Shown here: positions 1-64,000 of the stretch, piece after piece
Layout: each line of letters begins with the position of its first letter
Position numbering within the stretch: position 1 is the stretch's first letter
Assembly (NCBI RefSeq): GCF_041146795.1
Contig: NC_135167.1
Coordinates: forward strand, 33,037,954 to 33,101,953
DNA: 64,000 nucleotides
Source of the DNA: Maylandia zebra
Taxonomy: Eukaryota > Chordata > Actinopteri > Cichliformes > Cichlidae
Reading direction: 5' to 3'
Made by a program: the position numbers and the translations under genes
The notes under the pieces: generated by a model
What the model was told of the DNA's origin: nothing
Database searches by the model: none
The model's input: the letters and a program-made list of their open reading frames with translations, nothing else

Positions 1-291
1 ACACAAACACAAAGAACATCAACAATGAGCACCTTTCTTTTTGCTGAAAGTGATATAGCTTTCTGTTACCATCAACTGAAACCGCCAACATTTCAGGTGT
101 GCATGCTGGGCAGCTGAAGCTGACATCACAGCACAGCTGCTCTTCCTCATCCAGAAAGCTGTGCTGCAGTGCATCGCTTTTGGCACGCCCAGTCTGTATG
201 TACAGAAACATAACAGAGGAGTAAATATTTGCATCTGCTTATTGAAAAACAATATCAAAGAAATACTTCACTCAGCCTTCCCCCACACTTG
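1..291. other. No supported feature
   Basis: Only short frames with no recognisable similarity and no splice-site support are visible. Confidence 0.5.
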
Positions 292-726
292 CAGTTGCTT
301 GCAAAAGTATTCGCCCCCCTCAGATCTGTGGCAAGATCTGAAACTGCTGTTCACAAACGCTGTCCATCTAATCTGACTGAGCTGGAGCTGTTTTGCAAAG
401 AAGAATGGGCAAAGATTTCAGTCTCTAGATGTGCAAAGCTGGTAGAGACAGACCCTAAAAGACTGGCAGCTGTAACTGCAGCAAAAGGTGGTTCTACAAA
501 GTATTGAGTCAGGGGGCTGAATAATTACGCACACCCCACTTTGCAGTTATTTATTTGTAAAAAATGTTTGGAATCATGTATGATTTTCCTTCCACTTCTC
601 ACGTGTGCACCACTTTGTGTTGGTCTTTCACGTGGAAGTCCAATAAAATTGATTCATGTTTGTGGCTGTAATGTGACAAAATGTGGAAAAGTTCAAGGGG
701 GCCGAATACTTTTGCAAGCCACTGTA
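292..726 (+). mobile_element. Internally deleted Tc1-type transposon
   Basis: Inverted ends are visible: the left end carries cttgcaaaagtattcgcccc and the right end reads inward as its complement before ending ...cactgta. Between them lies only the C-terminal end of a Tc1 transposase (about 357-507), recognisable from a CKEEWAKI-type stretch and the terminal AAKGGSTKY-type tail. The upstream DDE catalytic region is absent, so this is a non-autonomous deletion derivative. The right-hand 200 bp is non-coding subterminal sequence. Confidence 0.8.
357..507 (+). pseudogene. Tc1 transposase C-terminal remnant
   Basis: About 50 residues align by eye with the last part of Tc1-family transposases: ELELFCKEEWAKISVSRC, then a DPKRL segment and AAKGGSTKY before TGA. 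The helix-turn-helix and all three catalytic acidic residues are missing, so no transposase activity is possible. Confidence 0.75.
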
Positions 727-2411
727 GTACCACGCTCCAACAGTTTTGCAAAAGCTTCCCTGGAGAATCATGGAGAAAATACTTTTAGTTCCAGGAAGGA
801 GCTCAAGAGGTCTAAAGTGTAAAGAGTAGACATGTTGACAGATGCTGGCCAATATCCACTCCTAACCAGGTCCTTTAAATCAGGGCTGCACTGCTGCTGC
901 CATGTTTGACATCTGTGTATCGCCTGGTGCACATCATAACGTCCTTGGACCAAAAAGAAGAAGAAACAACATGAATAATACACCACTGCCTTCACAGATG
1001 ACTTCTGTTAAAGCAATACCATGTTCTGATTGTACAGCAAGGGCAGAAAACATGCTCCATCACACTATGTTCAAATCCATCACAGAAACCTAAATAGCAG
1101 GTTGCTGTTTACTATTAATGTCGATTAAAATCACGATTTTTCCTGCTGATACTGTGAAGTTTACGCAACCCACAGGAGCAGTTTCAAAGCTTTACTGTTG
1201 GCAGAATGCGAGCTACCAAGAAAGAGAAAACCACTTAAATAGATTCTTTCTAACTGGCTGTAGACACATATGAAAACCAAAATTGAGTGAATCTCATGAG
1301 GAAATATCTTGTGCAATTTTGACCGTCCACTCTAATAATACATGTGGTTGGAGGAATGGCTTTAAAAACATCAATAACACTTTCTCTGCTGTGGAGTGGC
1401 TGATGTTCGTGATGTAGAACATCACAATCCCCACAGAACCATTCCTCTGGAAGACACTCTCTGCACATAGACAGGACTTTGAACAAATTCAGCAAAATTT
1501 GAATAACTGAAAGTAGTATGCACTCAGATCCAGCCACTCTTGACAAAGGTAGCAGCTTCTATTTTGATATTATAGCTCCGGGTGGCTCAGTGTGCTTCAC
1601 TATGAGCTGACGGTTAAAAGGACATTTGTCAAACTCATGTGGTTTTATAATTATTAAACTTCTCACACGCTCAAAGACATAAATGTCAGCCAACAAGGCA
1701 TCGCTCATCAAGCTTAGCTCCATAGAAATGTATGTTATTGACACTTAATAACAGCAGGGTGAAGACAGTGGCAACACAGAGGATGGCCAACAGCTTCTGT
1801 GTCAGTGAGACATTTCAGCTGGTGTGGCCGTGCTTCTTTCCAGCACTCAGCAGCTTTCTGCTGCCAAAAGGACCGTGACACTGCCCTACTTCTTTGAGCC
1901 TCCGGAGAACGACATCAATCCAAAACAGCAGACAGCCTTTTCAAATACTTTTCTCTAAAGAATGCAAATATCAAGTATTCTTGCTCCCCTTTCTTTCTGA
2001 TAATGTCACTTTTACAAATCCTGTCCCATCAGCTCTCATGGCTGGTTTGGCTTTGAGGGTCGGGGAGGACAAAAAGCTATTAAGGACCTTTTGATCTGCA
2101 GTCCAGTTCTCCTCTAAAGTATTAAGGATGAAGCAACAGTGCTCCTCTTTGCTATTCTGAAATGTGTGTTAAACACAGTGTAGAAGGTAAGTAGAAGCTT
2201 ACACAGCACCATCAGCCATCATGCTAAATTTGCATCTTCAAAAGTCAATGCAGCCAGACTCACACCTGATTATAAATGTTCAGGAGACACTGTTGAATGT
2301 TTAGTGTTAACTTAAATCACTCATCATTTACAGCATTACAGAGTTCAGGGTTATGGGTTAGCACTATCATGTTACCCGTAACTGGATTAACTATGGTAGT
2401 AACTTAACTAG
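727..2411. other. Unannotated AT-rich stretch
   Basis: No conserved frame, splice-site pair or repeat end was recognised. The longest frames (for example a 98-residue minus-strand one at 1250-1546) resemble nothing known to me. Confidence 0.4.
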
Positions 2412-3111
2412 CAGTGTTGGTCAAGTTACTTACTTCCCCCAAAAGTAATCCCCTTACTTTACTGATTACTTATTTTCAAAAGTAATTAATTACTTAGTTA
2501 CTTTTTAAAAACATGATTTATGACCTGAATAGGTAATAACGCAATAGATCTTTCAGCCCAATTCTACTTTTTCTGCATCATCCATCATACAAAATGTAAT
2601 CAAATAGAAAAGTCTGTTTTTAAAACTTGTTTTATTAGTTTGAATCTTTTTACTTTATGCATCAAGCAAAAATTAAATTATATGCAACATTCTGACTAGA
2701 AGAAATTTGTGGAGGAATCCGCGAGTCTCTCTGTGAATTTCCAATCCCGTAGTAGCGTACTCGGTGCTTGCTCTGAAGTTAAGGGTTTTTTTCACTGTAA
2801 AAAGAAAGTTTCTAAAAGTTTTTGTCACTTTTTACGGAATCAAACTCAAAGTAAGCTCAGTACTTCCACGCTTTAAACGCTGCACGGTCATACTCTCTCT
2901 GCACTCCTCCATAGATTATCCATTCTTGATCTGCACACAGCTGTTATTGTCATGAGGCACTCTGGCAAAAAAATTACGGTTTTAGTAACGCAGTAACGCA
3001 GCGTGCTTATGGGAAAGTAACAGTAATCTAATTACCTTTTTGCAATAGTAATCCCTTACAATACTCGTTACTTGAAAAAGTAATCGTGTTACTGCCCATC
3101 TCTGGCTGTGA
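2412..3111. mobile_element. hAT-like miniature element, copy A
   Basis: The left end reads cagtgttggtcaagttactt; the right end reads inward as cagagatgggcagtaacacg. Both are followed by the repeated agtaat/ttacttt motifs seen in many fish hAT-type miniature elements. It has no transposase. The interior (about 2700-2950) recurs diverged at 62340-62595, which defines a family. Another end-like fragment at 3525-3565 suggests either a nested copy or a longer original element. No clean 8-bp target duplication was found. Confidence 0.6.
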
Positions 3112-3960
3112 AACACTAATAAAAAATGATTAACTCAAGTTTTTGCTGCTAAAGTTGGTTCCATCAGCTGCTGAATCACAGGATGTACTTGGTTATAGTC
3201 ATTTGTGCATTTTGGGTTGCTTTAAATAAATAATGATGTGTTGTAATCATCCAGATCTAGAAGCTTAAACTGCTTTTTCACGTGTCTGTAAATGAATTTC
3301 TTTCTTATCATTGGTGTGGGCTGACACTTGACACTCTGTGGCTCCTGATTTGTCTGTTGTCAAGGTCTCACCTCAGTGTGATTCCTCACGTTTTGTCATG
3401 ATTAAAGGATGAATGGGAACACAGCTTCAGTCACTGTGTTCACTTCCTGATATGTCAGAACTGTGCTCACATCACTCACTTTTTTAACAACATGACACAC
3501 TGCTGTAAACAGTGTGTCACGTTACTTGAAAAAAGTAATCGGATTACAGTAACGCGTGGGCAGTTAATGTCTCTGTTAACTAGTCATGATAGAAGCCAAT
3601 ATTTCTGTCCAAACATGGTCAGAATATGTTTCACTACAAGCTAACATTTACAGCATGACTTTAAGCTAGCACCATAAAGACGGTAAAAGACACTGTAATA
3701 TGTAGAAATGCATGTGAAAAGTGTTATATTAGCAGTGGTTGTGCTACTCCACACAGCCACTTTAACATTACTGACACTGTATTTCTTACCTGTAAACAGC
3801 GGGTCTTGTGTGATAAAAGCTTGTGCAGAAAGTAGCAGGTGTAGACTGGTCCATAGCACTGTATGAAGTGATAAGATGTGAAAGGACATATATAGGGTAC
3901 CTTAAAGGGCGGCTTAAAAGTGTTTCCCTGAGCTTTTACTTGCAGCTTGATATCTAAATA
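3112..3960. other. Unannotated stretch with one repeat-end fragment
   Basis: Apart from the ttacttgaaaaaagtaatcg fragment near 3525-3565, which resembles the end of the hAT-like miniature element, no coding or RNA gene signal is visible. Confidence 0.4.
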
Positions 3961-4016
3961 AATGTAAATAAATATGAATGAAAAAAAAAAAGCGGGAAAA
4001 AGGAGGAGCCCGGAGC

Positions 4017-4135
4017 TTCGTCTTTCGCTCGGCCTACCCCGCTATAGCAGACGGACCGTCAGAGACTCGAACTTGGCCGTTAAACTCTGGGGTCTGAATG
4101 CTGGCCTCTTAAGGCTGCGCACCACACAGCCGGCC
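4017..4135 (-). repeat. Possible tRNA-derived SINE head
   Basis: The complement contains a B-box-like agttcgagtctc and an upstream segment with cttaag in an anticodon-like position, followed by a CG-rich body and a T-rich end near 3980. It cannot be folded by eye into a good cloverleaf, so a functional tRNA is unlikely. The SINE family was not identified. Confidence 0.4.
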
Positions 4136-4599
4136 AGAAGAAAATAGAAAAAAAAGGACATTTATCTTCTGTTGTTCAACAATTTTTTTTTCGTTTTTTT
4201 AAATCTATTTAGCTTGTTGTGCAGTATTGTTCCACACAAATGACACATGGAAACCTAGCTATTTTTTTATTGGCTTTCACAAAATGGGACTGCCAATGTT
4301 GGAGGTGTTACTGCAAAGTCTTCCTGCTAGCCGGAAACCTGCTGGCGGCGCCACTATGTTCTCAGCACACTCTTCAGCATCAGCTTTGTTGCCTGTTTTC
4401 GGCACACCTACCTAGTCCCACTCATCCACTTTATCTGCTCATGGCAGATTTACCCACACTGAGCACTCCTTGGATTAAGGTAAATTGAAGCAGGTCATTA
4501 TAAAAAAGACACACAGCTTATCATCTTATCCTTGTGCAACACCTAAAAGCACTCTGTTCATTTGTTTGCTAGATTAGCCGCTAGCATACACACACTGTG

Positions 4600-5066
4600 T
4601 TAGAGGCTTGTTGCTACCTAGTTAGCGATGCTACACACCTGTTACTGTGTATTTTTCAATGATTCAGCACTCCTTGGATTTTTAGACAGTAATGAGATCA
4701 TGTGCACACTCCACAGAGGTCCAGAGTCCAAATGTGACCTCTAGCACCAAACGCTTGCTGCAGTTCTTGGTGTCAGAGGTGACACATAAGGTATCAGGTT
4801 TCTGTGCGATTACTTTTTCATATAGGACCAAGTATGTTTGGATAGCGTTTTGCCCTTGAAAACTGCCGTTGAATATTAGACATTGTTGTCTAATGTTATA
4901 AATGTATTGATGTGAAAGGTGTAAGTGTGACAAATATGGAATAAGATAGGAAATCAGAAAGGAGGCAAATACTTGTTGACAGGGCTATAGTCTGTAAATG
5001 GTCTTTTGGCTATAGTAGATCTTTTACTTGTTCATTTTTTAATTGTTTGTTTAAAATAGTTTTCTC
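4600..5066. repeat. Segmental duplication, copy 1
   Basis: This stretch, starting ttagaggcttgttgctacc, is nearly identical to 37951-38421, with a few substitutions and small indels. The first copy abuts a filamin exon at 5070; the second does not. It has no coding content of its own, and its sharp ends suggest a copied genomic segment or a repeat of unknown class. Confidence 0.8.
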
Positions 5067-5069
5067 TAG

Positions 5070-5463
5070 GTTAAGGCGTACGGTCCAGGCCTTCAGAGCA
5101 GTGGTCTGGCTGTTGGAAAACCCACTGAGTTCACAGTTGATGCCAAGCAAGGAGGAAAAGCTCCTCTGAAAATTATAGCCCATGAATATCTGGCTTTGTA
5201 TATGATCACAAATATGTTAAATATATTGCATGTACCGTATTTTTCGGATTATGGGTCACACTTAAAATCCTTTTTCTCAATAATCGACAGTGCGCCTACT
5301 TAAATCTGATAGAACTAATCCCTTTTCTTCTGCACAGGATGTTGAAGGTAATTCTGTGGATGTCCAGGTTAAGGATAATGGCAACAGCACCTGCACCTAC
5401 ACCACACGCAAGCCTGTGAAGCACACTGTGATGGTCTCCTGGGGAGACGTTAACATCCCTGAG
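5070..5463 (+). pseudogene. Filamin fragment (two partial exons of one Ig repeat)
   Basis: Filamins are actin cross-linkers built from many immunoglobulin-like repeats. A ctag acceptor precedes codons for VKAYGPGLQSSGLAVGKP and an EFTVDAKQGGKAPL stretch (5070 to about 5177). A second exon after ctgcacag (5338-5463) gives DVEGNSVDVQVKDNGN and a RKPVKHTVMVSWGDVNIP stretch, the signature of an inner filamin repeat. No credible donor follows the first exon, and the second runs straight into a transposon-like sequence (tagggatgggtatcg) with an in-frame stop. The actin-binding domain and all other repeats are absent. Family identity is firm; the paralogue (A, B or C) is not. Confidence 0.85.
5236..5305. 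mobile_element. Miniature-element fragment in the filamin intron
   Basis: The stretch gtaccgtatttttcggatta followed by a cacttaaaatcctttttctc-type segment and cgacagtgcgcc resembles the end of a common fish miniature inverted-repeat element. Only one end is present. Confidence 0.4.
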
Positions 5464-5790
5464 TAGGGATGGGTATCGTTTAGGTTTTATCCGATACCGG
5501 TGCCAAACCGGTACTTTTGAAACGGTGCCGGTGCTTAAACGGTACTCAAACCGGTGCTTAAAGAATGAAGAACACAAACTTTGTCCAAAAACCTCTCGTG
5601 TTCAGCATTGGTCTTACGCCTTTATTTATACCTTCATGGTACATGGTGAAACACACAGATAAAGCAGGAACTTAACTGCACGCCCTTCACTCGTGGGTGG
5701 AGAACATGCAGTTCCAGGAACTTAATCTAACAATAACAGCTGGTTTTCACAACTTATTGTGGTTAATGCTTTGTACGCTATCTATAAATT
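5464..5790. mobile_element. hAT-like element end (truncated)
   Basis: It begins tagggatgggtatcg and continues with ccgataccgg and repeated ccggtactt/ccggtgctt motifs, as in fish hAT-type elements. No matching opposite end is seen nearby. It directly truncates the filamin exon. Confidence 0.45.
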
Positions 5791-5880
5791 CAAATTCAAA
5801 TTTTATTTGTCACATACACAGTCATACACAGTACGATATGTAGTGAAATGCTTGGATAACTGCTCGTGACCTAAAGAAAA
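5791..5880 (-). mobile_element. LINE 3' tail fragment
   Basis: On the minus strand the sequence reads aagcatttcactacatatcg, then gtgacaaataaaatttgaat repeats, a typical 3' end of an L2- or Rex-like fish LINE. No coding part is attached. Confidence 0.5.
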
Positions 5881-6851
5881 CAAAAAAGGAAAAGGCTATG
5901 AATAAGATAGGAAATAAATATGAAAAATTAAAAGGGTAAATTTAACTAGGAAGGAATAAAATATAAATTAAGGTTAAAAATGAAATAACTGTACAACACA
6001 CTGGGAAAGAATAAGATAAAATATATAAATTAAATTGAAAAATGGCAAACCTTCTGTTGCTATGTGCTGATAACTAGAATATGCTTAAAGAAACTGACAG
6101 AAAAACAACTGCTTTATATGTGCTGGGAGTCAGGGAGTGTGCTCTCATGATAATTAAGTTTTGCACGTTCCTCTGACTGCTACAAGCATAAGGGAAATTT
6201 AAACATAATACACTCATATTTATTTCGCTGAAGGCATATATTCATAAAAGATAAAAATACTGTAACACAGATCGTTGAGCAGATCGTGTGTTGATCTGAG
6301 TCCTGTGATTTCCAGTAGTGATTTATTCCCATAACAAAATCAAATTGTCCTCTGCTGCTGTGTTGTTGCACAATGAAAATGATGGAGGTTTCAGAAACAG
6401 TCCGAACCTGGTTACTGTCTCAGATATGACGCTAGTCTTATCCTGCCTGCTTCTGTGTGTATATATGTAATATGCATATCCACATAATTATGGATTATTA
6501 CAATTATGATATTTAATAAACACACACTGTGTTTTAAAGAACATACATTAAGAAACTGATTGTATTAAATTTTTATTTCAAATAAATTTCATTATATTTA
6601 TAGTCATCATTTTATTATAGATTAAGTGCAAGAGTTGTTAAGTGTGGATAAATAAATAATAGTTTATTGTAATAGCAAATTGCGCCTTGGAGTCCTGAGG
6701 CACTGTGCAGGGCAACTAGGAAGTGTGTTCTGGACTCACTGTTAGTATCCACTGATTTAGTCACTGATCAACCTTCAGTCACGTAGGAGGACAGAGCTTC
6801 ATGTTTATGGGATTAATGTGCAGTTTCATTGAATCCGTATTTATCTGTAAA
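5881..6851. other. AT-rich stretch, nothing recognised
   Basis: No exon, RNA gene or repeat end that I can name is visible. Confidence 0.4.
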
Positions 6852-7101
6852 CAGGGTTCACACGGGTGCTTGAAATATGTGATCTTCGGTGCAGTTTTCC
6901 TGTTTTGTGGGGAAGAAAGGCTTTTTAAGCCAACCTAAGATGATTCGTTTTCATTTTCACATGGTCTTAGTGAGGTGATGCAAAGTGAAACATGCTTTCT
7001 GTGGGTTCTTTTGGCCATGTGCTGGGAAAGCTTGAACATGGACCTTGAAAGTGCTTAAAAAGTGCTTGAATTAGAGCCAGAAAAAAGCGTATGAACCCTT
7101 G
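6852..7101. mobile_element. Short inverted-repeat element
   Basis: The left end reads cagggttcacacgggtgctt and the right end complement reads caagggttcatacgc..., with tgcttgaa motifs repeated inside each end. Length is about 250 bp with no coding capacity. It resembles hAT-type miniature elements of fish; a target duplication was not found. Confidence 0.5.
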
Positions 7102-7224
7102 ATTTGGAGGTGTTGGAGTCTGAAACCATGTGATGACTGTAAGCTCTGTGATTTATTACCTGATGGACCAGCAACACCTTCACTGTGTTTAAATGAGAAT
7201 GAATCCAGCTTTACTTTAATATAG

Positions 7225-7870
7225 ACGGCAGTGTGCAAAAGTCTTGTGCCCTCGTTTCTTTACATTTTGCAGGAGAATTGGAAACGGGTGCAGCAATTTT
7301 TGTAGATCGGACTGCGTAGTTGTGAACTGAGTTTTGTAACTTTGTAAACCGAAAGATCAGAAAATTTCTAGTCATTCACATTTATTTAATGGGCTAAATT
7401 AAGTTTTGTCTTCAGGTCCTGGGATAATGGAAGGCGGGAGGGATTTGCTCAGATTAAACGGTTCTTCTTTCTAAACAAAAAGCGTGCAGATTCTGGTTTC
7501 GTTGTGTAGAATAAAATAAAAAAAAATGTTTTGACCTGGTTTAAAAACGTAAACAAATGGAGAAATGTGCTTATGGACGTAGATCCATCGATTATTCACT
7601 TTATTCAGTAATATGTGGCCTCATTAGTAAAGAACTGACCTGCCTTATGTACTGTAAAGCACATGTACATATATTTCAGGATCACTGTAACCTCAGTGGC
7701 TTGAAATAAACTTTATTTTGGAGTTACATATTTTGATTTTGGGCAGTTTTCTTTACGAAACAACTGTTTCTGGTCATTCACATTTATTTAATATGCTAAA
7801 TTAAGTTTTGGGCATGTGTGGCACCATGATATAGATGAATACATGAAAATTGCAGCCCCCCCCCCCCCAT
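7225..7870. repeat. Tc1-type miniature-element remnants with internal direct repeat
   Basis: The sequence begins with cggcagtgtgcaaaagtctt, a typical fish Tc1-type end. A stretch of about 45 bp containing gtcattcacatttatttaat appears at 7366-7412 and again at 7771-7816. A poly-C run of about 13 closes the region near 7857-7869. No transposase is left. Confidence 0.4.
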
Positions 7871-7929
7871 TTTATTTTTATGCTTCATGCTTCCTTTTGG
7901 GAAAAACTACTGTTAGTGTTTATTTTGCT

Positions 7930-8207
7930 GCAATATAAGTTCCGCCAGCAGAGGGCGGTCGAGTCTACGGTAGTGCAAAGTCTACGCTGACTGTAGACGG
8001 TTACGTCGTTTTCATTGGCCCGGAGTCTACGGTGAGCGTAGACACTGTAGACTCGGGCCAATGGGAGCGCCGAATCCCACTGTAGACGACCAATCGTCTG
8101 CTCGGCGGAAGTTGCGTCACCAAAACAACAACATACGGCGGTACAGCGAAGAAGCCGGCAAGTCCGCTATTCTTTATGGAAACTAGCATTTCTTTTATGT
8201 TTACAGT
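7930..8207 (+). promoter_or_regulatory. Palindromic CCAAT-type promoter and 5' exon of the 84-aa gene
   Basis: This CpG-containing stretch holds several gtctac/gtagac half-sites. Opposed cattggcccg...cgggccaatg blocks (about 8015-8063) form an interrupted palindrome with CCAAT boxes facing both ways. A consensus donor (aca|gtaagt, near 8207) lies downstream and pairs with an acceptor at about 8300 just before the ATG. Opposed CCAAT boxes often mark housekeeping or bidirectional promoters. Promoter function is inferred. Confidence 0.5.
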
Positions 8208-8308
8208 AAGTTATCGACTCTAAGACGCTCCTGGATTTAGCTGGAAGTACACGACGCCACGCTGAATACATAATTTAACCTTTTTTAACTCCATTTTATA
8301 GTCTTGGT

Positions 8309-8563
8309 ATGGCGACACCGACGATTCGGGTAGTTAATCCAGATGCCCCTGCACATCGTCAGCAGGCGCTACTTATGGCAACCAAAGAGGCACGTTACTC
8401 TCGGGTGAGAAGTACGGTCTTCCCCAAACCTCCACAGGAGCTGCTCAGCCAAGTCACTGCCTTGACTCACGCAGAGAAGCTTCTTCAAGCCGAGGGTATC
8501 CACGCGCCTTTAAGTCAACAGTGCCTGGGAAAGCTGGTGGTGCCATTTGATCTTTACAATTGA
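8309..8563 (+). CDS. Unrecognised 84-aa protein
   Basis: This uninterrupted frame starts MATPTIRVVNPDAPAHRQQ and ends GKLVVPFDLYN before TGA. I do not recognise the family. The chain is soluble-looking, with no signal peptide, membrane segment or cysteine cluster; the middle is basic and proline-containing (RSTVFPKPPQELL) and is followed by a likely helix. The gene context is good: a CpG-containing CCAAT promoter upstream, a donor at about 8207, a ttttatag acceptor nine bases before the ATG, and an AATAAA at 8679 after a short 3' UTR. It could be an intact small nuclear gene or a copied gene fragment whose exon kept its reading frame. Confidence 0.55.
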   Translation: MATPTIRVVNPDAPAHRQQALLMATKEARYSRVRSTVFPKPPQELLSQVTALTHAEKLLQAEGIHAPLSQQCLGKLVVPFDLYN

Positions 8564-8678
8564 TCTTTTAAAAAACATTACAGTCAGAATCAAGTTCACT
8601 GATTGATTGTAGTGCTGTCTTTGTGTTTTACTGATTGCTTGTAGTGTTGTCCTTGTGTTTCACCATTTCATTTATTTT

Positions 8679-8684
8679 AATAAA
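8679..8684 (+). terminator. Polyadenylation signal of the 84-aa gene
   Basis: AATAAA followed by gtgttttgta lies 116 bp after the stop codon, a normal spacing for a short 3' UTR. Confidence 0.5.
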
Positions 8685-8699
8685 GTGTTTTGTATTACA

Positions 8700-10167
8700 G
8701 TAACAGTGAGTTGTGGAATAACTTAATGAATGAATGACTTGGACTTACTGACCTTCTTTGAATCAGCATCACTATAGTCCAAAAGGCACTGACAAAACAT
8801 ACAAGCATAAATAAATAAAATCTATAGAAAGACAAACATGTTGTATATTTTTTTATTAAGTTACACACAAATAGCATACTCTGCCAACAGGTTTAAAAGA
8901 CACAAATATGAAGAAACATAACAGACCTGAACCAAAGAAGCAATGTGTACAAGCAGGTGGCAAAGTCAAGTTCATAAAGTATTTGTACAACACATGTCTC
9001 TGCAAGAGCTTCAGTGTTTACTGGAATTGATTCTGAAACACTAACAGAGCTATTATCTATCTGTTATGTCAGTCAAATTTCCCATGATGCTCTTGGTTGA
9101 GATCTGGTGACTGTGAAAGCCATGGTATATGATCACACCATTTTCATAATCAACTATTCACTGACACTTCTTCAAATACTTTGTCACAGGACAAACATAA
9201 TCTGTCATAGCAAAAGTGCACCCTAACATGGCAGCAAAGTGCAATGTCTCCCCATCTGGGGGTCAAGAGTTCAGGGTATGCCTTTAATTTCTTGCCTGTC
9301 TGTAAATGACAGTACAATGGCATGAATAATTCTTCACATTTTACCAGTATAAAAGTAAAACAATTACATGGTCTCATGGGGGCAACATAAAAGACTCCTC
9401 TTATGGATAGTCATTGCACATCATAATAACACAGAAGAAAAGAGAGCTATTTGTTTTCAATTGCTGTTGATTTCAGGGGACTTTCCAAACTGTTTTGGTT
9501 CAAAAGAGCCAAAGGATAATCATCATCACTATTGGCATAACAACTAGATGCTTTAATTGTATGTGCACTGATAATGCTTACTGTCCTGTCATTGTAAACC
9601 AGTCAAAATACATAAATAACACATTGTGAACATGGTGAAGACCACAGACAGCAGTACAGGTGTCAGGTGGGATAAAGGAGATGGAAACATCACCTGATGA
9701 AGAAAAAACAGACAACAGACTGAATGAATGAAAGAACGCTTCTTCATTGCACATTTTCCACCAATCACAAGCCTCTCCTTTCACTCTAGACTTTTGACCA
9801 ATCACCAATCAGGATGAATTGCACTACTGTACTGTGCATCCCCATTCGTGGTGTCTCGCTAGAAGAGTAGTGCAGAGCTGGCGCACCAGGTAGTTCCTGA
9901 TACCTCCTGTTTCTCTGTTTTTACAGCTATGCTGGGTTCCAAATAATACATATGCGATAGACAACAGTAGCAATCGATCATAAACGTAAAAGCGAGAGAG
10001 CCAATTCACGAGCTTGAGGGTTGATAACGGTGAATCGCCACCAGGTGTTGCAAAATTCACCTTTGTTAGAGGGAAGTCACCTTTGTTAAATAGCAAAGTA
10101 TTTAAAAATGAATTTCATTATGTATGATCTGAGCATGCGCAGAATGATCCACAGCGCTCTTTGATCC
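8700..10167. other. Unannotated stretch
   Basis: No exon with paired splice sites or known repeat end is visible; frames of up to 90 residues on the minus strand resemble nothing known to me. Confidence 0.4.
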
Positions 10168-11323
10168 TTTTTAAAAAAATTATTATTAAACTTTATTGAG
10201 AAACAGTATACAGAACGTGTATACAACCAGAGCAAAATTAACATATGCCAGGGGGTGTAATACAAAGAATTCATTCAAATATTTTGTAATTACTACAAAT
10301 GGTAATAGTTTTCATAGCATTTTGTTAAGTAACAAACCAATTTTATGTAACATAAAACATCATTATAGTAATATTTAAAATTAGGTTTTTGGTTACTGTA
10401 TTTGTGAAAATAAAATTTAGCTAAGATAAAAAGTTTATTATAAAGTAAACATCTTTTTTTTGTAGCAAAATCCAAAACATTGAGACCACCGTGTTCATAG
10501 TCATTCATCACTACACTCTTTCTGATGTAATGTCCCGTTTTTCCAGAGGAAGTTGAAGAGCATTCGGTCAATATCCTTACAAGTTTTGCCGTGCAGAGAA
10601 ATCGCTGCATAAGTCAGTCGAGACAGACCTTCTGCTTTTGAGAGCAATACCCTTCCTCTTAAACTTAAATCTCTCTGCAACCATTGATTTAAATTGGTTT
10701 GAGATTTTTTAATAATTGGGGGAAAATTTAGTGAAATTCTGTCTTTTGGATCTTTGCAGAACTATTAGCATTGGAATACAGAGTTTTGATAGCTTTGCAG
10801 AAGATATCACCAAAACCAAATTTCTGAAGTGTAAGAAATATAAATTCATGCTCAATTGAGTCAAAGGCTTTAGAGAAGTCCAGGAGAAGGATAAATGAGT
10901 CATCAGATATTAATGCCGAGTAGTCCAGAATATCCAAGACGAGTCTAATATTATTGGAGATGTGTCTGTTTGTCATAAATCCATAAATCTTGAACGAACA
11001 AAAGCTTCTTCAGCTTTCTGGCAGTAGAGCTCATCCAGTTCAGATTGAAAGGACCTAAGATGTAATCTATCCTCCTCCGAGACCTCGTCTGGTGGGAGTT
11101 GATATATCGCGGAAGATTATATTCTGCTGCTGCCCTTGACTTAGCTATTTTTGCCCCATACTGTCTTTACATTTTACTCGTTTCAAATTAAAAAAATTCC
11201 CAGTTTATGCCATAGGAATTGTCAATATTAGCCTTGTGTATAAAATGTTTTAACAGTCGTGTGATTTCTGAATTGTATGGCTCAAAAGCGAACTACTTAA
11301 GTTCCAATATGAGGATCTATTAA
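10168..11323 (-). mobile_element. Internally deleted L1 copy
   Basis: This is a second copy of the L1 at 17188-22192, on the same strand. Blocks match that element's 3' UTR and ORF2 in order, but the parts equivalent to about 17520-18447, 18750-19126 and 19320-19760 are missing, and the sequence stops inside ORF2 (equivalent to about 20117). Frameshifts and stops break the frame. It keeps an RT segment beginning MTNRHISNNI that the full-length copy has lost. The A-tail is short and interrupted. Confidence 0.85.
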
Positions 11324-11501
11324 CCTATCCCCACAAGCTGCATGTCTTTGGACGGTGGGAGGAAGCCGGAGTACCCGGAGGGAACCCACGCAAACACGGG
11401 GAGAACATGCAAACTCCACACAGAAAGACCCCGGCCTGATGGTGGAATTGAACACAGGACCTTCTTGCTGTGCGGCAACAGTGCTAACCACCGTGCCCCA
11501 C
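11324..11501 (-). repeat. tRNA-derived SINE (3' body plus tRNA-like head)
   Basis: Read on the minus strand it runs from a tRNA-like head (gtggttagcactgttgccgc, then a B-box region) into the widespread fish module that includes gtggagtttgcatgttctcc and ends with tccaaagacatgcagcttgt. It adjoins the truncated L1. The family name was not determined. Confidence 0.65.
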
Positions 11502-11550
11502 TCTGAGAACTGCAATAAGAAAAAAAAAAATTCTTATTGCAGTTCTCAGA
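11502..11550. other. Perfect 20-bp hairpin
   Basis: The arms tctgagaactgcaataagaa and its exact complement are separated by nine A residues. It could be a miniature-element remnant, a recombination scar or an unconfirmed small-RNA precursor. Confidence 0.6.
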
Positions 11551-11849
11551 GTTACGAGATAATCTGAGAGAGCTACAGGAAGTCAATAAATCACTTTTTT
11601 TTCTAGATATATAATTACCTGAAAGAGTTGCTGAGACATGAACTCGTTTCCTGCTTAGTGGCTTCGCACACTGTTTCAGCTTAAGCCTGATAAGTTTTGT
11701 GAGGCTTTAAAACTCAAAATCATTTCTGTGAAAATTTTTTCAGTTTTTCCAAAACTCCAAAATGTGGGAAGCTGAATATGATAGAAGCTAATGTCCTACG
11801 GTTATGTGGAAAAGAAAGCTGTCACAGGACTGTGAAAAACTAAATACAC

Positions 11850-12363
11850 TTCATTATTCAGTAGCCTGTAGAGCTACTTCTGCAGCAATAACTTGAACTA
11901 ATCACCTTCTGTATTGCTTCATCACTGTCACATTGTTGTGGAGGGATTTTGGCTCATTCGTCTTTACAGCATTGCCTTGGTTCATTAACATTTGTGGACA
12001 TTCGTGCATAGCTCTCAAGGTCACGCCACAGCATTTCAATCAGTTTGAGGTCTGGACTTTGATTGAGCCATTGTTGTACATTTTGGGGCTTATTTTGCTG
12101 TTGCATGACCCAGTTTCACTCAAGCCGTGGGACAGATTGGCCTTACATTTTATTCAAGAGTACTTTGGTGTACAGGTTAATGGTTGAGCTAATAACGGCA
12201 AGGTACCCATGTCATGTGGTTGGAAAATAAACCCAAATCATCACCCCTCCTCCAAATGCATGTTGGTATGAGGTTTTTGTTGTGATATACTGTGTTTGCT
12301 TTTTTCCAAATGTGGTGCTGTGCATTATAGCCAAACATCTCTTTAGTAATCTTTGGTCTCGTC
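11850..12363 (-). pseudogene. Tc1 transposase relic, C-terminal half
   Basis: Read on the minus strand, fragments match Tc1 transposases in order: a TKEMFGYNAQHHIWKKANT segment, a WVMQQDN-like region, a KLIEMLWRDLES-type segment around the third acidic residue, and AKIPPQQC near the end. Stops and frameshifts are frequent. The element is interrupted at 12364 by a hAT insertion and continues at 14349. Confidence 0.75.
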
Positions 12364-12860
12364 TAGGGCTGGGCAAAACGATTATTTTCCTAATCGATGA
12401 ATCTAGCGATTAATTCTTCGATGCATCGATTAATCTAACGATTCGTTTTTCAATCCGATTCGATTTCGATTCGATTAACGATTTTTCCCCCCATTATTTG
12501 ACTTGTATAGCAATTTCACATTTACTAATTTATGTATATAAATGAAAAACACAAATTTATTCATTTGAAGACCTTTTAATAAAAAAAATTGCAATCAATA
12601 CAATAGAGATAGCATTTAACAAGAAATGAAATGTGCAAACATATATAAAATTAAGGAAAAGTTAACAAAACATTTCAAATAAATAGCAACAATGGTGTCT
12701 TTAAACAAACAAAATGTAACATTCACTTTGCTTTCTGCCAAAAAGTGCTCTTCATTCACAAAACAAAATCCACAATAACATTGTACTACAATCTTCTGTT
12801 TTTAACAAAAAATTTAATGTTTTGCAAAACAAATATAACAAAGGAAATCATAGCAAAAAA

Positions 12861-13271
12861 TTAATAATATACAAACAGCAGCAATGGCGTCTTTGAACAA
12901 ATAATGAAATGACAAGTTACCCCTAAGTAGGACTCTGTGACCAGACTTGTCCAAGCATCAGTGGTAAGGGAGATTTTGGATGTGGCCTTTTTTAGTTCTT
13001 TCCTTAGTTTCTCCACTGAAGTTTCATACTTTCTCTCCATCATGCTTGTAAAATGACGCTTAGACGGCAGAGTGTAACCTGGTTGGAAAGTGGTCAGCAT
13101 TTCTTTGAATCCCTCACCCACAGCAAGTGGTCTCTTGTCTTTTAAAATCATAGATAAGTCGCTCTCAGTAAGTACAGCCACCTCCTGCGGGGTGCATGGC
13201 GTACTTCTTCTCTGAAAGTAGTCCTCCAGACTTTTCTGTTTATTCCTGAAATCATAAATCACACACAGCAC
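12861..13271 (-). pseudogene. hAT transposase fragment (ZBED-like)
   Basis: The frame contains an EDYFQRR...CTPQEVAVLT start and an ISLTTDAWTS motif near residue 105, typical of the region before the first catalytic residue of hAT transposases and ZBED proteins. The remaining catalytic domain and C-terminal dimerisation block are absent. It lies within the hAT element, in the sense orientation. Confidence 0.75.
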
Positions 13272-13973
13272 ACAGATGAATTCGAATAATTACAAAATAA
13301 TTATATGGAAAGCATAATATCAAAATAATTTGATAAGGATCTGGTTGAGATAGATAGATATACACACACACATACTGTTATGCCATGTGCTTTCATAGCA
13401 TAACAGTAAGAGGTTAATAATAATCCCCAATGTTGAACATATGATATGCAGTAATCATGATGGCTGGAAAAGATAACGTTTAAATAGCCATAGCTGATGG
13501 CACCTTTACTGGTGCACTGCTTTCTAGTCATTAGATGGCATAACTTTGACCTATAAGATCAAGCTGGAGAAGCATTATGTATTAAAACAGCATTCAAATA
13601 GGATTAAACACATTAAATTTGACAAATCAAGAGTTCATTGTCATTTTGCTTTTGCAAGCACTTTAACAATGTTGTAATAGTGTCCACGACGGCTACGTTT
13701 AGCAGGTGGTGCATTATCCTTGTTAACATTTCTCCTGCGGCCAATTCGCTGTCTCACATTTTTTGTCTTTCGCCGATTCTGATAATCAGCCTGCGTGCAT
13801 TCCGACTCATTTTGCCAGCATGGGCCACAAACAAAACAACAACAACAACTAAACAGCAGCTGCTATATGTTACTGCTAAGCAGCTTAAATGAGTTTTGCA
13901 TTTACGGAGGTTGGGTGTTTATCTCTGTGTCTATGAGTGAGTGTACGTCTACGTGGGGGGGGGTCTGGATGAA

Positions 13974-14246
13974 TTAACGGGTAAAAACTAGCGTTAGTAA
14001 AAAAGTTGAAAACTTACAGTGGTTTGTCCTTTGCAGAAGCTGCTCCTGGATGCAGTCGTTTGAGGTGCTGGTGCATAGCCGTCGTGCTTTTATGATAGGC
14101 CATTTCCACCTCACAAAGCCGGCAAACGACTGAATCACTTCCTTTTCTGTTAAAATATCCCATACTGTAGAACTGCGTGTTCGGGTGGAGTGATTTAAGT
14201 TGACTGCAACTGCCTCATTCATGATTCCGCTACTCGCTGCCGCCAT
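13974..14246 (-). pseudogene. BED zinc-finger exon of the hAT element, frameshifted
   Basis: The frame starts [20 protein letters not shown] and carries WDILTEKE, then changes frame. The adjacent frame (about 14035-14130) gives [20 protein letters not shown] followed by [11 protein letters not shown], the C-x2-C...H-x4-H pattern of a BED finger. A single-base indel near 14135 is enough to explain the break. Confidence 0.7.
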
Positions 14247-14348
14247 GTCTTTTTTTGAAAGTGACGACGCATCGACGCAGATTTTTTTACGTCGACGTAT
14301 TTTTTGCGTCCACGTAATCGATTACGTCGACGCGTTGTCCCAGCCCTA

Positions 14349-14740
14349 GTCTCGTCTCTGCAAAGCATATTGTTCCAGAGGTCTTGTGGTTTGTTTAGAT
14401 GCAGCTGTGAAAGCCTGAGCCATGCTGCAGACTTTGTTTTAGAGAGAAGAACTTTAACATGGTAATTGAGGCCTGTAGAGTCTGGGATGTAGCTTTTAGG
14501 GTTTTTCGCAGTTTCATTGAGCGTTGCACAATCTGACCTTGAGGTGAATTAGCTTGGACTGCCACTCTTGGCAAGACGGTTGAATGGTCTTAACAGATCC
14601 CTGAATGCTCCAGAAAAAAAAGAAACAAGGCTTAGTACGCATCACTGAAACAAAGATCTGATCGACAAGCTGGTACTCTACACATGCAGTTACCAGCATA
14701 AGGTATCAGTGTACAGGAAATGATGGAATGGGCACTGCAT
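14349..14740 (-). pseudogene. Tc1 transposase relic, N-terminal half
   Basis: This is the continuation of 11850-12363 beyond the hAT insertion. On the minus strand pieces correspond to the paired-like DNA-binding region and linker (for example a NETAKNPKSYIPDSTGLNYH-type stretch and LSQLHLNKPQDLWNNMLC), with stops. Removing the hAT and one copy of its 8-bp duplication would restore continuity of the relic. Confidence 0.7.
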
Positions 14741-15420
14741 TGTGCTTAAGGTCAACTATCTGGCATCATTCAAATAAAACTGGGAGCAATGAGACCCAAC
14801 AGAGTGTCAATCACAGAAGGCAAGCACAAGCTAGACTGAACAGCATCTGTCAAGATTGACTTGTGGGTCTGCTTTAGCAACAATCTCTCATATATTATTC
14901 CATTAACTAAGACGGTAGTCAATTAATGTTTCTTAGCACAATGCGTTAAAACGGATAGCTAGCTGGCTCTGACCAGAGACAAGAAATTCATCCCAATAAC
15001 AAAAAGAGGAAGAGGTTGTGGTTTTGTTAGGCCTGTGCCAGTTTCATGACTTAAAGCAACAGCTTCCTCAAAGCATACTGTCAATGGGAGGTTACCAGGC
15101 AACCAGCTGTCCACTTCACTTACATACCTACCAATTAAGGATGTTAAGAAATGCTGAAGAAGATGGCTATTAATGATTTAGCAGAACTGAAGAAACCTAT
15201 AACTAGCAGTTACAATAATCAGTCCATCATTTCTCACTCCAGTTTCTCAAATGTGAAAACAAGTTGTCTTGTTCTTTATATTTTTTGATTGAAAATGGCT
15301 TTGTCAGGCAAAATGACCAGACATCGTGCAAATGTAAATGAGTTGCATTTACATTTGCGCGATGTAGATGCAACTCAGTGACAAGTAGTGAGCAAGTAGG
15401 TGATTTGAAACAGTAATCCA
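14741..15420. other. Unannotated stretch with one hairpin
   Basis: There is no coding signal. A 19-bp stem with one mismatch lies at 15322-15340 / 15346-15364 around a 5-base loop (agttg). Confidence 0.4.
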
Positions 15421-15605
15421 TGCTTTTATTTCATCTCGTTTGGATTACTGTAATGCTCTGTATTTTGGAGTTAGTCAGTGTCTTCTCTCTCGTCTGCAGC
15501 TGGTCCAAAATGTTGCTGCACGACTTTTAACCAGAACTCATAAAAGAGAGCACATAACTCCCATCCTCGCCTAACTCCATTGGCTGCGTGTATAATTTAC
15601 AGAGT
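15421..15605 (+). mobile_element. L2/CR1-like LINE fragment
   Basis: The translation shows a FISSRLDYCNALYFGVSQ-type stretch followed by LQLVQNVAARLLTRT and an LHWL remnant, characteristic of the region after the RT domain in L2-type LINEs. It stops abruptly at the mariner-type element. Confidence 0.65.
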
Positions 15606-16553
15606 GGGTCATTTATATGGATACACCGTAATAACATGGGAATGGTTGGTGATATTAAAGTCCTGTTTGTGGCACATTAGTATATGTGAGGGGGCAAACT
15701 CCTCAAGATGGGTGGTGACCATGGTGGCCATTTAGAAGTCGGCCATCTTGGATACAACTTTTGTTTTTTCAATAGGAAGAGGGCCATGTGACACATCAAA
15801 CTTATTGGTAATGTCAAAGAAAAACAATGGTGTGCTTGGTTTCAACGTAAATGTATTCTTTCATGAGTTATCTATAAGTGTCTCATTGTTCACAGCCATT
15901 GACAGGTCGAAGAGGTCAACACGTGAGGAGCGGTTCGAAATTGTGTTGATATCTGGTGAACGCAGTAATCGGGTCATTGCAGCAGATTTCAATGCAAGAC
16001 ACCCTACGAGACCACCCATCTCCCATGCTACAGTTAGCAAACTGTTTGCTAAGTTTTGTGAAACTGGTTCAGTGTTGGATTTGCCAAAATGTGGACACAA
16101 AAAAACTGTCACTAATGAGGAAACATCAGTGGCTGTCCTAGCTTCATTCAGCAAGAGCCCACAGCGTAGCACTTACCGCATGTCACTGGAGAGTGGCATT
16201 AGTCGAACATCCCTTCGGCGGATATTAGCTACTCACAAATGGCACCCTTACAAACTCCAGCTACTGCAGCATCTCAACGAGGATGACCCAGATCGGCGCA
16301 CAAAATTTGCAGAATGGGCAAAACAAAAATTGAAACAGGACCCTCAGTTCACGCAGAAGATTTTGTTCAGTGATGAGGCAAACTTTTATGTGAATGGTGA
16401 AGTTAACCAACCAAACCACCGCTATTGGTCTGACACTGACCCACATTGGATGGATCCCTCCAAGACTGTTGGAACAACAAAAGTGATGGTTTGGTGTGGT
16501 ATATGGGGTACAACGATAGTGGGTCCATTCTTCATCAATGGAAATGTAACCCA
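15606..16553 (+). pseudogene. Tc1/mariner-superfamily transposase, 5' part
   Basis: The frame to 16557 reads through a helix-turn-helix region (HATVSKLFAKFCETGSVLDL), a second DNA-binding stretch (RTSLRRILATHKWHPYK) and the first catalytic aspartate in ILFSDEANFYVNGEVNQ, then VMVWCGIWGTTIVGPFFING. The next catalytic block is found 7.6 kb away (24197-24614). The break coincides with a consensus donor (ca|gtgagt, 16554). The true start is uncertain: the first 50 residues after the ATG at 15748 look like leader sequence. The element start near 15606 (tgggtcatttatatggatac) is an estimate. Confidence 0.75.
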
Positions 16554-16559
16554 GTGAGT

Positions 16560-17172
16560 TTACACGGCTCAGTAATGCACAACAACATGTATTGTTAATT
16601 GGGATTTATCATTACTCTATTAATCACTGAGTTGAGCTAAAGTAAATCAATAGTAAAAGATAAATACTATAAATATAAGAATAAAACCCAAAGAGTATAT
16701 TTACAGTAACACCCCTACTGGTTAGGAAGGAACAAGCCCCGCCTTCCCCTGCTCTGTACTGTCACGTGCTCAGACACAGAGAGAGACGGAGGCGCAAGAG
16801 ACCATTCACCGCAAAGCTTTTCGCTGGAACATAACTATTAACTTGATAAATTGAGCAAATATCCATACCGGAGATCTGCATGGACCTTGGAGAAACGGAC
16901 CTGATTTATTGTGAACATTTCGGACCTTGAAACCATCGCAGTGAGTCAGAAGCTGTTAAGCTAACCTTGAAGCTAAAAAGCTAACAAGAGGTTAACAGGG
17001 AATATAATGGCCCAATTTCAATGTTGTATATTTGCGCGGGAGCGGATGAAGTGGACAAGATCCTCTCTGAGAGTTGAACATTAGAAGTGTGCTGGTGAGT
17101 TAAACTGGGACTGGGCGAATCAGGCTAATTGAAAAGCTAACTAGCCTAATGCTCATAGCTGCAGCTGTAGCT
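16560..17172. other. Unassigned sequence left of the L1
   Basis: It has CpG-containing patches and a few agctaac-type direct repeats but no recognisable coding region. It belongs to the 7.6-kb interval that splits the transposase gene. Confidence 0.4.
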
Positions 17173-17185
17173 GACCAGGTTTTCA

Positions 17186-17187
<2 letters not shown>
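17173..17187. repeat. Target-site duplication of the L1, 3' side
   Basis: gaccaggttttcact here recurs exactly at 22193-22207, bracketing the L1. A 15-bp duplication fits target-primed reverse transcription. Confidence 0.9.
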
Positions 17188-17218
<31 letters not shown>

Positions 17219-17303
17219 ATTAAACTTTATTAAGAAACAGTATACAGAACATGTATACAATCAGAACAAAATTAACATATGCCAGGGGGTGTAATACAAA
17301 GAA

Positions 17304-20300
17304 TTACAAACATTCAAATAATTTGTAATTACTACAAATAGTAATAGTTTTCATAGCCTTTTTGTTAAGTGATCCACTAATCAATTTTATGTAACATAAA
17401 ACATCATTATAGTAATGTTTAAAATTAGGTTTTTTGTTACTGTATTTGCATTTGTGAAAATAAAATTTAGCTAAGATAACTAATAAGTTTATTATAAAGT
17501 AAACATCTTCTTTTTTTTGCCTTCGAAAGAAACAAAATACAACATTTTCCCATTTCACAGTAAAGTCATTATAGAGATGTCCAGCAATGAATCTACTGAA
17601 GTCTTTCCAAAATGTTCTAGCGAATGAACAGATCCAGAAGAGGTGTTGCACAGTCTCAGGATGGCTTCCACAAAATCCACAGTTCACATTTATGTCCCTT
17701 TTGAACTTTGTCATGTAATGATTAGCAGGATAAAATTTATGCAATATTTTAAATGAGACTTCCTTCACTTTATTCGTTACCAGATACTTGTTAGGAATTG
17801 ACCATACTCTTTTCCAGTTAATGTCACTGACAAAGGAATTCCAATAAGAGACCACATGTGGGATAGTTAGAGATTCTGTCTGGAACAAAGCACGAATATT
17901 CTTATTACTTTTACTGTGGTTTGTTAGACAGATTCTTCCTATGTGTGAATCTAAAGGGTTGGGGAGAGAAACAGATGATATGCAAGGTTGAATACCTTTA
18001 AAAAGCATTATAATACCCGTAGGTATTGCATCAAATAATATGGCATATTCTTTGGGTGTGGCTGGAAATTTATAGGTGTTTAAGAATTCTGAGTAGGACA
18101 TGAGCTGCCCATTAGGATTAAACAGCTGATTCACTAAAACAATCCGTTTCTCAACCCACCTAGAAAAAAATAATGATTTATTTTTATACACTATGTTCCT
18201 ATTATTCCAAATTGAATACGTATGGGGTGTAAAGTTGTGTTTATATATAAGGGACCAAGCTAATAGAACTTGTTTATGAAACATCGAGAGCTTTTCTGGA
18301 AGCTTATCTATATTATAATCACAACCTAAGATAAAACTTAGACCACCAAACTTAGAGAAAATGTAGTGAGGAATAAAATTCCAAATGGATACCGGATTTT
18401 TAAGAAAATGTTTAGCCCAATTAATCTTAAATGTATTGTTTAGAGTAGTAAAATCCAAAACATTGAGACCACCGTGTTCATAGTCATTCATCAATACACT
18501 TTTTCTGATGTAATGTGTCCGGTTTTTCCAAAGGAAGTTGAAGAGCATTCGGTCGATATCCTTACAAGTTTTGCCGTCCACATGCAGAGAAATTGCTGCA
18601 TAAGTCAGTCGAGACAGACCTTCTGCTTTTGAGAGCAATACCCTTCCTCTTAAACTTAAATCTCTCTGCAACCATTGATTTAATTTGGTTTGAGATTTTT
18701 TAATAATTGGGGGAAAATTTAGTAAAATTCTGTCTTTTGTATCTTTGCAGATAATCAGACCTAAATATGTTGCTTCATTTTTAACTGTTATATTACAAAT
18801 ACTCTGAACATTACACTCTTTGACAGGTAATAACTGACATTTATTTAAGTTTAGGACCAATCCAGACCCTTTTGAGAAATCCTCTATTACACTTAAAGCA
18901 ATTGGCACTTGGCTAGCATTTTTAAGAAAAATTGTGGTATCATCTGCCAATTGACTGATGACAATCTCTCTGTCTGCTATGTTTATACCCTTCACAGGGC
19001 TATTCGAAATATGAGAGGCAAGAATTTGGGTGCAAAGTAAAAAAAGATAAGGGCTAATCGGGCAACCTTGGCGTACACCTCGATTAAGACTAAAACGAGA
19101 AGTGGTGCCATTTTTCATTCTAATAGAACTATTAGCATTGGAATACAGAGTTTTGATAGCTCTGCAGAAGATATCACCAAAACCAAATTTCTGAAGTGTA
19201 AGAAATATAAATTCATGCTCAATTGAGTCAAAGGCTTTATAGAAGTCCAGGAGAAGGATAAATGAGTCATCAGATATTAATGCTGAGTAGTCCAGAATAT
19301 CCAAGACGAGTCTAATAAGTCCCTGAGTAAGGCTGGGAGGAAGAGTGCCCCTTTCAATACTTTCATTATAAACCTGCAACAAAAAGGGTGCAAGCTGACA
19401 AGAAAATGATTTATAGAATTCAGCCACCAGCCCATCTGTGCCCGGAGATTTGTTGTTTTTAAGAAATTCAATAGATGTCAATATCTCTTTTTCAGTAATT
19501 GGACTGTCACAAAAAAGCCTATCAGCACTTTTAATCATTTTAACATTGTTTACAGAGTCAATAAATTGGGTAGCGACCTTTGCGTTATAATTGGATCCAT
19601 ACAACTTTGAGTAGAAATTACAACAAAATTGAGAGATAATTTTTGCATCATCACTGACCGTACCATTTATATTCAATTTATGAATAGTATTGGTTTTAGA
19701 TCTATGTTTTTCTAAGCGGAAAAAATAAGCAGAATTCTGCTCTCCCTCCTCTATCCACCTTTTTCTTGAACGAACGAAAGCTCCTTCAGCTTTCTGGCGG
19801 TAAATCTCATCCACTTTAGATTGAAAGGACCTAAGATGTAAACTATCCTCTTCCGAGACCTCGTCTGGTGGGAGTTGATATATTGCGGAAATTTGAACAA
19901 TTAGATTTTCTTCTTCTGCTGCCCTTGACTTAGCTATTTTTGCCCCATACTGTCTCAACATTTTACTTGTCTCAAATTTAAAAATTTCCCAGTTTGTGCT
20001 ATAGGAATTGTCAATATTAGCCTTGTGTATAAAGTGTTTTAACAGTCGTGTAATTTCAGATTTTACAATTGTATGGCTCAGAAGCGAGCTATTTAATTTC
20101 CAATAGGAGGATCTATTAATTGCAATAGTAGGAAAGAGTTGCAGATTAATATATATTGCTCTATGATCCGTAAGTGGAGTTGTAAGGATATTGACCGTAA
20201 CACTGTCCTTTGATAGACTACTTGATATTAACCAGAAATCAATACGTGATTTCCTTGAACCAGAACGGTTACTCCAGGTAAAAGATATATCATCAGGAAA

Positions 20301-20855
20301 TTTGTCTCTCCAAATATCAGTTACATTAAATTTATCCATAAATGTTTCCAATCTCAAATTATTCCTAAAATGTTGTGCTGGTGGCCATCTGTCTATAGTG
20401 TCATTTAGTGAAACATTAAAATCTCCTCCAATTATTAAGTTTGAACTGGGATATTTAGAGAGCCAAAAACTAATCCTTGTATCTAAAGAGTCAATTAAAT
20501 TATCATTTTCAGGTTTGGTATTATAGCCATATAAATTGACAATTATGAAAATGGAGTGATTGTATTCTACTATCAGACAAATATAATGACCCAAAGAGTC
20601 ACAATCTGAATGTAGAACAATACCTTCGAAGCTACCTTTGAGAGTTGTGACCCCAGCTGACCTCTCTGTGCCATGCGAATACCAAACATCGTTACCCCAC
20701 TGAGACTTCCAGAAGTTCACATCAGCAGATACAGAATGGCTTTCTTGGAAAAAACAAAAATGACTTTTATATTTCTTAGCAAACAAAAATAAGGCTTTAC
20801 GTTTACAGATCTGTCTCAACCCCCTGGCATTTAGGGAAACAATAGAAAATGACAA
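17304..20855 (-). CDS. L1 ORF2: endonuclease and reverse transcriptase
   Basis: The 1183-residue chain nicks target DNA and copies the element RNA at the nick. An APE-type endonuclease occupies roughly residues 1-235 (SLNARGL, QESH, IIGGDFNVSL, SRIDFWL, TDHRAIY). The RT domain spans about 440-720 with NNKSPGTDG, LLLDFYKAFDSIEH, RGVRQGCPISPYLF and QLADDTTIF (the catalytic DD pair). A C-terminal region contains CGFCGSHPETVQHLFWIC, the L1 cysteine-rich motif. Between TQGLI and RLVLDILDYS about 60 residues of the RT fingers are missing in frame (near 19317); a nearby partial copy retains some of them. The protein is therefore probably not a competent RT despite its open frame. Confidence 0.92.
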   Translation of the reverse strand: MSFSIVSLNARGLRQICKRKALFLFAKKYKSHFCFFQESHSVSADVNFWKSQWGNDVWYSHGTERSAGVTTLKGSFEGIVLHSDCDSLGHYICLIVEYNHSIFIIVNLYGYNTKPENDNLIDSLDTRISFWLSKYPSSNLIIGGDFNVSLNDTIDRWPPAQHFRNNLRLETFMDKFNVTDIWRDKFPDDISFTWSNRSGSRKSRIDFWLISSSLSKDSVTVNILTTPLTDHRAIYINLQLFPTIAINRSSYWKLNSSLLSHTIVKSEITRLLKHFIHKANIDNSYSTNWEIFKFETSKMLRQYGAKIAKSRAAEEENLIVQISAIYQLPPDEVSEEDSLHLRSFQSKVDEIYRQKAEGAFVRSRKRWIEEGEQNSAYFFRLEKHRSKTNTIHKLNINGTVSDDAKIISQFCCNFYSKLYGSNYNAKVATQFIDSVNNVKMIKSADRLFCDSPITEKEILTSIEFLKNNKSPGTDGLVAEFYKSFSCQLAPFLLQVYNESIERGTLPPSLTQGLIRLVLDILDYSALISDDSFILLLDFYKAFDSIEHEFIFLTLQKFGFGDIFCRAIKTLYSNANSSIRMKNGTTSRFSLNRGVRQGCPISPYLFLLCTQILASHISNSPVKGINIADREIVISQLADDTTIFLKNASQVPIALSVIEDFSKGSGLVLNLNKCQLLPVKECNVQSICNITVKNEATYLGLIICKDTKDRILLNFPPIIKKSQTKLNQWLQRDLSLRGRVLLSKAEGLSRLTYAAISLHVDGKTCKDIDRMLFNFLWKNRTHYIRKSVLMNDYEHGGLNVLDFTTLNNTFKINWAKHFLKNPVSIWNFIPHYIFSKFGGLSFILGCDYNIDKLPEKLSMFHKQVLLAWSLIYKHNFTPHTYSIWNNRNIVYKNKSLFFSRWVEKRIVLVNQLFNPNGQLMSYSEFLNTYKFPATPKEYAILFDAIPTGIIMLFKGIQPCISSVSLPNPLDSHIGRICLTNHSKSNKNIRALFQTESLTIPHVVSYWNSFVSDINWKRVWSIPNKYLVTNKVKEVSFKILHKFYPANHYMTKFKRDINVNCGFCGSHPETVQHLFWICSFARTFWKDFSRFIAGHLYNDFTVKWENVVFCFFRRQKKEDVYFIINLLVILAKFYFHKCKYSNKKPNFKHYYNDVLCYIKLISGSLNKKAMKTITICSNYKLFECL

Positions 20856-21159
20856 TTAAGAAAACAAAAAATAAACAGCTAGAAATTTAAAGAACCAATA
20901 TTGTGTGCTTAACAAAAAATAAACCTCACTAAGGGACCGAGCATTGCAAGGATGAAAATAACTCGGCAGAAATACACGAAATATTTTTTAGGATACAACT
21001 CTGGTGCTGAAACTTAAAGTGTCCTCACACTATAAATGAGGCATAGACTTAATGATCCAAAACGCCAGAAGGATCAATGAAAAACAGCCAACCAAGTCCA
21101 AGCAACTGTGCAACATTGTAGGGTCTTTTCCATTCCTTAGCTTCCCCCATATTCACCTC

Positions 21160-22032
21160 TCATTCTGAAGACGGGAAAACTTCTGTCCCATTAACAAAAC
21201 CCCGGCATCCAACGTAATAGGCCTTTTTATTTTCTCTGCGAGCCTTCTCGATAATGGGCCACAACTTGCTCCGGCGCTCCCTCTCTTCTCTGGAAAGGTC
21301 CTCAGCAAACTTCAAGTCCCGGTTTTCCTTTAAGAATGGAGATGTCTTAGCTGCTTTCCACAGGCTATCTCTGGTTCTGCGGGAGATGAACTGGATGATA
21401 ATAGGTCTGGGACTGGTGTTGTTTGGGCGTTTGGAGCCGACCCGATGTACGGTGTCAATGGTGTCATAAAGTTGGTTTTTACATTCAGGCAACGTAGCCT
21501 GACAAATCTCAACAGCAACCTTCCATGTATCCTCCTGTTGTTCTTCTTTGACACCAAACAGCCTGAGGTTCCACCGTCTGGAATATCGCTCGAGATCTGT
21601 GATTCTTTGCTGGTTTTTATCCATACGCTCTTCCTCTTTGGAGATTTTCTGCTCCAATGTGCCCACTCTGCATTTGACATCTTTTATCTCTTCGCATGCA
21701 AAGTCCACAGTTTTTCTGATCCCGTCAATCTGTAGTGCAAGGTTATCCATTCTTTCCTTTATTAGTTTTGATAGAGTTTCAACAATATCCACGCTATCTC
21801 CCTTTGAATGCATCGCTTTCTTTGGCGCCGGAGACTGGCTGGGTGAGACGGGTAGAGGTGGAAACTCGTCCATTACGTCCTCAGTTATTGGGAGAGGTAG
21901 TGAAAGAGCCGTATAGTCATGGCAGTTGTCAAGCAGTGGGTTCACTGACCCGGTTGTTTGGCTAGCATTAGCCTTTAGCAGTAGCTTCGTCTTGGAGGTA
22001 GACGAGGGTCTTTTATTGTCACGCTGTGACAT
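21160..22032 (-). CDS. L1 ORF1: RNA-binding chaperone
   Basis: This 290-residue protein would trimerise and coat L1 RNA. A basic, Ser-rich N-terminus is followed by a coiled coil (about 85-150), then an RRM-like part with YSRRWNLRLFGVKEE and a C-terminal domain with RRTRDSLWKAAKTSPFLKEN and SREERERRSKLWP. Length and domain order fit L1-clade ORF1p. It starts at the first ATG of the frame, 160 bases inside the element. Confidence 0.88.
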   Translation of the reverse strand: MSQRDNKRPSSTSKTKLLLKANASQTTGSVNPLLDNCHDYTALSLPLPITEDVMDEFPPLPVSPSQSPAPKKAMHSKGDSVDIVETLSKLIKERMDNLALQIDGIRKTVDFACEEIKDVKCRVGTLEQKISKEEERMDKNQQRITDLERYSRRWNLRLFGVKEEQQEDTWKVAVEICQATLPECKNQLYDTIDTVHRVGSKRPNNTSPRPIIIQFISRRTRDSLWKAAKTSPFLKENRDLKFAEDLSREERERRSKLWPIIEKARRENKKAYYVGCRGFVNGTEVFPSSE

Positions 22033-22149
22033 TTTATCTCTTAATTGATCAAAATCAGTCCTTTTCTGGCTTAAATACCGTAAAAGCTTCTAAGGTCTGA
22101 GTTGACACAGTGTTGCTACCGTATTATAAGGTTACATTTGCTAAGCTCG

Positions 22150-22192
22150 GCAGTAAGCGTGTACTTACTCGGCCATCTTGGAACGCCCCCCC
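22150..22192 (-). promoter_or_regulatory. L1 5' end with YY1-like motif
   Basis: On the minus strand the element begins ggggggcgttccaagatggc followed by cgagtaag. The core ccaagatggccga resembles the YY1 site at the start of mammalian L1, where it directs accurate transcription initiation. Function in this fish element is inferred from position and sequence. Confidence 0.55.
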
Positions 22193-22207
22193 GACCAGGT
22201 TTTCACT
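22193..22207. repeat. Target-site duplication of the L1, 5' side
   Basis: gaccaggttttcact, identical to 17173-17187; it fixes the exact 5' boundary of the L1 at 22192. Confidence 0.9.
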
Positions 22208-22226
22208 GTGGGAGAACACACGGGGT

Positions 22227-23099
22227 GTCACTGTCACTACCCGATCCGTACCGGAAACCCGATCGGTACCCCGCATGCGCGAAAGGTTTCTACTTCCGGT
22301 CATAGCGTTTTACGATAGTTAAAGGTCAGAGTATCTGTTAAGATGTTAAGAATAACAAGTATATCTTAAAATGTTTGCAATAATGAAGCATTTCAGTACA
22401 ATGTAGACAAAAACAAAAAATAAAAAGATAGTTACGGATCAGGACTCCCCGATCCTTACTGCGCATGTGTAAAGTCTGACCGTACAAATCGAGTCTACCC
22501 GATCCGTACCGCGCATGTGCAGATGTTTTCTTCTTCTTCTGTTCGTTTAATGGCAGTGTACTCCCCAGTGTACGAGGATACCGCCACCTGCTGACCGAGC
22601 GAATAAACCCTATTATAAACTGAATTAGCGTCATTACAAACGTGTGTTAAATTTGATTTAGCGATAGTCGAGTGTGTTTATGCTTGTCTGTGAGGAGAGG
22701 ATTGTTGGAATAGTGATGATTATGATGTGCGCTATCACTGTCAATTGTCAGTAAACACTTCATCTGGCTGCTGAATCTACACGTGAGATATTACAAAGTC
22801 TGCATTATTAACTCTGTAATTAGGCGCCATTCTCCTTATTTTACGGTGCTGTTGCTCAATCGGGGGACACTCTCTGTTGAGGAGAAAAGCATGAATTTCT
22901 TTGTATACCGATTATTCATTGTTTAAATGTCCCGGGCAGTCGAAAAGGAGGCAGAGCTGTTGAGAAATGCTAGGAGCTAACTGGGCGCTAACCGTATCAT
23001 TCAAATATATTGGATGTCGCAATGTTGGCAGAGAGGAAGTGACGTAAGATTCGCGCATGCGGGGTACCGATCGGGTTTCCGGTACGGATCGGGTAGTGA
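22227..23099. mobile_element. Non-autonomous element with perfect 50-bp inverted repeats
   Basis: Left arm 22234-22283 begins tcactacccgatccgtaccg; right arm 23050-23099 is its exact complement over 50 bases. The arms are CpG-rich and hold two nested palindromic words (cccgatcggt..., gcatgcgc). A shortened arm-like copy (ctacccgatccgtaccgcgc) lies inside at 22495-22521. The flanks share cacggggt (22219-22226 and 23100-23107), a candidate 8-bp target duplication, though 7 extra bases at the left end make the exact terminus ambiguous. No transposase is encoded. Class is unknown; hAT is possible from the 8-bp flank. Confidence 0.7.
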
Positions 23100-23107
23100 C
23101 ACGGGGT

Positions 23108-24196
23108 TTCTCACGGAGTTCAGCCATTTTGAGCACTCAGCTTGTGTGCTGATGATGTTCTAGTATTACATGTTGAATATTAAATGCACTAAAATTAGAT
23201 GATGGAATAAGTTAATGTTGATCTTAAAGGTCATGAATCTACTTTATTTTGTTACATTTGATGCTCGAGCGGCACTGGATAGATGTCTGTGTGTATTCTT
23301 ACTGTGCTGATACGTTACCACATACTGTAAAACTACAGCCTGTGGGTTTTTGTATATTCTTTTCATAATTTTATTCTGTACATTGAGTGTAAATAATATA
23401 TTGCTTCATTGCTATGCAGTGTAAAGCAATGCTCCTTTAATTCAGTTAAAGGGCAATACTGTAAAAAAAAATCTACCATAGTTTATGGTTTATTTCTGAT
23501 TTCTGATAGAAATGTGCACATTGATGATAGAATAAGCTGATTGTGACTTAAAGATTGCATTCATGATTAAGATGCACTGTATAGACTATAGTTAGAAATT
23601 AGAATTAATGTTTTGTGCTTGTTTTGTTATAGCACTTACATTATTTACACATGGCCATGTATATCATTAGAGTGTGAACTGAATTAGTAATAGTCCTGTT
23701 GTTTACAGGCTAGGTTTTTTTATGGGATCGTGAGACCTGGATCTCTTCCTGACGAGGAAGATGGCGAACCTTTCCCTTTGAACCGAACCACAGCCATTCT
23801 GAGTTGGCCCAGAAGGGCAGGTTGCTCTTCTCTCACGAACAATTGCAACAGTGCGGTAGGACGAAATCGCACCAATCACAAACTTTTGACCTATTGGATT
23901 TGACTTGACTGAACACTGACTATTAAGCCGGCAAGACTGACATATCTGAGCTGAGATAGGATTCTGACTGTTATTATTATTGCTGTCACTGTATTTTATT
24001 TTATGTTTTCATTCCTGTTCATGAAATGCTGTTAAATTGTTGCTAAATAGTTTAATACAATTCATAGCAACTTTACCTGTGGCTCCAGTCATTCTTCTCC
24101 ACGCAACTCACTTTATCCCTCCTACGAATCTAGCTATTGGCCCATTCTCTCCATCTTACTTTAATTTCCCCTACCCTATCCTGTACTTGGCTACAG
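23108..24196. other. Unassigned sequence between the inverted-repeat element and the second transposase block
   Basis: No exon or known repeat is visible. It ends with a pyrimidine-rich stretch and ctacag, a usable splice acceptor for the transposase fragment that follows. Confidence 0.4.
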
Positions 24197-24614
24197 AAAC
24201 CTCAAGGCCACTGGATGTTTGAAATTGCTACATGATGATGTGTTTCCCTCTTTATGCACTGAAGCTGGCACGTTCCCTGAGTTTTTCCAGCAAGATGGTG
24301 CACCACCACATTATGGGTGCCAGGTCTGAGCATTCCTAGATGAACAGTTTCCTGGAAAGTGGATTGGTCATGTCATGGGCCAGTTGAATGGCCCCCAAGA
24401 TCTCCCGATCTGACCCCCTTAGACTTTTATCTTTGGGGTCATCTGAAGGCAATTGTCTATGGTGTGAAGATACGAGATGTGCAGCACCTGAAACTATGGA
24501 TACTGGATGCCTGTGCTGACATTTCTCCTGCGGTGTTGCTATCAGTGTGTGAAGAGTGGGAGAAGAGGGTTGCATTGACAATCCAACACAATGGGCAGCA
24601 CATTAACCACTAAC
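24197..24614 (+). pseudogene. Tc1/mariner-superfamily transposase, 3' part
   Basis: Translation from the acceptor gives KLLHDDVFPSLCTEAGTF then PEFFQQDGAPPHYGCQV with the second catalytic aspartate, then TGA (24327-24329). A shifted frame from 24359 gives WPPRSPDLTPLDFYLWGHLK (third catalytic region) and a C-terminus ending HNGQHINH. Joined across the 7.6-kb gap, the reading phase from 16553 to 24197 is preserved. One stop and one frameshift make it non-functional. Confidence 0.75.
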
Positions 24615-26455
24615 CCTCCTATGCAGGGAAAGACACATACACCGGTGGCGAGGCGGCCGCCGATCGACCGGTGGTGGCTAACGTGGAGCTCAATCGTGGA
24701 TAAGGGAAACCGAAGGCAGGAGAAGCAGGCTGCTGCCGGTCCGAGCGTGAGGTGAACTGAATTTCAGGTAAGAAGTTACGAACTGCACTCTATTTGGGTC
24801 AGATATAAACCGAGTTTAGGTGTAGTTTATTTTCGTTGTGCTGACAGTTACAATAACTCGTTCTGCGTGCTAGCTAGCACGACAGCTGTGTGCACCTAAG
24901 TTACTGATGTTGAACTTTATGACAGCCTCCCCTGTCATTCTCTCGCCTGTTGAAACTTCAATCATGAAACTGATCAATGATCGGCTTTTCTCTCGTTTGT
25001 TCATTGCGCTAAACAACAGCAGCACGGTTAAGCTTGATCAGCTGTTGTTAGAATTCATTTAATTTTAATTTCTAGTATCAGCTGATGTTTGCTGGAGCCA
25101 CAGCTGTAAAAAAGGGCTGGTCGAAACCAGGAGATGTCCTTACTGAATCATCAGAGCTGAACTGGTGATGGAGAAACAGGTTTACCTTTTAGGTGACATG
25201 AATGAGTTGAAGGAAAGTTATCAACTGTTTCTGAGAGACAAATAACACCAAGCTCCTTTTTTTGTGTAGCTGACAGCTGGTAACTGTGCAGGGGCGGATC
25301 TAGCAAAGCTTTTGCCAGGGGGCCAGGTAGGGCATTAACAGGGAGAGGGGGACACAAAGATATACTTTTCTTTCTTGCTCTCATATAAAATATTTACCTT
25401 TTATTAAATAGTTATCTGAATCTTACAACCAAAGTTTGTATAATAATACACAAGATTGGCTGTAGACCATTGTTAATCATTCAGAACACTGTGTAAAAAT
25501 AACAAAAAACAAAAAGTGAATGCAAAAGTGCATAAATATTTATTTTACGTGTTTGATGTGTGTGGCAGGGCGTGGTCTGCAGTGCCGCTGCAGGGGAGGT
25601 GGACCCACGGGCGTAAAGTCTGTGCTCTCTCGGCTGGTTTTTTTTTGGTGTGTGTTGGGCTGTGAGTTGAAAAGCTACAGCCGGCTGTGTGGGTACACCA
25701 ACCATGTGTGAAAAGTGGTCCATAACGTAATGCTTCAAAGCGTGTTCATGCAAACATTGTTGGGTCTGCCGTGGTACAATGGGACTTCTGCTCATGAACC
25801 TCTGTGCACAGCGTCTGCAAATCGGGGCTGTACGAAGTCACCTCATCTTTACACAAAACTGTAAGCTGTCATCTGTGAGGCGCGAGCGGTGTTTGTTTTT
25901 ACCATAGTTCATGGTGGAGAATGGCTGCTCTGCTGAGTTTTGCTCTCTGTAGCCGTATGAATGGCAAACTACACTGATTAGCAGCAGCATAGGCAGACTT
26001 AAAAATTTTTCTGAAATTTTCGCTTTCTAGTATTTATTTAATATTTCTTTATGTTATAAAAATGACTTTGAATCCTGATAAAAATTCAAAATCATGGGTT
26101 AAAAATGAAAACAAGAGAACTAAGAATGTATTAATATTTGTTGACAGAAAAACAGAAACTGTATATGTGCAACCAAAGTGCCGTTTTAATTCAGATGAAA
26201 AAAAAGGGATTTATTCATTCATTGTCCATTCAGGATCTTAAAAATGTGATAATAATAATGAAATAATACAAATAATGTAATAATAAGAATGATGTAATAA
26301 TAATTAATGTAAATCTAAATAATATTGTCCTTCAGAGAAATAGTTTGTAGTCCTGAAGATGGAGAAGTTTACTCCCGCAGAGCGACTGGGACTGTCTGTG
26401 GTCATGATGGTTGAACCTCCAACGACTTTCCCAGCTTAGCCTCAGAGTGCTGCTG
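24615..26455. other. Unassigned stretch with possible repeat ends
   Basis: A CpG patch with accggtgg repeats (24640-24680) leads to a good donor-like site near 24767 but no linked exon. At 25291 caggggcggatctagcaaag resembles a fish hAT-type end without a partner. The rest is AT-rich. Confidence 0.35.
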
Positions 26456-26595
26456 CTACTGTAGCAGCCACTCTTCTCCTCTGTACTCGTCAGGACTTGC
26501 ATTGTCACATCTGGGGAACCCAGGCCCTGCTGGAGAGGAGAGCCTAGTCTGGATGCTGACCTGCTGCCTGTAATTATTAGCCTTTTTCAGGCTCT
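26456..26595 (-). pseudogene. Displaced 3' end of the TOG gene (copy 1)
   Basis: On the minus strand, right after the LTR end, the sequence resumes agagcctgaaaaag, part of the 32-bp unit of the TOG gene's last exon, and reads KSLKKANNYRQQ..., ending EYRGEEWLLQ before a stop. This looks like the original C-terminal coding tail, separated from the gene body by the gypsy insertion. It can follow the gene in frame only if a single 32-bp unit is present. Confidence 0.6.
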
Positions 26596-28188
26596 TGTTA
26601 CGTTCTGGTCCCGGCAAGTAAATAAACGTAACAAATAGTTTGCCCCACTCACTTCCCACCCACGCACAAACCCCAACAACGACACCTTTTTCAAGTATTT
26701 AAGCAGCCATTTATTTTCATCGGCAGTGAGCAATGCCAAAACAATAAACAAAACTCCCTATAAAACAATCCCTACTCTTCCCTACACCAAAATAAAAAGA
26801 AGCCAAAACAAAAGACAAGTCACTTAACTAACTATCTAACGAAAAACAGGAGAAAACTTGTTCAACAAAAGAAAACGGCTTCTCATGGCTACTAGGCTGC
26901 GACAATGAAAGTTATACAGCAAAGGAACAAAAAGTGACCGCCACTTGTTAACTTATTTACAATTATTTACATGGCAAGGCTAGAGGTACACGTGAATACT
27001 CCAGCCTGCACTACAATGACACAACACACAACTCCCTGCTCATGGCAAAAAAAACACACGCGGTTCTCAATGGATGAGGGGATGGCACGGCGGGTGCCCC
27101 TTGGAGACCATCTGGGCGGGCTACCGGAAGACGGAAAACTGTGAGCAGGAACCGAAAACACCACTTTGTGTGTCAACACAAACTCATCAGCCCGTATAGC
27201 AGCAGCGGCGAGAGTCGTAACCTTCTGTTCATTTAAGTAGGTTACCACAGTGTCTGGTAGTTGGTTTTTAAACTCTTCCAACGTCACCAACTCACCCAGG
27301 TCATTCAAGGTTTTTACTGCTGTAGCATGACACCACTTATCAAACAGAGTTTTCTTTTCTCTGGCACACTCCACATAGGTCTGGTTGGCGGATTTTTTCC
27401 CATTCCTAAATCTCTGCCTGTAAGCCTCTGGCACAAGCTCGTAAGCACGCAGGACAGCAGCCTTCACCATATCATAGTCAAAACTGTCCTCCAGAGAAAG
27501 AGCGGTGCACACCTCTTGAGCTTTCCCCACCAATCTACATTGGAGTAGAAGAGACCACACATCTTTTGGCCAGTGCAGCGCACCTGCGATACGCTCAAAC
27601 ACTGTGAAATACGAATCCACCTCAGTTTCCCGAAACGCCGGCACCATTTTGATGTGTTTACTCGCATCAAAGCCACCACCTGGCATCAAGGCCGGTGGCT
27701 GCGGAGATGGCGACTGCGGGGATAATGACTCCGGGGAGGGTGCCTGCGGGGATGGTGACTGGATGGTGAGCCCTGATCCTCAAGTGCATAGCTTCCACCT
27801 CCAACTGCTGTTTCTTTAGCTCCACCTCCTTAATGCGCAGCGTTACCCGCAGCTCCTCCGCAGAAGGGCTAGGTGGAGAAGGGAGATTTTTCAGTGGGGC
27901 AAAAACACCAGCAACAGACACACACACAGCCTGCACTACAATGACACAACACACAACTGACCGAGTCAACGGGGTTCCAAAAAGCACTCCCAGGTGACTG
28001 TCATCCGGACGTTAAGTACTGGAGGTGGTCCATCAATTATCCAGTCCGAAGATATGTAGAGACTCCACCCAGATACCTAGCAGCCACGCCCAGGTGTCCA
28101 CCTCCTAGGAGAGAAAAAAGGGAAAATACCGCCAGCCATCCTCCGGTGGGAGGCACAACACCAACAAACACATCACTGGGTCATAACA
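26596..28188 (-). repeat. Gypsy LTR split by a gag segment
   Basis: The LTR has TG...CA ends and would be about 668 bp if the interruption were removed. Part one is 28188-27927, part two 27033-26596. They share the 32-base word at 27927-27958 and 27002-27033 (cagcctgcactacaatgaca...), which brackets the 893-bp gag-bearing insert. Confidence 0.7.
27060..27900 (-). pseudogene. Gypsy Gag segment lying inside the LTR
   Basis: Gag forms the particle of the retrotransposon. Two frames contribute: 27900-27690 (SAEELRVTLRIKEVELKKQQ, a helical N-terminal part) and 27689-27060 (KHIKMVPAFRETEVDSYFTV, a SCAN/capsid-like core, then ENRVCFFCHEQG, the first half of a CCHC knuckle). The knuckle is cut where LTR sequence resumes, so Gag is truncated. 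The second half of such a knuckle (HLIAVCPALKRKE) is found in the protease frame. Confidence 0.75.
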
Positions 28189-28239
28189 GTTTCCCCCACC
28201 CAAAAAAAATCAAACATCCAACCCCACACAAAGATGTTT

Positions 28240-28450
28240 GATTTACGACCTAGAGAGGGCATCAGCCATAACATTCTCTAAGCTCTTATATATCGGATCT
28301 CAATGTTGAAATCCTGTAGGAGTAAGGACCAACGCATGAGGCGCTGGTTGCTGTTTTAGAAATTTTCTAGAAAAGAAACAGACTGGGTGGTCAATGCCAT
28401 TTTCATCCTCCTGCACGAGCACTGCACCCGCCCCCAAAACACTGGCGTCC
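28240..28450 (-). pseudogene. Gypsy RNase H remnant
   Basis: Minus-strand fragments read [19 protein letters not shown] and HPVCFFSRKF, then SLENVMADALSRS before a stop, matching the RNase H end of gypsy pol. The intervening part is deleted and frameshifted. Confidence 0.65.
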
Positions 28451-28757
28451 ACCTCTGAATCCTTGGCCCCTCAGGAACCGCCCAGGGACACCAAAAGTCT
28501 CCAGATTGCGCTTTCGCTCCTCTGCCCACGTCAGTCTGAGCCCATTATCAGATGAGATGTTGTCAAAGAAAGACTTTGCTTTGTCATAGTAGCACTTTGG
28601 ACCAAAATGATCCTCCCCCGAACTCAGCTGCAACCCCACCTTTTCTCTTCCCTCAGAATTCCCATCTTTTAGATTCAGCCCCTCCTGTAACTTCTTCTCA
28701 AGCGCCTCCTTAATGAATTGCGCGTTGGAGGAATCAAAATCAAAGTCTGTGTCAAAT

Positions 28758-29663
28758 TTAAGGGGTGGGAGATGGAGCATTAGCCACCATCAGCTGGCCT
28801 CTTCTGCGGTTCCTGTGCCGTCGAGGTCCTTGTCTTTTTCTAGCAGGTGGCCTGGTTTCAGCATTTTGCTGCTGACTGTCCTGAAAAGTGACTCTACTTG
28901 GGTCTGATTGCATGGTGGCTTCAGTGACCCTTGTGGTTTGAATATTTGTTCTTCTCGTCCCCTTGGGCTGCCTCCTATTCTGCTGCTGCTGTTGCTGGGA
29001 TCCACTCGCACCTCTCCTCTGCCTAAATGTCTTTACACTGACGGTTTGAACAGCCTTTGATGTGGCACGATCGAAACCACTGTTATTTGTAAGTGGTATA
29101 TCAACTACTTCTGGCGACGGAAAAACTGTGCCGCCAGCTAGATCGTTTCCCAAGATGATGTCAATACCTGCAACCGGTAACTGGGGTCGCACCCCAAGCT
29201 TAACCTCACCAGACAAAAACTGAGATGAAAGCTGCACCAAGTATAAAGGAACCCGTATTACACACATCCTAACTCCCCAGGCTAACACATCCGCCCCACA
29301 ACAGGATTGAGCTGAAAACGGTAAGACCCCCTCACGAATGAGCGACTGTTTCGCACCAGTGTCTCGCAAAATACTGACAGGAGTCCGCCGATCTTCTCCT
29401 ATCAAGGAAACAAAGCCGTTTGACACAAACGGCTTAAACTCCTTATCTACTTTATCATTTTCGGGTGCCATCACCTCCCCCCAGGTAGGAGAGTTTGTCT
29501 GTAGAAGGATTATTGGGGAAGGAGATGTACCCTCCCTGGTCATTTCTTTTCTCTTCAGAGCAGGGCAAACCGCAATAAGGTGTAAGGCAGAAACACCAGC
29601 AACAGCCCCCAGCTCAACCTCCCCCGCAGGACCCGGCTCACCAAACAACCCCTTGTCCGTCAA
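28758..29663 (-). pseudogene. Gypsy protease-region frame
   Basis: An open frame of 301 residues containing SALHLIAVCPALKRKEM (knuckle half) and SILRDTGAKQSLI, the retropepsin active-site triad DTG in its usual hydrophobic context, followed by VAGIDIILGNDLAGG. A fused N-terminal GEPGPAGEVELGAVAGV stretch shows that gag sequence before the knuckle has been deleted. The protease fold may be complete, but the element around it is not. Confidence 0.7.
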
Positions 29664-29701
29664 CTGGACACACAGGAACTCCCTAAGCTCTTTCTTCTTC
29701 G

Positions 29702-29882
29702 CAGGACGCCTGTCTTTTTCAGGCTCTTCTCCACAGGACGCCTGTCTTTTTCAGGCTCTTCTCCACAGGACGCCTGTCTTTTTCAGGCTCTTCTCCACAA
29801 GACGCCTGTCTTTTTCAGGCTCTTCTCCACAGGACGCCTGTCTTTTTCAGGCTCTTCTCCACAGGACGCCTGTCTTTTTCAG
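29702..29882. repeat. 32-bp tandem repeat, about six units
   Basis: Unit starts at 29702, 29734, 29766, 29798, 29830 and 29862, each beginning caggacgcctgtctttttca; the last is partial. The array is the coding repeat of the TOG gene's last exon. Because 32 is not a multiple of three, every added unit shifts the reading frame. Confidence 0.95.
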
Positions 29883-32165
29883 GGACAATCTTCACCCACA
29901 AATTCATAAAGTCCTTGTGAAGGGTCAGTTTCTCAATGATTGTTCGCCCATGGTACCTGTGGAAGATTACAGTTGTCATTAATTTTCATTAATTGTGTAA
30001 ACTCACAGAAAATAAAACATTGATGCACTTCAAACCCATTTAAAAGTACCCACCTGGCTTCAGGTGCAGCATCCCCTGCCATTCTAGAGGCAGCAATTAG
30101 AAATCTTTCAGTGAAGGTTCCTGTTTTCAGGGTGACGGCTGCTCCAAGTTTGTCAGCCAGCTGGTGCAGGTGTTGAGCCGTGCTATTCCTCACTGCAACA
30201 CAGCGATGGCTGAGCAAGGACAATATTAGACACACAACTCAGTGAACATGATCTCTCTTTCATGTCTTCTAATAAAATCACTACAGCTTCTTCTCTCCTC
30301 TTACGTCAGTCCTGTGTTAAACAGAGCGCTCAGAATCCGTCCATGGCTGCAATTTTCCACCATGGCATCAAGCGCCAGATTGACCTCCTGATGTAGAAAG
30401 TTGTTGTTGGTCATTGCAAGCTTCAGCAATAGAGCTCGGCCTGTTGTTTCAACTTCTGGGTCCATTGTTCTCTGGAGCTGAATGTAGAGCTCATTGATGG
30501 CATGTATGGCCTCAAAGGCTATTGCTGAGCGTTGGTTTTTCACCTAAAATGTGAGTGAAAATCATCAGTTGAGGCTGTAGTATGCACTTGAAGGGAAACT
30601 AGCTGCATGAAACGCATATAAGAAACATAAAGTGTGCAATACCTCCTCAATGAGGACCAGACACACTTCATGTAGTTTAGTCTTCAGGATGTCCGAGTGG
30701 TGCTTTGCCAGAGACTGAATAGTTTGCAAGCCGTGTCTTTTCTTAATCCTGTATTTACACAACACAACATTGAACACGACTTCAGGAACACCACAAATAA
30801 CACAGCCACATTATGCAGCACTGTTTCTGTGCAGTATTTAATGTCTCCTTACTACGTTTCTTACCAGTCGTCTGAAGACAGCAGACTAAAGCTGTGGGAC
30901 AGGCTCTCTACAGGTGTAGCTACAGGCGGGAGTTTGACCCTGCTCTCTCTTGGATTATTCTGACTGCACTGACTGTCTGCTTTCTTGTCTGATAATCAAC
31001 GAGGTTAGTAAAAAGAAACTGTCATTTCTTCTAATTCGAAGCATGATGCAGTGATTAATTGTTCATTAAAATCTTTTTAAAAAATCTCTTAATTTAAAGT
31101 TTGATTATTCAGCATCTTCTACAGTTACTGAGGAAAACCACTTACCGTCTATAGGGACGACTTTTGCACGGCGCAGCAGCGTCCCAGGCCGAGGTCCTCG
31201 TTTTTGCGGTATGGGAACTGTTGGAGGTTTTGGAGTCAAAGGCTTTACTGCAGTAAATGTTTTGGTTGGTACTGTGTGTCCAGGTGAGGTTACAATCCCA
31301 TCCTGGAAATGCTGCAGTTTTTCCAAAATAGGCCCAAATTTGTCTTTTGCTGTCAAGACTCTTATTCCACGAATGACCTTCGTGTCTGTTTAGACAAAAA
31401 AATAACTAAATAACTACAAATTGACATCTTACAAAAACAACAATAAACATTTTTCTTCCTGATTTTTTTTTTTCTTCAAAAAAGCATATAAAATGAATGG
31501 ACAGCAAGAATGTGTAATTTAGCATTAAAATAGATAATCTACAGTGTCAAATTTTAAAATCTAAACTAACTGATTAACAGCAGGTGTAACCACTAAAGAA
31601 AAGCATCACCTTTGAACCGACCTGCTCCTGAATGTTTAGCAGAGAAAACAGGCAATTGCGATGGACAAGCTGCTCGAGGGAGGTGGAGGAACTGGAGTGA
31701 GCGGTGTCATCTCAACAGGACTAACAATGAAAGGAATGGCCCTCAGATCACTTGGTGTGTGTGTGTCTGCAGAGCTGAGGCTACTCAGACTTCTTTCAGG
31801 GTCCTCCTGATTCCAAAAGGGGTCATCCAAACAGTTCCAGCTTCCCTGGACTATCTCTGGAGAGCCTGCGCATTGCTCAGGTAAAGGTGGGAGTTGCACA
31901 GCATAATCTCTGGGTCTCTGTGCGATATGCAATGTGTCTGCCTGTTGAAAGAACACATTTGTCTTACTGCTCTGAGCTTTGTGAAAGTCCAGGATCCTGG
32001 ACTCTGTGGTGAAGCGCTGACAGTTGCTCTGTCTACAGTGACTTACACAAAAATTACACTGTGCAAAGCAGCAAAATATAACACATCTCTCAGAAACATT
32101 TACATTTGATCAGCAGAGAAGTCAAGAATGAGTATGTTTAGTTACTTACATCTCCACCTGTGCGT
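29815..32165 (-). pseudogene. TOG-domain gene, copy 1 (5'-truncated, frameshifted)
   Basis: Same exons as copy 2, offset by about 2485 bp: 31941-31610, 31385-31146, about 30976-30865, 30748-30643, 30543-30305, 30209-30054 and 29956 down to a stop at 29815. Exon 1 is cut at 32165, leaving only its last 16 bases, and lacks the ATG. Exon 2 has one extra G near 31676-31682 that changes the frame and the C-terminal part of that exon. The TOG exons themselves are identical to copy 2. Its last exon is the one invaded by the gypsy element. Confidence 0.8.
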
Positions 32166-32218
32166 CCCCTTGTCCGTCAACTGGACACACAGGAACTCCC
32201 TAAGCTCTTTCTTCTTCG
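32166..32218 (-). mobile_element. 54-bp gypsy scrap at the duplication junction
   Basis: This stretch equals 29649-29701, the gypsy end next to the repeat array. It is followed directly by the cut exon 1 of copy 1, which marks the breakpoint of the tandem duplication. Confidence 0.85.
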
Positions 32219-32367
32219 CAGGACGCCTGTCTTTTTCAGGCTCTTCTCCACAAGACGCCTGTCTTTTTCAGGCTCTTCTCCACAGGACGCCTGTCTTTTT
32301 CAGGCTCTTCTCCACAGGACGCCTGTCTTTTTCAGGCTCTTCTCCACAGGACGCCTGTCTTTTTCAG
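32219..32367. repeat. 32-bp tandem repeat, about five units
   Basis: Unit starts at 32219, 32251, 32283, 32315 and 32347. One unit fewer than in copy 1 accounts exactly for the 2517 versus 2485 bp offsets on either side. Confidence 0.95.
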
Positions 32368-34708
32368 GGACAATCTTCACCCACAAATTCATAAAGTCCT
32401 TGTGAAGGGTCAGTTTCTCAATGATTGTTCGCCCATGGTACCTGTGGAAGATTACAGTTGTCATTAATTTTCATTAATTGTGTAAACTCACAGAAAATAA
32501 AACATTGATGCACTTCAAACCCATTTAAAAGTACCCACCTGGCTTCAGGTGCAGCATCCCCTGCCATTCTAGAGGCAGCAATTAGAAATCTTTCAGTGAA
32601 GGTTCCTGTTTTCAGGGTGACGGCTGCTCCAAGTTTGTCAGCCAGCTGGTGCAGGTGTTGAGCCGTGCTATTCCTCACTGCAACACAGCGATGGCTGAGC
32701 AAGGACAATATTAGACACACAACTCAGTGAACATGATCTCTCTTTCATGTCTTCTAATAAAATCACTACAGCTTCTTCTCTCCTCTTACGTCAGTCCTGT
32801 GTTAAACAGAGCGCTCAGAATCCGTCCATGGCTGCAATTTTCCACCATGGCATCAAGCGCCAGATTGACCTCCTGATGTAGAAAGTTGTTGTTGGTCATT
32901 GCAAGCTTCAGCAATAGAGCTCGGCCTGTTGTTTCAACTTCTGGGTCCATTGTTCTCTGGAGCTGAATGTAGAGCTCATTGATGGCATGTATGGCCTCAA
33001 AGGCTATTGCTGAGCGTTGGTTTTTCACCTAAAATGTGAGTGAAAATCATCAGTTGAGGCTGTAGTATGCACTTGAAGGGAAACTAGCTGCATGAAACGC
33101 ATATAAGAAACATAAAGTGTGCAATACCTCCTCAATGAGGACCAGACACACTTCATGTAGTTTAGTCTTCAGGATGTCCGAGTGGTGCTTTGCCAGAGAC
33201 TGAATAGTTTGCAAGCCGTGTCTTTTCTTAATCCTGTATTTACACAACACAACATTGAACACGACTTCAGGAACACCACAAATAACACAGCCACATTATG
33301 CAGCACTGTTTCTGTGCAGTATTTAATGTCTCCTTACTACGTTTCTTACCAGTCGTCTGAAGACAGCAGACTAAAGCTGTGGGACAGGCTCTCTACAGGT
33401 GTAGCTACAGGCGGGAGTTTGACCCTGCTCTCTCTTGGATTATTCTGACTGCACTGACTGTCTGCTTTCTTGTCTGATAATCAACGAGGTTAGTAAAAAG
33501 AAACTGTCATTTCTTCTAATTCGAAGCATGATGCAGTGATTAATTGTTCATTAAAATCTTTTTAAAAAATCTCTTAATTTAAAGTTTGATTATTCAGCAT
33601 CTTCTACAGTTACTGAGGAAAACCACTTACCGTCTATAGGGACGACTTTTGCACGGCGCAGCAGCGTCCCAGGCCGAGGTCCTCGTTTTTGCGGTATGGG
33701 AACTGTTGGAGGTTTTGGAGTCAAAGGCTTTACTGCAGTAAATGTTTTGGTTGGTACTGTGTGTCCAGGTGAGGTTACAATCCCATCCTGGAAATGCTGC
33801 AGTTTTTCCAAAATAGGCCCAAATTTGTCTTTTGCTGTCAAGACTCTTATTCCACGAATGACCTTCGTGTCTGTTTAGACAAAAAAATAACTAAATAACT
33901 ACAAATTGACATCTTACAAAAACAACAATAAACATTTTTCTTCCTGATTTTTTTTTTTTTTCAAAAAAGCATATAAAATGAATGGACAGCAAGAATGTGT
34001 AATTTAGCATTAAAATAGATAATCTACAGTGTCAAATTTTAAAATCTAAACTAACTGATTAACAGCAGGTGTAACCACTAAAGAAAAGCATCACCTTTGA
34101 ACCGACCTGCTCCTGAATGTTTAGCAGAGAAAACAGGCAATTGCGATGGACAAGCTGCTCGAGGAGGTGGAGGAACTGGAGTGAGCGGTGTCATCTCAAC
34201 AGGACTAACAATGAAAGGAATGGCCCTCAGATCACTTGGTGTGTGTGTGTCTGCAGAGCTGAGGCTACTCAGACTTCTTTCAGGGTCCTCCTGATTCCAA
34301 AAGGGGTCATCCAAACAGTTCCAGCTTCCCTGGACTATCTCTGGAGAGCTTGCGCATTGCTCAGGTAAAGGTGGGAGTTGCACAGCATAATCTCTGGGTC
34401 TCTGTGCGATATGCAATGTGTCTGCCTGTTGAAAGAACACATTTGTCTTACTGCTCTGAGCTTTGTGAAAGTCCAGGATCCTGGACTCTGTGGTGAAGCG
34501 CTGACAGTTGCTCTGTCTACAGTGACTTACACAAAAATTACACTGTGCAAAGCAGCAAAATATAACACATCTCTCAGAAACATTTACATTTGATCAGCAG
34601 AGAAGTCAAGAATGAGTATGTTTAGTTACTTACATCTCCACCTGTGCGCTTTCTCTGAATCACATCTTCAAAGCGATGGAAAAAGTTATCTGATGTCTTT
34701 TTAGACAT
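32300..34708 (-). CDS. TOG-domain protein, TOGARAM/crescerin-like (copy 2, intact model)
   Basis: Predicted exons: 34708-34634, 34425-34095, 33870-33631, about 33461-33350, 33233-33128, 33028-32790, 32694-32539, 32441-32300. All junctions are GT-AG and phases agree, giving 1401 nt and 466 residues from MSKKTSDNFFHRFEDVIQRK. The N-terminal half is Pro-rich and disordered. The C-terminal half holds HEAT-like helices of a TOG domain (HGLQTIQSLAKHHSDIL, AFEAIHAINELYIQLQ, HRCVAVRNSTAQHLHQLADK), similar to the tubulin-binding TOG arrays that act in cilia. The family has several TOGs; only about one is here. The frame ends prematurely at the end of the second 32-bp unit. The start of the 112-nt linker exon (33461) was chosen by phase and is the weakest part. 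Confidence 0.7.
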
Positions 34709-35426
34709 GCCTGAGATAAAAAGTGAACAAATTGTTTAGAAATAGAAAGTTAGTGAGTGCTGCTCAGTGTGTGAGTGGCAAGTTCTAACTGAGCTGCTCA
34801 GTAAATAACTGTTATGATGTGGAACTCACAGAGCATTTTTTGAAAATATTCATATATATACACTATTTTGTGTTTACAAAAATATCAGACATGTCTAAAT
34901 CAAAGGCAGCTTATGATCTCTAATTATGATCTTTAATCAACAAATTTAAATAGACGTCCTAATCACAGCTTCTAAAACTAGACAACACTATACTGATAAA
35001 TTCATATAAAACAGCAAAAAGGAGATAAAAGCACTGTCATAAATAGAGAAATAAGTACAGTAAATAAATAAATACAGTTTTTAAAAAATATAGAAAAAAA
35101 ACATGTGTCATTTGTTACAACGACAACAAAATAGCAGCTTGGACAAAGCTGTTTCTTCAAGCTTCGCCTGCATTTAGGGGCTGCAAACCTCTGTCCCACA
35201 GGAAGAAGCTGAAATCCTCCAATAAGGGGTGGGAGTCATTTAAAGTAGAGTAACTCATCCTCTACAACTGCCTAGTATTCAAGGACTCTATGTTAAGATG
35301 CTCTAACATGGTACAGTACCTTCAGAAACGCCCCAAATTTCTTACATACTGAAAATTAAATCTCTTCTCAGGAACCTTTTCTCCATTCAGTAGAAGTAGA
35401 TCTAGTATTCATTTTAAAGTTCTAAT
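34709..35426. other. Spacer between TOG copies 2 and 3
   Basis: Sequence upstream of copy 2 is shared with copy 3 up to about 34878. The rest is AT-rich; near 35300-35426 a ttcattttaaagttct motif resembles an L2-type LINE scrap. No promoter could be assigned. Confidence 0.4.
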
Positions 35427-36653
35427 GAAGACAGCAGACTAAAGCTGTGGGACAGGCTCTCTACAGGTGTAGCTACAGGCGGGAGTTTGACCCTGCTCTC
35501 TCTTGGATTATTCTGACTGCACTGACTGTCTGCTTTCTTGTCTGATAATCAACGAGGTTAGTAAAAAGAAACTGTCATTTCTTCTAATTCGAAGCATGAT
35601 GCAGTGATTAATTGTTCATTAAAATCTTTTTAAAAAATCTCTTAATTTAAAGTTTGATTATTCAGCATCTTCTACAGTTACTGAGGAAAACCACTTACTG
35701 TCTATAGGGACGACTTTTGCACGGGGCAGCAGCGTCCCAGGCCGAGGTCCTCGTTTTTGCGGTATGGGAACTGTTGGAGGTTTTGGAGTCAAAATAGGCC
35801 CAAATTTGTCTTTTGCTGTCAAGACTCTTATTCCACGAATGAACTTCGTGTCTGTTTAGACAAAAAATAACTAAATAACTACAAATTGACATCTTACAAA
35901 AACAACAATAAACATTTTTCTTCCTGATTTTTTTTTCTTCAAAAAAGCATATAAAATGAATGGACAGCAAGAATGTGTAATTTAGCATTAAAATAGATAA
36001 TCTACAGTGTCAAATTTTAAAATCTAAACTAACTGATTAACAGCAGGTGTAACCACTAAAGAAAAGCATCACCTTTGAACCGCAATTGCGATGGACAAGC
36101 TGCTCGAGGAGGTGGAGGAACTGGAGTGAGCGGTGTCATCTCAACAGGACTAACAATGAAAGGAATGGCCCTCAGATCACTTGGTGTGTGTGTGTCTGCA
36201 GAGCTGAGGCTACTCAGACTTCTTTCAGGGTCCTCCTGATTCCAAAAGGGGTCATCCAAACAGTTCCAGCTTCTCTGGACTCTCTGTGGAGAGCCTGCGC
36301 ATTGCTCAGGTAAAGGTGGGAGTTGCACAGCATAATCTCTGGGTCTCTGTGCGATATGCAATGTGTCTGCCTGTTGAAAGAACACATTTGTCTTACTGCT
36401 CTGAGCTTTGTGAAAGTCCAGGATCCTGGACTCTGTGGTGAAGCGCTGACAGTTGCTCTGTCTACAGTGACTTACACAAAAATTACACTGTGCAAAGCAG
36501 CAAAATATAACACATCTCTCAGAAACATTTACATTTGATCAGCAGAGAAGTCAAGAATGAGTATGTTTAGTTACTTACATCTCCACCTGTGCGCTTTCTC
36601 TGAATCAAATCTTCAAAGCGATGGAAAAAGTTATTTGATGTCTTTTCAGACAT
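35427..36653 (-). pseudogene. TOG-domain gene, copy 3 (5' exons only)
   Basis: It contains exon 1 (36653-36579), exon 2 (about 36370-36073, missing about 35 bp near its end), exon 3 (about 35860-35700, missing about 80 bp) and the start of the linker exon, where homology stops at 35427. The whole TOG domain is absent. It is more diverged from copies 1 and 2 than they are from each other. Confidence 0.8.
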
Positions 36654-36824
36654 GCCTGAGATAAAAAGTGAACAAATTGTTTAGAAATAGAAAGTTAGTG
36701 AGTGCTGCTCAGTGTGTGAGTGGCAAGTTCTAACTGAGCTGCTCAGTAAATAACTGTTATGATGTGGAACTCACAGAGCATTTTTTGAAAATATTCATAT
36801 ATATACACTATTTTGTGTTTACAT

Positions 36825-37745
36825 GGCAACGGGAGGAAACAACCCGGCAAAATAACACATGAAAGCGAGATAAATTTATATTGGCATGTGTATTCAGAGT
36901 GTTACCACTATTCTAGGATTTCTATTGTCAGAATAATATTTGTGACTTTAGACCTTTATTTAAACTGTAGACTTGCTTGAACTTAAGAAAGTAGAAGGTT
37001 GGTTTGTTATGCTTCAAGGTTGGATTTTATTAATGAAAACATTAAAGGGAAAAATGTTAACAAGCAAACAAACCTTACTAAAAATGTTCATGTTATTCAT
37101 TGCATTATACAACATAGTGAAGAAAGCTGCAAGCTTGACTAAAATTCAAGTATTAGAGAGCTCCATTAGCATCTAGTCTGGCTTCACTCTACAAGCCAGG
37201 ACAGGTTTGCGTGACTGGAGGCTCAGACTGTGTATGCAACCCATAAAACTGGATGGAGCATTGTTTGACATATAATATTAATTCAGCAGTGGAGTTCTCT
37301 GCCAGGGCATGACTGACATTTATGAACATCGCTGTGAGGCATTTTATCACTCTTGGAGCCATATAGAAAATATTGCAGCTCCTCTCCCTGTCAGATAATG
37401 GCACTAATTTCACCAGCATGGTTTAAACCTCTGTGACTGCTGAAGGGCAAGAATTACTGGTTCTTTGTGCGTCTTAATCCTTACCAAATAATGAGAAAAA
37501 GTCTGTCATTTTTCACGGCTTATAATTCAAAAGGTGGGCTTTTTCAAACCCCACATTAAAACAAATGTTTCTTTTTTTGGCATGTATTCATTTATTTATT
37601 TATTTTTGATGCATCATTCCAAAGTAGTTATGCAATATAGAAAAACATCTGCAATGAGGTAACCAAGAAGGTCACCAAGGGACAGTCGCCATGGCATTTT
37701 GTCCTGATTGTGTCAAGAGCGTGGCTGTAAGCATAAAGGAAGAAA
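36825..37745. other. Unannotated stretch
   Basis: Homology to the TOG duplication ends at about 36824. No coding or RNA signal was recognised here. Confidence 0.4.
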
Positions 37746-37950
37746 AATTCCATCCATCCATTCGCTTCCGCTTATCCTTTTCAGGGTCGCGGGGGTCACT
37801 GGAGCCTATCCCAGCTGTCATAGGGCAAGAGGCAGGGTACACCCTGGACAGGTCGCCAGTCTATCGCAGGGCTAACACATAGGGACAGACAACCATTCGC
37901 ACTCACATTCATTTGCACATTCACACCTAGTGACAATTTGGATTATCCAA
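37746..37950 (-). mobile_element. LINE/SINE 3' module (RTE-like)
   Basis: The sequence catccatccattcgcttccg, cgcgggggtcactggagcct and ggtacaccctggacaggtcg is a module common in fish LINE/SINE 3' ends, here reversed with its short tail repeat (ccat)n on the left. The same module recurs at 59903-60006, and a piece on the opposite strand near 46000-46050. Confidence 0.6.
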
Positions 37951-38421
37951 TTAGAGGCTTGTTGCTACCTAGTTAGCGATGCTACACACCTGTTACTGTG
38001 TATTTTTCAATGATTCAGCACTCCTTGGATTTTTAGACAGTAATGAGATCATGTGCACACTCCACAGAGGTCCAGAGTCCAAATGTGACCTCTAGCACCA
38101 AACGCTTGCTGCAGCTGTTGGTGTCAGAGGTGACGCACAAGGTATCAGGTTTTCTGTGTGATTACTTTTTCATATAGGACCAAGTATGTTTGGATAGCGT
38201 TTTGCCCTTGAAAACTGCCGTTGAATATTAGACATTGTTGTCTAATGTTATAAATGTATTGATGTGAAAGGTGTAAGTGTGACAAATATGGAATAAGATA
38301 GGAAATGAGAAAGGAGGCAAATACTTGTTGACAGGGCTATAGTCTGTAAATGGTCTTCTTTTGGCTATAGTAGATCTTTTACTTGTTCCTTTTTTAATTG
38401 TTTGTTAAAATAGTTTTTTCG
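37951..38421. repeat. Segmental duplication, copy 2
   Basis: Near-identical to 4600-5066. Here the sequence beyond the right end is unrelated to the filamin exon. Confidence 0.8.
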
Positions 38422-38768
38422 ATCATATTGAGTATAGAGGAATGCAACTGTGAGCTTTAGCAATTATCCCGCTTCAACAGGACCGTGATCCCGATGTGTG
38501 AGACAGCAGGGTGCTGCCACTGGTGTTGTAATGTGTGATTTAGTTCCTCCTAACATTTCAGTTTTCTTCCAGTATCTATCCTCTGTGATTACTGGCTCTT
38601 TAGACAGATTTAATAGAAGTGTGTGAGCTATTGGCTCAGTATAAAGGGTCAGTAGTGTTTTCATGTCACCTATCCATCCTCCATTTAGTCACCCAAAGCA
38701 TGTAGTAAATACTGCTCACTTTTATTCACCTTCTCTTAAATCCAGAAAAATTCCCACTTGTTAACGTT

Positions 38769-38769
<1 letters not shown>

Positions 38770-38822
<53 letters not shown>

Positions 38823-38864
38823 GTGCATGTGCGTGTGTGTGTGTGCGTGTGTGTGTGTGTGTGC
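38770..38864. repeat. (GT)n microsatellite
   Basis: About 95 bp of GT repeats with a few C and A interruptions, ending just before the acceptor of a KIF1-type exon. Confidence 0.95.
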
Positions 38865-38873
38865 CAGTTGCAG

Positions 38874-39393
38874 CCTCCAAGTTGAACACCATCACCAAAT
38901 CCAACCTGGGTCAGTGTGTCAGCAAGTACGACCTGCTGGTCTGGTTTGAGATCAGCGAGCTGGAGCCCACTGGAGAGTGAGTATCCACCTGGAGTGTTAT
39001 ATTCACGCACAAGCTTTAAAGGAACCATAAAAATGATCTCCAGGAAGAATATTATAAGTTGGGATGTTGTGTCACCTCCTCCCTCCATGCACAGGTACAT
39101 CCCAGCCATCGTGGATCACAGTGGAGGCCTGCCCTGTCATGGTACCTACCTGCTGCACCAGGTACAGGATTGGTGCACATGTTGTTTCCTTATTACTCAC
39201 ACAGTGGTAACTGCTTCCTTTGTACACAGTTGAATATCTTCTTTTAAAGCGTAATGTTGCTCTAGCTGTGCTCACTGTGATCCTGAGCTCCTGTTATGTT
39301 TGCTGCAGGGGATCCAGCGGAGGATCACAGTGACCCTCATCCACGAGAAAGGCAGCGAGCTCCATTGGAAAGATGTTCGTGAGCTGGTTGTAG
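38874..39393 (+). pseudogene. KIF1-type kinesin, exon cluster 1
   Basis: Three well-formed exons (38874-38976, 39095-39161, 39309-39393) encode NTITKSNLGQCVSKYDLLVW, a YIPAIVDHSGGLPCHGTYLL stretch and [20 protein letters not shown] followed by KDVRELVV. This is the central tail of kinesin-3 motors of the KIF1A/1B group, which carry synaptic-vesicle precursors and mitochondria along microtubules. Motor, FHA and the next exons are absent; the following KIF1 exon appears only at 50711. Splice sites are consensus. Paralogue unresolved. Confidence 0.85.
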
Positions 39394-40334
39394 GTGAGCA
39401 GCCTGCCTTTAGGGTCTAGTCGTGCTATACCTCTGTGTAGAAAACAAAACCCCAAAGCACCGAAACAATGTTTTATAGTGTTTGTGTGCTTTTGATAGAG
39501 GAAGACAGGACAGAACATCATTAAAGGGATTTGACTTTGTGAGATCACCCTGAAAACGCACCACTCGGTTCACTCTGAGATATTTTCAGTCTGGAAAGAT
39601 GAATCTGTCGGGCTTCAGGCTGCTTCTCACTTTAAGCAGTTCATGCTGTAGCTGATGGATCAAAAATGACATTTGATATTTTAGACATTCAGCTGCTGAC
39701 TCTGAAGCCAACAGGCTCTTGAGTGTGGATGATTGTGTTGGTACTGGATGCTGTGATCAAACAGCTGTTCTGATCTGTCTTCATTCATGCCTGTTGTTAT
39801 TAAGCCTCCTAAGCTCCAAACCAGTAAAAGCAATCTTTGGAGGCAACACCCTTTTTAGTACTTTGCTGTATTTGTTTGTGATTGTGTGACACTGAACCAC
39901 AGTGCTATGTATATCCTCTGTAACACTCAGACGTTTCCAGATCAGTGTTTCCCCCTCAGCTGTTTCTCACTATAGAGTCTTTCCTCTGTAACAATGAGGC
40001 ACCAGCAGAGCATATCTGGCTCCCAGTCTGTGGCTGATAGTGCCCCCTGCTGTTAATAACAGGAACAGTGTAACCTTGTATGGAGCTCATAGTGATGGTC
40101 TGAAGATTGCTGCTGCAAGGCAGTAATTTGTATCGATGTGTGCTGTCTATTCTGAGCATATGCAGTTATGTGAGCTCTCAGGTTTTATGTATCAGGACAT
40201 AATTAAAAACAATCAGGTCCTTAGTAGGTCTTAATATGAGGTAAATATAAAACATGAAGTGTTTGTGAGGTTCATCTGCAGCACCTTTGTCTTTGTGAAA
40301 TGTTTGCTGATTCAAAATTTTCCCTCCTAAACAG
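39394..40334. other. Unannotated intron-like stretch
   Basis: No further KIF1 exon is visible here, although the family would need one encoding an NTPEADE...SAGYI-type segment. Confidence 0.4.
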
Positions 40335-41749
40335 GAAGGAGTTTGTGGAGGCCTATGTGAATCATGCCTTCAACACATCAGTGGAGAATCTGTTCCAGGA
40401 GTTCAAGCGAGGCTTCTTCCTGGTGTGTGAGCAGGATTTGGTGAGGCTGTTTCGACCAGAGGAGCTGCAGGGAGTGCTGGTCGGCCAGGACGTGCATGAC
40501 TGGGAAAAGTTCAAACAGGTACAGTCAGCCAAACAGACACAGGCTGTAGTTTCACAGCTGTCCTGTAGCACAATAACTGTGTACTGCATACTGTCAAAAG
40601 CATTCAGTCGGCTGCTTTAACACAAATATGAACTTGTGTCACATCTCAGTCTTAATCCAGACTTTTGTATGATAGTATAATATAATAGTCAGCCCACCCT
40701 TCGCAGCTATAACTGCTTCCACTCTTCTGGAAAAGCTTTCCACAAGGTTTAGGTGTGTTTATGGGAATTTTTTGACTATTCTTCCAGAGGTGCATTTGTG
40801 GTGTCAGACACTGACGTTGGAGGAGAAGGCCTGGCTCACAGTTGCTGCTCTAATTCATCCCAAAGATGTTCTATCAGGTTGAGGTCAGGACTCTGTGCAG
40901 GCTAGTCCAGTTCTTCTACACCAAACTCACTCATCCATGTCTTTATGGACCTTGTATTGTGCACTGGTGCCCAGCCATGTGCACACATGCCCACACTTTA
41001 CACTTGGCACAGTGCAGTCAGACAAGTACTTCTGGCAACCACCAAACCCTGACACATCCATCGGATTGCCAGTCAGAGAAGTGTGATTCGTCACTCCAGT
41101 AAACACATCTCCACTGCTTTAGAGTCCAGTGTTGAGATGCTTAAATCACTCCATCTGACGCTTTGCATTGTGTTTGTCAGTGTAAGGCTGGGATGCAGCT
41201 GCTCAGCCATGGAAACCAATGAAGTTTGGACATCTGTAACAACAGCAGACTGCAGATATTGGTGACTTAAGTGCACTATGAGCCTTAGCATCAGCTGACT
41301 AGCTGTCATTTCCAATTACTTCCACTTTGTTATAATATCACTAACAGCTGACTATGGAATATTTAATAGCGAGGAAATTTCATGACTGGACTTGTTGCAC
41401 TGGTGCATCCTATCACATTACCATGCTGGAATTCATTCAGTTCCTGAGAGCGACTCGTCCTTTCACACATGTTTGTAGAAGTAGTCTGCATGCCTAGGTG
41501 CTTGATTTAATACACCTGTGTCCATGGAAGTGATTGGAACACATTAATTGAATGATTTGGATGTGTTAGGGAATACTTTTGGCAACATAGTGTATGCCTG
41601 ACCTTACAAACTCTATGATTATAACAGTCATTTTCACTGTTTTCAGAACACAAGTTATGGTTGGAGATATCATGACCGCCACCCCACCATACAGATGTTT
41701 TGGGAGGTATTTGATGAACTAACTGAAGAGCAGAGGAAAGATTTCCTTC
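40335..41749 (+). pseudogene. HECT-domain ubiquitin ligase fragment (HERC-like)
   Basis: Two exons: 40335-40518 (KEFVEAYVNHAFNTSVENLF then LFRPEELQGVLVGQDVHDW) and 41647-41749 (NTSYGWRYHDRHPTIQMFWE then VFDELTEEQRKDFL). They match the N-lobe/C-lobe boundary of the HECT domain of small HERC-type ligases, which transfer ubiquitin through a catalytic cysteine. The exon with that cysteine and all upstream RCC1/HECT exons are absent. Splice sites are intact. The intron holds a Tc1 relic. Phase allows joining to the next, unrelated LRR exon. Confidence 0.8.
40676..41594 (-). mobile_element. Tc1 transposon relic
   Basis: On the minus strand the right end reads tacactatgttgccaaaagt, the classic end of a fish Tc1 group. 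Inside, degraded transposase pieces are visible: a VYWSSDESHF-like block with the first catalytic aspartate and DLNLIEHLWDEL-like remnants. Several hundred bases of the middle are missing, and stops abound. Confidence 0.8.
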
Positions 41750-41891
41750 GTAAGTACTTGCTGAAGCCTCCATTATGATATGTTACTGAAATCACACTGT
41801 ATCATATAAAACATTAGATTTTTCTGCACTTTACCAAGATACATTAGAGAGCAGCATTGTTCTGATTAATATACTGTAAAGCTGCTTCTAG

Positions 41892-42239
41892 CTGGTGGAC
41901 TGAGCCGCCTCACCTTTCACCTGGCTCACGTCACACACCTGGAGGGACTCGACCTCCACCTGTGTTGCCTCACGCGAGATGATCTAGAGGCTCTGAGTCA
42001 GTTGCTACCAATCTCACACGCCGGACACTAATCGCATGCTCGCTGCAGCAGTCATGTGACTCGTTGTTTTTCAGTCCAGGTGCTGCCCTCTCTCACTGCA
42101 CTGACCGAGCTTGATGTGTCATCCAATAAGGAAGTGGGAGGTGTGGTCCACCTGCTGGTCTCCGCCCTCCCTGCGACACAAATGAGGAGGCTGCCATTCA
42201 ACAGCTGCTACATGAGCAACGAGTCCTTCACTGCTCTGG

Positions 42240-42293
<54 letters not shown>

Positions 42294-43274
42294 TTTATTT
42301 ATAGAAGTTTTCCTTCAAGTCATTCTCCCTGAATACCTCTTCCACCCTCTAGCCTGAAATGGTGAAAACTTTGTGTTTATGCATCAGCCCTGGCGGTGTC
42401 CTATCTGCGCACGGTGGATATTTCCTGGTGTAAAGTGGTTGGCGGTCACTTGGCGCTCCTGCTGGATGCTCTGCAGCCATCAGTCGTCAGCGAGCTCCGT
42501 CTTTGCAGCTGCGAGCTCACCACTGATGACATGCAACATCTGGGTAACTAACACACAATGACATTATACTTTTTCTTTTTTGGTCTGTAGTGGATCATTA
42601 GGCTGCATAAATGTATATTAAGACAAGTAAAGCCTGAAGGAAATTGATATTTCTTTCATTTATTTCATGCTGCCAGCATCTGTAGCTGTCGTATAAAACA
42701 AAACAATGAAACTATTCGGTGTTATTTTTGTCTCCATCAGAAACATTGTGAACAAAACAGTAAAGTGAACAGGCATAAAGTGATCAGTTATCAATGGGTC
42801 CTCTTCCTCTGTGCAGCTGCCGTGTGCAGACGGGGCTGTCTCTCCTCACTCCGTGCACTGGATCTGTCCTACAACAGCTTGGTGGGAGACAACGGTTGGT
42901 GCAGTCTGTTTGCAGCAGGAGGTCTGGGCTCTCTGGAAGACGTGGATGTCAGTTTGCGACCTTCAACCTCTGCTCCGTGCTCAGCCTGGCTGCCCGCTCT
43001 GCTCCGAGCTCTGCCTCAAATTTCGGCGCTGGCTCGACTGGCCATGCAGAGGTGGACAGCTGACTGTCAGGAGAGAGAGCAGCTCAGGTACTGTCTGAAA
43101 AAGAGGAGCGTCCTGCTGGAAAGGGATCCAGATTTACAAGACACATCATCAGCATGTAAAGGGAACAGTCAGGAGAGCCTAGAAGAGAGTCAGCCTGAGG
43201 AGATTGGAGCGGACCGCACTGGAATTTACTGTCAAAGAGCGACCCACTTTGTTGCTTTATTATTATTTTTTTAA
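41892..43274 (+). pseudogene. Leucine-rich-repeat protein 3' exons (LRRC31-like)
   Basis: Exons: 41892 to about 42006, 42080-42239, 42388-42543, 42817-43274. They encode repeats such as VTHLEGLDLHLCCLTRDDLE, LPSLTALTELDVSSN, YLRTVDISWCKVVGGHLALL and LSSLRALDLSYNSLVGDNG, then a C-terminal cap with RWTADCQEREQLRYCLKKR. Exons 2-4 join with correct phases and GT-AG sites. The first exon has a poor donor (cag|ttgcta). Upstream exons and a start are missing. LRRC31 is my best guess for the family. The frame to the stop is open, so a truncated product is conceivable. Confidence 0.65.
42243..42290. repeat. (AC)n microsatellite
   Basis: 48 bp of uninterrupted AC immediately after the donor of an LRR exon. 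Confidence 0.95.
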
Positions 43275-44590
43275 GTCTCTGTTACCACAAGAAGGTCAGT
43301 GTTGAGGTCAGCTGCATCACGTCTGATGTAAACTGTGTCACACGTGATGGTTTCAGGGAATACTGGGAACTTACAGAGTTAAGCACAGCTGGTGTGGGTT
43401 ATCATATTTGTCGTCTCTCACCTTGGCTGCAGGGTCTGGGTCTTTCCAATGCAGCAGTCCTAACACTTGAGACACACATGCCGAGAAGTGGGGATACCTG
43501 GAAATGGACAAAGGCTTTCAGCAGAGTTTTAAAGCAGCTATTCAGGAAAAGAGCTGTGAATTATCTGCATACCTTGTTAGGTAATCAGCTATTTTGGGGT
43601 TCTTTAACAAATCAACCAAAAGGTCGACTGAGTATTTTCTCGTCAGAGTACCTTCACCGTTCACGATGATGTTGAGCACAAGCTGGAGCGTTTGATGGAT
43701 GTTCTTTGCATCAAAGAGCTACGAGGAAATCCCAGAGATTAGAGACAGGATATTATGTGAATCAGCATGAATGTTGTTTGTTGTTCAACAGATAAAAACA
43801 AGAAGAGAAAATAGAAACAAAGTAAAAAAGGAACAATTGTTTCTGCCGTTAAGAAAAAAAAATTGAGTCATGGCAGAGACCTGCAGAAGTCTTGAGTCTC
43901 ATTTGATGACATTTTGTCAGATTGCCTTGTAATTTAAAAAAAACAAAACTGTTTTTTGAGCAAAAGTTCTCCAGGTTTTTTTGGAGTTCTTTCAAAGTTT
44001 TCTTATTTTTGGACATTAGCTGCTTTTTCACTCTTTTTCAGTCCAGTCTGTGCATCTGAACATTTACAGAAAGATTTCTTTGTTTCGTCTTTAGACACTT
44101 TGTTAAACGCAGATCCCAGCAGAGTTCGCCTACCTTCTCTCCAACCTTCTCAGGTTTTGTGGATATTATACATGGTTATGCTGAGAATATGTCGGCTACT
44201 TTCCACTGGAAATGCCTTTTGGTTAAACTGTCAGCGAGGAATTTGCACTGTTACATTTTTATATAACTTTAATGCAAAAAAAACAGCTGCTTGTTTAAGT
44301 GAAAATACACTGATGGGGTTTTTTTCTATTCATGAACAGGAGTGTGATCAGTTTAATAAAAGAAAAAATAACCATAACCAAGATATGAGGGGAAATCTTG
44401 GACAAATACAAGCAGACTGGAGCAGCCAGCGTTCAAAACACCGACGTTCAAGGTAACAGAAGGTTCCCGAGCCACATCCACCCAGCTGGTTTCTGTGTTT
44501 CTTGTGTATTTGTGTACACTGTGACTTCATGGCTGTCTTGGGCTCCAGCTCTTGTTTTGGTGTCTCATTAATTTGATTTAATGTCCTGCT
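43275..44590. other. Unannotated stretch
   Basis: No recognisable gene. Frames of up to 166 residues (43956-44456) lack similarity and codon structure that I can support. Confidence 0.4.
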
Positions 44591-45074
44591 TAGTGATAAC
44601 ATCACTCTTGGCCTCCCTGCACTGGCTTCCAATTGAATTTAGGATTCATTTTAAAGTTCTTTTATTGGTTTTTAAATCTTTAAATGGTCTGGCACCTGCT
44701 GAAGCCCTATGTCCCCACTCGTTCGCTCCGGTCAGCTGAGCAGCTGTTGCTCTCAGTCCCCAAATCACGGCTGAAACTGAGAGGAGACCGAGCGTTCTCT
44801 ATCGTGGCTCCTAAGCTTTGGAATAATCTTCCTCTTCACATTAGGCAATCGACATCAGTGCTGGTTTTTAAATCCAGATTGAAAAAGCATTTTTATTCAC
44901 TGGCTTTTGACTCAGTGGTTGACTGACTTGTATTTTATTGTTTTTCGCTATGTTTATTATTGTATCGTATTTATTATTCTTATGGTATCTATTATGTTTC
45001 TATTGTTCAGCAGTTTGGTCAGCCTTGTGTGTTTTTAAAGTGCTATATAAATAAACAATGATGATGATGATGAA
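44591..45074 (+). mobile_element. L2-like LINE 3' end
   Basis: Translation shows SLHWLPIEFRIHFKVLLLV, FKSLNGLAPA and, one frame over, RSLRSAEQLLLSVPKSRLK, then KLWNNLPLHIR and FKSRLKKHFYSLAF: the C-terminus of L2-type LINE ORF2. It is followed by a 3' UTR ending in gatgatgatgatga, the short tandem tail typical of these elements. One frameshift; severely 5' truncated. Confidence 0.8.
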
Positions 45075-45912
45075 CATAGTAACGTGTGTTGGGTTGCTCT
45101 GTCTTCAGACTCACTGTCAGACTGATTAGACAGTGAGTCTGAAGGTGAGAGTCCTCACTGCCCACGCCTGTCTTTGGGTCTGACCAACACCGTTTCCTGT
45201 GTGTCATTCCCCCCTCGCCTTCCCCCCATCCGTCCTGTCTGCACTGACCTCTCCAATAAAGACAAAAGGCCTCATTTTCTGAAACTCTTCCTATCCCATC
45301 ACCTTGCGAAGAATCACTTCACCATGTTGATTAATAAGGACGGTGGGAATGGTTTGAAGTCTCGTCACAGAAAATGTGCCAAAGGCAAAGAATCTGAGCT
45401 TGAAATAAAATGAAATGAAAGATCAGCCCCACACAGGGGTTAAATTCAGATGGAAACTCTTATCACACAAAGAGAACAAGCGAATAAATATATCTGAGTG
45501 TGGCCCCTCGACTGTCACAGTGTAGCTGACATTTGATCTTATCATGTGTTAAAGCTATTTTAATTACTGAAGAGAACCAGTGTCAAACTCAGCCCAAGTA
45601 TGGTTGTACGTTAATCCTTAAAGCAACAACGTTTTTAAAGTTGCAGCGTCATTTTTACACCACACCTAAAATCCCACTAATCGTCCGGGCTCTTCACCCT
45701 ATGACCACACGCTGGGGTATCTAACACCACATGACCCAAATGGAAACTATGTCAGCTGAAAGAAACCCATCGAAATGTGCAACACTTAAAACTTTGCCTG
45801 ATTGGAGCATGGCTTCAAATACAGCCCTGAAAACAGACAGGCGGTCGTTGGCATTTCGCCCTCGTTCCTGAGAGACTACATCGATGTATCAGTCAACAAA
45901 TGAACTACTGTG
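45075..45912. other. Unannotated stretch
   Basis: No supported feature. A gacagtgagtctgaag motif and its complement occur near 45107-45146 as a small inverted repeat. Confidence 0.4.
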
Positions 45913-45974
45913 GCGTCACAGCTGGGGCCTTCTCTGTGTCGTTTATAACACAGAGAAGGACCCAGCTGTGACGC
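45913..45974. other. 27-bp hairpin
   Basis: Arms 45913-45939 and 45948-45974 (gcgtcacagctgggg... and complement) pair with one mismatch around an 8-base loop. This is an inverted-repeat scar or structural element of unknown origin. Confidence 0.6.
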
Positions 45975-47090
45975 TGAAGTGGTATCTTTAAATTAGCTGT
46001 AGGTGTGAATGCTTGTCTGTCTCTCTGTTAGCTTTGCAACAGACTGGTGATATTCAGAGTGCACCATATGTCTGGTATTATTTCCCTTCCAAATTAGTGC
46101 TTCCTCTTAGTTGCTGGTCTAAATTTGTTTCCTTTCATGTTCAGGCCGTGTTAGTGTTGTCTCTGTGTGTAGCAGGTTTTGTCTCCATGTTTGTTTCACT
46201 GTCTGCCTGTCTGTCTCTGTATTCTGTACTTCTGATAGACGTCTAATTTTGCCAGTCCCTCTTTTTGTGCGCCTTGTACCTTGTCACTCTCTGTGACCGC
46301 GTCTCACTTTGCCAGTTCCCATGTATTTAGTCAGTTAATGGTGGTCTGAGTAACCCTCACCACTTTGTTCTCCAGTGTCTTTGTTCCTGTTCATCCTACA
46401 TATTTTCCCCCATTTGTTATTTATTTCTGCTGTTCGCTATTTATATTTTATTCCTGCACAGTTTGCTTGAAGCACTCATATTTTGTCTATTCTATTCATG
46501 TGGATCTTATCTTTCTATTTCCTTGCTTCCTTTTCTGTTTACTTTGCTTCTTGCCCGTGTTTCGTCCTTTTGCGGTGTCTGTGTTTTTTTAATCCTATGG
46601 TCTCTTTTAAGTTTGTTTGTCTCTTTACTTCTTCAAACTGAATTCAAAGTGGAGCAAATGCTATATAACATTCTCATAGTCTCATTCACACTAACGTTGG
46701 TTCTGTATCTTGTAACCAAAGGAAGCTTCAGCATGCAGACTGGAGCCAGCGATCAAAACACGTGCTTCCTATTTTATTTTGTTGGTTATGTTGAGTTTTG
46801 CTGTAACTGTCTCATTACTCCTGATTTGTCCCTGCCGTCTCCTCTTCCCTAATGACCGTCCTGTGTGTTTATTGTTTAATCTTCTCCTTTCGTCACCCAG
46901 CTTCACTGGTCATGTTTCCTAGTGTTATCCCCCAGTATAGGTTTCTGAGTTTCTCAGTTCCCTGTCAGATATTTCATATCATTCTCTCCGTCCAAAATAA
47001 ACAGGCTGCCTTTAGTTTATCCTTGCCAGCCTGTGAGTCTGCATTTGGGTCTTCTTTTTTCATAACAAATGATCATACTCCCCGCAGATT
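45975..47090. other. Pyrimidine-rich repeat-like stretch
   Basis: Near 46000-46050 gtgtgaatgcttgtctgtct followed by gcaacagactggtg resembles a piece of the RTE-like module seen at 37746. The rest is T/C-rich with no coding signal. An aataaacaggctgcc segment near 47000 recalls an LTR end, but no partner was found. Confidence 0.35.
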
Positions 47091-48700
47091 GTGATAGTGA
47101 CACCTCCAGGCCATGCTGCAACTCTCTGGAGCTTTCCGCTCTTCAGGAACTCTCTCTGCAGGAGGGGGAGATACAGGAGAGGTGGAGGAAGATCTCAGCC
47201 TGGGCGTCTATTGTCTTATGTAGTCTGGAAGATGAGTGGATGGTGGGGTGGGTGCAGTTTTCTCTGTGGTGGGGTTGGGTGGACTGTCCCGGGCTCTGTG
47301 GGGCCGGGAGGCGCTGCTGCACTGGGCCCCGGTCTGGATGGGCCTGGGCCCCCTTTCCCTGGCGGGGCGCGGAGTATGGGGGTGTCACCAGGGTGCAGAG
47401 GAGGCTACCCCCCCTCTGTCCCCTTCTGGCTGCCTCTGCCTCAATTTTATCCCACAACTTAGACATTCACATTACTCACACTCTCATTACACATACATAT
47501 AGGATCTTGGGGGTGGGCACAATACATGGATACATGGATACACGATACATGTACACCCCACCCCTGGTGTCGTTGCCCACCTCTCAATTTTAAATACACG
47601 TAGACATTGAGGGCTATCAGGAGGGACTATGCGCTTACCTGCTGCTCTCTGGCAGGTAGCTCCATGCCCTCCTGGGTTTTAAATGCACCTTAGAACACAC
47701 ATGCATCAACACTACAATGAGCGGGTTGAGGGAGGTTTGGAGTCTTCTCTCACCCCCATTCTCTGCGGCCTGCTGGAGCGGGGGGGCTAGGAGGAGGAGT
47801 TGGCCGTCCGACTGCGGTCTGGAGTCTGGGGCCTCCCTGCTGCTGCGGAGTTGGGGTGGTCTGCCTCTCCCCACCGCAGGGAAAAGGGTAACACCACCTG
47901 GGTCTGGGTGCAGTTCCCCCTCCAGGGGCAAGGGTACCTAGACCCGGTTTGTAGAGTACGCTTGGGGAGTGTGATCGTGTGTACAGCGTCTCTTTATGTC
48001 TGTCTCCACGTTGGTTGAGTGTGGAGTAAGTACATATGAGAGCATGAGGGTGGGAATGGATGTTTGTGTCTGTGTGTGCCTGTATGTCTGTGTCTATATG
48101 TCAGGTTGGGTATCAGACGCCACCTCTCTGGGGACATCTCAGGCCCTCCAAGGTTTGGAGGCCTATCTCCCCCTACCACCACTTCCCCTGCCAGTGGCGG
48201 ACTCCCTCAGACATCGGTGCGTTGGTGGTTCTTTGTGTCCGGGGATGCGCGTCCAGGTACACACCGGCTCACTCCTTGGCGGCCGCTTATCGGGGCCTGG
48301 AGCCTGGGGCTCGCTCGGGCCACTTCGGAGGTGGGGGTGCCCCCGGCCTCTCGGCCTGGGGCTCGGTCACTCAGGCACGGCTGGCTGCCGGCGGAGCTCA
48401 CGGGCGCGTCACTGCAACTCCCCCTGGCTTCTGCTCCGCGGCTGCTGAGTGAGCCCTCATCTGGGACTCTCCTCAGCTCTTTCTGGGACAGTGGCGCGGC
48501 TGCCCCTCTGTTGGTCTTCCTTGGTCTGTTGTGTTCTGGGGGCCTCTGGATGTCTGGAGTTTTGATCTCCTCCATACCTGCTTCATGCCCTGGAGGACGG
48601 GGCTGTGGCCCCCCCACACCCTCTAGCAGATCATTACATGAAGGAACCTTTTTAAAAAACAAGCGCGTCCATGCTCACAGGTGCTCACACACACAAACTT
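47091..48700. repeat. GC-rich low-complexity repeat block of unknown class
   Basis: About 1.6 kb much richer in G+C than its surroundings, with long overlapping frames on both strands (up to 226 residues), all Gly/Pro/Leu/Ser-rich and without domains. Its composition and motifs such as ctggggcctggg-type words resemble GC-rich interspersed repeats common in cichlids. I regard none of the frames as genes. Confidence 0.45.
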
Positions 48701-48933
48701 CACCCTTTTTGGCTCCTACCTCAAAGCACACTGTGTTCTGTTGATCTTATGTGCTGCACAATAATGTTTAATATTTAGTATTTACTGTCATATTCCCATA
48801 TATCATTGTGATGTTGTTTATTCTATTACTCTTGTTCTCTTCTGCTTGTTTTCTTTTTTCTTTCTCAGCAGGTGACCCAGGTGATTGATATATGCATTTT
48901 TTTTCTTTTTTTTTTCTATGGTTTTGTGTCCAG

Positions 48934-49738
48934 ATATCAGCGCTCACCTGGCTGGTACCAAGAAGGTTCAGCAAGTGCTCCCCAGACCTGGAGTCCTGGA
49001 CAGATTCTTCCCAGACCAGCCTCAAGCTGTGCAGCAGATCCGAGCGACATTGGCTGACCTCTACACTCTAGACATGGTGAGAAAAAGGGCACGGTTTTTT
49101 CATTGTTTGGAAAATTTGGCATTAGATAATCCTCACCTGGGTGTTGCTGTTCAGTGTAAGCAATATCATTTGCATTTTATTCCTCTGATTTATTTCTCTG
49201 TGGCGTTTATGAACTCGTATTTCTTAGGCTGGCTTTTAAGGAAGGAGAAAAGGTATGTATCAGTTGGCTGGGAAGAAAGATGGAGGTGGAAAGGATGTGC
49301 AAGCTATGGGACAAAGTTGCTGAGACTAGGTTAAAAAGAGGTGAGGATCAGTGAGCAGGAGTGTGGCTTTGTGTTGAAAAGAGCACAACAGATTGTCTGG
49401 AGAGAAGGTGAAGGAAAGTCAGCTGAAGCAAGACAGTTTGTGGAGTTTGTGTTGGACTGTATGTTATGCTGGGAGCCTGGGGATTAGTGCACTTTGATTC
49501 CAAGTTAATACTAACTAGTGTTTCTCACTGGTTTTTGGGTGGTGGAGTAAAAGGGATTGGTTGGTGGCTGTTTCTAATGTTAGCCTTTTCTTGGTTTTCT
49601 TACAGGCAGGGTAAAGACATGGTGATGAATGAGTGTGTGGGCAGACGCTGAGGACCAAGAGCTCAGGACAGTCAGACGGGGGCGTCGCAGCAGGAGTCAC
49701 CGTGCTCGACAACCCTCTGCTGTCCTGAGATGTCAGAC
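48934..49738 (+). pseudogene. gss: Glutathione synthetase fragment
   Basis: Glutathione synthetase joins gamma-glutamylcysteine and glycine using ATP in the cytosol. One internal exon (48934-49076) encodes [20 protein letters not shown] then [17 protein letters not shown]. The terminal exon (49606-49738) encodes QGKDMVMNECVGR, then after a one-base deletion near 49648 LRTKSSGQSDGGVAAGVTVL and DNPLLS before a stop. Exons for the ATP-grasp core that should lie between these two, and all 5' exons, are missing. Splice sites are good. The deletion introduces an early stop (VGRR*). Family identity is strong. Confidence 0.85.
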
Positions 49739-50710
49739 TCCTGCCTGCACATACAAACCACACTGAAGTCAAAGTTCCACCTGCACCTCCACCTGTTCTT
49801 GCAACAGCATGAAAACTGACAGAGGTGAGACAGAAGAAAAGTTCTTGTCTATTTTATTTTTTTTTTTACTAAGTTAAGGAATTAAGTTAAGAAGAGTGAT
49901 TAAATAAATAGTTTCTTGCATTTTTGATTTAATGATTGTGTTTAGGATTATTTCAGAAACATGTTTAGAGGATCTTTGTAAGCCTGTATTTACTTTAAAA
50001 GAAGGGAAGCACTTCTTCATCCTACAGAAAAGGTGACACATTACAGATGAGTTCATAAAAAGTGTCTCTGTCACTCTTTCAAGGCTCTGTCACTTTTTCT
50101 TTTGTACTGGAACAGCATGGTAAAGTAGGCCTAGGCTGACATCTTGTGGCAGTGTGTTGTTACTACAACATATGAAATTGTGTTTCTATTGGAAATATAA
50201 TTCAGCGCCACTGAGCCGCTCTCTCAGTTACAAACTGAACCTGTTTTGTAGACGTATAAATCACTAAGTACAGTGAAGCTTTTGGTTTTGTAAAAGTGTT
50301 TCTTATTCTAAATGCATGTTGATTTTTATCAGGGTGAAGAGCAGTTAGCAGTGCATTCATGGACATCTTTAAACTATTAATTGAAGAATCTTTGGTGATG
50401 ATGGCATGAACTAGAAGCGTGAGCTCCAGGTGAGACTGCACAGAAGAACAAGTGTCCTTAAACTGCATCAACTGATGACGTCTTACAATTTTATTCCACT
50501 GTGTGTTTTTATCATTGAATGTTTCTGTCTTTGTGTACATGTAATGCAGACACTAAAGCTGAGCCAGAACTTCATGCTGAAGAGAAGGATTCTTTTAAAA
50601 TGCATGGGGGAGCAAGCGAGTCAGATACCAAGGGCACAAAGATGAAGCAGGTCTGATCGGAAACCGTTTATTTCCAGGCCAGGGAGCACAAATAAAAACA
50701 CCCTTAAAAG
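49739..50710. other. Unannotated stretch
   Basis: No exon was recognised. Just before 50711, where a KIF1 exon normally has its 5' part, the sequence is unrelated. Confidence 0.4.
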
Positions 50711-52893
50711 GTTCCCTCCTGCTCAACCGCGTCACTCCCTACGGAGAGAAGATCTACATGACCTTATCTGCGTATCTGGAGGTCAGCCGCTGCTCCGCCG
50801 TGTTGTACCTGTTTGTACGTGTTTTTAAGTCTCTTGATGTCATCGTGTCTAACACACACCCTTTATCTCCTCTCTGCAGCTGGACCATTGCATCCAGCCT
50901 GCCATTATCACCAAAGACATCTGCATGGTCTTTTACTCCCGAGACGCCAAGATTTCCCCACCCCGTTCTCTCAAGAACCTCTTTGGGACTGGATACTCCA
51001 AAACTCCTGACTGGTAACTGCACTGTGGCCATCTCTGTTTCACAATCAAAGATATCTGCCCTGTTACAAAGTTTCCTTGTTCAAAACTTCTGCTTCATTA
51101 TAACAACCGAGTGACTGGGATCTACGAGCTGAGCTTGTGTAAGATGTCTGACACTGGAAGCTCAGGTGAGCGGCCATGAAACATGTTTAAAGAACGGCAG
51201 CTGTTTTATCATAATTCTGTGGAGAGCTTCATCCTAATGAGGGCTCATGTCCTGAGCAGGGATGCAGAGGAGGAGGAGGAAGGTCCTGGACACATCAGTG
51301 GCTTATGTGCGTGGAGAGGAGAACCTGGCCGGCTGGAGGCCCAGAGGAGATAGCCTCATCCTAGAGCACCAGTGGGAGCTGGAGAAGATGGAGCAGCTGC
51401 AGGGGGTGGGGCCTTAAAAGATTCATAAAGAAATAAATCTGTTTAATATCGTAGAGGGAAAAATGACTTTTCAACTCAAAGACCAAAGTGCTATTCTAAA
51501 AAGTTTTTTCTTAGAGTACAGACGTTACATGACTAACCTCCCCTCTTCTCCCCACCTCACATTCGCCCCCATCTTTCGTCCAGGTGGAAAAGACCCGTCA
51601 CCTTCTGGGAGAGGCGGCTCCCGTGGGAACAGCTCCCACCACCAAGTCCCTGAGTGAGTCTCTGTCCCCCAGCGTGAGCTCCGGCACTCTGTCCACGTCC
51701 ACCTCCGTCTCCTCGCAGATCTCCAGCACCACCTTTGAAAGCGTGAGAAGGAGCTGGCCACCAAGGTGAGAAAAACGTGGGCTTAGTGGGCGTTCTTGTT
51801 GCTGCCTTCTTCCTTCTCTGCTCGGAGCTGATCGGTCTTGTTCCTGTTGTGTTGTAGTGCCTGCGCCTTCTGACACACACCTTCAATACTGAATACAAGC
51901 AGCTGGTGAACAGCATCAGTGACTGCAAGGTGAGAAATAATATAAGGTGAAGAAATGCGACCAGGGTGAGTAATGCCATATTAACCCAAATACTGTCACT
52001 ATGACATGTGTCTCACAGACCAAATGTAAGTCGACACTCATGTTCTCTAGTTCAAGCAGAAGTGATGTGGATCGATTCAAATTCCTGAGCCTGGATGATT
52101 TCAGCTGGAAACAAACCAACTCTGCTTCTTCCTCAGAAAAACAAGCGCTCTCTTAAAAAATAAATAAATGAATAAAATCTCTTCTTTTCAGATCTGTTGT
52201 GTCCAAGAAGGGTTTTCTAAGCTTCGTGGAGCCTCGCTCTAACTCATGGGGGAAGCATTTTGTGGTTGTTCGCCGGCCCTACGACTTCATCTACAACAGC
52301 GACCAGGACCCCGTGGAGCGAGGCGTCCTCAACCTCTCCACAGCTCAGGTGGAATACAGCGAAGACCAGCAGGCCATGCTTAAGGTTTGAGGCAGGATAG
52401 AGAAAGGCTGGATGTAACACGTTTGTCTTTTAATGAGAATTCATTCAAATTGTTTTGGTGCACGTTGATTGATGAAATGGCAAATGGACTGGGATTTATC
52501 ATTTGAATGAATATGAATATAATGTGATGTTTTCTTTTCAGACGCCCAACACATTTGCAGTGTGCACAAAACATGGAGGCATCCTCCTGCTGGCCAACAA
52601 CGAGAACGACATGAACGACTGGCTGTACGCTTTTAATCCTCTGCGAGCAGGAACGATAAGGTACACACACACAGACACACACGCTCCTCTCACACCACAG
52701 TCAAACGTGCAGCTTCTGCACCCTTCAAAAACATTCCCTTCTCCTCACAACGTAAAAATCTCCCTGCAGATCTAAGCTGGCGAGGCGGCGCAGCCTTCCT
52801 CCAGCAACCCCGCTGCCAGCTCAGCTTTCCTCCTCTCCATTCCCTCCCCTCAGCTTTTTGTGTTTTTGTTTCGATGACAATGTTTGGGTCTAA
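50711..52893 (+). pseudogene. KIF1-type kinesin, exon cluster 2 with C-terminal PH domain
   Basis: Exons: about 50711-50781 (LLLNRVTPYGEKIYMTLSAY), 50880-51013 ([20 protein letters not shown]), about 51102-51165, 51260-51402 ([20 protein letters not shown]), 51584-51765, 51858-51929 (CLRLLTHTFNTEYKQL), 52192-52384 and 52542-52660 (PH domain: [48 protein letters not shown]), 52770-52893 ending FDDNVWV. The PH domain of KIF1 motors binds phosphoinositides on cargo. Defects: the exon at 51584 has lost the segment between TTFES and REKELATK with a frame change, and splicing 51929 to 52192 is out of phase because the intervening exon is missing. AATAAA lies at 53090. Confidence 0.85.
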
Positions 52894-53257
52894 TCTTGTT
52901 CCGCTTAGTTGTCATTCCCAAACTCTCCTAACTAAGTAGCATGTTGTAGTAGTCTGCTTGTGTGTGCACGACTCTTTAGAAACTTTCCGTTTGCCAATCA
53001 TCTGTACAAAAAAAATGTCTCTATCAGTGCTATTTGTCTCCTGAAATGAGTTTCATTCTATTTTGGGGGTTTTTGCTGTTGGTTTTTTTAATAAATTAAC
53101 ATGCTCGCATGATACCTGCAGCAGTCCTCAGGAGAAGACCAGGTTTGCTCAGTTTAAAACAAAAAAACAAAAATGAACCAAATCAGCCAGCTTACATTTG
53201 AAACCATGAAGGAAAAATCTACAGTTATCTCCAAGTGACGTGTTAGTTTATGCTCTG

Positions 53258-53774
53258 TGTTACGACCCGGCTCTGCTAGGCGACAGCGGACGTAACATAA
53301 ACGAGCCCAGAGACTAGGGGGTTAGATAAAAAGAAAAACATAAGGTTTATTAACACAACTGAAAACCGTTAGTGAAACAACTCACTAGGCAATAGAGTGA
53401 TTTTAAACAAACATAACAACTCCAGTAACACCAATAACACCAGTAGAACACTACTCATCTAAACATCTCACAGGAGGCAACTCAAAACAAAGGCTCACAT
53501 GGCAGCAGTGCAAAGGCAGGAGGGACCGTCTCCACAGTCTGTTCAAATCAACAAGTCCCTCCACGAATGAAGAATCCTCAGCCTTTTATCTTCTCAGGTG
53601 ATTGCAGGCAGCTGTGTCATTGGTCTGTCGTACTCAAGGCTCCCTCAGCAGCCAATGGTGTGAGTGGTCTGGCACGCTCTGACCTGAATGAAGGTAGGGC
53701 GGGCATAGGTCCGGGCCAGCCAATCCCCCGTGAGTCCTGGAACACTTTGATTTCCATAGAGGAAGGCGGGGCCA
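53258..53774 (-). repeat. Gypsy 3' LTR (second element)
   Basis: On the minus strand it starts TGGCCCC right after a purine-rich tract (aaggggagggg, 53775-53785) and ends gggtcgtaaca, giving TG...CA ends and about 517 bp. An AATAAA-type signal (gttaataaacctt) lies inside. It belongs to the pol relic immediately upstream. Confidence 0.65.
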
Positions 53775-53863
53775 CCCCTCCCCTTAAAGTACCACCTATG
53801 TTGGGCAGAAGCAGACATTAAAGAGTGTGAACAAAAACAAAGAACAAACACAGCAAAACATGT

Positions 53864-55203
53864 TTACAAGCGGGACAGACCATCAGCTAAAACATTTTCA
53901 GACCCCTTCTTATGGTGAATACTTAAGTTGTATTCCTGCAACAACAGAGCCCAGCGCATAAGGCGCTGGTTATGATTAAACATGCGAGTAAGGAACACAA
54001 GTGGGTTGTGGTCGGTGTACACAACAAGAGGTAACATGCTGGACCCCAGGTATACGTGAAAGTGCTGAAGAGCCAACAACAAAGTCAGGGTCTCCTTTTC
54101 AATGGTGGAGTAGTTTAACTGATTTTTATTGAACTTGCGGGAAAAGTAACAAACGGGGTGGTTCAAACCCTGCAAGTCTTCTTGCAACAGCACTGCCCCA
54201 GCCCCGACAGCACTGGCATCAACCTCCAGTTTGAATGGTCGTGTCAAATCAGGTGCAGCTAACACAGGAGTGTGGCAGAGGAGGGCTTTCGCACTCTCAA
54301 AAGCATCTTGACACTCACTTGACCATATAAACTCAACTTTTGGGCTGAGTAGGTCAGTCAATGGCTTGACTGCTGAGGAGAAATTTTTACAAAGGTTTCT
54401 GTAGTAGCCCACCATCCCTAGAAACCTACGCAACTCACGCCTGGTGGTAGGTGTGGGAAACTCTTTAATCACTGCCACTTTGGCATCTATGGGCCGGACC
54501 TGTCCACGTCCCACCTCCCTGCCTAAGTACATCACTATAGCTTTGGCAAACTCACACTTAGCTAAGTTGAGAGTTAGAGTAGCTTGAGCCAAACGGTGAA
54601 ATACCTGCTGTAACGTTTCCAAATGATCTTGCCATGTTTCAGTATAAATTACTAGATCATCTACGTAGGCACTGCAGTTGGACAGGCCACGGAGGACTTT
54701 ATTTACCAGCCTCTGGAAGGTGGCAGGAGCGTTACACATGCTGAAAGCCATGACTGCGTATTGTAGAAAATCATCAGGTGTAACAAAGGCAGAGATGTTA
54801 GAGGCACGTTCAGTTAAAGGGACCTGCCAGTAACCATTAAGAAGATCTAATTTAGTGACATACTGAGCAGTCCAATACTGTCCACACAATCCTCAACTCT
54901 TGGGAGAGGATGTGAGTCAGCCACAGTCACAGAGTTCACCTTCCGGAAGTCTGTAATAAAACGGGGTGAGCCATCTGGCTTAGATTCCACTATACAAGGC
55001 GAGCTCCAGGGGCTTTGACTGGGCTTCGCTAAGCCATGTTGCAGCAGATAGTCAGCCTCCTGTTTCATGAGCAAGCGCTTATGGGGGCTGGCTCGATAAG
55101 GATGCTGCTTAATAGGTTTAGCTCCCTGGACATCAATATCATGCTCTAGCACCGTAGTGCAAGTTGGCACATCCCCGAATAAACAGGTGTATTCCTTAAT
55201 CAA
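53864..55203 (-). pseudogene. Ty3/gypsy reverse transcriptase-RNase H, frameshifted, integrase missing
   Basis: Frame 55203-54847 gives HPYRASPHKRLLMKQEADYL and SPWSSPCIVESKPDGSPRF; frame 54889-53864 continues with YVTKLDLLNGYWQVPLT, CNAPATFQRLVN, SAYVDDLVIYT (catalytic YVDD), FLGMVGYYR and the RNase H segment EVDASAVGAGAVLLQE, ending ENVLADGLSRL. One indel near 54880 separates the frames. Integrase, which normally follows, is absent: only about 80 bp lies between the stop and the polypurine tract. Gag, protease and the 5' LTR are also absent. Confidence 0.85.
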
Positions 55204-55531
55204 GACAGTAACACAGAGACAGAGGGGTCAGAGTCAGGAGCTGTGATAAGAGGCCTGGTGGTGCCGACCTTTTCAATAAAAGGTGATCATCATGTCTGGC
55301 GATTATACCTCAGCAGAGACTTTGTTTGGTGAATGACACAGGTCAGAAATAATAGAAACAGAAACAAACTTCTGAGTGACAGACGAGCAACCACACACAG
55401 CAGCGCCATCTTGTTACCAGTCAGGTGTGAAGAGCAGTTAGACCAAAGGTTCATTCAAGACTTTTTATGTGAAGGGAAGGATTTTAAACTGGATTCTGGA
55501 TTTATCAGAAAATCAGTTCAGCTCGATCTGT

Positions 55532-55614
55532 TTCAGGATGGCTGAGTGGTCTAAGGTGCTGTGTTTAGTGCTCACTCTCCCCTGGAGGTGTGGGTTTGAA
55601 TCCCACTCTTAGCA
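55532..55614 (+). pseudogene. tRNA-Leu(UAG) pseudogene
   Basis: 83 nt with a type II layout: D-arm ggctgagtggtctaagg, anticodon loop tttagtg with TAG in the anticodon position, a variable-arm region ending tggagg and T-arm gtgggtttgaatcccac. Acceptor and anticodon stems have several mismatches, so it is unlikely to be charged. Confidence 0.65.
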
Positions 55615-55639
55615 GTTTCTGCTTCATTGTCTTTCTCAG

Positions 55640-56475
55640 TGTTCACATCTCCTCATTCCTGAAATGGTCTGCTCACATTCACGTCCAGTCCAAAAAGGCT
55701 AGGCAAGCGCCTGTACCGTCTCCGACAACTCAGGAAGTTAGCAGGTTTTTCCAGTGGTCCTCAGAACTTTCTGTGGAGAGCATCCTCACACAGAACATCA
55801 CTTCCTGGTGTGGGAATAACTGTGTCCAGGATTGAGAAGCAGAGTGATCCGTGCGTCAGAACGCTGCTGCGTTACAAATGCAAATACAGTATGATCCACA
55901 AATATAACTTCCCTACAGGACATTTACACCAGGAGATGTTGGTCCAGAGCATCTCAGATATTAAAGGACTGGTCCCATCCCAGTAACAAAATGTTTTGAC
56001 TTCTGCAATCAGGCAGAAGGTTCCACACCATCGGGGCCAAAACAGACACTCGAGGAGGAGCTTCTCTCCTCAGGCCGTACGAGTCCTAAACCAGAACACG
56101 CCCCCACTCCCCTCATAGCATCAATAAGTGACTGAAACAGGACCTTATATCAATCTGTTCACACTACCCTGGTCGCATTACTGTTTACACTTCTCTGGTC
56201 ACTCAGTTGAATTACTCTGTTTATATTACTCTGGTCACTTGTTTACTTGCACAGCTCTGTCAATACGTTGCTGTGCTAATATGGCACAAGACACTTTAAC
56301 ACTCCATTTGCACAAAGTACATTTTCAGATTTTTGATTTAAAATTTCCAGACTTTTAAAATCTATTTACTTATTGTATATAATGTCTTTTTTTGTACAGT
56401 CAAAGGAGCAGTTCAGGAGACATTTCACTGTTTGTTTTGTAATTTAATGACTATGCATGTGACAAATAAAAAATC
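55640..56475 (+). mobile_element. Non-LTR retrotransposon 3' region
   Basis: In one frame the sequence reads KRLYRLRQLRKLAGFSSGPQ, then, shifted, ELSVESILTQNITSWCGNN and later RQKVPHHRGQNRHSRRSFSP: the post-RT tail of a fish LINE. The 3' end has gtgacaaataaaaaatcttc, a typical terminus. Frameshifts abound. Clade not determined. Confidence 0.6.
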
Positions 56476-56648
56476 TTCAGTCTTGAACGTTATGCTCTCT
56501 CTTTCTAGGCCCTGCCAGTACTCTCGCTCCAGCATTTTGGATCAGCTGAAGGCTTTTGAGGGAGTTTTTATGACATCTGAAAATAGCAAATTACAGTTTC
56601 CCAGGACTTGCATGAACAGTTCAACAGCAAAGCCCCAAAAACCAAACA

Positions 56649-56698
56649 GGCTCATCAGGGATTTGAACCCAGGACCGCTTACACCCAAAGTGAAAAGG
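56649..56698 (-). pseudogene. tRNA-Pro 3'-half pseudogene
   Basis: On the minus strand ttcactttgggtgtaagcgg, then tcctgggttcaaatccctga and tgagcc match the anticodon arm, T-arm and 3' acceptor strand of the tRNA-Pro at 57674. The 5' half is not recognisable. Confidence 0.65.
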
Positions 56699-56709
56699 GA
56701 AAAGCTTCC

Positions 56710-57673
56710 TTAGGCATTTTCCAGGTCACAGCAGAGGTGTGCTTGCAGGCGGAGGAGGAGTGAGGTGCTGAGGCTGCTCCTGCTGCCCTCCAGCGAAGCC
56801 CAGGTGGCTGCTCTCAAACCTGCCCACAGCAAAGAGGAGCAGCTTCAATTACATGTTTCTTAGATTGTCACAAATAAGCTTTCGTCTAATTTTCAGATGA
56901 TCACTTTTAATTTTAAATTAAGAACCAATTTAGGTGGGTTATTTAGAGCTTCCAATGAGGTGCATGTGTTTAGATCATGGCGGACAAAAAAAGAGTACCT
57001 GAAGAAAAACCCTGCAACATGGAGCGTGCACCCACCTGCAATCAACACAGTGGCATGAGCATATAGTCATACAGATGAGCATGACAGCGTCAAGCTTCAT
57101 AACCAGAAACCTTACACCACAAATTAAGTCACATTTTGACCCTAAAATCTGAATTTTGCAGTTAAAATCATCACATAATTTTCATCTGTAATATTTTATT
57201 TCACTTGGTACATAAGTTACATGTGTGCATAATGCACTGAAAGAGATTCCTTCGTGGTACTGAAATACTAATGTTTACTGATGTTTATTTTTGGCCCTTT
57301 TGTGTATCAGTAAAACTGATGTGCGTTCTTCCACATGCATATTGTTAAAGTCGTGTGAGAGAGTTACACATTTATAATATATGATACATAACTGTGTATT
57401 GTAGTAGTTCTGTGTACACGTTTGAATTGAATTCTCTTATTTAATCTAAAATAAAACTCTGTGTTATCTTGAATAACAAATAATTACCTTAGAAAAACTT
57501 TTTGGAGAATTTAAATGGTAAACAATAAGAACAAGGCCAACAACATCCTTCATATCAGATCTGTTAGCTGTCCCTGTATGAGGGACTATGGGAACATGTG
57601 TGCAGCTGCAGAGATTCTTTCAAATGGAGCCTAAACAGCATGTGGCAGCTGAGAGGCTCTATAGACAACACGT
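56710..57673. other. Unannotated stretch
   Basis: No coding, RNA or repeat feature was recognised between the two tRNA-Pro sequences. Confidence 0.4.
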
Positions 57674-57745
57674 GGGCTCGTCCAGGATTTGAACCCGGGA
57701 CCTCTCACACCCAAAGTGAGAATCATACCCCTAGACCAACGAGCC
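57674..57745 (-). tRNA. tRNA-Pro(UGG)
   Basis: 72 nt. Acceptor ggctcgt pairs fully with acgagcc, discriminator C. The anticodon stem ctcac/gtgag encloses tttgggt with anticodon TGG. The T-arm is ccggg-ttcaaat-cctgg, with one G-T pair. Relative to the usual Pro sequence the anticodon stem carries a paired (compensatory) A-T in place of a G-C. All arms fold, but no run of four T follows within about 80 bases, so transcription termination would be inefficient. Confidence 0.85.
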
Positions 57746-58860
57746 ACACAAACAGTCCAGCAAGTCTTTTTTCACAAAGTCACACATCAGAGCAACTAGA
57801 TGAAGAAGAATGTGTGAAAGATTGTCTTGAACGCTCAGAGAATCATCTGTTTGTGTGCTTGATTCTAGATTTTATTCTAGGATTAATTCAGTAGAGATTT
57901 ATTGGACATACTATAAGGACACATTCTATTTAACTTGAATTCTCAACAACAACAATGAGGGCTGGCCCTAAATAAATAAAGTTAAAATAAATCATATCAT
58001 ACTAACTGCTCTGTGTGTACTTTTTAAAAGAATCTTCTATCATTTGAATATAGCAGACATGCTTTATAAAAGCCTAGTATATATTATTTTCTTTCTTCCC
58101 TTAAACTGAAAGAATTACAAGTATGTAACTAGTATAGCAAGTTGAGAGTCATACTGTACCAAAAGAAAACAAACCTCTTCTGCCAAAGAGGAGGAGTGTA
58201 GAGATTAGAATATTATTTTACTGTTACTATTCATAACATTATCATTACTGTTGCATTACGTATCATTTATCATTATCATTTCATTAGAGCATTTATTGAA
58301 ACTGTTGATGTTACATTAAAGTTTGTATTTCAGGTGTGAGCATAATTACATAATAATCTTTCATTGCAGGTGCAACTGTAACCATGTTATCCATATTGCA
58401 TTTTGTGCTAATTAAAGAGTTGAAGCTCGGTCAAGTTAATTAATGGTCTGAAGCTTCGGTCAGCGCGACGTCTGGCCGATCAATAGGAAGTTAAGGTGAC
58501 CTGGAGCCATGAAAGAATTGCATACATGCTTACAATACAATACACTACATATAACCTGTAAACAGAATAGAGGCCTGTGTGTGTTCAGCAGCCTGCTGCA
58601 TTGGAGTTTGCCTAGTAACAGATGACTCGAACGGAGTCAGGAAGTATACTTCTAAGATGTCTTTGTTTGTCGAGTGAGGTCATGCACTGAGGTCAAGACA
58701 CATAGTCTGCCTGAACACACATACACAGTATATAGACTTGTTTTGCTCGAAACTGCAAAGTTGTTTTACCTGCATACGTGACAGTTTAGTTCCACAAATA
58801 AGTGAAGTGCAGTAAGTGAAATAACAGGAAGCATCTGGCGGTGGCGGAGGAACAGAGGAA
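57746..58860. other. Unannotated AT-rich stretch
   Basis: Nothing recognisable. Its right part (58440-58860) may belong to an LTR element but has no coding remnant. Confidence 0.35.
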
Positions 58861-59115
58861 GGAACTGTTCTTTTTTAGAATATGTCCAAGGTCGGAATTA
58901 CTGGAACTGATGCATGTTTCTTATCTGCTTTGACGCATGATGCTTGTCATCGACTATGTTATATATATGACTGCTCGTTTACTGTTCTGGGGAGATCGAG
59001 GCTGATGTTTTGCAGAGCTCATCTTTCCCACACACGTGTGTGCTTTAATAAAATCATTGTTTTGACGCACAATGGACCTCCAGTCGTTTGTCTCTTACCT
59101 CAAATACGAAATCAG
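58861..59115 (+). repeat. LTR-like sequence
   Basis: A TATA-like ttatatatatgac (about 58959-58971), then a downstream AATAAA (tttaataaaatc, about 59046) and a stretch ending ...aatcaggaca mimic the U3-R-U5 order of an LTR. No coding region, partner LTR or target duplication was found, so this is tentative. Confidence 0.35.
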
Positions 59116-59278
59116 GACACTTCTTAAACACTAATAAAAATATATAACATAATTCACAATCCACTTATGACACGTTTTATGAAGTGTCAAACTGAAAGAA
59201 AAGCGTGTTTTGTCATGGTATGTCATAACAATAGCTGATGGGCTTCTATTCCTATAAAGCAGACTAGACAAACAGAAA

Positions 59279-59283
59279 CCATC
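59279..59283. repeat. Target-site duplication of solo LTR, left
   Basis: ccatc, repeated at 59903-59907. Confidence 0.75.
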
Positions 59284-59902
59284 TGTCACGGTCCCCGTGT
59301 CTCTCTGGTTGGCCCACGCTCGCTACAGGTTTTGTTGTTGTTAGTTTTGGTTTTTTTTGTCTCTCCTCCTCCTCTCTGCCTGGGTGGAGCTCATTACGGG
59401 CTCTCACTCTTGGCCCACGCACCCCTGTGGATGGTGTCCACCTGCGGCTGATCCGGCTGATTTCCCCAGCTGCTATTTAAGGCAGTGGCACAGAGCAGCT
59501 CACCGCTGGAACGTCGAACCACCTGAGTTCGTGCTCGCGGCATATTCAAAGAAGGATCGCTTACACGTGTTTTATGTTGTGGAACTAACCTTGACCTTCT
59601 GTCTTCTGTAGATTCTGGACCGAATCACCGGACCTGTCCAAGTGGGGCAGTGTGTGGAGTGTTGGAGCGAGTGCGGCTGAAGAGGAGTGCGTGTGTGCGG
59701 AGGAGCGGTGGCGGTGACTGAGTGGAAGAGGAAGCGTGTGTGTGGATTCCCCCCCCCCCCCCCTCTCTCCCTGGAGCCCTGGACCCCCTCCCAACTCACT
59801 GTACATATATTTTGCACTAAGGTGATCCCTATTGTAAATAAATCCCCTTTTTGTTTCGTTGAAAGAACTGTCTGCGCGTGGGTCCGTTCAGTAGCCATGA
59901 CA
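59284..59902 (+). mobile_element. Solo LTR
   Basis: 619 bp with TGTCACGG...CCATGACA ends and a ccatc duplication on both sides, as left by an LTR retrotransposon whose internal part was lost by recombination between its LTRs. A TATA-like tatttaag lies at about 59475, AATAAA at about 59838, and a poly-C run of about 14 near 59750. It landed in the ccat tail of an RTE-like module (59903 onward). The orientation follows the TATA and AATAAA order. Family likely gypsy-type, by its 5-bp duplication and ends. Confidence 0.8.
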
Positions 59903-60006
59903 CCATCCATCCATCCATTCGCTTCAGCTTATCCTGTTCAGAGTCGCGGGGGCGCTGGAGCCTATCCCAGCTATCATAGGGTGAGAGGCGGGGTACACCC
60001 TGGACA
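59903..60006 (-). mobile_element. LINE/SINE 3' module (RTE-like), second copy
   Basis: The same ccatccatccattcgcttc, cgcgggggcgctggagccta and ggtacaccctggacag series as at 37746-37950. It is the target of the solo LTR insertion. Confidence 0.6.
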
Positions 60007-60019
60007 GAAACACTTTGTT

Positions 60020-60090
60020 GAAAACAAAAGTGAAAGGGCGACTCACATCTGACTGTGTTCCCTGTGGGTTGAGTCACTTTGTATATAAAG
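60020..60090 (+). promoter_or_regulatory. ISRE-like element and TATA box
   Basis: gaaaacaaaagtgaaagg (60020-60037) resembles an interferon-stimulated response element (GAAA-nn-GAAA type), and TATATAAAG (60082-60090) follows 45 bp later, with the first coding ATG at 60183. The order and spacing are those of interferon-induced genes such as Mx. Induction is inferred. Confidence 0.5.
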
Positions 60091-60182
60091 CATTTGCAGC
60101 ATTTTTAAAAATCTATTGTTCCAAATTTCTCTGTTTTCTCAACTTTTTCTCAAGCTGAGCACTTGGTCCACTTTTACAAGCG

Positions 60183-61606
60183 ATGGCAGCAGCAGCAGCC
60201 TTTTCCAGAGGTTTTAGTTTTAGTTTTATGCGCAATAAACATTCATTGTGTCATTTATTAATTCATCCTTTTTTTATTTTCACTTTTTAAAAATCCACTA
60301 CATGTTGTGTTGTGTTTAGTTGTGTTTAGTGCCGATGTGGGACAGTTTCCAATTCCATTGTACTATTGTACCAAATATGAATGTGCAATGACAATAACGA
60401 GTTATTCTTATCTTATCTTATCTTATATCTGATCTCAGATGCACTCCCTGATGTACCCACAGTGTCTGTGCATTTAGGATACACAGACAGCTAGTATAAA
60501 TCCATGCACGCACATGCATATTCTGAATATAGTCTCTGTTTCGTTTTTTTCACTGTGGAAGGTCTTTCAAGGTCACAGTAGTTCATGTAAAAGAAGCTGA
60601 TATTTTCATGTAAGCAGAACGTGACTTTTTGGAATTCAAATGAAAGAGGTGCTTTGACTCAAAACATATTGCAGGCAGATTTTCATGCAACATCTCTTAA
60701 ACTTAGAAAGTTCTCTTTGTACATTTCTTTACAAATCTTTATTTCCTTAAATCCTTATTGATACTTTCTCATGTGTTTCAGAAACTTTGATGGCAGCGGC
60801 ACAGTTGACCATGAGTGGTGTCACAACTACCGAAGGCTTAGTTAGGATTTTGCTGTGTCTGCTCCATCTTTCAAGTTCACTGATAAACAAGGGCGAACTG
60901 GTAAACTGACTGTTAACTTTCTTTTTGTTGTTGTTGTTTTAATAAAGAATGTAACTTTTAATTAACCACCTTTACCATTAAATCATGACCGTCCGATCAC
61001 TGGTTAAGCTTTTCTCCTTACTTTTAAAATGCTCATTTTGTCCCAGTTACATGTTTCGCACGCATGTTTGTTGACGTTCTTTCTGGTTTTGCAGGAGGAG
61101 CTGAAAGGAAACGTTGAAAAATTACAAAAGGAAACAGCAAGAAGGAAGGTGAGTCTGTCAATGACATGGATGTTGACAGACTCCAAACAGAAAAACATGC
61201 TTTGCTATGACAACTAAAACAAAAAAACAATTTCCCATCATACAAAAGTCTGTTTGCACTCTTTACACTACATACTTTTGTATATTTTGTTACATTAATT
61301 TGGTTTATTTTTGTCCTCCAGGCTGAAAATAATTTAGACAAAGCCTATGTTCCTGCTGTCCTTGATGATGTTAAACGTCTCATGGATCCTTTGTACGAAC
61401 TTTTGAAGTCAGTGAAACGTTTTACATCACTGCTTACACCAGTGCTGGATTTAATGGATGACCTACAGACTTTCGTGGGAGCCGGCAAGGAGTACATGAA
61501 TAAGTACTTTGAGACAACAGCTGCAGAAATCAATCACAATGAAGAGAACCTACGCAGAGTTATGGCAACACTAACACAACTAGAAAAGAATAAAGATGAA
61601 CTGTAG
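60183..61606 (+). CDS. Unrecognised 161-aa helical protein, possibly interferon-induced
   Basis: Exons 60183-60210, 60782-60900, 61095-61148 and 61322-61606 have GT-AG borders and matching phases, giving 486 nt. The chain starts MAAAAAFSRETLMAAAQLTM, has a hydrophobic helix (LVRILLCLLHL, about residues 29-39) and then charged helices with heptad character (ELKGNVEKLQKETARRK; EINHNEENLRRVMATLTQLE), ending KNKDEL. KDEL-like ends retain lumenal ER proteins, but no clear cleavable signal is seen, so this may be chance. A shorter start at 60790 is possible since the first donor (gag|gttttag) is weak. I do not recognise the family. Polyadenylation signal at 61864. Confidence 0.65.
60360..60435 (+). 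repeat. LINE tail with (TTATC)n
   Basis: The sequence gaatgtgcaatgacaataac followed by repeated ttatctta is the 3' tail of a non-LTR element, inserted in the first intron of the 161-aa gene. Confidence 0.5.
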
Positions 61607-61863
61607 CATATTAGTCAGCGTCTGTCTCTGGTAAATGTTCTGTGAAACATCTCTTTCATACTGCACTGCTTCTAAATCAAAGCTAACTGTACACTTGATT
61701 TATAAACTTTGATGAGAAAAAAATCTTTTCTTTCTTTCTTTCTTTTCTTTGTTATATCAGGTCTAATGCGAACACAAAACACAAAGCTGAGATTTTCTCT
61801 GTTTAGAAATCACATTAAATCTGACAGTTGTTAATGATTCATATGTAGAAACACTTTCATGTG

Positions 61864-61869
61864 AATAAA
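61864..61869 (+). terminator. Polyadenylation signal of the 161-aa gene
   Basis: AATAAA about 260 bp after the stop codon. Confidence 0.55.
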
Positions 61870-61956
61870 AACATTCAAACTGTTATTATTGCAAATTGTG
61901 ACGTTTGTAAGAATAGAAGCGGTGGCTGATTGTTCTCTAGTGTTTGTGTGTGGATC

Positions 61957-62599
61957 AGTGTTGTTCAAGTTACTTGGAAAAAAGTAATTAGTTACTTATT
62001 ACTGATTACTTCTCAAAAAATGTTATACCGTTACATTACTGATTACTTAATTTCAAAAGTAATTATTTACTTATTACTTAGTTACTTTTTGGTACACACC
62101 TGAATACTTAATAAAGCAATAGACCTTTCAGCCCAGTTCTATTTTTATGCATAATCCATCATATAAAAATTCAGTCAAATGGAAAAGTCTCTTTTTAAAA
62201 ATTGTTTTATTATTTTTAATCTCTTAATTTTAGGGAAATCGCATCAAGCAAAAATGTAATTCTATACAACAGTTTTTTAAAAAAAACTATGTGAAAAAAT
62301 CTATTTTCACCTGTTTAGCAGGAGTGGGGCCGGTGGTCATATCAGTGGGGGATCTGGTGGTTTCTCTGTGAATTTCCGTTCCCATGGTAGCGTGCTAGGT
62401 GCTTGTTCAGATTTGAAGTGTAATTTTTCGTAGAGTGTACAACGGACGCTAATGTTTTTGCCACTTTTTACAGAATAACACTTGAAGTAATATAAGTACT
62501 TCCACGCTTTTAACGCTGCATGGTCGTACTCTCTCCTGCACTCCATATTACCCATTGTTGATCTACGCACGTCTGCTGTTGCCACGTATATGAACACGC
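61957..62599. mobile_element. hAT-like miniature element, copy B (right end missing)
   Basis: It starts cagtgttgttcaagttactt and carries the same interior as copy A at 2412 (tctctgtgaatttcc; tacttccacgctttaaacgc-like; ctgcacggtca-like words). It ends abruptly near 62600 at a LINE fragment, so the right inverted end is lost. Confidence 0.65.
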
Positions 62600-62850
62600 A
62601 TGATCAGCACAGCGCACCAGGTAGAATCCAGTTTTCAGGCCCCTCTTCTGTGGAATCAGCTTCCAGTTTGGATTCAGGAGACAGACACTATCGCTACTGT
62701 TAGGTCTGCACTCGCAGGCTCCACTAGTTCAGAGATTTATCACCATGCAAGGGAAGTGTCGGATCAGGATCTTGGAGCTACAAGCTCCTCACATGATCCC
62801 AGACAACTCCAAACATCCAGCGTCCCCAAGCAGGCTTTTATTCAGTGACA
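62600..62850 (+). mobile_element. LINE C-terminal fragment
   Basis: The frame contains VESSFQAPLLWNQLPVWIQE followed by TDTIATVRSALAG, similar to the LWN-LP tail of L2/CR1-type LINE ORF2. Short and isolated. Confidence 0.5.
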
Positions 62851-63575
62851 ATAGTTACACAAACACCCATGGTAAAACCCTATTGTAATAATTTGTGATA
62901 AATAAAAGTAGAGTCTGGGGAATATTTGATGAAAGCTTATTGTGATTAATGCTGGGGTGAATTTCAAAGTTGATGTGACGTCTGTTTGAAGTTGGTGTGT
63001 TATGTGTGTGAATGTGTTACGTCAGCCAAGAAACGAGATTAGATTAGGACATTTGGATAGGGGATTTTATTCCCACATTGATTAGCAGGGTTGGACTCGG
63101 GCACCAGATAATTTAACTGTGGAATCGACAGTGGTGCTTTTAAATTTATTTAAATTATTTAGGACGGGGACGGTAATCCCTAGGAGCGCGGTTGCTCAGC
63201 GTGTGGCATCGACTCCTGATCACAGATGCGTGGTCAGGCCTGGCGGCGTCCAGTTAGCCCGAGTGGCGCCCGCGGGACTTCGGGAACCCATTAAAAACCA
63301 AGTGGTCAAGGACCACTTCTTTACCGTGCTGTTTGAGTAAAGAGCGGGCCTCAGGCGTGACCATTTCAACGTGGCTGACAGGTAAGCTTTAAGTAAAGCT
63401 TAAAGTGGGATATTTAGGACTTCCGGTCAGCATGCGACCCGAATAGACGCAGGAACGAGCTGCTGTGGTGAACTTAACTCCGCTTTGACCAGTTTCACCC
63501 CTTCAACTGCCACCTTTAAGTCACTTACACTCGTAACTACTTTTCTAGTGTTTTGAACACTTTTGACCCTTTCCA
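62851..63575 (+). other. Spacer and probable 5' UTR of a plus-strand L1
   Basis: The CpG-containing part from about 63170 leads without break to the ATG of an L1-type ORF1. The 5' boundary of the element was not located. Confidence 0.4.
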
Positions 63576-64000
63576 ATGGCTGCTAAGAGTGCAAAAGCGA
63601 ACAAAAAGGAGGACGCTAGCTTAACACTGGAGGCTATCACCACGCTGCTCCAGCAGCACCGAGAGTTGGCATCTGAATTTAAGACCTCATTTAACGCCCT
63701 CGATTCAAAACTGGACCAGGTACGACAAGCCCAAGAGGAACAGGCCGAGAGAGTTTCATCCTTGGAGCTTGCAACTGAAGACCTGAGCCAACGTGTCGCT
63801 GACCTTGAAAACACGTGTGCCGCTCTTCGCGAAGACAACAACCAGCTAAAGAACAAAGTCACTGACCTGGAGAGCCGTAGCAGGCGTCAGAACATCCGCG
63901 TCCTTGGACTGCCTGAAGACACTGAAAGTGGGCGCCCCACTCACTTCTTTTCCAACCTTCTCTGTGAGTTATTGGGCAAAGAAATACTTCAGTCTCCACC
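63576..64000 (+). CDS. L1-type ORF1 (runs off the window)
   Basis: The frame starts MAAKSAKANKKEDASLTLEA and stays open to the last base (141 complete codons). A lysine-rich start is followed by a long coiled coil (for example DQVRQAQEEQAERVSSLELA; EDLSQRVADLENTCAALRED), then LESRSRRQNIRVLGLPEDTE, the entry of the RRM-like domain of L1/Tx1-type ORF1 proteins. It differs from the ORF1 at 21160-22032, so it belongs to a second L1 lineage on the opposite strand. Confidence 0.85.
   Translation, partial: MAAKSAKANKKEDASLTLEAITTLLQQHRELASEFKTSFNALDSKLDQVRQAQEEQAERVSSLELATEDLSQRVADLENTCAALREDNNQLKNKVTDLESRSRRQNIRVLGLPEDTESGRPTHFFSNLLCELLGKEILQSP

What the first reader, a model, noticed from the sequence alone, without database searches (positions are those of the whole stretch)
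38874..52893. Mosaic of incomplete exons from unrelated genes on one strand
Within 14 kb lie well-spliced but incomplete pieces of a KIF1 kinesin, a HECT ligase, an LRR protein and glutathione synthetase; a filamin piece lies at 5070. Exons are missing from each, so whole-gene insertion into introns does not explain it. Such collections of copied gene pieces are known from fish B chromosomes and from sex-limited or heterochromatic regions.
Basis: partly seen in the sequence, partly recalled or inferred. Interest (0 to 1): 0.75.

Follow-up and report, generated by a model that had tools for sequence, protein, structure and literature searches.

The report
Three-gene chimera in duplicated cichlid DNA
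In this stretch of cichlid-fish DNA, pieces of several unrelated genes have been copied next to each other, and three of them (a motor protein, a ubiquitin ligase and a leucine-rich-repeat protein) can be read as one new joined gene whose joins also turn up in other African cichlids.

Summary
The window has no gaps. On the + strand it holds incomplete, intron-bearing pieces of KIF1B, a HERC6-like HECT ligase and LRRC31, one recognised exon of glutathione synthetase, and (at 5 kb) filamin.

The pieces are not all random debris. KIF1B, HERC6 and LRRC31 exons at 38868-43274 can be read as one frame, open for 493 codons over nine exons and eight GT-AG introns. Database proteins of other African cichlids have the same joins: Maylandia zebra (KIF1B+HECT+LRRC31, and a 41-sequence cluster of HECT+LRRC31), Astatotilapia calliptera (HECT+LRRC31) and Simochromis diagramma (KIF1B spliced into the HERC exon). 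Pelmatolapia mariae has a filamin-KIF1B fusion, perhaps an earlier stage.

I read this as a mosaic segmental duplication carrying a chimeric gene family, comparable to primate core duplicons. Assembly error and retroposition are unlikely. The distal KIF1B half is broken. At the KIF1B-HERC join the frame stays open only with alternative splice sites.

A B-chromosome or sex-limited location is not shown; related copies are annotated on long contigs of two lengths in A. calliptera. Nucleotide copy number, expression and selection could not be tested. No library paper holds both LRRC31 and cichlid.

The parts
5070..5466 (+). Filamin fragment: two exons of one immunoglobulin-like repeat, isolated
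   Evidence: Pfam filamin 3.3e-17; best match residues 200-280 of 6ew1/4m9p filamin-A
4600..5063 (+). Repeat R1, copy 1: directly upstream of the filamin exon, probably filamin intron (inferred)
   Evidence: 97.4% identical over 468 columns to 37951-38417; ends six bases before the filamin exon
37951..38417 (+). Repeat R1, copy 2: upstream of the KIF1B block; inferred trace of a filamin-KIF1B join
   Evidence: filamin-KIF1B fusion P0012 of Pelmatolapia mariae
38868..39389 (+). KIF1B exons (38868-38976, 39095-39161, 39309-39389): first part of the chimeric frame; the parental-type donor is at 39393/39394
   Evidence: Pfam DUF3694; splice sites and frame; match to P0113, P0114, P0121
40282..41749 (+). 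HERC6-like HECT exons (40282-40518, 41647-41749) with an intron between them; no C-terminal part of the HECT domain
   Evidence: Pfam HECT positions 139-235 of 306; 95% and 78% identity to Haplochromis burtoni HERC6 P0235
41892..43274 (+). LRRC31 exons (41892-41996, 42075-42239, 42388-42543, 42817-43274 with stop); the first is cut in mid-exon and used with a new 3' splice site in P0121, skipped in P0123, P0129, P0148 and P0196
   Evidence: 98% and 99% identity to P0121 and P0123
38868..43274 (+). Chimeric KIF1B-HERC6-LRRC31 frame: nine exons, eight GT-AG introns, 493 codons open to the stop (first base of the first codon assumed)
   Evidence: same joins in P0121; other splice choice in P0114
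48935..49075 (+). One recognised exon of glutathione synthetase
   Evidence: Pfam 5.6e-10; human enzyme chain 2hgs residues 296-343
50706..52890 (+). Distal KIF1B half up to the PH domain and stop; broken by a truncated first exon, internal deletions, lost exons and a frameshift near 51748
   Evidence: Pfam PH 5.3e-12; alignment with P0004 (Arapaima) and P0012

Best explanation
This is a mosaic segmental duplication in an African cichlid: pieces of filamin, KIF1B, HERC6, LRRC31 and glutathione synthetase were copied as genomic DNA with introns, joined at breakpoints that cut introns and exons, and recopied as a joined block.

Within it, KIF1B, HERC6 and LRRC31 exons make a chimeric gene. Its predicted product is a short kinesin-derived lead, a HECT fragment without the C-terminal part, and the C-terminal part of the LRRC31 leucine-rich-repeat solenoid. 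The rest of the block is decaying.

Shown here: the pieces, the splice sites, the open frame, and the same joins in proteins of other cichlids. Inferred: that the copies arose by DNA-level duplication and end joining or template switching in a repeat-rich region, that the block spread between chromosomes, and that the chimera is transcribed. If it makes a protein, the likeliest useful part is the leucine-rich-repeat half, without ligase activity.
For: AG and GT borders at all eight introns and a frame of 494 codons with a single, terminal stop. M. zebra P0121 (436 aa) contains KIF1B, HECT and LRRC31 parts in the same order with the same joins. By exact-word match, five of the 243 proteins on file combine the HERC and LRRC31 pieces: P0121, P0123, P0129, P0148, P0196. 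P0123 stands for 41 member sequences, P0129 for 8. Simochromis P0114 ends in the eight residues that the window gives when KIF1B is spliced to the HERC exon (39392 to 40334, the same letters as the GT-AG splice 39393/40335). P0129 and P0196 begin with MFYQVE, encoded at window 40866 between the two HERC exons and followed by GT, so intron sequence is shared too. At residue 176 of the 401-aa frame all 5 chimeras and the window have A, while the 8 other cichlid LRRC31 proteins that I aligned have V (14 of the 114 proteins put in; P0172 left out there as it is out of frame). P. mariae P0012 joins a filamin repeat to KIF1B and shares two KIF1B residues with the window that otherwise occur in 0 of 19 and 0 of 40 scorable proteins among the 120 listed. 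Local duplication is seen directly: R1 97.4%, TOG unit 99.7% over 2440 columns.
Against: With the parental-type KIF1B donor the frame stops eight residues into the HERC exon, and P0114 ends exactly so; the long frame needs the alternative donor at 39389 and acceptor at 40282, as in P0121. No nucleotide sequence of any other copy could be read, so the extent and copy number of the block are unknown. The 41 members may include several species and isoforms. The database chimeras look like gene predictions, not proven transcripts. No cichlid parental protein for the distal KIF1B half was identified in the list, so the residues shared with P. mariae could be ordinary cichlid KIF1B residues. No vehicle or breakpoint signature was found.
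Confidence: 0.78

Rival explanations
1. The window comes from a B chromosome or a sex-limited, non-recombining region that collects copied gene pieces.
For: Lake Malawi B chromosomes carry sequence blocks from every A chromosome, overlapping 516 to 2030 genes and gene fragments per dataset, 132 of them common to at least 12 of 13 datasets (PMC6316868, Discussion read). The window holds retroelement frames and recent local duplications.
Against: LRRC31-derived copies are listed on contigs of 35.9 and 41.4 Mb in A. calliptera and 45.6 Mb in M. zebra. The main text of PMC6316868 names none of KIF1, LRRC31, HERC, filamin, kinesin or glutathione; its gene lists are in supplements I could not read. 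A filamin-KIF1B fusion is also present in Pelmatolapia.
Confidence: 0.12
2. A mobile element that captures gene fragments (Helitron or Pack-type DNA transposon) carries the mosaic.
For: Same-strand, intron-bearing fragments of several genes are the classic look of Helitron capture (recalled). Some of the joins are multi-copy by the protein clusters. A repeat of about 100 bp at 37749-37851 recurs in the same orientation at 59906-60007 (91%), outside the block on both sides, though it looks like an ordinary short dispersed repeat.
Against: A simple scan for Helitron 3' ends (perfect 7-11 base stem followed by CTRR-T) found 0 on either strand, and no match linked the flanks 36.8-38.9 kb and 49-56.5 kb. 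No inverted pair of 60 nt or more with a 14-base seed; the self-BLAST shows an imperfect 62-column palindrome at 45913-45974 and an inverted 52-base pair at 22232/23050, neither bracketing the block. No dedicated helicase search was made; none of the frames given to Pfam matched one.
Confidence: 0.08
3. An assembly or annotation artefact: unrelated contigs joined in error.
For: Near-identical tandem copies lie nearby, where misjoins happen.
Against: The same joins occur in database proteins from M. zebra, A. calliptera and S. diagramma, and the frame crosses the joins with proper splice sites.
Confidence: 0.02

Closest known systems
Primate segmental duplications with core duplicons (e.g. lcr16a/NPIP)
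   Same: Duplicated genomic segments organised around shared cores, interspersed spread, repeats at breakpoints (passages of PMC9132208); gene pieces joined into new transcripts (recalled)
   Different: Fish lineage and different genes. Here the centre would be a KIF1B-HERC6-LRRC31 chimera. Spread is inferred from proteins, not mapped.
Cichlid B chromosomes (Lake Malawi; Astatotilapia latifasciata)
   Same: Many partial genomic copies of A-chromosome genes (PMC6316868: abstract, part 1 of section 3, sections 3.4 and 4 read)
   Different: No evidence of B linkage here. Related copies are on long contigs of two lengths. The kinesin named on the A. latifasciata B is KIF11, not KIF1B (passage of PMC6409846).
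Helitron gene-fragment capture
   Same: Several unrelated exon-intron fragments on one strand (recalled)
   Different: No Helitron 3' end found in a simple scan and no matching flanks

Membership tests
Segmental duplication | Duplicated genomic DNA over 1 kb, typically over 90% identical (definition from a passage of PMC9132208) | tested here: inconclusive
   Met for the TOG-domain unit inside the window (2440 columns, 99.7%) and by identity but not length for R1 (468 columns, 97.4%). For the KIF1B-HERC-LRRC31 block only proteins of other copies could be compared: 98% and 99% identity of the LRRC31 piece to P0121 and P0123.
Segmental duplication | Genomic copy with introns, not a processed copy | tested here: met
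   Eight GT-AG introns
Mosaic (core-duplicon-like) block | Pieces from unrelated loci in one block, with recurrent joins in several copies | tested here: met
   HERC-LRRC31 join in P0121, P0123, P0129, P0148 and P0196; KIF1B-HERC join in P0121 and P0114
Mosaic (core-duplicon-like) block | Interspersed copies on several chromosomes | tested here: inconclusive
   Contigs of 35.9 and 41.4 Mb in A. calliptera. P0172 on the shorter one is an LRRC31 copy, not shown to have the HERC part.
Cichlid B chromosome | Raised read depth in B-carrying individuals, or FISH to the B | not testable with these tools
   No reads or cytogenetics on hand; own genome unreachable
Helitron capture | 5' TC and 3' hairpin plus CTRR ends inserted between A and T (recalled) | tested here: inconclusive
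   0 hits in a simple scan of both strands for the 3' end only, perfect stems of 7-11 bases; degenerate ends could be missed
Processed pseudogene / retrogene | Loss of introns | tested here: not met
   Introns kept in the KIF1B, HERC and LRRC31 pieces
Active HECT E3 ligase | Complete HECT domain | tested here: not met
   Only profile positions 139-235 of 306; P0235 spans 6-304. That the catalytic cysteine lies in the missing C-terminal part is recalled.

The most novel reading that the evidence does not exclude
The KIF1B-HERC6-LRRC31 chimera is a new, expressed gene family of haplochromine cichlids, amplified to dozens of loci within a few million years, whose frame is kept open by selection (for example as a decoy for LRRC31/HERC6 functions, or as a selfish amplified gene), while the rest of its duplicon decays.
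Probability: 0.15. Interest if true: 0.82.

Novelty: new member of a known kind. Interest (0 to 1): 0.55.

Why it matters
If confirmed, African cichlids have their own version of the core-duplicon process known from apes: exons of unrelated genes joined by duplication and amplified as a chimeric gene in a fast-radiating group. It gives defined probes (the KIF1B-HERC6 and HERC6-LRRC31 joins) to count copies, map them to A, B and sex chromosomes, and test expression. It also warns that some cichlid genes annotated as LRRC31 or KIF1B are chimeras.

Tried and rejected
Rejected: whole-gene insertion into an intron (each piece lacks exons, and the LRRC31 piece starts in mid-exon); retroposition (introns kept); hidden gaps (0 N). 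A Helitron vehicle is unsupported (0 hits in a simple scan) but not excluded. No solved-structure match for the distal KIF1B PH piece or for the TOG piece. Rfam at gathering threshold found one tRNA. The AlphaFold model of P0121 is confident only for the leucine-rich-repeat part: ten-residue blocks from 121 to 390 score 67-96, all blocks before that under 50, which covers the kinesin part and most of the HECT part. It says nothing about function. The neutral-decay simulation used assumed substitution and indel rates: at 1% change the frame stays open in 10-27% of runs, at 2% in 1.6-6.7%. As the true divergence is unknown, this is no test of selection.

Literature: LRRC31 with cichlid, 0 papers; cichlid with KIF1B, one paper, on zebrafish sarcopenia. 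Other searches were seen only as listings of titles and abstract starts, and some in part: 20 of 24; 3 of 3; 4 of 4; 10 of 19; 8 of 17; 15 of 57; 10 of 35; 9 of 9. Nothing on this chimera was seen there; the unlisted papers were not seen. Valente et al. 2014 on the A. latifasciata B (recalled) is not held.
Full report
What is in the window. The window is a gapless piece (0 N in 64000 bases) of a fish genome with several retroelement frames: a LINE frame open over 1183 codons at 17304-20855, and reverse transcriptase with RNase H at 53867-54892. Its LRRC31 piece is closest to proteins of African cichlids, above all Maylandia zebra and Astatotilapia calliptera. The exact species was not determined.

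Check of the observation. Pfam recognises each piece: kinesin DUF3694 and PH, HECT, leucine-rich repeats, glutathione synthetase and filamin. Each is incomplete. The HECT piece covers profile positions 139-235 of 306 and the GSS piece 196-234 of 363. LRRC31 starts in mid-exon: a few coding-like bases continue upstream of 41892 (KLLLAGG in the window, NKLLAGG in P0122) and then the match stops (my reading). KIF1B lacks the exons between ELVVG and SLLLNRV. All five are on the plus strand. A sixth fragment, with a TOG domain (CLASP_N 7.3e-9), is on the minus strand in tandem copies.

The chimeric frame. With GT-AG splice sites, KIF1B exons 38868-38976, 39095-39161 and 39309-39389, HERC6-like exons 40282-40518 and 41647-41749, and LRRC31 exons 41892-41996, 42075-42239, 42388-42543 and 42817-43274 give 1482 nt, including one assumed base from an unknown upstream exon. 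They read as 493 codons and a terminal stop. A 401-residue product could start at the ATG at 40300. Exon 41892-41996 can be used or skipped without losing the frame. A caution: with the parental-type KIF1B donor (39393) spliced to the HERC exon at 40335, the frame stops after GRSLWRPM (which joined 39392 to 40334, the same letters). The long frame needs the alternative donor at 39389 and acceptor at 40282.

The same joins elsewhere. By exact-word match, five of the 243 proteins on file combine the HERC and LRRC31 pieces: P0121, P0123, P0129, P0148 (M. zebra) and P0196 (A. calliptera). P0121 begins with the KIF1B exon, joined with the alternative sites as in the long frame. It uses exon 41892-41996, and the other four skip it. 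P0123 represents 41 member sequences and P0129 eight; how many loci and species these are is not known. A search with the HERC part of P0121 listed 13 proteins: four of the same chimeras (P0121, P0148, P0123, P0129) and nine HERC-type proteins, none with a new partner by its listed domains. Simochromis P0114 ends with ELVVGRSLWRPM, the early-stop form that the window predicts with the parental donor. P0129 and P0196 start with MFYQVE, encoded at 40866 between the two HERC exons and followed by GT, so intron sequence is shared as well. In the LRRC31 part, all five chimeras and the window share A at residue 176, where the eight other cichlid LRRC31 proteins that I aligned have V (14 of 114 listed proteins aligned, P0172 out of frame there).

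An earlier stage. Pelmatolapia mariae P0012 is a filamin repeat joined to KIF1B. Its filamin part matches residues 88-165 of the filamin-A structure 4m9p. The window's filamin piece matches residues 200-280 of the same chain, the next repeat. In the window the same 0.47-kb sequence, R1, stands directly before the filamin exon and before the KIF1B block (97.4% identity). The simplest reading is that R1 is filamin intron and marks an old filamin-KIF1B join; this is inference. P0012 and the window also share two KIF1B residues that none of the other scorable listed proteins has (P0012 is one of 20 and one of 41 scorable, of 120 listed). No cichlid parental sequence was identified for that part, so this point is weak.

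Decay of the rest. Compared with Arapaima P0004, the distal KIF1B half (50706-52890) begins inside an exon, has a six-residue gap after HL, lacks 20 residues and loses the frame near 51748, and lacks the exons between DCK and SVVSKKG. Some small differences could be ordinary cichlid changes, since Arapaima is a distant comparator; the frameshift is not. GSS is one recognised exon. An open 5' part beside a broken 3' part is suggestive, but the simulation shows that at 1% neutral change an open frame is not remarkable.

Mechanism. Introns and ordered exons show copying of genomic DNA. Joins inside exons (LRRC31, distal KIF1B) show breakage and joining without regard to gene structure. The same joins in several species show that the joined block was copied or inherited as a unit. 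I infer duplication by end joining or template switching in repeat-rich DNA, as for mosaic segmental duplications. No vehicle was found; a short repeat of about 100 bp lies outside the block on both sides (37749-37851 and 59906-60007, 91%) and an imperfect palindrome lies at 45913-45974, neither with a known role. The model of P0121 shows a confident leucine-rich-repeat solenoid and a poorly predicted N-terminal part. The product lacks the C-terminal part of the HECT domain, so ligase activity is unlikely.

Location. A B-chromosome or sex-limited origin is possible but unsupported. A. calliptera proteins are listed on contigs of 35.9 Mb (P0172, an LRRC31 copy) and 41.4 Mb (P0196, a HERC-LRRC31 chimera), and a M. 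zebra chimera on a 45.6-Mb contig (P0123). Lake Malawi B chromosomes do carry many A-derived gene fragments, and the authors note that fragments may be part of gene fusions on the B (PMC6316868; abstract, part 1 of section 3, and sections 3.4 and 4 read). Its gene lists are in supplements I could not read.

Verdict. It is a new member of a known kind. Copy number, expression, splice choice and selection are open.

Noticed in passing
window 29649-36823 (-): A TOG-domain gene fragment (TOGARAM/crescerin-like by recall) in two near-complete and one partial tandem copies, 2485-bp spacing, 99.7% identical. One copy has a one-base frameshift, another internal deletions. It runs into a retrotransposon-like reading frame through a 32-bp tandem repeat.
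   Followed up: partly
P0205 (Oreochromis aureus): Another LRRC31 chimera, with an AMP-binding domain in front: LRRC31 pieces occur in a different fusion in another cichlid.
   Followed up: partly
window 17304-20855 (-): A LINE reading frame open over 1183 codons, from endonuclease through reverse transcriptase to zf-RVT; possibly recently active.
   Followed up: no
window 57674-57745 (-): A tRNA-Pro (TGG) gene.
   Followed up: no
window 61211-61606 (+): A 131-codon frame ending in a stop, with a small exon candidate upstream; no Pfam match.
   Followed up: partly
window 43200-43274 (+): LRRC31 proteins such as P0122 end at QPEE, while the window, P0121 and P0123 continue with IGADRTGIY... (P0129 and P0148 with a shorter form), probably a derived mark of the chimera family.
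   Followed up: partly
window 45913-45974: An imperfect 62-column palindrome between the LRRC31 and GSS pieces.
   Followed up: no
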